This document shows positions 1 to 39,882 of a stretch of DNA of 39,882 bases, one piece after another (position 1 is the stretch's first letter; each line of letters starts with the position of its first letter). The notes under the pieces are model-generated. The model ran no database searches. It was not told where the DNA came from and worked only from the letters and a program-made list of their open reading frames with translations. The stretch lies in contig JAISYF010000173.1 in assembly GCA_031270065.1 (NCBI GenBank), forward strand, positions 1-39,882. The letters run 5' to 3'. Source of the stretch: Prevotellaceae bacterium (GTDB taxonomy: Bacteria > Bacteroidota > Bacteroidia > Bacteroidales > Paludibacteraceae). The position numbers were made by a program, and so were the translations under genes.

Positions 1-296
1 TACGCATTTTGAGGTGCTGAGAATCTTATATTTGGCATTTTTTTATTTCAAAGTATGCAAATATTCAATTCTCGCGAGGTTAAAGGTGTCCTGGGTGTCC
101 CAGTGTCAAAGTCAGGAAATGTTTAGCGGACAGGACATACAAATTATAATGTATTATTTGTAACTATTTGAAAATTAGATAAATAGTTAATAATCAGCGA
201 GTAATGTATAAAATATTTTTGTAATTTTATTAAATTAATCAAATTATTTGATTAATTTTGCAAAAAAAAATTACAAATAAATTACAATAAAACATT
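1..296 (+). promoter_or_regulatory. Non-coding leader of the integrase gene, with a partial palindrome arm
   Basis: No gene is seen here. The stretch is very AT-rich. Bases 91-103 form a short hairpin (CTGGG-TGT-CCCAG). Bases 118-133 read AATGTTTAGCGGACAG, which matches one arm of the palindromes at 16797-16850 and 18932-18985. A Bacteroidota -7 element, TAATTTTG, lies at 253-260, about 37 bases before the integrase start; I see no convincing -33 partner at the usual distance. The end of the prophage may fall in this stretch, but no attachment-site repeat could be identified by eye. Confidence 0.45.
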
Positions 297-1466
297 ATGC
301 CAAAATTTACTCCAACGGTGCGCTCTCACAACGAATATAATGATGTGTATATCCGCATCAGCCACCATAGCAAAACCGACTACATCAAAACAAATATGAT
401 AATTCATAAGTCGGGTATCAAAAAAGGCGCGATTGCCGACTATTCAATTATCGGTAACTGTGCGCTGAAAATCAAGTCGTACATCGAAAAAATCAACAAT
501 ATTAACGTTGAAAATTGGACTATACAAGACTTGAAAAAGTTTCTGATAAACGACACTGACGGCATTTCTTTTTCTGAATTTGCGCGCAAATATATTGACA
601 AAATGGAGGTTGCAGGGCGAATTAAATCGGCGGAGAGTTACAGATGTTCGTTAAAATCGCTTGAAAAATATTTCGGCAGGCAAATCTTTTTTCACGAAAT
701 TACTTCGTGGCACATTCGTAAATGGATTGAAACATTGCAAAATACGGCACGAGCAAAGCAGATGTACCCAAAAATTGCCAGAAAACTATTCAAAGAAGGT
801 TGTTTTGAATACAACGACTACGACAGAGATATTTTGAGAATAAAAAATCAGCCATTTATACCTATTAAAATTCCGGGTGGCGTCCTGCCGAAAAAGCGTT
901 ATGCAGAGGTTGAAACCGTACAGGCAATTTTAAAAATTTTGCCAATTTCCCAACAAGAAGAACTTGCGCAAGATATTTCCATTCTGACTTTGTGTCTTGC
1001 GGGAATTAACACTATTGATTTGTATAATATTGAAAATCAGCATTTTAAAGATGGAAAACTTTGTTATAACCGCACAAAAGAAAAGACAGTACGACTTGAT
1101 AAAGCGTATTTTGAAATTTCTGTTCCTGAAAAAATTTTGCCAATTTTTGAAAAATACAAAGGAAAAAAACAGCATCTTTTTAATTTTACCGAGAAATTTT
1201 CAAAGTCAAATTATTTTACAATCTGTTTTAATAAGGGTTTAAAATCGTTGTGCCAACGCGCTAATACACAAATAATTACATCATATTGGCTTCGGCATAC
1301 TTGGGCAACCGTTGCGCAAAATCTTTGTGGTGCAACAGACGAGCAAGTGGCTTTTTGCCTCAATCACGCTTCGGCGCACAAAGTTACTCGCAGTTACATC
1401 GAAAAAGATTTTTCGCAAGTGGCTTTTTGGAACGAAAAAGTGATGGAAAAAATTTTCAATTCATAG
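297..1466 (+). CDS. Tyrosine recombinase / phage integrase, Bacteroidota type
   Basis: Site-specific recombinase of 389 aa, a normal length for Bacteroidota phage integrases. The N-terminal ~100 residues resemble the arm-binding region, followed by a SAM-like core-binding domain (about 90-190) and the catalytic domain (about 205-389). Visible catalytic elements are Arg333 in WLRHTWAT, His357 in LNHAS and the nucleophile candidate Tyr367 in TRSYIEKD. The position where XerC-type enzymes carry the first Arg reads CLAGINTIDLYN, with no Arg; I recall this GINTIDL pattern from related Bacteroidota integrases, so it is probably family-typical and not a defect. It is the only rightward long gene of the prophage and converges with the next gene, overlapping its stop by 6 bases. 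It presumably integrated the left element. Confidence 0.93.
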   Translation: MPKFTPTVRSHNEYNDVYIRISHHSKTDYIKTNMIIHKSGIKKGAIADYSIIGNCALKIKSYIEKINNINVENWTIQDLKKFLINDTDGISFSEFARKYIDKMEVAGRIKSAESYRCSLKSLEKYFGRQIFFHEITSWHIRKWIETLQNTARAKQMYPKIARKLFKEGCFEYNDYDRDILRIKNQPFIPIKIPGGVLPKKRYAEVETVQAILKILPISQQEELAQDISILTLCLAGINTIDLYNIENQHFKDGKLCYNRTKEKTVRLDKAYFEISVPEKILPIFEKYKGKKQHLFNFTEKFSKSNYFTICFNKGLKSLCQRANTQIITSYWLRHTWATVAQNLCGATDEQVAFCLNHASAHKVTRSYIEKDFSQVAFWNEKVMEKIFNS

Positions 1467-1772
1467 TCCAAAATAACAGTTAATCAACTCGTTAATCTTA
1501 TTTTTCTGCTTTCTTTCGTTCAAAATATTGTTTGCGGTAAGATTATGTCCTTTTACCGATTGATCGAAAAGTTCTTTATCTGCGTTGTATTCTCCCGTTG
1601 TTCTGCCTTTGCGATAGGCGCGAAAAACTTCCGATGTTTCGGTATGAAAATCAACGCGGAACTGCACAATATTATCTGGCTCAACCAAGTCAATAATTTT
1701 TTCGCAAGAATATCCCAAAACTCCAAATGAGCGCACTTTATCTAAAAATTGTTCAGAATACATTATTGCCAT
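1461..1772 (-). CDS. Small phage protein, possibly terminase small subunit
   Basis: A 103-aa soluble protein whose start overlaps the stop of the ParB/methylase gene, so the two are translationally coupled; a second in-frame ATG at 1763 gives a TAATG overlap and could be the true start. Residues about 16-30 (GVLGYSCEKIIDLVE) look like a helix-turn-helix recognition segment. The C-terminal half has a helical pattern (AYRKGRTTGEYNADKEL, then KGHNLTANNILNE) that I associate with small terminases of Bacteroidota phages. This is pattern recognition, not proof. A large terminase would normally follow, but the integrase lies there instead, so the packaging module seems to be lost. It could instead be an unrelated DNA-binding protein. 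Confidence 0.5.
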   Translation of the reverse strand: MAIMYSEQFLDKVRSFGVLGYSCEKIIDLVEPDNIVQFRVDFHTETSEVFRAYRKGRTTGEYNADKELFDQSVKGHNLTANNILNERKQKNKINELINCYFGL

Positions 1773-3064
1773 TTTTTAAGTTTTTCGTCTGAAAGTTCTG
1801 TGCCGTTTCGCTTGATTACCACAGGTTTGTTGTAGTTTTTCATAAAACGCAGATAGCGGCGAATAATGGTGTCAATGTATTTAGGTTCGAGTTCCGAGCC
1901 AAAGCAAGTTCTGCCTGTTTGCTCTGCGGCAATGAGTGTTGTTCCGCTACCGAGAAAAACATCAAGCACAGTATTGCCATAGTTTGAGCAGTCCAAAAGT
2001 GCGTCTGCAACAAGTTTTACAGGTTTAACTGTCGGGTGTTCGTCAAGCAAATCGCGCTCTTTGTTGGCAACCGAGCTCATTCCCGAATACTCCCAAACAT
2101 TTGTGCGGTATCGCCCTGTTTGCCCCATTTGAAAATTGTTGATATGCTTACCTTTTCCATTTTTAAAAATAAAAATCAACTCGTGCTGAGAGCGATAAAA
2201 CGCGCCCATTCCGCCATTGTCTTTTTTCCAAACAATCAGATTTTTAAATTCTGTGTAGATTTTTCCCGCAGTAGAAAGTTCATTAACGTGCTTCCAATCC
2301 ATACAAATATAGTGAATTGAACCGTCAGAAGTTGCTTTTATTAAATTCAAAAAAACATCTTCGAGAAAGCGCGTGAAGCGATTTTTGTTCATTTCGCCCG
2401 ATGCCATTTGAAATTCGCTGTGTTTGGTTTTCACAATATCCTGTACGCGAACATTGTACGGCGGGTCGGTAAAAACTATTTGCGCAAGCGAGCCGTTCAT
2501 AAGTTGCTTAATTACAGCGTAATCGGTGCAGTCGCCACAGATAATTTTGTGTTGATTTAACTCAAACATATCGCCGAGTTTTGCAACTGCGGGAGTGTCA
2601 TCTGGCACATCATCGAAACCGTCATCAACAATTTCACCGCTTTTTTCTTTTGATTTATCAAGTAAATCGGCATTTTTGAGTTCTGCCGAAATATCTGGCA
2701 AATCAAGAATTTCTTTGTAAATATCGGTAAAATTTGTTTCCAATTTTACCAAATCCCATTCGCCCGAATGAGTGTTTGCCAAAAGGCAGTAGCGTTTTAC
2801 CTCGTCAGCGGAGAGCATTCTGTTCGGCAGGCGAACATCAATAATTTCGTCTGCCCTGCCGAGTTCAAATAACGCTTCGAGCCGCCGTTGTCCCGAAATT
2901 AAAACGCCGTCAAGATTAAGCACAGGCGTATCTACGAGGTTAAAATCCTCGATAGATTTCAAAAGTTCGAGTTGCTTTTGTTCGTTGCGCTTGCGCGGAT
3001 TAAAGTCGAGCGGAATAAGAGTTTTAACAACTCTTTGCTCGGTGTGCCATTTTAAATTTTCCAT
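1763..3064 (-). CDS. ParB-like nuclease/CTPase domain fused to adenine-specific DNA methyltransferase
   Basis: A 433-aa two-domain protein. Residues about 10-100 are a ParB N-terminal (sulfiredoxin-like) domain with the signature ISGQRRLEAL at 57-66. Residues about 165-415 are a beta-class amino-methyltransferase: motif IV TDPPYNV at 199-205, the HPTVKPVKL block at 343-351, and motif I DVFLGSGTTL at 368-377. SAM-dependent methylation of adenine (or N4-cytosine) is expected, probably giving phage DNA resistance to restriction or marking it for packaging. This fusion is common in phages and prophages. No cognate restriction enzyme is next to it. The start at 3064 is the only good ATG and lies just left of the divergent promoter at 3077-3107. 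Confidence 0.93.
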   Translation of the reverse strand: MENLKWHTEQRVVKTLIPLDFNPRKRNEQKQLELLKSIEDFNLVDTPVLNLDGVLISGQRRLEALFELGRADEIIDVRLPNRMLSADEVKRYCLLANTHSGEWDLVKLETNFTDIYKEILDLPDISAELKNADLLDKSKEKSGEIVDDGFDDVPDDTPAVAKLGDMFELNQHKIICGDCTDYAVIKQLMNGSLAQIVFTDPPYNVRVQDIVKTKHSEFQMASGEMNKNRFTRFLEDVFLNLIKATSDGSIHYICMDWKHVNELSTAGKIYTEFKNLIVWKKDNGGMGAFYRSQHELIFIFKNGKGKHINNFQMGQTGRYRTNVWEYSGMSSVANKERDLLDEHPTVKPVKLVADALLDCSNYGNTVLDVFLGSGTTLIAAEQTGRTCFGSELEPKYIDTIIRRYLRFMKNYNKPVVIKRNGTELSDEKLKKWQ

Positions 3065-3076
3065 AAAATAAAAAAT

Positions 3077-3107
3077 TTTGTAATTTATAAAAATTTATGT
3101 AATTTTG
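3077..3107 (+). promoter_or_regulatory. Bacteroidota housekeeping promoter for the structured RNA and the 54-aa gene
   Basis: TTTG (3077-3080), a 19-base spacer, then TAATTTTG (3100-3107): an exact match to the Bacteroidota -33/-7 consensus. The expected transcript start is about 3112-3114, exactly where the first arm of the hairpin at 3112-3204 begins. Confidence 0.75.
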
Positions 3108-3111
3108 CATT

Positions 3112-3204
3112 ACCAAATAAATCTATGCGACCGCAAAAACGGAGCCGCAATTTTAAGTGTGTATTTTTCACTTCTAATGCGGCAAAGCGTAGATTTTATT
3201 TGGT
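3112..3204 (+). ncRNA. Candidate structured RNA closed by a long terminal stem
   Basis: The 5' arm (3112 onward, ACCAAATAAATCTATGC) pairs with the 3' arm (about 3188-3204, GCGTAGATTTTATTTGGT) to give about 17 base pairs with one bulge and one G-U pair. Inside are further stems: CCG/CGG around a run of A, CCGCA with TGCGG, and AAGTG with CACTT. The pairing begins at the start predicted from the promoter at 3077-3107. I do not recognise the family. It could be an independent small RNA or a structured leader of the 54-aa gene that begins 32 bases later. Coding overlap is unlikely to explain the pairing, because the open frame through this region looks unlike a protein. Confidence 0.5.
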
Positions 3205-3235
3205 TCGGAAAATATACACTTTTTTATTTTATTTT

Positions 3236-3400
3236 ATGGTTGTGTCAAAAATTATTTCAAAATCAGATATTGAAGATGCTCTTTTGCAGCAGACAATTAA
3301 CGGAAAATCAGACGGCTACAAAAACCTGAAAGATTTTAGAACTTCCGAAGTTATCAATCAAATGTTGATTGATAGTTTTGGGCTTGAAATACCCGATTAA
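3236..3400 (+). CDS. Hypothetical 54-aa phage protein
   Basis: Small, charged, soluble protein (MVVSKIISKSDIEDALL to the end FGLEIPD) with a helical pattern; no domain recognised. The frame is open further upstream to 3125, but that part runs through the hairpin at 3112-3204 and has an implausible composition, so I start at ATG 3236. It is the only rightward gene inside the leftward prophage block, is served by the promoter at 3077-3107, and overlaps the stop of the convergent 143-aa gene by 4 bases. The text resembles short regulators or anti-repressor-size proteins, but nothing fixes a function. Confidence 0.5.
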   Translation: MVVSKIISKSDIEDALLQQTINGKSDGYKNLKDFRTSEVINQMLIDSFGLEIPD

Positions 3401-3828
3401 ATCTCCGTCACAAATTTTTCTCTATTAAAATCTTTCATTTGTTCGCGTATTTTTTCTTGTGTTGCGCGTGTAAATTCCGACCGCAACCGCGTAATCATAG
3501 AGTAGCGCGAGCCGAAAATTATGCCCCAAGTTGGGCGGTTATAAATCAAAATATGCGGTGCTTCTTTGCCATTTTTAAAGCGTTTCATATCTATAAACCG
3601 CAATTTTTTTGCAACTTCAAAAGAAAATGTAACACCGCCATTGCCTTGCGAAATCATAATGCGGCGATTGACAATATATTCATACAGATTTTCTACATCC
3701 CATTTGAGCCGCTCTAATTTCGATTGATTTTCAAGCAAAATACTAACCTGCTCGCCTTTGAGCCGTTTAAGTTCTTCGAGGGCGATGTCGGTCAAAAACT
3801 TTTCTTTTACTATTGCATCGGAAATCAT
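3397..3828 (-). CDS. Hypothetical phage protein, 143 aa
   Basis: Soluble protein with a long N-terminal helix (about residues 5-50, rich in Glu, Leu and Lys, coiled-coil-like), a mixed middle segment around NRRIMISQGNGGVTFSF, and a basic Arg/Lys-rich C-terminal helix (about 110-143). No family recognised. Its start is 4 bases after the stop of the 416-aa gene, so both probably share the promoter at 5104-5142. It may be a tail or connector accessory protein given its neighbours, but that is only context. Confidence 0.6.
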   Translation of the reverse strand: MISDAIVKEKFLTDIALEELKRLKGEQVSILLENQSKLERLKWDVENLYEYIVNRRIMISQGNGGVTFSFEVAKKLRFIDMKRFKNGKEAPHILIYNRPTWGIIFGSRYSMITRLRSEFTRATQEKIREQMKDFNREKFVTEI

Positions 3829-3832
3829 AATT

Positions 3833-5083
3833 TTAAATATTTACGCCAATAGGCTGACCCTCGCTATCGAGTATTATATTGCCATCACTATCCATCAGTA
3901 CATCGGTGTTAAAAATTTGAGATTCGCTCAAATAATAATTTTCATCATATAGAAAATCTATTGTTAGCATAACCGATTCAGGCACATTCTGCCTGTATTT
4001 CCACTTAAATTCTTCGGCTGTAACATTTACAGCGCGTTTTGCACCCGTATTTTCGTCAATAAAAAAAACCTCGTCAGAAAGTAGCAAATCTTGCATAAAT
4101 TCTATTTCTTGCGCCAATCTGTAACCTGTCGAAATTTTGATTTTTTCGCGTTTTTTGCCTCTAAAATATTTATTTTGCAAAAAATTATTTTCGTTAGATT
4201 GATAAAATTCTGTATCTGAAAATTCGGGATTTTTGTCTATTTCACCATTGAGCAAAATTTTTTCCAAAACCCCGATTGAGTTGCGAAACTCCAACAGGTA
4301 ACGCTCCTCTGAAATCGGGTCGGGCAAAACCTGTATGATAAATTTTTTCGACCAATCGTCATAAACTGACGGATTGGAGCTTGTACGCGGACTCGTCCAA
4401 ACTTGCAGAATATTGTCCGAAGGAGCAAGTTCGCTGTAAATTGCTTTTAAATCAATAAACTTCCATTTTTCATCATAATAAGTTCTCAAACCAAATTCAA
4501 AAAAATTTTCTCCTGCGCGAATTTGATAAAGATAACTTTCTCCACTAACATAATAACTGTTTTTTGTAAAAAAACAAATATCTGTTAATTCCGACTGTCT
4601 TAAAATGAGTGTATTATCTTTAAATTGGCGATTTGTAAAAAAAAACAGTGAATCTATATTTTGAAATCGACTTTCAAAAATATTGATATTTTGCTGTTCC
4701 AATTCTAAAAACTTTTCGAGCGGAATGCCGCCTTTGATGGCGTAACCTATAAAAGTTGTGATTAGCGCGTTGTTGTTATTTTCATCATAAAACGCCACTT
4801 CGTATTTTTCTTCGCCCATATCATAATTACTCATCGCCATCAAGTTGCGGACATAACTCTGTAAAATAGACGAAACATCAAAATCTACAAAATACTCATT
4901 GCCTTTTTTGTAAGAAAAATAGCGAAAATAATTAGAATATTCAAAATTTTCGGGATTAATTGCAGGCGAGTTTTTTCTCACTCGCAACCTGATATATACG
5001 TTTTCATTGGCAGAAACTTGACAGACAAACCGCATCGGATTGCCTGCAAAAGAATAGATATATGGACTTTTTATAAGCTGCAT
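3833..5083 (-). CDS. Hypothetical phage structural protein, 416 aa
   Basis: Mostly beta-strand-rich sequence with many aromatic residues (for example FEYSNYFRYFSYKKGNEYFVDFD near 45-70), no transmembrane segment and no enzyme motif. Composition and size fit a virion structural protein, most likely tail-associated, as similar proteins are found near tape-measure genes of Bacteroidota prophages; I cannot name a family. The C-terminus (NTDVLMDSDGNIILDSEGQPIGVNI) contains two short Asp/Gly beta-hairpin repeats. It has its own promoter of the prophage type at 5104-5142. The promoter and the first codons (ATGCAG) are duplicated in inverted orientation at 16428-16492. Confidence 0.65.
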   Translation of the reverse strand: MQLIKSPYIYSFAGNPMRFVCQVSANENVYIRLRVRKNSPAINPENFEYSNYFRYFSYKKGNEYFVDFDVSSILQSYVRNLMAMSNYDMGEEKYEVAFYDENNNNALITTFIGYAIKGGIPLEKFLELEQQNINIFESRFQNIDSLFFFTNRQFKDNTLILRQSELTDICFFTKNSYYVSGESYLYQIRAGENFFEFGLRTYYDEKWKFIDLKAIYSELAPSDNILQVWTSPRTSSNPSVYDDWSKKFIIQVLPDPISEERYLLEFRNSIGVLEKILLNGEIDKNPEFSDTEFYQSNENNFLQNKYFRGKKREKIKISTGYRLAQEIEFMQDLLLSDEVFFIDENTGAKRAVNVTAEEFKWKYRQNVPESVMLTIDFLYDENYYLSESQIFNTDVLMDSDGNIILDSEGQPIGVNI

Positions 5084-5103
5084 TAATTAAAATTTTTTTT
5101 TTG

Positions 5104-5142
5104 CAAAAATAAAACAAAAAAAGTTTTTTGCAAATGACAAAA
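5104..5142 (-). promoter_or_regulatory. Prophage promoter (TTTTGTCA box plus TATTTTTG) for the 416-aa gene
   Basis: Read on the minus strand: TTTTGTCA (5142-5135), 23 bases, TATTTTTG (5111-5104), then the ATG at 5083. Within the spacer, TTTG of CATTTGCA lies 19 bases before the -7 element and can serve as -33. The same box, with the identical 23-base spacing, occurs at 11893-11931, 16141-16179 and 16429-16467. Confidence 0.7.
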
Positions 5143-5204
5143 TTATTTTCAAAAAAATTAAATGCCCCCATTTTATACAAGGAGACCGCTTTTTTAAACG
5201 CGAC

Positions 5205-5280
5205 TTAAACCGAATTTAAACTAAACTTAAACTAAACTTAATGTTTTTCACTCAAAATTCACCAAAAACTTCACTCAAAC
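5205..5280. repeat. Two adjacent sets of 11-bp tandem repeats
   Basis: Set one: three units starting TTAAAC (5205-5215, 5216-5226, 5227-5237; consensus TTAAACYRAAY) plus a partial fourth. Set two: TTCACTCAAAA (5247-5257), TTCACCAAAAAC (5258-5269), TTCACTCAAAC (5270-5280). An 11-bp period is about one helical turn, so all units face the same side of the DNA, as in protein-binding iterons or operators. The gap 5084-5322 between sufE and the 416-aa gene holds only this and the promoter. Confidence 0.55.
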
Positions 5281-5322
5281 TTAACGCAAATTAAACATTT
5301 CATTTTTGTGTCCGCAAAAGTA

Positions 5323-5733
5323 TTAAATATTTTGTGATAAAAGTTGTATTCTCTTAATCATTTTGCATAGCGCATTTTGACGAGTGATTGAAAGGTGTTG
5401 TAGAAGTTCGGATTGTGTTTGAAAAAAAATCTCCTCGCCTGCGATTTCGGCAGGCGAAAGTCCGCAAAAAACTTCGGCGCAAGCGGCAATCAAACCAACA
5501 GGCACAGGCGAATTGCTTTTGCCCTGAATGGAAATTTTGCCGTTTTCATCAAGAAACACACGCATATAAGTACGGCTTTTGCAGCCCTCAATCAGATTTT
5601 CGGGCGTGAGCCGCTGCGCAGTGATTTCGGGCAAATCGCTGCCAAGTTCCATAATATAGTTAAACCGCTCTTGCCAATCGCCTAACGCGGTAAGATTTTC
5701 TACAAAATTATCCTGTTTTTGTTTGAATGTCAT
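5323..5733 (-). CDS. sufE: SufE-family cysteine desulfurase activator
   Basis: A 136-aa protein matching SufE over its whole length: N-terminal GDWQERFNYIMELGSDLP, then the catalytic loop ENLIEGCKSRTYMRV with Cys51 at the same number as in E. coli SufE, and the C-terminal GLIAACAEVFCGLSPAEI block. SufE accepts sulfane sulfur from the cysteine desulfurase SufS and passes it to the SufBCD scaffold for Fe-S cluster assembly in the cytoplasm. The odd point is its place: phage structural genes lie on both sides in the same orientation, 34 bases after the stop of the 181-aa gene, and no sufS, sufB, sufC or sufD is present. A SufT-like gene lies 13 kb away in host DNA. It may be a captured host gene (moron) or mark a rearranged junction. 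Confidence 0.88.
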   Translation of the reverse strand: MTFKQKQDNFVENLTALGDWQERFNYIMELGSDLPEITAQRLTPENLIEGCKSRTYMRVFLDENGKISIQGKSNSPVPVGLIAACAEVFCGLSPAEIAGEEIFFQTQSELLQHLSITRQNALCKMIKRIQLLSQNI

Positions 5734-5767
5734 AATTTTTTCTTGATTTTTATAGAATTAGCAAAAA

Positions 5768-6313
5768 TTAGTCTGTAACGATTTCAAAATCAATATCTAA
5801 AAATGCAGTCCAACCGAGATTACCAAAAAAAGTTTTTGGCTCAACGGGCATCAAGCGGGCAGGGAATTTCACCGAAAGGCAATCATCACAGCCATCGTTG
5901 TAGTCCTTTTGAATTTTCTGAACAATCTGCATCAGAATATTTTTGCAAACATTCGAGCGCAGCAGTTCCGACAGATTATCGTTGTTGCGCATTGCGTACT
6001 CTTGCGCAATGGTAACGGCGATTTTTTGAGTAAGCATCGGCGTATTTTCGGGATTATATTCCGCTTCGCCAAATTCAACAAACAAAAATAGTTCATTCGA
6101 GTTGCGGATATTGTCGGACACAAATTCTGAATTTGCTGAAAAAACAAATTTTTTAATTTCTGAAATTTGCGTATCTGCCTGATTATTAATTATTTCTGTA
6201 AAAATTTCGTTGTATGCCTCACGCCCATCTGCAACGGCAACCGCCGACTGTTGCAGCACTTCGGCAGGCACAAATTTTGAAAAATATTTGTAAAGTTGAA
6301 GTAAATTATCCAT
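5768..6313 (-). CDS. Hypothetical phage head-tail protein, 181 aa
   Basis: Soluble mixed alpha/beta protein. The N-terminal half is helical (MDNLLQLYKYFSKFVPAEVL), the middle contains FVFSANSEFVSDNIRNSNELFLFVEF, and the C-terminus is strand-rich (FFGNLGWTAFLDIDFEIVTD). This alternation, the size and the position downstream of portal and connector genes are typical of tail-completion or neck proteins, but no family is recognised. A pair of cysteines (GCDDCLSV) may bind metal or be incidental. Spacing to the upstream gene is 6 bases, so it is part of the portal operon. Confidence 0.6.
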   Translation of the reverse strand: MDNLLQLYKYFSKFVPAEVLQQSAVAVADGREAYNEIFTEIINNQADTQISEIKKFVFSANSEFVSDNIRNSNELFLFVEFGEAEYNPENTPMLTQKIAVTIAQEYAMRNNDNLSELLRSNVCKNILMQIVQKIQKDYNDGCDDCLSVKFPARLMPVEPKTFFGNLGWTAFLDIDFEIVTD

Positions 6314-6319
6314 AATTTT

Positions 6320-7213
6320 TTAAATTAATTTTTCGATTGTTGCGTAATCAAGCCCTGTGTTTTTCACGATTTCGTCTTTTTTTGCGCCGCTTGCGATTGA
6401 TGCTGAAAGCGAGTCTTTTAACGATTTTATTTGTGCGTTAAAAAAATCAATCACGTTCATTTCGTCAATTTTTCCGTAGCCCTCTTTTTGTAAGTGCAAA
6501 ATGGTTTCGCTCATTCCGAGAGAAATTTTTGCAGTTTCGATTTCTCCCTCTTTTTTGCGAAATAAAATGCTGTAAATTGGGTGGTTTTTAAAAAAAAGCG
6601 AAATAGAACTAAACCACAGTGAAATTCCAAAAAGCACCTCTTCGGGCAATTTTTCCGCTGTTTTGTTTGGAATTTTATAAAGAATTTCCGCAATTTTTAT
6701 GAGCAAAAAACGGCGCATTTCGGCAGGAACATCATCGTTTATTGCTCTCAAAGTGTCAAGTGTGTCAGAAAATTGACGTGCCGTAATGTTTGTTTCAACA
6801 GTAATATTTCGCGAAAATGTCGGCGTGTGTGCGGCGATGTTCGGAAAAGGATTTTCGGCAAAATCGTAGTTGATATTTATTGTTTTGCCGTCAATTTTAA
6901 AAGCAAAATTAAGATTTTCGGCAATATTTATCATTAAAATTTTTGAAAATTCTAAATCGTATTTATATGCCGAAACAAGATTTTTGAATTTTGTTTTGTT
7001 TGTAAAAAAATACCATAATCGCCTTGAAATCTGTTTTTTAGGTTTAATAAAATTTGTATTACAAATTGCAAAAAACATTTTTTGTTGAAATTCAAACGGC
7101 GTGATAATATTCGCCATCAACAACATTAGCAAACGGAAAGCGTATCGGCGATTTTTCGGCGACAAACTTTCCCAAGTGGTCTGCAATATTATTTCAATCT
7201 TTTTCATTTTCAA
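6320..7213 (-). CDS. Hypothetical phage protein, 297 aa
   Basis: Overlaps the upstream 309-aa gene by 4 bases (ATGA type), so it belongs to the portal operon. The N-terminal region (KNRRYAFRLLMLLMANIITPFEFQQKMF) is helical and basic; residues about 100-150 look strand-rich (KTININYDFAENPF); the C-terminal ~50 residues (MNVIDFFNAQIKSLKDSLSASIASGAKKDEIVKNTGLDY) are helical. Bacteroidota prophages carry proteins like this between connector and tail genes, sometimes considered tail-assembly chaperones, but I cannot assign a family. Its DNA is unusually rich in runs of A and T compared with the portal gene. Confidence 0.55.
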   Translation of the reverse strand: MKMKKIEIILQTTWESLSPKNRRYAFRLLMLLMANIITPFEFQQKMFFAICNTNFIKPKKQISRRLWYFFTNKTKFKNLVSAYKYDLEFSKILMINIAENLNFAFKIDGKTININYDFAENPFPNIAAHTPTFSRNITVETNITARQFSDTLDTLRAINDDVPAEMRRFLLIKIAEILYKIPNKTAEKLPEEVLFGISLWFSSISLFFKNHPIYSILFRKKEGEIETAKISLGMSETILHLQKEGYGKIDEMNVIDFFNAQIKSLKDSLSASIASGAKKDEIVKNTGLDYATIEKLI

Positions 7214-8139
7214 AATGCAAATGAGTGATTTTCGGTAATTTTTGACGGTTTAAACTGCTGCTCTGAAATATTTTCCTTTGCGAGTTCATCTTTTTTTTGC
7301 TCAATTTTTGCGTCGAGCGCAATCCAATAACTTTGCGCCTTTTGTTCAAAAATTTCCGCAACTTTTTCGCGGATATATGTGTCTGCCTGTGCGTTGTGAT
7401 TTTTGCCCATTTCGTTATTAATGTCAAGGCGAATCGGTTCAGGCAGGCAATAGTAGGCAAGTCGTTTGCAAACACGAGCAACAACTTCGTAGCACAGTGG
7501 GCGCATCGCATTGTCTTTTATTTCCTCAATTTTGTCGGCAGAAATTCGCGACAAAACACACTCTTCCCACACTTCTCTGATAATCCAACGTGCAAAGAGC
7601 ATAAAAGCATCGTCAGAAATTCCTACCCATTTTTTGAAATCAGAAATTGCAACAGGCAATTCATCCGCCTGTTTTTTTTGTTCAGAATTTTGCCAATCAG
7701 GAAAATTTTCGGCATTTTCATTCAAAAAAGCGATTAGGCGGTTTAGCCAAAACCACGCATCAGAAATCAATTTATTTTCGAGTTGGTCTTGCTGATATTT
7801 GAATATTGTGGTTTTGTCGTCAGATTTTTTGACTGTTATTCCATCGTTGCCGATGTTGGCAATAAGATAGATAACGTGCTGATACAGAGCAAAATGCAAC
7901 ATTGAACGTTGCAAATAGTCGAGTGCATGAGCATTAAGTTCTGCGGAATGTTCGCCTTCTGCTGCTGTTTTTTCAACGATTTTTTCATAAAGATTTTTTG
8001 AAAAAAAATCGTAAAACTCAACAGCGATTTTTGCCAAAGTGCTTTGCAAATTGTCAAATTCGAGTGTGAGATTATTTCCTGAAATTTTCGGTTTCATTTC
8101 TCTGGCAAATGTACTTTTTTCAAACGGAATTTTTATCAT
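7210..8139 (-). CDS. Probable head-tail connector/adaptor protein (DUF6712-like)
   Basis: A 309-aa, almost entirely helical, acidic protein directly behind the portal gene (12-base gap). The pattern of a long N-terminal helix region, a HFALYQHVIYLIANIG segment near 85-100, and the Trp-rich DAWFWLNRLIAFLNENAENFPDW stretch near 125-150 is what I recall from the DUF6712 family of Bacteroidota prophages, which sits next to portal genes and is presumed to be an adaptor. The final segment is Lys/Glu-rich and probably disordered. Position supports a connector role; the family call is from memory and moderate. Confidence 0.6.
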   Translation of the reverse strand: MIKIPFEKSTFAREMKPKISGNNLTLEFDNLQSTLAKIAVEFYDFFSKNLYEKIVEKTAAEGEHSAELNAHALDYLQRSMLHFALYQHVIYLIANIGNDGITVKKSDDKTTIFKYQQDQLENKLISDAWFWLNRLIAFLNENAENFPDWQNSEQKKQADELPVAISDFKKWVGISDDAFMLFARWIIREVWEECVLSRISADKIEEIKDNAMRPLCYEVVARVCKRLAYYCLPEPIRLDINNEMGKNHNAQADTYIREKVAEIFEQKAQSYWIALDAKIEQKKDELAKENISEQQFKPSKITENHSFAF

Positions 8140-8150
8140 AATTTTAAAAT

Positions 8151-9638
8151 TTAAACAGGATTTTGCGCGGTTAATCTATCGTTTGGCGAAATTTCCGACT
8201 GTTTTGACGGAATTTCTATATTGAAACCGAGCCGTATTCCTTCGGTTTTTGCTCGCGGAAAATTCATTTGAATGGCGCGGTTGATTTCTTTGCAAATAAA
8301 ATATTCAGGAAAAGAGAGAGTATTCAGATACACAATATAATTATAATAGACCTCACTGCCCGACTTTGATATTACGCCGTCTTTTTCCACATTGGTAATC
8401 GAAGAGTTGATACCAATACCTGCCAAAACCACCTCATCGGCACGACGGTCATATTTGAGAACGCTCTCGAAGTAATCTTTGAATTTGCTCGGAAATTCCT
8501 CGAACTCCCAACCCTCTTGTCCAATTTTCAAAGTGGCGTAGAGTTTGCCCTGATTTTTTCCTTCTCCACTCATTAATGTCGTAATTTTTTCAAGTTCAAG
8601 TTTGATTAACTCCAATATCATATTTTCGTTAAATCGAAATGCTTTGCCTTGTTCGTCAAGCAATTTTATACCCATAAACTCCGAAATCAGTTTGTCATTT
8701 GGACCCGCAGCGCAATTTTCATTGCACATTCTTTCGAGAATAGTTTTATTTTGACCGTACCAAGCCGCAGGAATTTTGCAGTGAATATGTGCGTTGAGTG
8801 CGTTTTTGAGGTACGAATTAAGATAGCGCGGCGTAAGATTGCTCGCCTTAATCCATTCGTAAAGCCCTGCAAACCAATCATTATAGGCATAAACCCATTT
8901 TCCAAAAGTTTTTTCAGAATTAAAAGCGATTGCTTCGGCTTTGCGCAAAGGCTCTTTTGGGTTGAAACGCGGATAAACCTGCATTTCGCGACCATTAGCA
9001 ACAAACCAATCGCCGACAATAACGTGGTCGCAATCTTGCTGTTTTATTCTTTCAAGCAAAATTTCTTTTGTTGTAGCCAAACGCGCTTCATCTGCGCCGA
9101 TGTAGGAGAGTGCGATAATGCTGTTTTGCTCGCCAAGCCGCCGAGCGCGGCGAAAATGATATTGCGACACGCAGGTTTTGACGTGATAATAGTCAGTTAT
9201 CAAACTGCGCAGATAGTCGCGATAGTCCTCGTATCCGCTTGTTTCCCAACTTTCAAGCCAATCGGAAATTGCGGCATCTTGCACCTGTATTCGCTCTCCG
9301 TTTTCGTTGTTTTTGTATAAAATTGGACCCTTTCCAAAAAGAAAATCAATCCTTTTTTGAATTATTCCAGGCATCAATTTATTGTCGGAAATAAGCGCGT
9401 GGACTTCTTGCGGATAAAGATTGTGCCGATTGCCCCAAAGAGGCACGTTATACTCTCCGATGCGCATTGACATATTTTCCGATGCGTAACGTTGATAGAT
9501 CTGTTGAAATTGTGAAACGCGCTTGTCTTCGCGCTCAAAATCAGCGTTGCCATCAATTTCAAAAGTAACCACGCCTGTTTTTACCACTGCAAAACCGTGA
9601 TTGCCCGAAAATTCTATTTGAAGTTCCTCTTTGGTCAT
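8151..9638 (-). CDS. Phage portal protein
   Basis: A 495-aa protein. Portals form the dodecameric ring through which DNA enters and leaves the capsid. Support: length, the early block LYPQEVHALISDNKLMPGII followed by QKRIDFLFGKGP (compare the NxxP...yLFGkP pattern of SPP1-like portals), a central helical stem region and a C-terminal helix-rich crown with MILELIKLELEKITTLMSGEGKNQG. No signal or transmembrane segment. It heads an operon with the connector, 297-aa and 181-aa genes. A capsid gene would be expected within a few genes; none is visible. Confidence 0.75.
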   Translation of the reverse strand: MTKEELQIEFSGNHGFAVVKTGVVTFEIDGNADFEREDKRVSQFQQIYQRYASENMSMRIGEYNVPLWGNRHNLYPQEVHALISDNKLMPGIIQKRIDFLFGKGPILYKNNENGERIQVQDAAISDWLESWETSGYEDYRDYLRSLITDYYHVKTCVSQYHFRRARRLGEQNSIIALSYIGADEARLATTKEILLERIKQQDCDHVIVGDWFVANGREMQVYPRFNPKEPLRKAEAIAFNSEKTFGKWVYAYNDWFAGLYEWIKASNLTPRYLNSYLKNALNAHIHCKIPAAWYGQNKTILERMCNENCAAGPNDKLISEFMGIKLLDEQGKAFRFNENMILELIKLELEKITTLMSGEGKNQGKLYATLKIGQEGWEFEEFPSKFKDYFESVLKYDRRADEVVLAGIGINSSITNVEKDGVISKSGSEVYYNYIVYLNTLSFPEYFICKEINRAIQMNFPRAKTEGIRLGFNIEIPSKQSEISPNDRLTAQNPV

Positions 9639-9658
9639 TTTTTTTTATTAAATTAAAA

Positions 9659-9779
9659 AACCTTTCGCAAGATAGGAGATGGCTATTTTCTTCGCAAGGA
9701 TTAATCCGCAGACCTTCAATTTCTTTTTCAAAGAGAAAAAGATATTTATAAGACTTCTACTCATATTCTGCGAAAGGTT
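9659..9779 (-). ncRNA. Structured intergenic RNA or terminator between the 104-aa and portal genes
   Basis: On the minus strand, AACCTTTCGCA (9779-9769) pairs with TGCGAAAGGTT (9669-9659), an 11-bp stem that closes about 100 bases and is followed by a T run, so it could act as a long-loop terminator. Inside are a TCTTTTTC/GAAAAAGA hairpin (about 9722-9741), the palindrome GGATTAATCC and a second TTGCGAAG that could compete for the stem. No ORF fits. It is the only gap above 50 bases within the portal/fibre gene run. Confidence 0.45.
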
Positions 9780-9785
9780 GTATTA

Positions 9786-10100
9786 CTATAATGTTGCCTC
9801 ATATTCCAGCACTGCGGCATTTTTGGTAAAAAATTCTTTTTCCGACTGCGACAGGCGATTGATTACGCCGTAAATTAGTGCAAATTCTTCGGCGGTAAAA
9901 TCCACTTCGCCGCCGTTTGCAACTTTGTTAGAGAGCGCGGTCAAAGTCTGCACCTCCGACAGATTGCGCGTGTGCTTGTTTGCAATTTCTTTTTCAACAA
10001 GCAATTTCAAAGGCACAATGCTGCCAACGGTTACAAGTTCGCCGTTTCTGATGTCGCGCCAGCCGTTGAGGACTTCTATATCTAAATTAATTTTATACAT
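9786..10100 (-). CDS. Hypothetical phage protein, 104 aa
   Basis: Begins with a strand-like MYKINLDIEVLNGWRDIRNG followed by TVGSIVPLKLLVEKEIANKHTRNLSEVQTLTALSNKVANGGEVDFTAEEFALIYGVIN and a helical end. The phrase VDFTAEEFALI resembles small Bacteroidota phage proteins of unknown role that accompany tail genes. Soluble, no motif of known function. Follows the glycosyltransferase gene by 21 bases and precedes the structured region at 9659-9779. Confidence 0.55.
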   Translation of the reverse strand: MYKINLDIEVLNGWRDIRNGELVTVGSIVPLKLLVEKEIANKHTRNLSEVQTLTALSNKVANGGEVDFTAEEFALIYGVINRLSQSEKEFFTKNAAVLEYEATL

Positions 10101-10121
10101 AATGATATTTTTTTAAAAGAT

Positions 10122-10727
10122 TTATAAAATAATTTTCGCAATATGTCCGCATTTTAATGACGGAATAACATATTTTTTAATTTCTTTGGCGTATTTTAAA
10201 AAGAAATAAATATCGCTTGAATTTCCGATTTGAGTTTGAAACGGCTCGGATTGCATATTAGTAAAAAAAACTTCGCTGTCGATTAAGCAACAGCCCATTG
10301 CTGCGGCTGCAACTTCCATCGGCGTTTCGTTTTGTACATCAAAAATTTTGATTTTATTTTCCTCTTTAAAATCCACATTTATCGGCAAACAGTGAGTCGT
10401 CAGATTTTTGATGTCTTTGCTAAAATACCACCCCGAAATAATTTTGATGTTTTTTGCTTCTGACTCAAAAATTACTTTTCGCAAAAAATTTGTCGGCAAA
10501 ATTGTATCGCTATCCACAAACAGCAACCAATCGTAATTTTCTTTTACGCATTTCTGCGCCGCGATGTTACGGCTGTGGTGGCACGAGTAATTACCAATCT
10601 TAAAGATGTCGCATTGGTACTTGTCTTTGTCCAAAGAATAGACGTTATCCTTAACAGCCTCGATTACGCGGGGGTCAATGTTATGGTCGTAATGCGGTAT
10701 ACAAATTAATATTTTTTTCATAGTCAT
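10122..10727 (-). CDS. Phage-encoded glycosyltransferase, GT-A fold (family 2-like)
   Basis: A 201-aa protein with the GT-A layout: N-terminal KKILICIPHYDH strand, a helix with SRNIAAQKCVKENYDWLLF, and the metal-binding DxD as VDSDTILP at about residue 70-77. Later GWYFSK and a conserved Cys-rich AAAAMGCCLID segment match the acceptor-site region of short GT2-like phage enzymes. It would transfer a sugar from a nucleotide-sugar, either to a virion fibre or to host surface glycans. It overlaps the fibre-like gene upstream by 4 bases, which favours modification of that fibre or of the receptor; this is inference. No transmembrane helix. Confidence 0.8.
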   Translation of the reverse strand: MTMKKILICIPHYDHNIDPRVIEAVKDNVYSLDKDKYQCDIFKIGNYSCHHSRNIAAQKCVKENYDWLLFVDSDTILPTNFLRKVIFESEAKNIKIISGWYFSKDIKNLTTHCLPINVDFKEENKIKIFDVQNETPMEVAAAAMGCCLIDSEVFFTNMQSEPFQTQIGNSSDIYFFLKYAKEIKKYVIPSLKCGHIAKIIL

Positions 10728-11542
10728 ATTACGTTAATATTTTTCAAAATGCCGCTGCCAGCACTATGGTTATCTATTATAACATCACGTATTGAAAGAG
10801 CAGTTATTTGGTTGAATATTCCTTGAATGTTGTCTATATTCGAGCCTGAAATAGTAGCGTTGTCTAAATTTCCCTCTATGAAACTTGCTCTGACACCGAA
10901 ATCAATTTTGCTGCCCGGAATATTGCCAGACAACCAACTTGCTTGAATGTAAGAAGATAGATATTGCGGGTTGGAAATATGATTATAAGGCACGTTGCCT
11001 ATCAATGAACCGAGAATGTCTAAGTCTGATAGTTTTGAGGCAGAAATCTTTGTATTTCCCTCGTTGATTGCATTGACTATATCTGCAACAGGAAGTTTGT
11101 CCACTGGAATTGTGCCGATGAGATTCCCCCAATTTAAAGTTAGTCCATTTGCATCAATTCCTAACATTTTCACACTATCGCTGCCGCGCAGCAGAGATAG
11201 GTCGCCGCTGGGATTAGAACGGATTATGGTCTTACCATCTCTGCGAATTTCCCAACCAGTTGCATCTGCCTCAATTCTATTCGCGCTTTTGTTGTAGTAT
11301 AAATAGGCACTCGAAGCATTCCAATTAAAACCAAGCGGCGAAGTGTTAGAATTAAATTCTATACTGCCTGTCATTGGCTCAGTAGTACCAGATAACGAAA
11401 GCATTAATGTTTGCAAAAGATTTTTAAGTTGCTCAATATCTGCATACATTGTTTTGCCGTCAAGATTTCTGCCGACAATAATTTTTTCATCAACAGAAAC
11501 ACTCTCGATTTTATTATAACTTTGCCAAAAAAGTTTTCCCAT
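10724..11542 (-). CDS. Fibre-like or baseplate protein with repeated beta segments
   Basis: A 272-aa protein rich in Asn, Ser, Gly and Ile. The first ~60 residues (FWQSYNKIESVSVDEKIIVGRNLDGKTMYADIEQLKNLLQTL) look like a virion-attachment domain. A TGSIEFNSNTSPLGFNWNAS segment and the LRGSDSVKMLGIDANGLTLNWG segment resemble trimeric fibre strands. The second half has irregular beta-solenoid-like repeats (IGTIPVDKLP, IGNVPYNHI, SGNIPGSKIDF, EGNLDNATISGSNI). No enzymatic motif. With the overlapping glycosyltransferase and the nearby tape measure it probably forms a host-contacting part of the tail. Confidence 0.65.
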   Translation of the reverse strand: MGKLFWQSYNKIESVSVDEKIIVGRNLDGKTMYADIEQLKNLLQTLMLSLSGTTEPMTGSIEFNSNTSPLGFNWNASSAYLYYNKSANRIEADATGWEIRRDGKTIIRSNPSGDLSLLRGSDSVKMLGIDANGLTLNWGNLIGTIPVDKLPVADIVNAINEGNTKISASKLSDLDILGSLIGNVPYNHISNPQYLSSYIQASWLSGNIPGSKIDFGVRASFIEGNLDNATISGSNIDNIQGIFNQITALSIRDVIIDNHSAGSGILKNINVI

Positions 11543-11561
11543 ATTTTTTATTTTTTATTTT

Positions 11562-11873
11562 TTATAAAAACCATTGTACTTTATTCCAAGTGTTGCCAAA
11601 ACGCGCTTGTCGTATAAGTTTTTTCCAACAAGTGCGCGGCTCGTTGGTGTCTAAATCTGTGAAAAAAAGGTAATGGTCGCTGTTTGTAGATGTGCCTTCG
11701 GCGCGTTTGGCAGCGCGAAGTCGGCAATTTTCATATTTGCGCAATTTGGCATTATTTGTGTATTCAGTTTTAAAATGCGTATGTGTAAAAAATATTATTC
11801 CAAAAGTTGCATTTTGCACTCCTTTTAGCAGCCGCATTTTTTCTATTGCCTGAGTTCCTGTGATAGTTTCCAT
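11562..11873 (-). CDS. Hypothetical phage protein, 103 aa
   Basis: The start chosen is METITGTQAIEKM at 11873; the frame is open upstream but that part runs over the promoter at 11893-11931. Basic protein containing FGIIFFTHTHFKTEYTNNAKLRKYENCRLRAAKRAE and the Trp-rich end CWKKLIRQARFGNTWNKVQWFL. I have seen short proteins with this LFFTDLDTNEPRTCWKK style in Bacteroidota prophages between tape measure and fibre genes, with no known function. It is the first gene behind its own prophage-type promoter, which also should drive the fibre and glycosyltransferase genes. Confidence 0.6.
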   Translation of the reverse strand: METITGTQAIEKMRLLKGVQNATFGIIFFTHTHFKTEYTNNAKLRKYENCRLRAAKRAEGTSTNSDHYLFFTDLDTNEPRTCWKKLIRQARFGNTWNKVQWFL

Positions 11874-11892
11874 TCTCTTTTTTTTTATTTTG

Positions 11893-11931
11893 CAAAAATA
11901 TAACAAAAAAATTTCTTTGCAAATGACAAAA
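11893..11931 (-). promoter_or_regulatory. Prophage promoter (TTTTGTCA box) for the fibre gene cluster
   Basis: Minus strand: TTTTGTCA (11931-11924), 23 bases, TATTTTTG (11900-11893). About 20 bases separate it from the ATG at 11873. Nearly the same sequence as the promoters at 5104-5142 and 16429-16467, including CATTTGCA after the box. Confidence 0.7.
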
Positions 11932-11944
11932 TAAATGAACACTA

Positions 11945-14900
11945 TTATTTTGAAGTAAAATTTTCTAACGTTTGAAAATCTCTATCAGCAGTTTTAAATT
12001 CATTCATATTGAAATCTAATTTCACTCCGTTCATTGCTTGCTGCATTGCTTTAATAAATTGCTCTTGCGACATTCCGCTTGCTTGCGGAGCGGCGTTTGG
12101 AGAACTGCCGACAAAACCGCCTGCCGCGTAACCTCCGCCGTAGTTGGATGGCAGAGAATTTCCGTGAGTGCGCTTGGTGCGCTCGGCATCAATGGCGCGT
12201 ATCATCGGCACGAGCGAAGGGTTGTGCATCTCTTCCTGTGCGATAACATACTCGCCTTTATGCACAGGTAAGCCGTCTGATGCTGTGCCTGCAACTTCGT
12301 ATTTTCCGCCGTTGCCTGTGTAGCCGCCGTCAGCGTAACCGCCGTTTTTAAATTCTTCTTTGAGTTGCACTGTGCCTGTTTTTGGCGGTGAAGTGTTGCC
12401 GCCTGTGCCGTCAAGCGTTTGGGCTTGAATTGCCTGATTTTGCTTTGACATTGTGGCAATTTGCAGTGCGGTAATTCCGCCGACAATTACAGCGGCAATT
12501 GCACCTGCAATGGGTCCAAGTTGGGCAAATGCAGTAATGATTGCCATTGCACCGCTGGCGATTGCCTGCATTATTTGAATTGCGAGGTTTGACTTTGCCT
12601 GTTTTTTCTTTAAATCAAGTTCCTTTTGCGCGTACTCTTTTTCTACGGCAGAGCGTTTGTCGGCATTGTCGCCCGCGAGCGCAAGTTGCTTGTTTTTTTC
12701 TACTTCCAGTGAGGCAGTTTCGAGTTCGTGCGCCTGCGTAACAGTTGCAGAGATTGCGCCAACCACTCCTTGCACAATGCTGCCAATGCCCATTGCCCAA
12801 TCTGTCCAAGATTTATTTTGATTGTTGCGCAATTGGTCGATAGCCGAAAAAGCAGTAGAAAAGGCATCGCGGAAAGAGTTTGCCAAGTCAGAGCCGAAGT
12901 CAATATCAGACAAGTATTCGGCAAGTTGACTGAGCGATTTTTTTGAGTTATCAATAAAATCAGTTGTGGCGCGTTCCGTTTTTTTGATAACTTCAACAAT
13001 TTTTGCGTGAATTTGTTCCAAAACAGCATCATCAATCGGTGCGCCGTTTTCAATCAATTTTTGAATTTCTGCGTACAAAAGTTGACGTGAGACAACAATC
13101 AATTCGTTGTAGCGTTTGTTGATTTCGTAACGCTGCTTTTCGTAATTTTTCTCGGTAATAATGCCTTGCTTTTTCTTTCTTTCGAGTTGATAGAGTTCTT
13201 CCTCGCGAGAGTTCTTAATAGTTTCTATTTGCGCATCGGTGCTTTTTTGCAGTTGTTTTACAGTTTCTTCGGCTGCTTTTTTTGTGGCATCAGATTTTTT
13301 CTTTGCCGAATCTGTGAGAAATTTGTTGAGTTCCTGTTCTTTGTCGATAATATTTTGCCGCGCAGTTTCGTACTCTTTTGATTCTTCGCCATGATATTTT
13401 TTTATAATTTGAAGTTGCGCATTAAACGATTCAATAGCAATTTTAAGCGATTCCTCTTTAATTTTTTCGTCATAATCTTTGCTGTTTTTCAACTCCTCTT
13501 TTTTATTGTTTAGTTTTTTGAGCGTAGCAGTTTTTTCGGCTTCGAGTTCGGCATTTTCCGCATCTTTGCGGGCTTTTTCTTTGGCTTTGATTTGTTTTTC
13601 TGTGAGTTCTTGGCGTTCTTTATTTTGTTTTTTCTGCTCTGCTACGACTACTGCTGTTTCTTCTTTTAAAGCATTTTCCTGAAATTTTTTGTAACCTTCA
13701 ATGTATTCCTTTTGTTCGTCAATATTTTTTTGCGCATCTGAAATAATAGTAGAATTAACATCTCTGTATTGCGATTTAGCCATATCTTTTTCATTATCAA
13801 TGATCCTTTGCTGCGTTTGAATGTATCCCTCTGCATTTTCAATCCGACTTGCATAATAATCAGAAGTGCCAAGTCTTTTAACTTGCGCCTCTTGTTTTTC
13901 AAGTTCTATAATAACTTCCTGCGATTTTTTTTCAAAAAATGAAATCGAATTTGTCAAAGATTTGTATTCAGAATTCAATTTTTCAATTTGTTTATTACTT
14001 AAACCACCTTTTGCAAGTTCGTTTTCAATTTCCAACTGTCTTTCAAGCGATTTTGTAATAGCATCTGAAATTGCCTGCTGTTTTGCGACATTCCGCATTT
14101 TCTCAATTTTAATCTGGTATTGATAATTCACATCTTCTAACGCCGTTTTCAAAAGTTCGTTTGAAATTTTTTCATCACCAATATTTTTTAAAAAATTGGG
14201 AAACTCTTCATTGAGCCGCTTTATCAAACTTTCACGCAATTTTTCATTGTCATTTGTTTCTATAATCGCTTTTACAAGTCCATTCAAACGGTTTTTTTCT
14301 TCCATAATGGATGCGGATTTCTCTTTTTCGAGTTCGACTGTGCGCTCCTGTACGCTGTTTCGGATTTTTTCGGCTTCGGTGGCTTCGTTTGCCGTTTTTA
14401 TATATTTTAACAATGCAGCAATAGCAGCAATAATGAGAGTGGCAATCAAAATGAAAATATTTTTTTTCATTGTTGCATTTAGTTTTGACTGTGCAACATC
14501 GGCGGCATCGGTAGCGACTTTTTGTGCAAAAAGCGATTTTATTGCAGCACCAATACTTTTTATGTAATTTCCGAGAAAAGTAATAAGTGATTTTAGCCCT
14601 GTAACGCCTTGCGCATTTGCGACATTTACTAATTTTCTAACGCCGAGATAAATGCCGAGAAGTTTTATCGCTGTTCCAATCAAAGCCAAATTTCGAGTAA
14701 TCCAACCAACCAATGAAGTCAGCATATCAACTGCGATTTTCATAAATCCTTTACTGTCGTAAAAACTCAACATCAAACCCTCCCACGCTGATGAAAGCAG
14801 TTGTACGCTGCCCTGCACAGTATTGAGTTTAGTTTTCTGCATATTTTCCATTTCCTCGCCTACATCTGTAATGCTGTCTTTTAATATTGTGATGCTTTCG

Positions 14901-16114
14901 GCATTTGTCAAAAAAGTATTGAAGGCAGCAACAGAGCGTTTGTCGGTAAGTTCGAGGGTTTCATTCAGCGAAATTCCTTTGTTTTCGAGTTCCTGCAACG
15001 CAGGCGCAAGTTCATCAAGCGAAGTAATCGGTTTGCCAAGCGCAACAGCAAGTTTGCCGTTGGAGTCGGCGAGATTTAACAAAATATTTCGCGTTGCCGT
15101 TGCCGCGCTGCTTGCATCAAAACCCGCATTTGCAAGCGTTCCGAGCAACGCCGTTGTTTCTTCTATCGAAAATCCGAATGCGTTGGCAACGGGTCCAACT
15201 GTACTCATTGCATTTTCCAAAAAACTGAAATTGAGAGCCGATTTTGTAGTTGCAACAGCCATTGCAGAAACGTATCTTTGTGTTTCTTCTGTATTTGCAC
15301 CAAACATTCGCAACGCCGCGCCTGCCAATGCCGCCGCTTGCGGTAAGTTCGCGCCTGTGGCTGTGGAAAATTGCAAAACATATTGTGTCATATTTTTTAT
15401 ATCCTCCTGTCCGTAGCCGAGTTTTGCGAGTTCGGTTTGCAGTTGCGTAACCTGAGAGGCGGTGTATTCTGTGCTTTCGCCAAGCCGTTTGGCATCGGCG
15501 GTAAGTTCTTTTACGCCGTCTTGTGTAGTGCCAAGAACGGCGGCGAGGTTGGCGTTGGCATATTCAAAATCGGTAATTTTAGAAATGGCGGATTTTATGG
15601 AAGAAATAAGAAAATCTAAACTTTTAGTATAAATATCGCCAAAAAAAGCTCCCCAAGCCATTTGCCACTTTTTTAATGCTTGCGTGTCTTGAAATACGCT
15701 ATTTAATTTTGAAATGCGTTGATGCGTTTGGGAAATTTGGTCGCTTAATTCTTTCCAACGTTTTGGTTCGAGGGTTTTATTTACATTATTCTGTTCTTGC
15801 CTTAATTCTTTTAACCTTTTTGATAATTGCCCCGTCGTCAAAAACTGTAATCCCATTGATTTTTCCAAATCATGAATTTTAGTGTTATAATTACTAACGG
15901 TTTGATTATTTACTTTTATTTGCGCGGAAAGATTTTTATACTCAGAGGTATTTCCTTTGCCTTGCTTTGCAAGTTCGGTAAGTTCTGTGCGCAATTTACG
16001 ATTTTCCAAAGTAATCGTATTGATTGATTTCTGATAGTCATTAATTGCTTTTTGACTTTCAGATGCCTGTTTAAAACCAAGTTCTAATAATATTTTGTCG
16101 TTTGAAACTGCCAT
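11945..16114 (-). CDS. Phage tail tape measure protein
   Basis: 1389 aa, the largest protein here. Tape measures set tail length and help DNA passage. Layout: coiled-coil N-terminus (about 1-160, ELGFKQASESQKAINDYQKS onward); a TP901-type core (about 165-470) with ADAKRLGESTEYTASQVTQLQTEL and GAALRMFGANTEETQRYVSAMA; hydrophobic segments near 480-510 and 560-590 (IFILIATLIIAAIAALLKY); a long Lys/Glu coiled coil (about 600-1120); a second hydrophobic block near 1200-1250 (GAMAIITAFAQLGPIAGAIAAVIVGG); and a Gly-rich end with the FKNGGYADGGYTGNGGKYEVAG motif typical of tape-measure C-termini. A functional tape measure implies a long-tailed phage (siphovirus or myovirus). A promoter of the prophage type lies at 16141-16179. 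Confidence 0.93.
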   Translation of the reverse strand: MAVSNDKILLELGFKQASESQKAINDYQKSINTITLENRKLRTELTELAKQGKGNTSEYKNLSAQIKVNNQTVSNYNTKIHDLEKSMGLQFLTTGQLSKRLKELRQEQNNVNKTLEPKRWKELSDQISQTHQRISKLNSVFQDTQALKKWQMAWGAFFGDIYTKSLDFLISSIKSAISKITDFEYANANLAAVLGTTQDGVKELTADAKRLGESTEYTASQVTQLQTELAKLGYGQEDIKNMTQYVLQFSTATGANLPQAAALAGAALRMFGANTEETQRYVSAMAVATTKSALNFSFLENAMSTVGPVANAFGFSIEETTALLGTLANAGFDASSAATATRNILLNLADSNGKLAVALGKPITSLDELAPALQELENKGISLNETLELTDKRSVAAFNTFLTNAESITILKDSITDVGEEMENMQKTKLNTVQGSVQLLSSAWEGLMLSFYDSKGFMKIAVDMLTSLVGWITRNLALIGTAIKLLGIYLGVRKLVNVANAQGVTGLKSLITFLGNYIKSIGAAIKSLFAQKVATDAADVAQSKLNATMKKNIFILIATLIIAAIAALLKYIKTANEATEAEKIRNSVQERTVELEKEKSASIMEEKNRLNGLVKAIIETNDNEKLRESLIKRLNEEFPNFLKNIGDEKISNELLKTALEDVNYQYQIKIEKMRNVAKQQAISDAITKSLERQLEIENELAKGGLSNKQIEKLNSEYKSLTNSISFFEKKSQEVIIELEKQEAQVKRLGTSDYYASRIENAEGYIQTQQRIIDNEKDMAKSQYRDVNSTIISDAQKNIDEQKEYIEGYKKFQENALKEETAVVVAEQKKQNKERQELTEKQIKAKEKARKDAENAELEAEKTATLKKLNNKKEELKNSKDYDEKIKEESLKIAIESFNAQLQIIKKYHGEESKEYETARQNIIDKEQELNKFLTDSAKKKSDATKKAAEETVKQLQKSTDAQIETIKNSREEELYQLERKKKQGIITEKNYEKQRYEINKRYNELIVVSRQLLYAEIQKLIENGAPIDDAVLEQIHAKIVEVIKKTERATTDFIDNSKKSLSQLAEYLSDIDFGSDLANSFRDAFSTAFSAIDQLRNNQNKSWTDWAMGIGSIVQGVVGAISATVTQAHELETASLEVEKNKQLALAGDNADKRSAVEKEYAQKELDLKKKQAKSNLAIQIMQAIASGAMAIITAFAQLGPIAGAIAAVIVGGITALQIATMSKQNQAIQAQTLDGTGGNTSPPKTGTVQLKEEFKNGGYADGGYTGNGGKYEVAGTASDGLPVHKGEYVIAQEEMHNPSLVPMIRAIDAERTKRTHGNSLPSNYGGGYAAGGFVGSSPNAAPQASGMSQEQFIKAMQQAMNGVKLDFNMNEFKTADRDFQTLENFTSK

Positions 16115-16140
16115 AATATTTTAATTAAAAAATTATGACA

Positions 16141-16179
16141 CAAAATTAATTAGATTAGTTTAATTTAAAAATGACAAAA
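16141..16179 (-). promoter_or_regulatory. Prophage promoter (TTTTGTCA box) for the tape measure gene
   Basis: Minus strand: TTTTGTCA (16179-16172), 23 bases, TAATTTTG (16148-16141). The spacer differs in sequence from the other three copies while box, -7 and distance are kept, which argues that the TTTTGTCA box itself is functional. The box abuts the stop codon of the upstream 56-aa gene. Confidence 0.65.
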
Positions 16180-16350
16180 TCAAACGACCTTATTAGATAA
16201 TTTTATAGCAATAAAAGCACTAATGGGAGTATAAAATATGCAAACAGATAAAATGCACATAGTGTTAAAGATACTTTTACTGCGTTTATATTCTTGAAGC
16301 GGCAAAATTATACAGCCCAAAACATACAATATGATAAGTAAGTACAACAT
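16180..16350 (-). CDS. Small two-pass membrane protein, 56 aa
   Basis: Starts MLYLLIILYVLGCIILPLQEYKR and continues with a second hydrophobic stretch (MCILSVCIFYTPISAFIAIKL), a basic loop between them and a short tail. Two membrane helices with a Lys/Arg loop are typical of holins or superinfection-exclusion peptides, but neither is shown. A -7 element TATCTTTG lies upstream on the minus strand (16380-16373), about 23 bases before the ATG. The gene lies immediately before the tape measure promoter. Confidence 0.5.
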   Translation of the reverse strand: MLYLLIILYVLGCIILPLQEYKRSKSIFNTMCILSVCIFYTPISAFIAIKLSNKVV

Positions 16351-16427
16351 AACTTATTGATTTTATTTTGTGCAAAGATAATACTTTTTTTGGGAATAAA
16401 AAAATTTTTGGGCATTTTTTTTCGATT

Positions 16428-16492
16428 ATTTTGTCATTTGCAGAAAACTTTTTTTGTTTTATTTTTGCAAAAAAAAAATTTAATTAATGCAG
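16428..16492 (+). repeat. Inverted orphan copy of the 416-aa gene promoter and start codon
   Basis: Bases 16428-16492 repeat, on the plus strand, the minus-strand sequence about 5143-5078: box TTTTGTCA (16429-16436), 23 bases, TATTTTTG (16460-16467), a run of A, then TAATTAATGCAG. Only one or two bases differ. In the 416-aa gene ATGCAG is the start; here it opens a frame of 21 codons running into an unrelated short repeat. This looks like a duplicated and broken gene start, possibly marking the original right part of the prophage. Confidence 0.75.
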
Positions 16493-16496
16493 TGCC

Positions 16497-16540
16497 GCTT
16501 CGACAGGCTCAGCAACCTTGCTTCGACAGGCTCAGCAACC
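16497..16540. repeat. Two copies of a 21-bp direct repeat
   Basis: Units at 16497-16517 and 16520-16540, reading GCTTCGACAGGCTCAGCAAC plus a final C, separated by two bases. The higher GC content than the surroundings suggests an interspersed host repeat that entered next to the duplicated promoter. Confidence 0.75.
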
Positions 16541-16560
16541 GTAAATCCGTAGGATTGAAA

Positions 16561-16680
16561 CTATAAACCCCTCTGTCCTTTGGACATCTTCCCTTTATTA
16601 AAGGGGAGAAATGGGTGTTTCATTGTATTCTTTAACTTTGTTTATACCCTGTTCCCCTCTTTAATAAAGGGGGGGACGCG
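16561..16680. repeat. Interspersed palindromic repeat with CCCTTTATTAAAGGGG hairpins
   Basis: CCCTTTATTAAAGGGG (16591-16606) and CCCCTCTTTAATAAAGGGGG (about 16653-16672) are each self-complementary and are inverted copies of one another with flanking GAGAA/TTCCC. No coding frame. This is a REP- or MITE-like non-coding repeat. The whole interval 16351-17047 contains only repeats. Confidence 0.55.
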
Positions 16681-16760
16681 GTAGCGCGGAGAGTTAAAAT
16701 TTAAACTGTTTTTTTTGTATTGCGTTGCTATACTCTATTGATTTACAGGGCATTGCCTTT

Positions 16761-16878
16761 AAAATTCTGACATCTTTATTCTTTAATCTTTTATATATTA
16801 CTGTCCGCTAAACATTTTTTTGAGCAAAAAAATGTTTAGCGGACAGTAATAATTTAAAAAGAATAAAGATAGAATTTT
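16761..16878. repeat. Long palindrome with perfect 54-base core (TTAGCGGACAGTAAT family), copy A
   Basis: Core 16797-16850: ATTACTGTCCGCTAAACATT on the left and its exact complement on the right, around TTTTTGAGCAAAAA. The pairing continues outward: AAAATTCT (16761-16768) with AGAATTTT (16871-16878), and ATCTTTATTCTTTAA with TTTAAAAAGAATAAAGAT. A nearly identical core recurs at 18932-18985, a half copy at 16937-16961 and part of an arm at 118-133. It could act as a bidirectional terminator or be a miniature mobile element. Confidence 0.8.
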
Positions 16879-16936
16879 AAAAAAATCTTGCACAAGTCTT
16901 TGTTCTTTTAGCGTAGCGGTCTTTGTTCTTTGTTCT

Positions 16937-16961
16937 AAAAATATTTAGCGGACAGTAATAT
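16937..16961. repeat. Half copy of the TTAGCGGACAGTAAT palindrome
   Basis: AAAAATATTTAGCGGACAGT followed by AATAT matches the right arm of the copy at 18932-18985 better than the nearer copy at 16797-16850 (ATATT, not ATGTT, before TAGCGG). The left arm is absent. Short TCTTTGTTCT repeats lie just before it (about 16897-16935). Confidence 0.65.
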
Positions 16962-17047
16962 CTTTTATACAATTTTAATGCGTTTGCCATGAAAAAATCC
17001 TTTTGCGCTTTTTTATTTCAAAAAAATGTATTAATTTTGCAAAATAA

Positions 17048-17236
17048 CAAACCTTATACGAATTGAGAATTGAGAATTGAGAATTGAGAATTGAGAATGA
17101 AAAACTAAAATCATTAAAAGAAGAAAGTTTTTTAAATTTTAATACCGATAGTTATCTGTAAAATTATGAATTTTTCATTTTCAACTTTTATTCGTGTAGT
17201 CAGTCTGGTTAGCGGTTAAAAATAAATTTAAAACAG
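17048..17236 (+). repeat. Long direct repeat, copy 1, with five AATTGAG units, ending at the thiolase start codon
   Basis: Starts AACCTTATACG, then five tandem heptamers AATTGAG, then a unique part including ACCGATAGTTATCTGTAAAA and CTTTTATTCGTGT, and a leader TTAAAAATAAATTTAAAACAG directly before the ATG at 17237. The second copy is at 21698-21896 with seven heptamers. The ends (AACCTTATACGAAT and ATTCGTGTGGTT in copy 2) are imperfect inverted repeats, like those of a miniature inverted-repeat element. No good Bacteroidota promoter could be picked out for the thiolase gene inside it. Confidence 0.8.
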
Positions 17237-18421
17237 ATGAAAAAAGAAGTTGTAATTCTCTCTGCTGCGCGTACTGCGATTGGCAGTTTTAATGGTGCTT
17301 TGAGTGGTTTTTCGGCTGTTCAATTCGGCACGATAGCGGCGAAAGAGGCAATCCGCCGAGCAGGTATTTCCCCTGAAATTATTGACGAAACCATAGCGGG
17401 CAACGTGCTTACAGCAGGCGCAGGGCAAAATCCTGCACGTCAAATAGCAATCCACGCGGGAGTGCCTGTGGAAAAACCCGCAATGACTTTGAATATCGTA
17501 TGCGGTTCGGGCTTGCGCTCGGTGTCGCTTGCGGCGCAGATTATCGCACTCGGCGATGCAGATGTTATTCTCTGTGGCGGCGTGGAAAGTATGACCAATG
17601 CGCCGTATCTGCTGCCAAACGCCCGCAACGGCTATCGAATGGGCGATGGGCAAATTGTCGATTCTATGATAAAAGACGGCTTGACAGAGGCGTTTTCGCT
17701 TGTACACATGGGAATGACGGCGGAAAATATTGCGGAAAAATGGGGCATTTCGCGCGAAGAACAAGATGAATTTGCGCTGCAAAGTCAGTTGAAATGCGAG
17801 CAAGCGCAAAAAACGGGAAAATTCCGAGAGGAAATTGTGCCTGTGGAAATTCCGCAAAAAAAAGGTGAGCCGAAAATCTTTGATACAGACGAATTTCCGC
17901 GTGCAGGCACAACGCTTGACGCTTTGGCAAGACTGCGCCCCGCCTTCAAAAAAGACGGATCCGTTACCGCAGGCAATGCATCGGGCATTAATGACGGCGC
18001 GGCGTTTCTCGTACTTATGTCGAAAGAAAAAGCCGACGAACTCGGCTTAAAACCGTTAGCCAAGATAAAATCTTACGGCACAGCAGGGATTGACCCGCAA
18101 ATTATGGGTTACGCACCCGTTTTTGCCACGCAAAAAGCGTTGAAAATGGCAGAAATGAAAATTGAGGACATCGAACTTGTTGAGGCGAATGAGGCGTTTG
18201 CCTCGCAGTCAATCGCCGTTGTGCGCGATTTGAAACTCAACCCCGAAATCGTAAATGTCAATGGCGGCGCAATTGCTCTTGGACACCCGATAGGTGCGTC
18301 AGGCGCGCGGATTTTGACCTCGCTAATCTATGAAATGAAACGCCGAAACGCTAAAAATGGACTTGCAACACTCTGCATTGGCGGCGGAATGGGAACGGCA
18401 GTGATTATAGAAAATTTATAG
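17237..18421 (+). CDS. atoB: Acetyl-CoA C-acetyltransferase (thiolase II)
   Basis: 394 aa, full length for biosynthetic thiolases. Condenses two acetyl-CoA to acetoacetyl-CoA or runs the reverse; cytoplasmic tetramer. Catalytic residues are in place: acyl-accepting Cys89 in [10 protein letters not shown], His350 in [16 protein letters not shown], and Cys380 in [12 protein letters not shown]. The N-terminal [18 protein letters not shown] and the [14 protein letters not shown] block are standard. No acetoacetate or butyrate pathway partner lies next to it, so the route it serves here is unknown; in anaerobic Bacteroidota it often serves amino-acid fermentation to butyrate. The stop overlaps that of the convergent SufT-like gene by 6 bases. 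The leader is the direct repeat 17048-17236. Confidence 0.95.
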
Positions 18422-18733
18422 TAGCCCAAGTTCAAGTTTTGCCTCCTCGCTCATCATTTCTTTGTCCCATTCGGGCTCAAAAACGAGGTTTATTTCAACA
18501 AAGGCAACTCCTTGAACAGCAGACACTTTCATTTTAACGTCTTCTAAAATATAGTCGGCGGCAGGACAATTCGGCGCGGTAAGAGTCATTGTGATTTCTA
18601 CCTCGCCGTTTTCTGTGCAATTCACCCCATAAATCAGCCCAAGATTGTATATATCAACAGGAATTTCCGGGTCATAAACGGTTTTCAGCACTGCCGCAAT
18701 GCGCTCTTCAAGTTCTAAAAATTGGTTATTCAT
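18416..18733 (-). CDS. MIP18/DUF59-family Fe-S assembly protein (SufT-like)
   Basis: 105 aa from [16 protein letters not shown]; an upstream in-frame ATG would add 20 residues over the TATTTTTGCAAA promoter-like sequence, so I use 18733. Hallmarks: [19 protein letters not shown] and [16 protein letters not shown], the latter with the conserved Cys thought to be involved in metal or cluster transfer. Family members (SufT, PaaD-like) help maturation of Fe-S proteins; in Bacteroidota they usually sit in the suf operon near sufE, sufB, sufC, sufD and sufS. Here it stands alone, while a sufE lies 13 kb away within the prophage. A leading -7 element TATTTTTG on the minus strand precedes the start. 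Confidence 0.88.
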
Positions 18734-18836
18734 ATTTTTATTTTTGCAAATATTTTTTTGCAAAGATAACATAAAATTTTCAATTACACACAAACTTGGG
18801 ACAATTCAATTTGAAAATACAAAAATGCAATTTGAA

Positions 18837-18893
18837 AATTTGAATATTTGAAGATTTGAAATTAAAATCCCCAAATCTTCAAATATTCAAATT
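18837..18893. repeat. Perfect 21-bp inverted repeat of TTTGAA-rich sequence
   Basis: Left arm 18837-18857 begins AATTTGAATATTTGAAG; right arm 18873-18893 is its exact complement; loop of 15 bases. Flanking TTTGAAAATT and AATTTTCAAATTTTC motifs (18831-18930) extend the pairing imperfectly. It lies in the divergent gap between the SufT-like gene and rsmD, next to the palindrome at 18932. Confidence 0.8.
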
Positions 18894-18931
18894 GAATTTT
18901 CAAATTTTCAAATCCTCAAATTTTCAAATTT

Positions 18932-18985
18932 ATTACTGTCCGCTAAATATTTTTTTGAGCAAAAAAATATTTAGCGGACAGTAAT
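18932..18985. repeat. 54-base palindrome (TTAGCGGACAGTAAT family), copy B
   Basis: ATTACTGTCCGCTAAATATT, then TTTTTGAGCAAAAA, then the exact complement. It differs from copy A (16797-16850) by a compensated change in both arms (TAAATATT here, TAAACATT there), so base pairing has been kept while the sequence changed. Located in the divergent region between the SufT-like gene and rsmD, so it is not simply a terminator for either. Confidence 0.85.
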
Positions 18986-19064
18986 AAAAAAATTTATAGG
19001 AGAAAAGTACAATTTTTTTCTTAAATTTGCATTTTAAAAAAAACAAAATTTAAGATAAAAAAAA

Positions 19065-19595
19065 ATGCGTATAATCAGCGGAAAATTTAAAGGGTTGAGG
19101 TTTGAGCCGCCGAAGGACATTACGGCGCGCCCGACAACCGATTTTGCAAAGGAAAGTTTGTTTAATGTGCTGGGTAATTACATTGATTTTGAGGATGTTA
19201 CGGTATTGGATTTGTTCGCAGGAACGGGCAGCATCAGTTACGAATTTATTTCTCGCGGGGCAAAATCCGTTACCGCTATCGAAATGAGCAACACGCAGAT
19301 TAATTTTATAAAAAAAACGATTAATAATCTGAAAATCAACAATTTACGTGTCTACAAAAGTGAGGTTTTTAGATATTTGGAAAAATGTGGCGAAAGTTAT
19401 GATTTGATTTTTGCCGACCCGCCCTATCAAATGCTCGATATTGATAAAATTCCTGCTCTAATTTTTAATAATAACTTGTTGAAAATCAGTGGAATATTTG
19501 TGCTTGAACATGGAAAAAACCTTGATTTTTCCGAACATAAAAATTTTCTCGAACAGAGAAACTACGGCAATGTGCATTTTTCGTTTTTCAGATAA
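19065..19595 (+). CDS. rsmD: 16S rRNA (guanine(966)-N(2))-methyltransferase RsmD
   Basis: 176 aa, normal family length. SAM-dependent methylation of G966 in helix 31 of 16S rRNA during small-subunit assembly. Signature parts: MRIISGKFKGLRF at the start, ARPTTDFAKESLFNVL at 21-36, the SAM loop VLDLFAGTGSISYEF near 47-61, and the catalytic FADPPYQ at 116-122. The start has a -7 element TAAATTTG at 19022-19029. The C-terminus is short but complete for Bacteroidota members. It is followed by the 20-bp inverted repeat at 19612-19661, and the neighbouring genes are functionally unrelated. Confidence 0.93.
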   Translation: MRIISGKFKGLRFEPPKDITARPTTDFAKESLFNVLGNYIDFEDVTVLDLFAGTGSISYEFISRGAKSVTAIEMSNTQINFIKKTINNLKINNLRVYKSEVFRYLEKCGESYDLIFADPPYQMLDIDKIPALIFNNNLLKISGIFVLEHGKNLDFSEHKNFLEQRNYGNVHFSFFR

Positions 19596-19611
19596 AAAAA
19601 TATGGATACCT

Positions 19612-19661
19612 GTCAAGTTTCACAACGTTGCTGCTATCAACAACGTTGTGAAACTTGACAC
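19612..19661. repeat. Perfect 20-bp inverted repeat after rsmD
   Basis: TGTCAAGTTTCACAACGTTG (19612-19631), a 10-base loop, then the exact complement (19642-19661). No T run follows, so it is not a classical terminator, though as RNA it would form a very stable hairpin. Its GC content is higher than the flanks. It may be an interspersed palindrome. Confidence 0.85.
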
Positions 19662-19728
19662 TATTCATAAAATATTTTTCTATTTCATTTGTCTACATTA
19701 GCAGAATATCATTAAAAAAAATAAAAAA

Positions 19729-20019
19729 ATGAATATCTTTTACATCAGCATTGGAATTGTAATATTGATATGGTTTATTGGTAATTTGTTTCGCAGGCAA
19801 AAGAACAAAAATAAAGTCATTTGCGTGATTGAGAGTAATTGTACGGGCTGTCGGCGTTGCGTCAAAAGATGCAATCGCAAAGTATTGGAAACAGTGAAAA
19901 ACGAAACGGAAACTCTTGCCATAGTGAAATACCCCGACAAATGTACCGCTTGCGGCGATTGTTTGAGCAAATGCAAATTCAATGCGCTAAAATTAGTTGA
20001 ACGGGCAAAATCATCATAA
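19729..20019 (+). CDS. Membrane-anchored 2[4Fe-4S] ferredoxin-type protein
   Basis: 96 aa. An N-terminal membrane helix (residues 2-21, NIFYISIGIVILIWFIGNLF) is followed by a basic stretch (FRRQKNKNK), so the cluster domain should stay in the cytoplasm. Two CxxCxxCxxxC motifs: Cys38-41-44-48 and Cys72-75-78-82, the arrangement of bacterial 2[4Fe-4S] ferredoxins. Role: low-potential electron transfer at the membrane. It may supply electrons to the NrdG-like activase encoded next, which needs a reductant, but this is only suggested by adjacency (152-base gap). Confidence 0.85.
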   Translation: MNIFYISIGIVILIWFIGNLFRRQKNKNKVICVIESNCTGCRRCVKRCNRKVLETVKNETETLAIVKYPDKCTACGDCLSKCKFNALKLVERAKSS

Positions 20020-20171
20020 TCAACCCAAATTATTCAACCCCGAATTCTATGATTTTCAGACGCTATGCTTAAATACTGTAACCTCGACACAGTTTTTTTA
20101 ATTTCCAACGTATTGTCATATCAAAAACTTTTTGTAACTTTGCCGTCTAAAATTGATAAAAAGCAATAAAA

Positions 20172-20663
20172 ATGCTCAAATACCACTCTCACGACATTGT
20201 TTTTCAAGAAATTCCCAACGAAACCACACTTGCAATAAACATTACAAATTGCCCTAATCGTTGCGCAGGCTGCCACAGTCAGCATTTGCAGCAGGACACA
20301 GGCGAGGAATTGACTGAAAATGTATTGTCGGCTTTGCTTGAAAAATACGGCAATGCTGTTACCTGCGTCTGTTTTATGGGCGGCGACAATGAGCCGAAAG
20401 AGGTGTTGCGTTTGGCAGGGTTTGTTAAAAATATTCCATTTTACAAAAAAATGGAATGTTTAAAAATCAAAACCGCGTGGTATTCTGGCAAACCTGCCGT
20501 TTTCAGCGGTGCAGAACAAATTTTTGATTATATCAAAATCGGCGCGTATGTGGAAAAATCAGGCGGATTGAATTCGGTAACGACAAATCAAAGATTATAC
20601 AAAATTGAAAATGAAAATTTGATTGATATTACCGAAAAAATGAGAAAAAAAGATTTTTTTTAA
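20172..20663 (+). CDS. nrdG: NrdG-like anaerobic ribonucleotide reductase activating protein (radical SAM)
   Basis: 163 aa, right length for NrdG. The CX3CX2C cluster motif is Cys27-Cys31-Cys34 (NCPNRCAGCHSQHLQ), followed by the FMGGDNEP SAM-binding glycine motif. NrdG uses SAM and a [4Fe-4S] cluster to put the glycyl radical on the class III reductase NrdD, for DNA precursor synthesis without oxygen. No nrdD is in the window, so the assignment to NrdD rests on family resemblance; an activase for another glycyl-radical enzyme is possible. The C-terminal third (DYIKIGAYVEKSGGLNSVTTNQRLYKI) matches the Bacteroidota subgroup. Implies an anaerobic or facultative host. Confidence 0.85.
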   Translation: MLKYHSHDIVFQEIPNETTLAINITNCPNRCAGCHSQHLQQDTGEELTENVLSALLEKYGNAVTCVCFMGGDNEPKEVLRLAGFVKNIPFYKKMECLKIKTAWYSGKPAVFSGAEQIFDYIKIGAYVEKSGGLNSVTTNQRLYKIENENLIDITEKMRKKDFF

Positions 20664-20690
20664 AACTGTTAAACAAAAAAATATTCAAAA

Positions 20691-21665
20691 ATGAAACCGT
20701 TATTTTTAATTTTTTCAACAATCTTTCCATTGTCATTGTTTGCGCAATTTGACGGAATTGTCGGCAGCGTGGGTTGTAAAGCAATTCACGTTGATGATGC
20801 GCGGTTTGTGGAATGGGCATCGGACTGCGAAATTATGCGCGGTTATCAAGATATTGCGCGGAAGCAACTCGGTTTCGTCTTTTTTGGCGATGCGGAATCT
20901 GCCATTGGCAAAGCCAGCAAAACCACCACTGAGGCGGTGAGTTTGGGAGATGGCGGCACTGCCGTTCTCACCTTTCAAACGCCGATTGTCAACGGTGAGG
21001 GCGCAGATTTTGCAGTGTTTGAAAACTCGTTTAGCGACGCCTTTCTCGAACTCGCCTTTGTGGAAATCTCCTCTGACGGTGAGCATTATTTTCGTTTCCC
21101 TGCAACGTCTAACACGCAAACAGAAACGCAGGTCACAAGTTCAGGCTTGATTGACGCAACGAAAATCAACAATCTTGCAGGAAAATACCGTATAGGCTGG
21201 GGTACGCCGTTCGATTTGGAGGAATTGCCCGAAAACGAAAATTTAGACAAAAACGATGTTACGCACGTCAAAATTATTGACGTTGTTGGCACAATCAACC
21301 CCGAATTTGCCTCGCACGATTCCGAAAACAACATAATTAACGACCCTTACCCGACTGCGTTTGCCGGGTATGGCTCTGGCGGGTTCGACCTCACAGGCAT
21401 CGGTGTTATTCACAATCAAAATAATCTTGCTGTAAAAGAAATTGAGCAGCCGAGAATTTTTATTTATAACAACGGCGTAGAACTAAAAATTGAAAATGCA
21501 AAATTGAATATTGAAAATGTAGAAATTTTCGATATTTCAGGCAAAAAACTAAATAATTTTCAATTTTCAATTTTTAATTTTCAATTAAAAATTGATATTT
21601 CCGCATTGCCCAAAGGCGTTTATTTAATAAAAACAGGTAATTTTGCCGAAAAATTTGTAAAATAA
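20691..21665 (+). CDS. T9SS-secreted cell surface protein
   Basis: 324 aa. Signal peptide at 1-19 (MKPLFLIFSTIFPLSLFAQ). The body (20-260) is rich in Gly, Asp and aromatic residues, with LGDGGTAVLTFQTPIVNGEGADFAVFENSF and GYGSGGFDLTGIGVIH; I recognise the GEGADFAVFEN style from Bacteroidota surface proteins found beside YncE-like lipoproteins. The end (about 265-324) is a type A T9SS sorting domain, VEIFDISGKKL to LPKGVYLIKTGNFAEKFVK. An A/T-rich inverted repeat is translated within that domain (21484-21519 and 21554-21595). Together with the following beta-propeller lipoprotein it resembles cobalamin-capture loci (BtuG-type), but no btuB or riboswitch is seen. Confidence 0.78.
   Translation: MKPLFLIFSTIFPLSLFAQFDGIVGSVGCKAIHVDDARFVEWASDCEIMRGYQDIARKQLGFVFFGDAESAIGKASKTTTEAVSLGDGGTAVLTFQTPIVNGEGADFAVFENSFSDAFLELAFVEISSDGEHYFRFPATSNTQTETQVTSSGLIDATKINNLAGKYRIGWGTPFDLEELPENENLDKNDVTHVKIIDVVGTINPEFASHDSENNIINDPYPTAFAGYGSGGFDLTGIGVIHNQNNLAVKEIEQPRIFIYNNGVELKIENAKLNIENVEIFDISGKKLNNFQFSIFNFQLKIDISALPKGVYLIKTGNFAEKFVK
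21484..21595. repeat. Inverted low-complexity repeat inside the T9SS sorting domain
   Basis: The left part (21484-21519, TTGAAAAT repeats) is complementary to the right part (21554-21595, ATTTTCAA repeats). It is translated as LKIENAKLNIENVEIF and NNFQFSIFNFQLKIDIS, so the repeat adds a loop between two strands of the domain while keeping the frame. Confidence 0.6.
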
Positions 21666-21697
21666 AACCATAACATAATGATTAATTACAACCACAA

Positions 21698-21896
21698 ACC
21701 TTATACGAATTGAGAATTGAGAATTGAGAATTGAGAATTGAGAATTGAGAATTGAGAATGAAAAACTAAAATCATTAAAAGTAGAAAGATTGAGAATTTT
21801 TTTTAATTTTAATACCGATAGTTATCTGTAAAATTATGAATTTTTCATTTTCAACTTTTATTCGTGTGGTTAGTGGTTAAAAATAAATTTAAACAG
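21698..21896 (+). repeat. Long direct repeat, copy 2, with seven AATTGAG units, ending at a start codon
   Basis: Second copy of 17048-17236: same AACCTTATACG start, seven (not five) AATTGAG heptamers, same ACCGATAGTTATCTGTAAAA part and same TTAAAAATAAATTTAAACAG leader ending at ATG 21897. There are small differences between, including an added ATTGAGAATTTT. The two copies flank 4.5 kb and precede two unrelated genes, so the repeat replaces or supplies the 5' leader of both. Confidence 0.85.
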
Positions 21897-23000
21897 ATGA
21901 AAATACAAGTTAATCTTTTGACTGTCAGTGCATTGCTGATTACGTTAATTTTTTCCTCGTGCAAGTCTCCTGTGCAGCCAAAAGAGGAAAATTTAGTAGG
22001 AGAAAAAGGCTTTTTCCTGCTTAGCGAGGGTGCTTGGGGCGCAAACAACGCCTCGCTTGACTTCTATAACTGCGAAACAGGTGAATATTTGCAAAATATT
22101 TTTTCGCGTATCAATCCAAATATTGTCGGCGGATTGGGTGATGTTGGCAATGATTTGCAGATTTACGGCTCGCGTCTTTATGCCGTTATCAACTACTCGA
22201 ACTATGTTGAGGTAATGGACTTAAAAGGGCGTCATATCGGCGAGATTGAGGTAAAAAATTGCCGAAAAATCGCCTTCTGCAACGGCAAAGCCTACATAAC
22301 TTCCTACGGAGATGCGATTTACGGCGATGGCGAACACAATGGTTTTGTGGCGGAAATTGATACTGCTGATTTAAAAATTAAACGCACCATTGAAGTGGGT
22401 TACCAGCCCGATGGATTAGCGGTTTTTGGCGGAAAAATCTACGTTGCCAACTCTGGCGGTTACTGCCAAACATACGCAAATACGCTTTCAATTATTGATA
22501 TTGAAAATTTTACGGAACGAAAAATCGTTTCCGCGCTCAACTGCCAGATAGTTGAGCAAGACAACAACGGCAACCTTTTTATGATTTCCAACGGAAATTA
22601 CGCTGATGTAAATGCTGCGATTTACAAGGTTAATATGCAAACCGAAAGCATCGAAAAAATTGATATTTTCGCCTCGAATTTCTGCATTTCTGACGGCAAT
22701 TTGTATATTTTAAGCAATAATACAAATTGGGAAACTGGCGAAACCGTTGCAAAAAAATACGTTGTTTATAATATTGACAGCAAGCGCATTACTTCCGAAA
22801 ACTTTATCACAGACGGCACAGAGCACGAAATTCAGTTGTCGTATGGCATTGCCGTTAATCCTGTTACGAAAGAGATTTTGATAACCGACCAAAAAAGAGG
22901 CACCTCTGTCGGCGAAGTTTTCTGTTTTTCGCCTGACGGCGTTCAACTTTGGAAACAAACCACAGGTATTTTTCCAAAATACGCAGCGTTTTTGAAATAA
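21897..23000 (+). CDS. Surface lipoprotein with YncE/DUF5074-type beta-propeller
   Basis: 367 aa. The start ATG 21897 gives a lipoprotein signal MKIQVNLLTVSALLITLIFSSCKS with lipid-bearing Cys22 or so; the open frame upstream lies in the repeat. The rest is a run of propeller blades: YGSRLYAVINYSNYVEVMD, GKIYVANSGGYCQTYANTLSIID, DGNLYILSNNTNWETGE. YncE/DUF5074-type propellers on the Bacteroidota surface include BtuG, which captures cobalamin; the upstream T9SS gene fits that kind of locus, but a ligand cannot be read from the sequence. A strong terminator follows at 23005. Confidence 0.8.
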   Translation: MKIQVNLLTVSALLITLIFSSCKSPVQPKEENLVGEKGFFLLSEGAWGANNASLDFYNCETGEYLQNIFSRINPNIVGGLGDVGNDLQIYGSRLYAVINYSNYVEVMDLKGRHIGEIEVKNCRKIAFCNGKAYITSYGDAIYGDGEHNGFVAEIDTADLKIKRTIEVGYQPDGLAVFGGKIYVANSGGYCQTYANTLSIIDIENFTERKIVSALNCQIVEQDNNGNLFMISNGNYADVNAAIYKVNMQTESIEKIDIFASNFCISDGNLYILSNNTNWETGETVAKKYVVYNIDSKRITSENFITDGTEHEIQLSYGIAVNPVTKEILITDQKRGTSVGEVFCFSPDGVQLWKQTTGIFPKYAAFLK

Positions 23001-23004
23001 AAAA

Positions 23005-23040
23005 ATGCAGGGGCAGGTTTAAAACTTGCCCCTGCATTTT
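23005..23040 (+). terminator. Strong rho-independent terminator
   Basis: ATGCAGGGGCAGGTTT (23005-23020) pairs with AAAACTTGCCCCTGCAT (23021-23037), with one mismatch, then a run of T to 23044. Ends the beta-propeller gene; being flanked by A on the other side it may work in both directions and also end the leftward XRE gene. Confidence 0.9.
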
Positions 23041-23042
23041 TT

Positions 23043-23069
23043 TTGTGGAACTGACGGGAAATTCCACAA
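23043..23069. terminator. Second short hairpin, probable terminator of the leftward regulator genes
   Basis: TTGTGGAA (23043-23050) pairs with TTCCACAA (23062-23069). On the minus strand it is followed by a T run (AAAAAAAA at 23041-23044 complement region), and it lies just beyond the stop of the 81-aa gene at 23076. The boundary between host DNA and the right-hand element must be near here. Confidence 0.6.
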
Positions 23070-23075
23070 AAAATT

Positions 23076-23321
23076 TTATTGATTTTTTACCTGTTGCGAC
23101 TGTTGCAGTTTATTTCTTAAAAATTCATTTTCTGATACACCTGTAACAAGGTGGTACAAGTCAATAGTAGGGTAGAGTTCCAGCATACGCTGTAATATTT
23201 CCCCCGATACATTATTTCTCTTTTTGTCAAAAAAAGAGGTTGAAACATTTAGCAATTTTGATAATTTGTATTTGCTAACGCCCTGATTTTGTGCGTATTC
23301 TCTTATTCTTTCCGAAATCAT
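23076..23321 (-). CDS. Small helix-turn-helix protein (XRE-like)
   Basis: 81 aa. ISERIREYAQNQGVSKYKLSKLLNVSTSFF is a helix-turn-helix of the Cro/CI type, with the recognition helix beginning at VSTSFFDKKR; the later MLELYPTIDLYHLVTGVSENEF segment matches the end of Bacteroidota XRE proteins (the LLTG motif). Lacks a peptidase or sensing domain. Last gene of a leftward cluster with the 40-aa peptide and the 98-aa regulator. It probably takes part in lysogeny control of the right-hand element. Confidence 0.8.
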   Translation of the reverse strand: MISERIREYAQNQGVSKYKLSKLLNVSTSFFDKKRNNVSGEILQRMLELYPTIDLYHLVTGVSENEFLRNKLQQSQQVKNQ

Positions 23322-23384
23322 TTTATTTCTATTTTTTCCGTAATAGTACGTTTTATTGTTGTGCTTTTTTTGCGCGGTTTGTTT

Positions 23385-23507
23385 TTACTCTGCGATTCTT
23401 TTGTTTGATTCTTTATTATAAAAAATCACAAAGAAAATAATAAGCAAAAGCGCACTAACGGAAATACCGAGTACCGATGCAATATCTGTAAATAATTGTT
23501 CTATCAT
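23385..23507 (-). CDS. 40-aa single-pass membrane peptide between two regulators
   Basis: MIEQLFTDIASVLGISVSA, then the membrane segment LLLIIFFVIFYN, then a KESNKRIAE tail. Starts inside the stop codon of the 98-aa repressor gene (ATGA overlap), which supports real translation. Unknown role; a toxin-like or signalling peptide is possible. The hydrophobic segment followed by an Asn/Lys tail recalls the anchors of the structural genes further right, but is less Gly-rich. Confidence 0.6.
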   Translation of the reverse strand: MIEQLFTDIASVLGISVSALLLIIFFVIFYNKESNKRIAE

Positions 23508-23800
23508 TTTTTTTCTAAAATTTTGATGTATTTGTTTAAAGTTATTATTATTTCTTCTTTGTCAGCACACGCTTTGCAAATTTCCGATTTTGGCACATAT
23601 CTTTCAGGGTAAGTAATAATATCAATCACAGACACACCTAATTTATCTGCAATTTGTGATAATCTTTTAAAGGGAATATCGTTTGAACGATTAATATATT
23701 GAGAATAAGTATTCTGTTTTACTCCCAATAATTCCGCTAAAACGTCTTGATTCATACGCTTTTCTTTGCGGATTGCCTCAATATTTGCTAATATATTCAT
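23504..23800 (-). CDS. XRE-family repressor (CI-like)
   Basis: 98 aa. Residues about 5-65 are a classic helix-turn-helix: IEAIRKEKRMNQDVLAELLGVKQNTYSQYINRSNDIPFKRLSQIADKLGVSVIDII. The C-terminal ~30 residues (SEICKACADKEEIIITLNKYIKILEKK) form a helix with two Cys, probably for dimerisation or metal binding. Divergent from the 71-aa Cro-like gene across 157 bases of AT-rich DNA, as in a phage switch. Likely the lysogeny repressor of the right-hand element. Confidence 0.85.
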   Translation of the reverse strand: MNILANIEAIRKEKRMNQDVLAELLGVKQNTYSQYINRSNDIPFKRLSQIADKLGVSVIDIITYPERYVPKSEICKACADKEEIIITLNKYIKILEKK

Positions 23801-23957
23801 AATTTTTCAAAGTTAAATAATTGATTTTTAATTAGTTGTGATTTTTTTAAAAAAAATATCTGAAAATATTTTTTTTTATCGTAAATTTGTGATACTTTTG
23901 CAGTCTATTATTTAGACAAAAAAAAACAGTGTATAATAAATAATTTTAAAAAGAATT
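23801..23957. promoter_or_regulatory. Divergent control region of the right-hand element
   Basis: Separates the leftward repressor from the rightward 71-aa gene. On the plus strand a -7-like TACTTTTG occurs at about 23892-23899 (GATACTTTTGCAG). Runs of A and T (TTTTTTTAAAAAAAA near 23845-23860) and paired AATATTTTT elements could be operator sites; no unambiguous symmetric operator could be fixed by eye. Confidence 0.4.
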
Positions 23958-24173
23958 ATGAAACTAACTGACCAATGTATTGTTAGGATACGAAGAAATA
24001 GGAAGTTGCGCATCAAATTGATGTCTGATATACCTTTGTCGCGGTCTGGGTTGTATTTGCTTTTGAAGCAAAACAAAGAAAACAACAAATTGACGACTTT
24101 TTCCTCTTTGCAAATTATTTCTGCAATGGAAAAAATACAACTTGCGGATTTGATAGAAAAAAAATTATTTTAA
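23958..24173 (+). CDS. Small basic Cro-like protein, 71 aa
   Basis: MKLTDQCIVRIRRNRKLRIKLMSDIPLSRSGLYLLLKQNKENNKLTTFSSLQIISAMEKI: basic N-terminus, then a pattern compatible with a helix-turn-helix (PLSRSGLYLLLKQN), then a helix. No named family. First gene rightward from the switch region and 59 bases ahead of the replication gene, so a role as early regulator is reasonable. Confidence 0.6.
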   Translation: MKLTDQCIVRIRRNRKLRIKLMSDIPLSRSGLYLLLKQNKENNKLTTFSSLQIISAMEKIQLADLIEKKLF

Positions 24174-24232
24174 AAACGTAGGCGCGGTTACCTGTAAAAT
24201 TTACAAAATTAAATTCAAAAAGTTATGATTTT

Positions 24233-25564
24233 ATGTTATTTGTTGATAATATAGATTGGTTGCAAATTGCTTTTGAGAGTTCGGCGCATGCCGGGATAGA
24301 AAATCGGTTGTTTATGACACGCAATTTAGAATGTTCTACACCGATGTTTAATCGCGTGGAAGAGGTAATTTTTGACAATTCGTTATTATTTACCCCCGAA
24401 GAACATAAGCGATGGGATTGTGTAAGGTCCTCCGAGAACGGAGTAATTGGCGTATTATGCAGCGAATTACGCACTGACAAACTATTTCTGCCGAAAGATT
24501 ATTGCACTTTTAAATTTAAAAATCGTGCCTTATATGTTGTTTGTTCAGATAATGAAATGTTGATTATTAAAATTTTACGACAATTAGAAAACGATTTTTG
24601 TTTCAAAAAACACCATATAGTTAGATTGGACTTGTGCCGAGATTTTGAGAAATTTAAATATGGACTTTTGCCTGAAACATTTATACGCAATTTTTTTAAT
24701 GATAAAATTTATTTGGAGGGCAAAAAAGGACGTATTCCCAAAAGATTTAACGGCACAAAAATATATTACGAAGGCGCGGAATTGCAAGAACAGGTAACGC
24801 AAATTAACCAAAATGTAAAATCAAAGAAGTTTCAATATGAATTTGAAATAATTAGTAATGAAATTGACGGCAAAAATAGAATAAACACTTTGACTATTGG
24901 TAGTAAAAGTAGTTTAATTCAAAGGCAGTTATACAATAAGACAATAGAACAACAACGCGAGGAAAAGCCTTATTTAACTGAAATTCACGACAAAATAAAT
25001 TCGGACAGAAACAAGCGCGAAATTTGGCGTTTAGAGTTCAGATTAAAGGGCGCAATGCTAACTGTGGTAGATAATGAAATAAAAGCAAATAACAAAGAAA
25101 TATCAAACGAAATGCCCTTACAGATAGAAGATATTTGCAACGGTGCGCGAATCACTGCAATGATTGAATTTTTGATTGAAAATAAATTTACTTTTCGAGA
25201 GGCAGCAAATACACAGAACAAGGCGCGCGATTGGAAACGAATAGAACTCTTTGATGGACAAAGTTTAGACGGCAAAATAAAATTGAAAAGAATAGAAATT
25301 AAGAGTACGAGCAACCGCGCAAACAAAATATACATACGTGCGGAATACACTAATGACCAATCTTTGAGAAGTTACAAAGAATTTGAGAATATTATTAAAA
25401 GTAATTACGGTTATGAAATGTTAGAAATGTACAATAACTTCACAGAACTCAAACGCAAAATGTATGCGAATGAGTTTAATTTGACAAAATTTATAGAGGA
25501 AAAAGTAAAACCCTCTTTGGAGACTTATGTGCGAAATGAAGCATATAAGCGCAAAGGCGGTTAA
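24233..25564 (+). CDS. Replication initiator, rolling-circle type (Rep_trans-like)
   Basis: 443 aa, soluble, basic C-terminus. The block HHIVRLDLCRDFEKFKYG (about 126-143) matches the RxDxxxD motif of Rep_trans initiators (pT181-like nicking enzymes and their phage relatives); SSLIQRQLYNKTIEQQR (about 224-240) has the YxK pattern of the catalytic-Tyr region, and KREIWRLEFRLKGAML (about 262-277) the conserved WRxExRxKG strand. Function: site-specific nick at a double-strand origin to start rolling-circle replication. Bacteroidota phages and plasmids use such proteins. The SSB-like gene follows by 34 bases, which fits a replication module. The origin was not identified. Confidence 0.78.
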   Translation: MLFVDNIDWLQIAFESSAHAGIENRLFMTRNLECSTPMFNRVEEVIFDNSLLFTPEEHKRWDCVRSSENGVIGVLCSELRTDKLFLPKDYCTFKFKNRALYVVCSDNEMLIIKILRQLENDFCFKKHHIVRLDLCRDFEKFKYGLLPETFIRNFFNDKIYLEGKKGRIPKRFNGTKIYYEGAELQEQVTQINQNVKSKKFQYEFEIISNEIDGKNRINTLTIGSKSSLIQRQLYNKTIEQQREEKPYLTEIHDKINSDRNKREIWRLEFRLKGAMLTVVDNEIKANNKEISNEMPLQIEDICNGARITAMIEFLIENKFTFREAANTQNKARDWKRIELFDGQSLDGKIKLKRIEIKSTSNRANKIYIRAEYTNDQSLRSYKEFENIIKSNYGYEMLEMYNNFTELKRKMYANEFNLTKFIEEKVKPSLETYVRNEAYKRKGG

Positions 25565-25598
25565 TAAATAATTAATAACTAAATAATTTTATTATTTT

Positions 25599-25922
25599 AT
25601 GCAGAATTTATCTTTAAATTTATGTGTTTCGGATATTCCGAAGCAGTTTGTCCGCAAGGGCAAAAATGGCAAATTCTATGTAAATTTGCTTGTAGTGCAA
25701 CGTAAAGAAATTGACCATTTCGGAAATACTCACACGGTTAAAATATCAAAGACCGCAGAGGAATTGCAGCTTGATACTGCAAATGTTTATGTAGGTAGTG
25801 GTAAAGTTTTTGAAATAAAAGAGACCACAGCCGACAAAGTTAGTCCGGAAGAATTACCGGAATTTATGCGCGATGCAGTTTCATCAGACGCACCCGAACC
25901 AATAAAGGAAGTTCCTTTTTAA
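25599..25922 (+). CDS. Putative single-stranded DNA-binding protein
   Basis: 107 aa. A beta-rich first part (LSLNLCVSDIPKQFVRKGKNGKFYVNLLVVQRKEI, HFGNTHTVKISK) has the look of an OB-fold single-strand binder from ssDNA phages and Bacteroidota plasmids. The C-terminus is acidic and ends DAPEPIKEVPF, like the protein-interaction tip of SSB (DDxIPF). Directly behind the Rep gene. It would coat displaced strands during rolling-circle replication. The family is inferred from pattern and context. Confidence 0.65.
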   Translation: MQNLSLNLCVSDIPKQFVRKGKNGKFYVNLLVVQRKEIDHFGNTHTVKISKTAEELQLDTANVYVGSGKVFEIKETTADKVSPEELPEFMRDAVSSDAPEPIKEVPF

Positions 25923-25939
25923 GAAAAAACGCACTTAAA

Positions 25940-26321
25940 ATGAAAAAATTTGATATTACAAAATTTTATCCTTGTGTTGAATACTATAAGGCATCTTTTG
26001 GAAGACAAAAGAAGCATAGATGCCATTGACGCCGCTATGCGATACGCCAACGGCGATATGACAAGAGTTGAGTTAGATAAGTATGTTGCTGCTGCTTATA
26101 CTGCGTATGTTGCTTCTGATGCTGCTTATGCTGTTTCTGTTTTTGATGCTGATGATATTTATCTTGATGTTGCTCGTGCTGCTACTGTTTCTGCTGCTGT
26201 TTCTGCTGCTGTTTCTGCTGCTGCTGATGCTTATAATATTGCTTATAATTCCAACTGCAAAGCAACTGCCAACATTTGCAGGGAGATTTTAACCACAACA
26301 GTTCTTGAAATAATAAATTAA
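25940..26321 (+). pseudogene. Ala-rich repeat protein split by a frameshift
   Basis: Frame one from ATG 25940 reads MKKFDITKFYPCVEYYKASF and then ends HRCH-stop. The other frame (open from 25950) carries EDKRSIDAIDAAMRYANGDMTRVELDKYVAAAYTAYVASDAAY, then Ala/Val/Ser repeats and the end CKATANICREILTTTVLEIIN. Removing one G near 25999-26005 (TTTTGGAAG) joins both into about 126 aa, a protein type widespread in Bacteroidota phages with long alternating Ala repeats and a final CREIL helix. The DNA repeat is GCTGCTGTTTCT-like. Cause: mutation, sequencing error or programmed +1 shift. Role unknown; such proteins are sometimes listed as putative immunity proteins. Confidence 0.7.
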
Positions 26322-26400
26322 CAACAGCGGGGTCAAAATTGAAATTGTGAATTACTTTCAAAATTTATGTTACTTGTCTTTTTAACGGACAGGGCGCGGG

Positions 26401-26437
26401 TGTAACTTGTTGGAAATTAACAAGTTACATTTTTTTT
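26401..26437 (+). terminator. Rho-independent terminator of the replication module
   Basis: TGTAACTTGTT (26401-26411) and AACAAGTTACA (26419-26429) form a perfect 11-bp stem with a 7-base loop, followed by eight T. It ends the Rep/SSB/Ala-rich transcript before the RNA gene at 26493. Confidence 0.9.
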
Positions 26438-26457
26438 AAAAAAAACATTCAAAAATA

Positions 26458-26487
26458 TTTGTATATTAAATTTTTTTTGTATCTTTG
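26458..26487 (+). promoter_or_regulatory. Bacteroidota promoter of the structured RNA
   Basis: TTTG (26458-26461), 18-base spacer, TATCTTTG (26480-26487). The predicted start, about 26492-26495, coincides with the first base of the outer stem of the RNA at 26493. Confidence 0.75.
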
Positions 26488-26492
26488 CGCCG

Positions 26493-26630
26493 TTATTTGA
26501 AACGGAAACGGGCAACGCAGGGGTGCGACCCGTCAGGGATAAAATAACCAACAGAGGCAGAATTTAACTTTGTGAATATGCACAACGCGGTATAGAACGC
26601 TTGTGCACTATTTTTTTTGTCAATATAAGT
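26493..26630 (+). ncRNA. Structured small RNA of unknown family, copy 1
   Basis: Outer stem GTTATTT (26493-26499) with AAATAAC (about 26542-26548). Inside: conserved GGAAAC, stem GGG/CCC, a 4-by-2 internal loop, stem GCA/TGC and a GGGG tetraloop, then GTCAGGGAT. The downstream part ends with GCACAA...TTGTGC (26580-26606) followed by TATTTTTTTT, an intrinsic terminator. The RNA would be about 130 nt. The core sequence and fold recur at 39822-39882 with compensatory changes. Not tRNA, tmRNA, RNase P, SRP or a riboswitch that I know. No coding frame. Confidence 0.65.
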
Positions 26631-26999
26631 TCCATTTCCAAAAACAGACAAATGCGCTTAAAACGGCTCTAAAAGCCTCATTCACCTGCCTGTTTGCAAA
26701 TGCCTCAAAAACCCCTCAAACAAACTATAAAAATGATTAAAAAACAATCAAAGTAAAATAGACAGCGTAAAGTAACACGCTGTTTTTCAATACATATAAG
26801 TTGTGAAAATAACGCTGTTATATAATACATAAAAAAGTTAGTTAAATATTTAATTTACAGTACTTTATGTTGCAAAAAATCTGTTTTAAAAAAAACAGAT
26901 AAATCTACAAAAGATTTTGTTAGATTTTGACACTTGTTTTGTTTATTTTTTTTACTTACTTTTGCAAAAATTAATTACTAACTAAATAATTTGTTTCGT
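26631..26999. other. Non-coding stretch with a second hairpin
   Basis: No gene seen. ACAGCGT (26762-26768) and ACGCTGT (26777-26783) with a following T run look like a terminator, although no gene ends just before it. A related GCTGTT sequence recurs at 26821. A -7-like TACTTTTG is at about 26957-26964, shortly before the lipoprotein gene (ACTTACTTTTGCAAAA), with TTTG at 26938-26941 as its partner. Confidence 0.5.
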
Positions 27000-27383
27000 A
27001 TGAAAAAATTAATCTTATTATTATTCCTTGCGCCCATTTTATTTACAGGCTGCGGTAACGAAGAACCAGTACCAAAGAGAACACAACCTTTAAAAGTTTC
27101 TTTTTCTTACACAATTCAAAATTATGATGTAGAATTAAAATCTACATCAACGGGCAATGCTCCTTTAAAATATCAATGGTTTGTTACGTTGGAACACAAT
27201 AGAATTGCACCTTTTGGCAGTCCGATTGATATTATTATTGACGATACGCCAAACAACTGGACAAACAACAAAAATGTATCATTCACTTTGACAGGCGGTG
27301 GAAAATTAGAAATGACTTTATTTGTAATGGACGGCGTTACTGGTTATATTGATTCTTATAGTAAGTCAATAACCATAGAGTAA
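27000..27383 (+). CDS. Small lipoprotein with Ig/PKD-like domain
   Basis: 127 aa from ATG 27000 (an upstream TTG is possible but gives a poor signal peptide). Lipoprotein signal MKKLILLLFLAPILFTGC with lipidated Cys18 and a following GNEE. The rest is beta-rich: VSFSYTIQNYDVELKSTSTGNAPLKYQWFVTLE, KNVSFTLTGGGKLEMTLFVMDG, a pattern of PKD or Ig-like folds. A lipoprotein produced from a prophage-like element could alter the host surface, for instance blocking superinfection by related viruses; this is inference. Followed by a terminator at 27421, so it is a single-gene unit. Confidence 0.75.
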   Translation: MKKLILLLFLAPILFTGCGNEEPVPKRTQPLKVSFSYTIQNYDVELKSTSTGNAPLKYQWFVTLEHNRIAPFGSPIDIIIDDTPNNWTNNKNVSFTLTGGGKLEMTLFVMDGVTGYIDSYSKSITIE

Positions 27384-27420
27384 AGTGCAATGTATTTGCA
27401 CCGTTATTGCAGCGTGATTG

Positions 27421-27449
27421 CAGCGTGATTTTTTCACGCTGTTTTTTTT
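27421..27449 (+). terminator. Rho-independent terminator of the lipoprotein gene
   Basis: CAGCGTG (27421-27427) pairs with CACGCTG (27435-27441) and is followed by eight T. An extra upstream copy of TTGCAGCGTGA (27407-27417) could pair instead. Confidence 0.85.
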
Positions 27450-27491
27450 ATTGCAAATATATTTGTATCTTTGCCGAAATTTTATTTAACA

Positions 27492-27683
27492 ATGAAAATA
27501 GAAATAAAATCAAAAATTAGAATTAAAGATGTACAGTTGTTCGTTCCTAATTTGCACACTACAAGTGCTTGGGATTTGATAAATACGGCAAGAAGGGAAC
27601 TTAATATTGTAAAACCACAATTTCTTACTATTGAAAGATTTTGTGAATTTTACAATATTAAAATTTCGGATTTTTCAAAATAA
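27492..27683 (+). CDS. Hypothetical 63-aa protein with helix-turn-helix-like end
   Basis: Start at ATG 27492, after a -7 element TATCTTTG (27466-27473). KIEIKSKIRIKDVQLFVPNLHTTSAWDLINTARRELNIVKPQFLTIERFCEFYNIKISDF: the last 20 residues (LTIERFCEFYNIKISDFSK) resemble the N-terminal helix-turn-helix of excisionase or MerR-like proteins. Soluble. Located just before the structural gene promoter, so it may regulate that operon. No named family. Confidence 0.55.
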   Translation: MKIEIKSKIRIKDVQLFVPNLHTTSAWDLINTARRELNIVKPQFLTIERFCEFYNIKISDFSK

Positions 27684-27697
27684 AAGTTAAAATAAGA

Positions 27698-27726
27698 TTG
27701 TACAAATAAATTATTATTTAATTTTG
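27698..27726 (+). promoter_or_regulatory. Promoter of the structural gene cluster, giving an almost leaderless mRNA
   Basis: TTG (27698-27700), 18 bases, TAATTTTG (27719-27726). The ATG of the next gene is only 5 bases further on (27732), about where transcription should start, so the first message would have virtually no leader. Confidence 0.65.
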
Positions 27727-27731
27727 CACTA

Positions 27732-28394
27732 ATGAAAGATAGTACTTTAATATTGGGCGGTTTAGGCTTGTTGTGGCTATTTAATAAAGGAAAGAAACTT
27801 TATAACAACCTCAATAATTTGCGTTTTGGTTTGGATGGTTTGCATATTGTAAATTTTGATAGCACCGCGCAAACAATCCTTTTAAACATTGATTTTAAGA
27901 TATTTAATCCGTACAATATTACATTGATGTTTTATGAGATAGACGCACAAATATTTTTCAATGATAAAGCAGTTGGGAATATTAAAAGCGCGGTCAATAG
28001 ATATATTTATGCCAATAGCACAAGTATCATTCCGATGTCTATAACTCTAAATTACAGCGATTTAGGAACGGAACTTTGGGAACATATTACAAGCGGAGGA
28101 CGAATTGACGATTGGCGAATTAATATAAAAGGGACTGTAAATGTACAAAATATAAACATACCTTTGGCACTGCAATTTATCTTCCAAGATTTTGTCAGCG
28201 GCACAGAACACGCTGTAAGAACTGTTGACAAAGCAGAAATTTTACATAAATTGATTGATTTAGGATTGACCGAGAAACAGGCAAAAAATGCGATGGAAGA
28301 AAACTATTTGCAGGTTTTGTCTGAGAAAAGGCAATCGGAAACGGACAAAATCGCAAAGGAAATTTTTACACGCTGGCAACTTATGATGTTTTAA
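27732..28394 (+). CDS. Membrane-anchored LEA14/WHy-type domain protein
   Basis: 220 aa. The N-terminus MKDSTLILGGLGLLWLFNKG is a membrane segment followed by KKLYNN, of the same kind as the C-terminal anchors of neighbouring proteins. Residues about 35-150 form an LEA type 2 / WHy-like beta-sandwich: NLRFGLDGLHIVNFDSTAQTILLNIDFKIFNPYNITLMFYEIDAQIFFNDKAVGNI. This domain family is known from plant stress proteins and bacterial or phage lipoproteins. The C-terminus (about 170-220) has a LTEKQAKNAMEENYLQ helix pair. First gene of the structural operon, 3 bases before the transglutaminase-like gene. A virion membrane protein is plausible. Confidence 0.68.
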   Translation: MKDSTLILGGLGLLWLFNKGKKLYNNLNNLRFGLDGLHIVNFDSTAQTILLNIDFKIFNPYNITLMFYEIDAQIFFNDKAVGNIKSAVNRYIYANSTSIIPMSITLNYSDLGTELWEHITSGGRIDDWRINIKGTVNVQNINIPLALQFIFQDFVSGTEHAVRTVDKAEILHKLIDLGLTEKQAKNAMEENYLQVLSEKRQSETDKIAKEIFTRWQLMMF

Positions 28395-28397
28395 TTT

Positions 28398-29960
28398 ATG
28401 GCGCGTTTTATTGCAGAAAATAAAGACAATTTCAAAAAGAAAGGTATTACAAAAGATATTATCACGCAGGTAATTAATACCTTTAAAAAGGACTATTTGC
28501 AATGTGTAGACGTTGCAAAGGAACTGCAAGGCAAAAGTAATATTGAGACTTATGAAAATATATTTAATTACGTTCTTAAACATGTTGAATATGTAGCAGA
28601 CCCGCAAGGCGTGCAATGGATTAAAACCCCCGCGCGACTGATTACAGACGGCAAAGGCGATTGTAAAAGTATGGCAATTTTTATCGCAAGTTGTTTGCGC
28701 TGTCTGGGAATAGATGCTTATTTTCGGTTTGTGTCCTTTGGCAAAAGCAAAACGCCTACACACGTCTATATTGTAACTTACGACAATATAATAATAGACC
28801 CTGTGGAGCGCGTAAATGGACAACCAAAATTCAACTATGCACAAGAATATAATACTAAAATAGAGATAATGAATACTACAAATATATATGAATTAAGAGG
28901 GATTGGCAGTAATGAAACGACAACGATTGATTACACACCCTACACTGGCGCAAAGAGTTTTTTAGAGAATTCTATTGCCGAGAATTATTTGTGTAGCGAA
29001 ATTGATTATCTTACAACGCTTTTAACCATAGAGCCGACAGCCGAGAATTTTAATCAGTGCGATGCAATGGCACTTTCATTATATTTATTACAAAATGGTT
29101 ACGATAACGAGAAAGGCGGTTTGATTTTGCAAAAAATGAAAGACGAAGGACATTTTAATTATTTGAGTATCAACGAGAAAGAGCGCGTGGTACATTTAGA
29201 TAAATTGTTTGAAACAGCAAGAAATGTTGATATTTTAGATTTTAAAATTGGCGCAGATACAGAAGTTGCTATTTGGTATAATGATATTTTGAAACAAAAT
29301 GTAATTGAAGGGCGGAACCAAGAGGGAATTGAAGAATATGAAAAATTAGTTGGTGAAAATAAAATTGGAATTACAACAAAGCAAAAAAATGAATTAATCG
29401 CAAAAATGAAAGAGTCAGGTTGGGGCTTTTGTTACATTTTGGCTAATCCGATGTGGATTGTTAAGCAGTCGGAGAAATACCCGGAAATGCAACGTAAATT
29501 ACAAAATGAAAATGGATTGTTCATGCAATGGTACACGTCCTTAACAAAATATTTTACACAGCAAACAATATTGAATTATTTAAAGGATGGATTTATAAAG
29601 CAGACAAATCAGACGCCCGAGAATTACATTTTAGCGGGTATTAAAAAGGGAGAATTACCCTCTGCCCCAAATATTGGTATAGCAGCATCTGTTGTAGCCG
29701 CAATTATAGCAGCGGTAGCAGCGGTAGTAACAACTGTCTTAAATATGATTATTGCATTAATTCAAAAATCAATGCAAAGTCCGACCAACTACCCAAACGA
29801 TATTCCACCGAACAATGATGATTATTTAAGTGCCGAAGATTTAAAAGGTGATAGTGGTAGCGGAAGCGGAACAACAGACGAAAAGAAGAGCAGTTTATTA
29901 CCTATTTTATTAATTGGAGGTTTAATTTTTTTAACAAAAAATAATGAGTACGAAAGATAA
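28398..29960 (+). CDS. Transglutaminase-fold enzyme with C-terminal membrane anchor
   Basis: 520 aa. Residues about 50-140 are a transglutaminase-like (papain-like) domain: Cys89 in DGKGDCKSMAIFIASCL, His122 in TPTHVYIVTY and Asp134 in IIIDPVERV form the expected catalytic triad. Such enzymes cut or cross-link peptides. The middle (150-420) is helical. Two membrane-type segments follow: about 425-460 (IGIAASVVAAIIAAVAAVVTTVLNMIIAL) and the extreme C-terminus LLPILLIGGLIFLTKNNEYER. A linker of Gly/Ser (GDSGSGSGTTDEKK) precedes the last one. The next gene overlaps by 17 bases. Possible roles: maturation protease of virion proteins, or wall-peptide cleavage during entry. Not seen in normal tailed phages in this form. 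Confidence 0.75.
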   Translation: MARFIAENKDNFKKKGITKDIITQVINTFKKDYLQCVDVAKELQGKSNIETYENIFNYVLKHVEYVADPQGVQWIKTPARLITDGKGDCKSMAIFIASCLRCLGIDAYFRFVSFGKSKTPTHVYIVTYDNIIIDPVERVNGQPKFNYAQEYNTKIEIMNTTNIYELRGIGSNETTTIDYTPYTGAKSFLENSIAENYLCSEIDYLTTLLTIEPTAENFNQCDAMALSLYLLQNGYDNEKGGLILQKMKDEGHFNYLSINEKERVVHLDKLFETARNVDILDFKIGADTEVAIWYNDILKQNVIEGRNQEGIEEYEKLVGENKIGITTKQKNELIAKMKESGWGFCYILANPMWIVKQSEKYPEMQRKLQNENGLFMQWYTSLTKYFTQQTILNYLKDGFIKQTNQTPENYILAGIKKGELPSAPNIGIAASVVAAIIAAVAAVVTTVLNMIIALIQKSMQSPTNYPNDIPPNNDDYLSAEDLKGDSGSGSGTTDEKKSSLLPILLIGGLIFLTKNNEYER

Positions 29961-30723
29961 AATTATAAAATATTTTAAGGACAATGCAGGCAGTTATGTA
30001 TATATTTTTATATTGGACGATGCCGCGCCACTATTTAATAAAGATATTCAACAAAAACGTTTGAATCAGATTGAGTATGTAATTCAATCCGCTCAATTAA
30101 GTTCTTTGAGTTACAATGATATTGCGACTGTTATTTCTGGAAAAATAAAATCGAAGTACGGCAAAACGCCGATGGAGTGTTTAAAATTATTGGCACAAGG
30201 AATTACCGTATATGCAACAGATGGCAGCAAAATAGGTAGCGTTGGCATTGGTGCAACGTCAATTAATGCACAGACAGGATTACCGAACAATTACAAAGGT
30301 ACATTTGACAACGACACCACCACAGATGGCAGATATAGCAGAATTATTGATTGTGAGAAAGATACTGTTTTAAATATTGTTGACAATAAAACCGGAAATA
30401 TTTTGTCTACGTATAATCAACAAACTAATACATATTCTGGTGGTGGTCAAAGTTCGGAATGGTGGACAATTCTACAATCTTGTTTGCCTGCAATTATGAG
30501 TTTATTAGAGTGGCTGGGCAATTTGCTTTTGGGTAAAAATGCAACAGGAATGAACACAGGCGCAAGACAAGGAGACGGATGGGGAAGTAAAGACGGACAG
30601 TCTGACAAGTGGAATAACGGCAATAAATCAACAATGGATTTGACTACAATATTACTTGTTGGTGGTATTGCTTATTTAGCACTCAAAGATAACGGAAAGA
30701 AAAATATTATCCTTGAGTACTAA
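29944..30723 (+). CDS. Tail-anchored membrane protein, 259 aa
   Basis: N-terminal half is soluble and helical (TKDKIIKYFKDNAGSYVYIFILDD); the middle has polar beta-like repeats (IDCEKDTVLNIVDNKTGNILSTYNQQTNTY); a hydrophobic stretch WWTILQSCLPAIMSLLEWLGNLLLG lies near 176-200; a Gly/Asn linker leads to the terminal anchor TTILLVGGIAYLALKDNGKKN. Same architecture (soluble domain, Gly-rich linker, terminal anchor) as the preceding enzyme. No family recognised. Ends IILEY, as does the coiled-coil protein at 33786; possibly chance. Confidence 0.65.
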   Translation: MSTKDKIIKYFKDNAGSYVYIFILDDAAPLFNKDIQQKRLNQIEYVIQSAQLSSLSYNDIATVISGKIKSKYGKTPMECLKLLAQGITVYATDGSKIGSVGIGATSINAQTGLPNNYKGTFDNDTTTDGRYSRIIDCEKDTVLNIVDNKTGNILSTYNQQTNTYSGGGQSSEWWTILQSCLPAIMSLLEWLGNLLLGKNATGMNTGARQGDGWGSKDGQSDKWNNGNKSTMDLTTILLVGGIAYLALKDNGKKNIILEY

Positions 30724-30810
30724 ATAAGCATCGTAAGCACTGACATTGAAGCAAAATATCTTTGCTTTGGTTGTTACAAAATAATTATTAACAAAATCAA
30801 ACATTTAACA

Positions 30811-30993
30811 ATGGCAAAATTAAAAATGTTGAAGTACCCACGCAAGCCGAAAACAATGGCGAGCGTTGCGTCCAAAGAAAAATATTTGGTACGCTGTAAG
30901 GAAATTGACAAGGAAAATGGACGAAGAAAATCAGAAAACAAGAAGTCCGAGGATTTGTCAAAAAAGATTGCTGGACTTAAACCAGTAAGGTAA
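30811..30993 (+). CDS. Small, strongly basic protein, 60 aa
   Basis: MAKLKMLKYPRKPKTMASVASKEKYLVRCKEIDKENGRRKSENKKSEDLSKKIAGLKPVR: about one third Lys or Arg, no hydrophobic core. Typical of DNA- or RNA-condensing minor virion proteins. Tightly spaced (26 bases) before a Gly/Ala-rich membrane-type protein and the capsid candidate. A -7-like TATCTTTG occurs upstream at 30757-30764. Confidence 0.6.
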   Translation: MAKLKMLKYPRKPKTMASVASKEKYLVRCKEIDKENGRRKSENKKSEDLSKKIAGLKPVR

Positions 30994-31019
30994 GAACTTT
31001 TAAATTAAATTTTTAAAAA

Positions 31020-31442
31020 ATGAAAAAAATTAATGTAAAAAATGGTTTGCAAGGTCGGTTGATTGGTTCGGCAATTGGTGGCGCAGCATCTGCTGTGTTC
31101 GACACTTATGTAACAGGTTATTTACCCGAATCAATGCAAGATTCACCCGATATTGCTAAGATTGTTGCAGGCGCGTTTATTCCGTCTGTTATGAAGTCCG
31201 ATTTAGGTCGCTCACTCGGAGACGGCTTGATGACGGTAGGTTTGGCTAATTTTATTAGCAGCAAACTTGAAGAAACTACCGATACTACTACAACAACAAC
31301 TACAACAGGTAGCGGAGTTGCAGGTATTGGAGCAGGTAGAATTAATCCTTTCGCTGCATACGCGCACAGGGTACGCGGCATTGAGAATTCGCAAAGAAAA
31401 ATTGCAGGTGCAGGCGTAGGTCGCTCTGTAAGAGGTTGTTAA
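31020..31442 (+). CDS. Gly/Ala-rich small protein, possible virion membrane protein
   Basis: 140 aa. Two mildly hydrophobic Gly/Ala-rich segments (LIGSAIGGAASAVFDTYVTG near 14-33; IVAGAFIPSVMKS and LGDGLMTVGLANFI near 47-80), then a run of eight Thr (TTTTTTTTGSGVAGIGAG), then a basic end RKIAGAGVGRSVRGC. It recalls small Gly-rich membrane proteins of icosahedral membrane-containing phages. No named family. Immediately before the capsid candidate (22-base gap). Confidence 0.55.
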   Translation: MKKINVKNGLQGRLIGSAIGGAASAVFDTYVTGYLPESMQDSPDIAKIVAGAFIPSVMKSDLGRSLGDGLMTVGLANFISSKLEETTDTTTTTTTTGSGVAGIGAGRINPFAAYAHRVRGIENSQRKIAGAGVGRSVRGC

Positions 31443-31464
31443 ACTTTAAAATTTTTATAAAAAA

Positions 31465-32214
31465 ATGAATGTAATTAATAATTCACCCTCGTATGAGGTA
31501 AGAAAGAAAATATTCAGCGTATTGTCTGAATGGGGCAAGCAGAACGATTGTGTGCCACAAGAAAGTTATTTGCGTCTATCTAAACCGTTGCAAAATGGAG
31601 TTGGACACTACACTTTTGACCCGTCTGTAAAGGCGATTGTACAGGGCGATAAATCGTTGTCCGAAGGCGATGTATTTTTCGGGTTAGGAAATATTGTTGG
31701 TTTGATGCTCGACACAGACCCTGTTCGCACAGGTGCAGCACCAATTCTCACATACCCATTGCTTGTAAGTGCAGCAAGTCGTGGTTTTATTGCCGAAGAT
31801 ATTTTCCGTTTGTATTATGGTATTCTCACGAGGAGAACTGTACAAACACAACTTAATGAAGGTTTTCCAGTTGCAAAATTCCGCGTTACGCCGGAAACAC
31901 AACCAACCTTTATTATAGATGCAGATGGAGTTTCTCACTCTTTGGGATTGCAGCCTGAGTACGATTACGAACGTGCTATTAATTGGTTTGCTATCAATTT
32001 CGTAATGAACGGAAAAGACAGCAATATGATTGAACTTGACTTTAACGGCACCGATGCAAACTTTGCCGTTGCCGAAGCAGACCAAACAACTGTAAGTACC
32101 ACACACAAACCTTATCTTGTGTATGAAGAGTTTGGCTTCCTGATGAAAGGAGCAGCAAATGCAGATGTGAAGAATTCTCTTGAATCATTTATTGCTGCAC
32201 GTCTTAAATGGTAG
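31465..32214 (+). CDS. Major virion (capsid) protein candidate, 249 aa
   Basis: Soluble, no membrane segment, no enzyme motif, even composition. Contains SVKAIVQGDKSLSEGDVFFGLGNIVGLML, then LSHSLGLQPEYDYERAINWFAINFVMNGKDSNMIELDFNGTDANFAV, alternating strands and short helices. Codons are more regular than in the neighbours, and a stable hairpin right after the stop (32244-32269) could boost this message or limit read-through, as is common for capsid genes. Size is near PM2 P2 (about 269 aa). I could not see a double or single jelly-roll with certainty, so the assignment rests on context. Confidence 0.45.
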   Translation: MNVINNSPSYEVRKKIFSVLSEWGKQNDCVPQESYLRLSKPLQNGVGHYTFDPSVKAIVQGDKSLSEGDVFFGLGNIVGLMLDTDPVRTGAAPILTYPLLVSAASRGFIAEDIFRLYYGILTRRTVQTQLNEGFPVAKFRVTPETQPTFIIDADGVSHSLGLQPEYDYERAINWFAINFVMNGKDSNMIELDFNGTDANFAVAEADQTTVSTTHKPYLVYEEFGFLMKGAANADVKNSLESFIAARLKW

Positions 32215-32243
32215 CAAAAAAAATGAAAAAAATTATTTAGTGG

Positions 32244-32269
32244 CTTGGTGCCGTTGGGTCGGCACCAAG
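32244..32269 (+). terminator. Stable hairpin after the capsid candidate
   Basis: CTTGGTGCCG (32244-32253), loop TTGGGT, CGGCACCAAG (32260-32269): a perfect 10-bp GC-rich stem. Only a short T run (GTTTC) follows, so partial termination or 3'-end protection of the upstream message is more likely than full termination. It lies in the only gap (88 bases) of the otherwise gapless second half of the operon. Confidence 0.75.
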
Positions 32270-32302
32270 TTTCAAAAATTACAAGATGTAATAAAAAAAA
32301 TT

Positions 32303-33010
32303 ATGGCAAAAATTGTTGAAAATATAGACTTAATCAGAATTCATTTAGATAATGCAGGCAATTATTATTTGTCTGAAAATGTGAATTTTAAAGACAAGAA
32401 TATTTTGTTTTTTGGATTTTGTTTTGGTACAAATTCAACAATCGATTTAACAACAGGTACCATTTTGTTGGAAAAACCAGAATGTAAAGGAATTTTTTTA
32501 ACTCTACAAAACGAAAAAAAAACTGTTGTAAAAAATTTTGCGGTACAAAATTTAGACGTGCAAATGTATTCTGTACAAGCACCAATCAACCGCGTTTTAG
32601 ACCTTAAAAACTGTTATGTTTCAATAAATAATACTTTTCAAAATAAGATACTTTTAATGTACGTTTTCTATGGGAAATTAACCGAACACTCTTCCGAATG
32701 GGGTGTTAATTTCCCTATTAACGTACCCGCAAATTACAGAGGTACATTACAGCAGATAGTCGGGGACGTGAGAAATTTTGTTACTCTAAAATGGATTTCG
32801 GTAGAGGAGGGGACAAATGCCTTTTTAACTTTTAGAGCAAAAAACAAAGAGAATTGCTTGGAATATTTGAATACAAAAATTTTCCAAGCAAATATAGATG
32901 ATGAAATTATTGTAAAAAATGATTGGTTATTGAATTTTGAAGATGTAAATTGGGACAATTCCGAAGTAATAACAGATTCAAACGAATTAAAATTAAATCT
33001 TTATTTTTAA
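32303..33010 (+). CDS. All-beta protein, paralog 1 of a tandem pair
   Basis: 235 aa from MAKIVENIDLIRIHL (an upstream in-frame ATG at 32180 would overlap the capsid candidate and read through the hairpin, so it is rejected). Strand-rich: ILFFGFCFGTNSTIDLTTGTILLEKP, KNCYVSINNTFQNKILLMYVFYGKL, ending NELKLNLYF. The central part aligns with the next protein: FLTLQN-K...NFAVQNLDVQ...INRVLDLKNCYV against FLNLTENGQK...LNYPLDRINIKN...KLDINRKINFADCYI. Two sister beta proteins next to a capsid candidate suggest vertex, penton or minor capsid subunits. No family named. Confidence 0.6.
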   Translation: MAKIVENIDLIRIHLDNAGNYYLSENVNFKDKNILFFGFCFGTNSTIDLTTGTILLEKPECKGIFLTLQNEKKTVVKNFAVQNLDVQMYSVQAPINRVLDLKNCYVSINNTFQNKILLMYVFYGKLTEHSSEWGVNFPINVPANYRGTLQQIVGDVRNFVTLKWISVEEGTNAFLTFRAKNKENCLEYLNTKIFQANIDDEIIVKNDWLLNFEDVNWDNSEVITDSNELKLNLYF

Positions 33011-33015
33011 AAAGC

Positions 33016-33789
33016 ATGTATAAAAAATTGACTTTAAAATATGGTAAATCAATAGAAATAGACCTTGCAGGACAAGTTAAGGTATATTTTCCCGCCCTTT
33101 TAGAATTGGCAGGAAAGAATGTAATTTCTATTGATTTTATGCAAGATATTACAAATTTTTCTGGCGCGGAACAGCCAACAGATTTTTCCGATTTATTTTT
33201 AAATTTGACCGAAAACGGACAAAAATATTTCACTTTGAATTACCCTCTTGATAGAATTAACATCAAAAATACACGCGGTCTAAAGCTTGATATAAACCGC
33301 AAAATCAACTTTGCAGACTGTTATATTTATAATCCGACTGTGCAAACAGGCAGTATCACATTTGTGGTATGGTGGAGCGAACAGGCGACAAAAGAACAAC
33401 AGGCTACTTTATCTGTTTTTGATAATGTAGAATTGATTTTAAAACAGGGCAACGGTTACAATAACCTTTTCCCCGATTACAAGACGTTTGTAGGTTATTC
33501 GGTGAAAAACATTATTTTACCTGACGTTTTGATTTCACCAAGCAGTGTGGATATTGTTAGCGCAATAACGCTAAATGCTGCATATCTTACTTTGCAAAAA
33601 GGTACAAAAATTGTTTTTGACCAAATGCCACTAATTGCTTTGCAGCAAGAATTAATGTACGAACATCTAACTTTTGACAAATTGGAATTTGATTTTAACA
33701 ATTCATTTATACAAATTGCGAAAAATTTAGATGTTTCTGCAGACTTAAATAAAAGAATTTTACTCACATTTGAATTTGAAGACAAATGA
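33016..33789 (+). CDS. All-beta protein, paralog 2 of a tandem pair
   Basis: 257 aa from MYKKLTLKYGKSIEIDL, 6 bases after paralog 1. Strands such as VYFPALLELAGKNVISIDFM, NFADCYIYNPTVQTGSITFVVWWSEQ and the end RILLTFEFEDK match the pattern of paralog 1 (DCYIYN with NCYVSIN; TFEF with LNLYF). Its middle (VISPSSVDIVSAITLNAAYLTLQKGTKIVFDQMPL) has no counterpart motif of known function. Its stop overlaps the next start (ATGA). The likely role is a second capsid, penton or spike-base subunit. Confidence 0.6.
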   Translation: MYKKLTLKYGKSIEIDLAGQVKVYFPALLELAGKNVISIDFMQDITNFSGAEQPTDFSDLFLNLTENGQKYFTLNYPLDRINIKNTRGLKLDINRKINFADCYIYNPTVQTGSITFVVWWSEQATKEQQATLSVFDNVELILKQGNGYNNLFPDYKTFVGYSVKNIILPDVLISPSSVDIVSAITLNAAYLTLQKGTKIVFDQMPLIALQQELMYEHLTFDKLEFDFNNSFIQIAKNLDVSADLNKRILLTFEFEDK

Positions 33790-34598
33790 CCGTTTGGGAA
33801 GAGATACCGAATCTGATAAGGTTAAATAAATTTGAAACCTTTAATGTTTCCACCAGTTCCGCAGGTGGCAAAGATTTTGTGTTTGTTTATGATGACACAA
33901 AAGATGTTGAAGAAAACATACAAGATTTAGATATGGTAATGTCTGCACTAACAGGGAGAGCGTTTTATTTGTTTGGGAAAAAGAAAGAAAATGCAAATCG
34001 GCAAATTTTTTGTTTTAAATTTTCAAAAGACGGCATTAATGACGCGAAAGTTGCAGGTGTTCATGGCGCAAATATTGGTTACACAGATGATTTTGTGCAA
34101 AAAATGATTGCTGTTGAGATTGGAAAAGTAAAATCAGAGATGCAGGAAGAAATTTTAAGGCGTAGAGAGCAGGAACTCAAAGAGAAGTTCGACAAACAAG
34201 AACGCGAAATTAAAGAGGAACGCAAAGAACTTGACAAACGCAAAGGTGACGGGATAGAAATGTTTTTGCAATCTTTGGGAAAAGCGTATCCGCAAGTAAA
34301 GCGTTTTATTTCAGGCGACAAGAGCGACAAGGTCGCAGGCACAGCAGAACTGTATGCAAAAGTTGCAGGCACGGAAGAAATTCAGGAAAAAGCAGTAGAA
34401 GTTGAGATTTTGGAAGATAACGAACTTGAAACAAGAATTAATGATTTGTTGCAACGTTGGAACGCTGCCGAACCCGATTGGCTTATGATAATGGAAAAAA
34501 TTGTACAAATTTGCGAAGATAAACGCGAAATTGATGTGATGGGGGGGATGGTGAAATTGCCATATGAGAAATTAAAATCAATAATTTTAGAATATTAA
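33786..34598 (+). CDS. Coiled-coil protein, 270 aa
   Basis: N-terminal ~100 residues are globular (VWEEIPNLIRLNKFETFNVS, AFYLFGKKKENANRQIFCFKF). Residues about 115-160 are a charged coiled coil of Glu, Lys and Arg heptads (EEILRRREQELKEKFDKQEREIKEERKELDKRKGD). The rest has two copies of AG-TAELYAKVAG-like text (about 178-197) and a helical end KLKSIILEY. Soluble. It may be a scaffold, spike shaft or assembly factor. No ATP-binding loop, so it is not a packaging motor. Confidence 0.6.
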   Translation: MTVWEEIPNLIRLNKFETFNVSTSSAGGKDFVFVYDDTKDVEENIQDLDMVMSALTGRAFYLFGKKKENANRQIFCFKFSKDGINDAKVAGVHGANIGYTDDFVQKMIAVEIGKVKSEMQEEILRRREQELKEKFDKQEREIKEERKELDKRKGDGIEMFLQSLGKAYPQVKRFISGDKSDKVAGTAELYAKVAGTEEIQEKAVEVEILEDNELETRINDLLQRWNAAEPDWLMIMEKIVQICEDKREIDVMGGMVKLPYEKLKSIILEY

Positions 34599-34599
34599 A

Positions 34600-35484
34600 A
34601 TGTTTGAATCTTCAATATATAATATTAATTCCAATAGAATTTTAGTAGAAAATTCTTTGAAGTCAAAGGCTGTTAAAGTTGTTAATGCAGGTGCAATTAT
34701 CTATGTGCAGTATAATGACAATAATTACATTGACAAAGAATTAGGAAGTAGTGAAATTGGCACAATCGTAAATTGCACAGGTGCATATATTCCACTTAAT
34801 GACGGCAGCACAATTTACCAGACAGAAGGCGGCTTTTGGGCAAATATTAGACAAAATAATAATGATTGGAAGTTTGTCAGCAGAACAGTCAGCGCGATTA
34901 GTATCACAACCGCACAAGATTATATAAATGCGACACTTGCGAATAATGCTTCTATTTTTGAGAATAATTTGTTTTGCGCGCGTTTTGCAAGCAAATTAAA
35001 TAACAGCGAAAAACAAGTGCTTTTTGGGCTGCAAACAAGATTAATGCAGCGCAATGAAATGATTAAAAATTCTGCCGAAATTGAAAGCAAAGTTGAATCA
35101 TACCCGAACGGTTATATTAAATGGGAAAGTCAGTTAAATGCCTTTATGCAAGATCCCTATATTAATTCTGTAACTACTTTGATTATTATTTCGTGCGTAA
35201 TTCTATTTGTTACAATAACAAGTATTGTTCTTTACAAGAAGATTTATTCTGAAAGCAAGAATGATGTAAAATTTTCAAAAAATTTAACGCGCACTTTGGA
35301 ATCAAGACTTACCAAAGAGGAGCGCGAACAATTATATAACGAAACGGCAGGACTTATAACCGCAGCAAGGATTAAAGAAAAAACAAAATCCATTGCCGGA
35401 GGTTTATCTTTTGGATTGATTGCAATTGCAGCAGGTTTATTTTTTCTACCCTCAATTTTAAATGAAAAAAACAATGGAAATTAA
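34600..35484 (+). CDS. Two-helix membrane protein with Lys/Asn-tailed anchor, 294 aa
   Basis: The N-terminal ~190 residues are soluble and beta-rich (AVKVVNAGAIIYVQYNDNNYI, EIGTIVNCTGAYIPLNDGSTIY). A membrane helix SVTTLIIISCVILFVTITSIVLYKK lies near 190-212. A charged cytoplasm- or lumen-type loop with ESRLTKEEREQLYNETAGL follows. The C-terminus is LIAIAAGLFFLPSILNEKNNGN, close in text to the frameshift-encoded anchor LIIGILAGLYFLNNKNKNN of the glucosaminidase. The next gene overlaps by 23 bases. Confidence 0.65.
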   Translation: MFESSIYNINSNRILVENSLKSKAVKVVNAGAIIYVQYNDNNYIDKELGSSEIGTIVNCTGAYIPLNDGSTIYQTEGGFWANIRQNNNDWKFVSRTVSAISITTAQDYINATLANNASIFENNLFCARFASKLNNSEKQVLFGLQTRLMQRNEMIKNSAEIESKVESYPNGYIKWESQLNAFMQDPYINSVTTLIIISCVILFVTITSIVLYKKIYSESKNDVKFSKNLTRTLESRLTKEEREQLYNETAGLITAARIKEKTKSIAGGLSFGLIAIAAGLFFLPSILNEKNNGN

Positions 35485-36184
35485 ATTTGATGAAAATATA
35501 AAAGACAAGGCTCTTGCTGTGAAGTGTAAGTATGCAAACACTTATAAATTGGAAAATGATTTATTTGTTGGTTGTTGGAGTTTGGCAAATGAAACTTTGC
35601 AACAAAATCAAGTTACAGTAGATAAAGACAAATGGATTTTGCCGGTAACAACAGGAAATTATTGTTTTTCCGAACAATTTGGAAAAAAATATACAATGAT
35701 GTTGGAATATTATTTGCCCGGTATGGAACAATTTTTTGCAACTGAATATATTGTCGATAAGAAAGACCGAAATAAAAATGGATTAACTCTAAAAGCATGG
35801 AAACGTGGCTATATAAATGATGAGAAGGCATATTCAATCATTATTGCTACAATTAGCGATTTAACATTAATGAACGCACAACTTCTAACACTTGGCGGTT
35901 ATTATGTTGTTGATTTGCAAAATGGGGAATTTATTGTGAAACGTTCTTATGACGGTTCAGTATTATATCGTAATATTAGATATTTTGCGCCGGAAATTAC
36001 GCAATGGGTAAGATTGATTGCTGTAACTAATGATATTTCGGCAGAATATTTAGAATCACTGTATAAACAAAATTTTAATGATGGTGAAAACGGTAATACA
36101 AAAGAAATAGAAGAAAAAAAAGAAAAAAACTTATTATCTTTATTAATTGGTTTATATGTTACTCACAAAGCAGGTTTATTTTGA
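35462..36184 (+). CDS. Tail-anchored protein, 240 aa
   Basis: Starts MKKTMEIKFDE, overlapping the previous gene; the second Met at 35474 is an alternative. Body beta-rich (ALAVKCKYANTYKLENDLFVGCW, KYTMMLEYYLPGMEQFFATEYIVD, LTLGGYYVVDLQNGEFIVKRSYDGSVLYRNI), then a charged linker KEIEEKKEKN and the terminal membrane segment LLSLLIGLYVTHKAGLF, which is shorter than the other anchors. No family recognised. Presumably exposed on one side of a membrane, part of the virion or of the assembly apparatus. Confidence 0.6.
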   Translation: MKKTMEIKFDENIKDKALAVKCKYANTYKLENDLFVGCWSLANETLQQNQVTVDKDKWILPVTTGNYCFSEQFGKKYTMMLEYYLPGMEQFFATEYIVDKKDRNKNGLTLKAWKRGYINDEKAYSIIIATISDLTLMNAQLLTLGGYYVVDLQNGEFIVKRSYDGSVLYRNIRYFAPEITQWVRLIAVTNDISAEYLESLYKQNFNDGENGNTKEIEEKKEKNLLSLLIGLYVTHKAGLF

Positions 36185-36187
36185 AAA

Positions 36188-36457
36188 ATGATAACATCAC
36201 AAAAATATAATTGTACGGTACGCTGTGAGCTAATAACTCAAAGTACAATCATTGAAAATGATGGTTTTACTTCCATTTCAGTGCAGAATTTAGACAGTAA
36301 AGGTATTGTTGTTAATGATGTTATAAGTTTGGGTTATAAAGATAAATTTGAAATAGAATTAGAGCCTTATTGTGTTCTCAATCAAAGTTTTAAAATAGTT
36401 TCTACTGGTCCTTTTTCAGCGTTAATTATTAAAAAATATTACACAAAAATAAATTAA
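36188..36457 (+). CDS. Small all-beta protein, 89 aa
   Basis: KYNCTVRCELITQSTIIENDGFTSISVQNLDSKGIVVNDVISLGYKDKFEIELEPYCVLNQSFKIVSTGPFSALIIKKYY: alternating strands throughout, no helix, no membrane segment. Size and pattern suit a small spike-base, decoration or cement protein. Sits three bases after the 240-aa gene and four before the LRR-like gene, so it is probably co-produced with the spike candidate. Confidence 0.6.
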   Translation: MITSQKYNCTVRCELITQSTIIENDGFTSISVQNLDSKGIVVNDVISLGYKDKFEIELEPYCVLNQSFKIVSTGPFSALIIKKYYTKIN

Positions 36458-36461
36458 ATTT

Positions 36462-37874
36462 ATGAATATCATACAAAGTAATATAGCGGGTGCGAATCAA
36501 AGGTATTTGACTATTTATGATGCAAACAAAGATTTTGCGCTAAAAACAGATATTCCGATAATACCGGAGTCAATAGTTATTGATGCGTACAATATGTTTG
36601 ATTGGGAAAGTACAACTGAAAATTTTGTTTCGGCACTATTTTACAACACTAAGGACCCGATTATAAAATTATGCGTAAATAATGAAAGTGAGGATTCACT
36701 TGTAATTACAGCGGAATTAGGTTTTGGGGCTAAAGTAGGCAGCGTAAATAACGTTGTTTTCGATGCCGATGGAGTAGCACAGATTGTAGAAATTACACCC
36801 GAAATAGGGCAGACGCAAACAACTATCACTATACCTGCTGCCTGCAAAGGCGAAATATTTTATGGTTGCGATGTAACTGAAAATAACTTTGGCAAGTCAT
36901 ACATCATTGCCAATCAGGGGGAAGGCGGGACTATAATAGTGAAATTAGTTGCTTCTGACTTTGCGAAGTTCTTTAACTTTGGCGACGAAAGTACTGTTAT
37001 CGTTTTTGAGAATATTTCTGTTGCCAAGTCCGCAGTAACAAGTATTGTAATTAACGATGATATTATACCCGCAGCATTGGCGGATGGCGTAAACACGACG
37101 ATTAGCGAACGTTTTATAACAAATTTTATAAATTGTACTTTTGTAGATTTTTACGGATTGCGAAATGTTACTTATTTTGGCAACGGATCTTTTGCAAGCA
37201 TTGCAGCAAATAATCCCGCAACTTATTTTACGAATGTTATAAAAGTCGGATTTAGTTTCTTCTCAGAATTTAGAGGAACTCAATTTGATTTGACGCCATT
37301 TTCTAACTTGCAAGAAGCAGATTTATATTTCATTTCAAATTGGAATAATGTTTTAGAATTAGATTTGAGTAAGTTAGTAAAGTTAGGAGGAAGCTTTCAA
37401 ATGTTTCTTGAAAACCTTCCGCAATTACAATCGAATGTTTCTTTAGATTTTCTTGATAACGAAATGACTACTGGATTTAATCTGGTTTCTTGTCTATCGC
37501 GTCTCTATTCTGTCAAACGTATTGACGTATCTAAATTGGCAACTATTGATTTGGATAAATTTATACATGGATATTATTGGAACGATAGAATTGCCTTTGC
37601 TGCAAATTCGTTAGAAGAATTTGTAATTGGCGATTACATAATTCCGCAGAGTCAGCCTGTATCGACAGGAACTTTGCAGCGTACATTAGCTGTGCAAGAA
37701 TATTCACCCGCAGCAATTAACGGCATAACCATCACAGGAACGAGGGCTGCCGTAGGTAGACTGATAGAAGTAATTGGAGACCAAACTCCCTACCATTACA
37801 ACGGTTATCCTTCTTTTGAATATAATTTTGTTTGGAATTTAATCTCAAATTATACAGACGTGAATAATGACTAA
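36462..37874 (+). CDS. Spike or receptor-binding protein candidate with LRR-like region, 470 aa
   Basis: Largest non-enzymatic protein of the cluster. Residues about 1-220 are beta-rich (SIVIDAYNMFDWES, LVITAELGFGAKVG, TTITIPAACKGEIFYGCDVTENN). Residues about 225-400 show irregular leucine-rich repeat text of the BspA kind (FYGLRNVTYFGNGSF, SNLQEADLYFISNWNNVLELDLSKLVKLGGSF, LPQLQSNVSLDF, YSVKRIDVSKLATIDLDKF, LEEFVIGDYIIP). LRR and BspA-like domains bind surface ligands. Directly upstream of the wall-degrading enzyme, with overlapping stop and start. Role in host attachment is inferred. No signal peptide. Confidence 0.6.
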   Translation: MNIIQSNIAGANQRYLTIYDANKDFALKTDIPIIPESIVIDAYNMFDWESTTENFVSALFYNTKDPIIKLCVNNESEDSLVITAELGFGAKVGSVNNVVFDADGVAQIVEITPEIGQTQTTITIPAACKGEIFYGCDVTENNFGKSYIIANQGEGGTIIVKLVASDFAKFFNFGDESTVIVFENISVAKSAVTSIVINDDIIPAALADGVNTTISERFITNFINCTFVDFYGLRNVTYFGNGSFASIAANNPATYFTNVIKVGFSFFSEFRGTQFDLTPFSNLQEADLYFISNWNNVLELDLSKLVKLGGSFQMFLENLPQLQSNVSLDFLDNEMTTGFNLVSCLSRLYSVKRIDVSKLATIDLDKFIHGYYWNDRIAFAANSLEEFVIGDYIIPQSQPVSTGTLQRTLAVQEYSPAAINGITITGTRAAVGRLIEVIGDQTPYHYNGYPSFEYNFVWNLISNYTDVNND

Positions 37875-38531
37875 ACAGCAATTCATATCTACCTATTGGC
37901 AACACGCTGTTGCTTGTCAGACTGCATACGGGTTGCCGTTAGCGGTTATTTTGGCACAGGCGGGGCTTGAGAGTGGTTGGGGTGCTTCTGTTTATCAAAA
38001 TAATTTTTTTGGCATAAAGGCAAATAGTGCGTGGAAAGGCAAGAAGCAACTTTTGCGAACACACGAAATGTTGCCAAAGAGTAGCGGGTATTCGTTCCCG
38101 GAAGTGATTAGCATAACACCCACAAGCACAGGTAAGTATGATTGGTATGTACGTGATTATTTTCGGGCTTACGACACAGCGGAAGAGGGTTTTATGGATT
38201 ATGGAGCATTTATAACGGGTAACTCAAGATATAACAATGCGGTTATAAATTACAAAAACACAGGCAACTGGCAGGCGTATTGCAGAGATATTGCGGCAGC
38301 GGGGTACGCAACGGCTACAAACTATGCGAACAGTTTAATTAGCACAACCGAACAGGTAATAAATTATCTGCCTCTTGATTGGCAACAAGTAAAGGCAAAT
38401 TCGGCAAAAAAAAAAACTTCGCTGGTGGTTCAGAATTTTTAATAATTGGAATTTTAGCAGGATTATATTTTTTAAATAATAAAAACAAAAACAATTTTGA
38501 TTGTATGATAAAAAATTATATTAAAAATTAA
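37867..38531 (+). CDS. N-acetylglucosaminidase (PF01832 type) with frameshift-encoded membrane anchor
   Basis: The zero frame ends at 38442 and gives 191 aa: a glucosaminidase domain with catalytic Glu35 in LAQAGLESGWGASVYQNNFFGIKA and later GYSFPEV...DYFRAYDTAEEGFMDYGAFI, the FlgJ/AcmA type that cleaves the glycan strands of peptidoglycan. At 38406-38416 there are eleven A. Moving into the -1 frame there gives NFAGGSEFLIIGILAGLYFLNNKNKNN and a stop at 38529-38531, about 221 aa in all, with the same Gly-centred anchor as neighbouring proteins. Slippage (ribosomal on A-AAA-AAA, or by polymerase) would yield soluble and anchored forms. A base-call error in the A run is the alternative. Confidence 0.85.
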
Positions 38532-38549
38532 AAATTAAATAATAAAATT

Positions 38550-38903
38550 ATGGAAATTCAAACAATTATTTCAGCAATCATAGGGCTGTTAGCCTTAATT
38601 GCAACAGGTGGATGGTTTATTAATTATCGTCAAAAAAAAACTATCGAAAGCGCAAGTGCCGACAATGCTACTTTATCGGCTTCAAAAAATGCCGTTGATT
38701 TAGCCAATGAGATAGCACAGAAATACAACACTATTATTTTATCTTCAATGGGGGAGCACGAGAAACGCCACGATGATGTGGAAAGTAAACTTGATGTATT
38801 ATTGTATGAGGTTACAATTATTGGTAAATATCTAAATGGCGGGTTGGCAAAGTTCAAAAAACAGCAGCGTGATGAACGTGGGCGTTTCATTAAAAAAAAA
38901 TGA
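38550..38903 (+). CDS. Small membrane protein with coiled coil, holin/spanin-like
   Basis: 117 aa. An N-terminal membrane helix (about 4-26, IQTIISAIIGLLALIATGGWFIN), then a helical, charged region (ADNATLSASKNAVDLANEIAQKY; VESKLDVLLYEVTIIGKYL) and a very basic end RDERGRFIKKK. This one-helix plus coiled-coil layout and its place just behind the wall hydrolase suit an inner-membrane lysis protein. No named family. Confidence 0.65.
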   Translation: MEIQTIISAIIGLLALIATGGWFINYRQKKTIESASADNATLSASKNAVDLANEIAQKYNTIILSSMGEHEKRHDDVESKLDVLLYEVTIIGKYLNGGLAKFKKQQRDERGRFIKKK

Positions 38904-38910
38904 AAAAATT

Positions 38911-39240
38911 ATGAAATATGCAATTTATATATTATCTGTTTTATTGCTAATCTGCTGTATTTCAATCGGTTTCTTGTGGAAAATGTACAGTAAAACGGCA
39001 GCGCATACACAGGCGCAACAGGTGCAAATTTTGGAACTCGATAGCGCACTTCAAAAGGCACTAAACAAGACCGAAACGTCAATAAAATTTAGCATACAGC
39101 CGACAATAACCAACAAGGTTACTTCTGCTTTTGGAAGTACAAAAAATGTAACATTGCAATATTATTTCACTTTGGACGGTAAGGCGATGATAGTAAAGGC
39201 AGATAGCACTTATCAAATAACAAAAGAGTATGCGAAATGA
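38911..39240 (+). CDS. Small membrane protein, possible inner-membrane spanin
   Basis: 109 aa from MKYAIYILSVLLLICCISIGFLWKMY; the frame is open upstream inside the previous gene but the Met at 38911 is the natural start. One N-terminal membrane helix, then QQVQILELDSALQKALNKTE (helical) and a beta-rich end (TNKVTSAFGSTKNVTLQYYFTLDGKAMIVKAD). Similar small proteins occur at the end of lysis cassettes of Bacteroidota phages (I recall DUF6549-like ones). Last rightward gene, followed by a terminator at 39361. Confidence 0.6.
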   Translation: MKYAIYILSVLLLICCISIGFLWKMYSKTAAHTQAQQVQILELDSALQKALNKTETSIKFSIQPTITNKVTSAFGSTKNVTLQYYFTLDGKAMIVKADSTYQITKEYAK

Positions 39241-39392
39241 ATTTTTGAAAATTCCGAAAAAAAATAACATAAGATTAGGTTTTCATAATTTAAATAAATG
39301 TAATTTTGTACGCACATTTAAAAAATATTTTTTTGAAATATTTGAGTAGATGATGTGAAAATGGATTCCCGCCTTTGCGGGTTTCCATTTTT
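39241..39392. terminator. Two-way terminator between the lysis cassette and the integrase remnant
   Basis: ATGGATTCCCGC (39361-39372) pairs with GCGGGTTTCCAT (39377-39388) except for two central mismatches; loop CTTT; seven T follow on the plus strand and A-rich sequence lies on the other side. The rest (39241-39360) is AT-rich with a -7-like TAATTTTG at 39301-39308 and no visible gene. Confidence 0.75.
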
Positions 39393-39791
39393 TTATATTG
39401 TACCAAAAAATTGTGAATTATCCTTTGCAATTTTGGTGCGTTTTTTTATGTATCGTTCCGTTGTGTCAAAAGATTTATGCCTGCAATGATTCATTACATC
39501 AAACGGGTGCATACCATTTTGTAACGCTGTAATTATGCCTGTGTGCTTGAAAGAATAAAATTTACATTGAGGGTTAATTCCGAGTTCGCGGCGTACATCA
39601 GCGAAGAGGCGGTTAAAATGATTCATTCCGAAAGGTTTATTTTCTGTAACAGATTTTTTTCTAAATAGGTAATAATCAGCGTTTTGCAAGTGGTAACCTT
39701 GCATAATTAATTGTTCTAATAAAATTTTCGGAATAACTACATTTTCCGTTGTTCTATTTTTTGGGTAATGATGCCAAAAATAGTTGGTAAT
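39393..39791 (-). pseudogene. C-terminal fragment of a Bacteroidota tyrosine recombinase
   Basis: Open from a stop at about 39792-39794; the first Met is at 39704, but the recognisable text starts before it (NYFWHHYPKNRTTENVVIPK). Catalytic half only: KNRTTENVVIP corresponds to the strand before the active-site region, YSFKHTGIITALQNG to the HxxR/RHT box with the Lys seen in this Bacteroidota subfamily, and MNHCRHKSFDTTERYIKKR to the final His/Tyr box. The N-terminal 200 or so residues with arm- and core-binding domains are missing; upstream lies the promoter and structured RNA at 39810-39882. It may be inactive, so the element could now be immobile or use another enzyme. Confidence 0.8.
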
Positions 39792-39817
39792 TTAATGCCC
39801 AAAAAGTTGTATATTTG
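39784..39817 (+). promoter_or_regulatory. Bacteroidota promoter of the second structured RNA
   Basis: TATATTTG (39810-39817) is a clear -7 element; TTGG at 39784-39787 is a possible -33 with a slightly long spacer (22-23 bases). The RNA outer stem begins 5 bases later. Confidence 0.6.
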
Positions 39818-39821
39818 CGGC

Positions 39822-39882
39822 GAAGTTGAAGAGGAAACAGGCTCTGCTGGGGAGCAACCTATCAGAAATAGACTTCGGATAT
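39822..39882 (+). ncRNA. Structured small RNA of unknown family, copy 2 (cut by the window end)
   Basis: Outer stem GAAGT (39822-39826) with ACTTC (39872-39876); conserved GGAAAC (39833-39838); inner stem AGG with CCT; 4-by-2 internal loop; stem GCT with AGC; GGGG tetraloop (39849-39852); then TATCAG. It matches copy 1 at 26493 at about 26 of the first 38 core positions, and the differences in the stems are compensatory (G-C to A-T; A-T to T-A). The 3' end lies outside the window. Confidence 0.65.

Follow-up and report, generated by a model that had tools for sequence, protein, structure and literature searches.

In Citrobacter rodentium, the secretion gene tssM1 carries a run of 11 adenines (A11; other runs are written likewise) just 5′ of its zero-frame stop, and this run has been proved to slip: products derived from cDNA had 10 to 15 A, and the longer protein made up 20–25%, without stimulatory signals (PMC4256274). 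Slippage there supplies the missing C-terminal part, and both of the two length variants are needed; A11 is rare among tssM genes (PMC4256274). Polymerase slippage also adds an A in the editing of the Ebola virus glycoprotein, which changes a soluble product into a membrane-anchored one (PMC5009743), and in Thermus thermophilus dnaX a run of nine A, the length examined in bacteria for its tendency to slip, yields a long and a short form of the protein through slippage (PMC1088944). Two wall hydrolases of membrane-containing phages are comparable on the protein side: PRD1 P15, a virion-associated muramidase used in lysis too, for which a review does not report a slippage-derived pair of forms (PMC6356626), and FLiP gp14, an SLT-type enzyme of a membrane-containing Bacteroidota phage that is annotated as virion structural and lytic. 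The latter has a C-terminal hydrophobic segment in frame and no A-run, and one form is expected. In the open-access literature we found no paper that linked slippage or programmed frameshifting to a dual-form phage lytic enzyme.

Here we analyzed a 39,882-nt stretch of DNA from a Prevotellaceae bacterium (termed the window; contig C14 of genome G000), in which a peptidoglycan hydrolase gene ends in a related manner. The zero-frame ORF (37867–38442, plus strand, as are all features of this element given below) encodes a soluble glucosaminidase of 191 aa that matches the PF01832 profile with E=2.6e-25 (89.9 bits vs. a Pfam gathering cut-off of 30.2) and ends in KANSAKKKTSLVVQNF. Around its A11 run (38406–38416), which forms the junction between enzyme and anchor, the zero-frame codons read GCA AAA AAA AAA ACT TCG CTG GTG GTT CAG AAT TTT TAA, so that the frame closes at 38440–38442, 8 codons past the end of the run. 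The −1 frame, read from 38409, gives K-K-N-FAGGSEFLIIGILAGLYFLNNKNKNNFDCMIKNYIKN and then a stop. This tail, KKNFAGGSEFLIIGILAGLYFLNNKNKNNFDCMIKNYIKN (38409–38531), comprises an AGGS linker (38421–38432), a hydrophobic anchor, FLIIGILAGLYFL (38436–38474; Kyte-Doolittle 15-residue maximum of 1.98), a Lys/Asn-rich end and a TAA stop (38529–38531). No ATG precedes the anchor in this frame, and the sole start codon 5′ of it is a TTG at 38379, within the enzyme coding sequence. A preliminary description of the window had reported the run, a GGS-type linker and a −1 frame open through FAGGSEFLIIGILAGLYFLNN, all of which were confirmed upon re-reading.

We consider it very probable that slippage at the A11 run is programmed and gives a soluble and a membrane-anchored enzyme, a reading inferred from sequence in the absence of RNA, read or peptide data and with the products themselves not observed. 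Unshifted reading would end a few codons past the run and yield the peptidoglycan hydrolase in soluble form. Should one A be added in transcription (or the ribosome move back one base), translation would go on in the −1 frame through a linker and a single membrane-spanning segment to a short tail, polar or basic, leaving the same enzyme anchored in the membrane by its C-terminus. Production of both forms is most likely but inferred, neither a product nor mRNA heterogeneity having been observed. The arrangement would share with tssM1 the position of A11 just before the zero-frame stop, the supply of a C-terminal part by slippage and the lack of stimulatory RNA signals; it differs in being conserved in a virus family and in what is added, a membrane anchor for a wall hydrolase. 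With Ebola virus it would share the passage from soluble to anchored by an added A, though an RNA virus, a viral polymerase and an unrelated protein are involved there, compared to a bacterial DNA virus and probably the host polymerase here. T. thermophilus dnaX differs in encoding a cellular DNA polymerase subunit, with no localization switch.

Related elements were collected using the transglutaminase-like gene of the window element (28398–29960) as a marker, which turned up in 19 of the 358 genomes sampled from the family, in 31 of the 393 from the order and in 45 of the 395 from the class (thresholds 1e-8, 1e-15 and 1e-15, respectively), or 5–11% of sampled Bacteroidota genomes. Following this search, 60 further stretches were examined. 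A scan of 4481 ORFs (159 loci) for a homopolymer close to the ORF end, together with a hydrophobic stretch that continues in a different frame, brought out four further elements of this design (G024, G165, G175 and G506), and reading of hydrolase gene ends added G118 and G173. In total, 26 elements had a hydrolase ascertained by homology, blind to the run, and three more elements with a run were obtained via run scanning; an additional A9 case (L263) was left out because its contig ends at the run. Searches beyond this set were less productive. IMG/VR contained no close relatives of the window gene when the protein alone or two-sequence alignments served as query, and a pattern of the exact junction in which the run length was left variable had no match there. 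The more distant endolysin loci retrieved (80) were mostly tailed-phage enzymes without run or anchor, and their −1 hydrophobic stretches were excluded from the evidence since none has an A9 run. Among elements lacking A9, screening for shift motifs of other kinds gave mostly overlapping genes with their own ATG. The window's genome also holds a second element of the family (L127; contig C47, 10439–19878, minus strand), with homologues of the transglutaminase-like gene and of the window gene at 38550–38903 and apparently no recognizable glucosaminidase or SLT enzyme.

A run of A9–A11 occupies the enzyme/anchor junction in 22 of the 26 elements with a homology-ascertained hydrolase. Elsewhere on the coding sense strand of these elements, runs of at least nine A occur at 5.8e-5 per base (0.0035, or 0.35%, per 60 nt), and the binomial chance of 22/26 is 1e-50 if elements are treated as independent. 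This is only roughly true (L276 and L287 are near relatives), and our conclusion does not hang on the figure. Counting all 25 elements with a run (the window and 24 related ones), run length is always 9–11; the anchor lies out of frame in 22 of these, the window included, and in frame in three. Where out of frame, it is in the −1 frame in 22/22 cases and in the +1 frame in none (two-sided chance 5e-7), and this relation holds for A9, A10 and A11 alike; the fourteen −1 elements added after the marker search have A9 (L246, L250, L257, L261, L264, L268, L271, L277, L278 and L290) or A10 (L241, L276, L287 and L291). The relative from the same genus as the window (G086, Prevotellaceae bacterium Hs463_bin52) carries a homologous element whose glucosaminidase is 56% identical and ends GAT GTA AAA AAA AAA GCG TAA (A10), with the −1 frame continuing into KKSVMKAGGGIGWIALTAFALLYFGDKLFND. 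The two tails show no close sequence likeness, only the common plan, in which a linker rich in glycine is followed by one hydrophobic segment and then by a short polar end. Conservation of both frames and of the A-run in homologous elements, which the preliminary description had named as a check, was thereby met by G086 and by 20 others with A9–A11, all −1.

Furthermore, the −1 tails of the 22 elements behave as a coding extension conserved among homologues. Stops fall within the tails in 0/22 cases for the −1 frame, compared to 22/22 for the zero frame and 20/22 for the +1 frame; zero-frame tails vary, yet end shortly after the run in most elements. When tails were compared pairwise (231 pairs), the anchor frame scored highest in 85%, and between L246 and L257 there are 7, 1 and 13 differences at the first, second and third codon positions of the −1 frame, respectively. 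The earlier proposal of a programmed −1 shift that adds a membrane anchor to the glucosaminidase is thus supported by the conserved run, the −1 relation and the anchor in the shifted frame. Against it, where the junction is rich in lysine and the genome in AT, codon choice by itself can produce A9 fairly readily: in a synonymous-codon Monte Carlo simulation that kept the conserved lysines, the chance of A9 was P 0.1–0.76 per gene. We did not use this simulation as proof, given that some cases were ascertained by the run, and relied on the homology-ascertained count instead. Conservation of the junction lysines would in that event itself need explaining.

The hydrolases at the junction span three unrelated families, namely glucosaminidase (PF01832), SLT transglycosylase (PF01464) and GH108 (PF05838, in L291), and no Pfam family matched the enzymes of L241 or L277. 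Different enzyme classes carry similar tails, VGIS-containing ones being found both in G165 (a glucosaminidase) and in G118, G173 and G175 (SLT), from which we infer that junction and anchor were apparently kept while the enzyme domain was swapped. Five elements (G024, G165, G118, G175 and G173) encode two tandem wall hydrolases (glucosaminidase with glucosaminidase, glucosaminidase with SLT, or SLT with SLT), with the run and anchor on the second only.

Some members of the family depart from this arrangement. L141 (A10), L147 (A10) and L240 (A11) have their run at the enzyme/anchor junction too, but here the zero frame itself encodes the anchor, and a stop follows within 8 codons in either shifted frame; slippage there would therefore yield the soluble form, in parallel to T. 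thermophilus dnaX, whose long form is read in frame and whose other frames stop early. G099 and the IMG/VR element L118 have the anchor in frame and no A-run. L144 and L145 (G013) likewise lack an A-run, and the 3′ ends of their SLT genes carry T9 within or close to the hydrophobic segment, where slippage would alter the end of the anchor. These four elements without an A-run suggest that some lineages may be able to do without the soluble form.

RNA-polymerase slippage is favored as the main route on three grounds: runs are at least 9 long, they occur in every codon phase, and no common or unusually stable RNA structure lies downstream; the route is inferred from these sequence features, and how efficiently the Bacteroidota polymerase slips at A9–A11 has not been shown. 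The homopolymer of at least about nine A/T within coding sequence that marks transcriptional slippage genes is present in the window (A11). The alternative with most standing is −1 frameshifting by the ribosome at A_AAA_AAA or A_AAA_AAG on an ordinary transcript, which would give the same two products. It is still possible, as the heptamer A_AAA_AAA is present in frame in every run, so that the X_XXY_YYZ feature of dnaX-type −1 cassettes is met whatever the phase; four of five phase-2 A9 cases end in A_AAA_AAG, and −1, the direction seen in all cases, is the natural one for ribosomal slippery sites. We nevertheless regard it as unlikely to be the main explanation. A run of 7 would do for phase-2 sites (13/25), yet lengths of 7 or 8 were never seen, and runs occupy all codon phases. 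The stimulatory stem-loop 3′ of the run that characterizes dnaX-type cassettes was not found at the 25 sites: downstream structure was not in excess (mean z of −0.28; window z of −0.44) and none was shared, although pseudoknots were not modeled. Retention of A10–A11 in the three elements with the anchor in frame also fits a slippage site better, without excluding the ribosome.

Two further explanations are each very improbable. Under DNA-level phase variation, mutation of the run length would toggle the gene between free and anchored forms in different cells, as might be expected of hypermutable A9–A11 tracts. A mix of in-frame, −1 and +1 anchors is predicted in this case, compared to the 3, 22 and 0 seen, and compensation to −1 is found for each of the alleles A9, A10 and A11. 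Alternatively, the anchor could be a separate small holin-like membrane protein, made by independent or coupled initiation and never fused to the enzyme. G086 has TAATG at its zero-frame stop, which would permit re-initiation, and G506, L277 and L291 have an ATG 12–20 nt past the first A of the run. However, 9 of the 22 −1 stretches contain no ATG, GTG or TTG anywhere, so that only a change of frame can express the anchor in these, and the window has none before its anchor except the TTG inside the enzyme; the segment is moreover fused in frame in the relatives FLiP, G099, L118, L141, L147 and L240. Lastly, a sequencing or assembly error, or a decayed gene, in place of one continuous frame with the anchor can be dismissed almost entirely despite error-prone homopolymers and genomes that are mostly metagenome bins: the same direction recurs in 22 elements of different genomes where errors would give both, A9, A10 and A11 are all compensated to −1 with zero-frame tails closing early in most, and two −1 cases lie in single-contig genomes (G024, 3.16 Mb; G852, the source of L277, 5.08 Mb), so that, as judged from the assemblies, the A-run arrangement is not a sequencing error.

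For programmed slippage, the role of the two forms depends on the nature of the element, which is probably an integrated, tailless, membrane-containing virus of Bacteroidota, as judged largely from modeled structure and with no particles seen. The putative major capsid protein (31465–32214) has no match among phage sequences; its model (pLDDT 83) resembles jelly-roll capsid proteins, with the best VIA Z of 7.4 to SPV1 and Z of 5–7 to SH1, HHIV-2, P23-77 VP16, PRD1 P3 and FLiP, a moderate likeness at the level of fold only. The transglutaminase-like protein, which has its own C-terminal hydrophobic segment, weakly matches the structural protein gp34 of Salisaeta icosahedral phage 1 (SSIP-1; 27% over 73 aa, E 4e-5). 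Two tandem paralogous proteins (32264–33010 and 32950–33789) are conserved in the elements, and a PDB sequence search with these and the capsid protein gave nothing significant. The P-loop motif G....GK[ST], sought as a sign of a packaging ATPase, is absent from the ORFs of the element (24–39 kb; motif search only). Downstream of the hydrolase, a small protein with an N-terminal membrane segment (38550–38903) is 63% identical in the same-genus relative and weakly matches Rz-like spanins. FLiP gp14 is 42% identical to the G506 enzyme and ends in a tail of the same type; by its annotation it is, like PRD1 P15, a wall hydrolase of a membrane phage with a place in the virion and in lysis. Based on the capsid resemblance, the SSIP-1 gp34 match and these two enzymes, we infer by analogy that the anchored form most likely sits in the virion inner membrane and opens the wall at entry. 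The free form would be available for host lysis, this division of labor being likewise an inference.

Several other features of these sequences were recorded. A separate −1 extension near the capsid gene is short and not hydrophobic, and is perhaps a leader feature of that gene. In L244 and L250, ~2.07–2.09 kb 3′ of the transglutaminase domain, an A9/A10 run closes the long transglutaminase ORF, from which the −1 frame continues for 64 aa as a small protein rich in lysine, possibly a second slippage fusion in the family; in G118 the transglutaminase-like gene is split across two frames (L038, 289–813 and 875–1915) by error, decay or a shift. The 38550–38903 gene ends in A9 (38890–38920; GRFIKKK, then the stop), and its end overlaps the start region of the next membrane protein in another frame. 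Elsewhere in the window (1763–16114, minus strand), ORFs judged by eye only resemble a separate tailed prophage, with a methyltransferase, a portal-like protein and a 1389-aa tape-measure-like protein.

Gene callers will annotate enzymes of this kind without their anchor, and RNA-polymerase slippage in Bacteroidota becomes directly testable with these junctions. For bacteria, programmed slippage has been described in scattered genes and in IS elements, whereas here it is apparently a conserved rule of a virus family. We think it somewhat more probable than otherwise that an abundant, largely undescribed lineage of tailless Bacteroidota viruses uses transcriptional slippage to set the ratio in which one hydrolase is allotted to lysis and to the virion membrane, with a junction that outlives enzyme swaps and is reversed in some lineages, where a slip would release the enzyme. 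If true, this would be a one-gene answer to a phage's need for both a particle-borne wall-cutting enzyme and one released for lysis.
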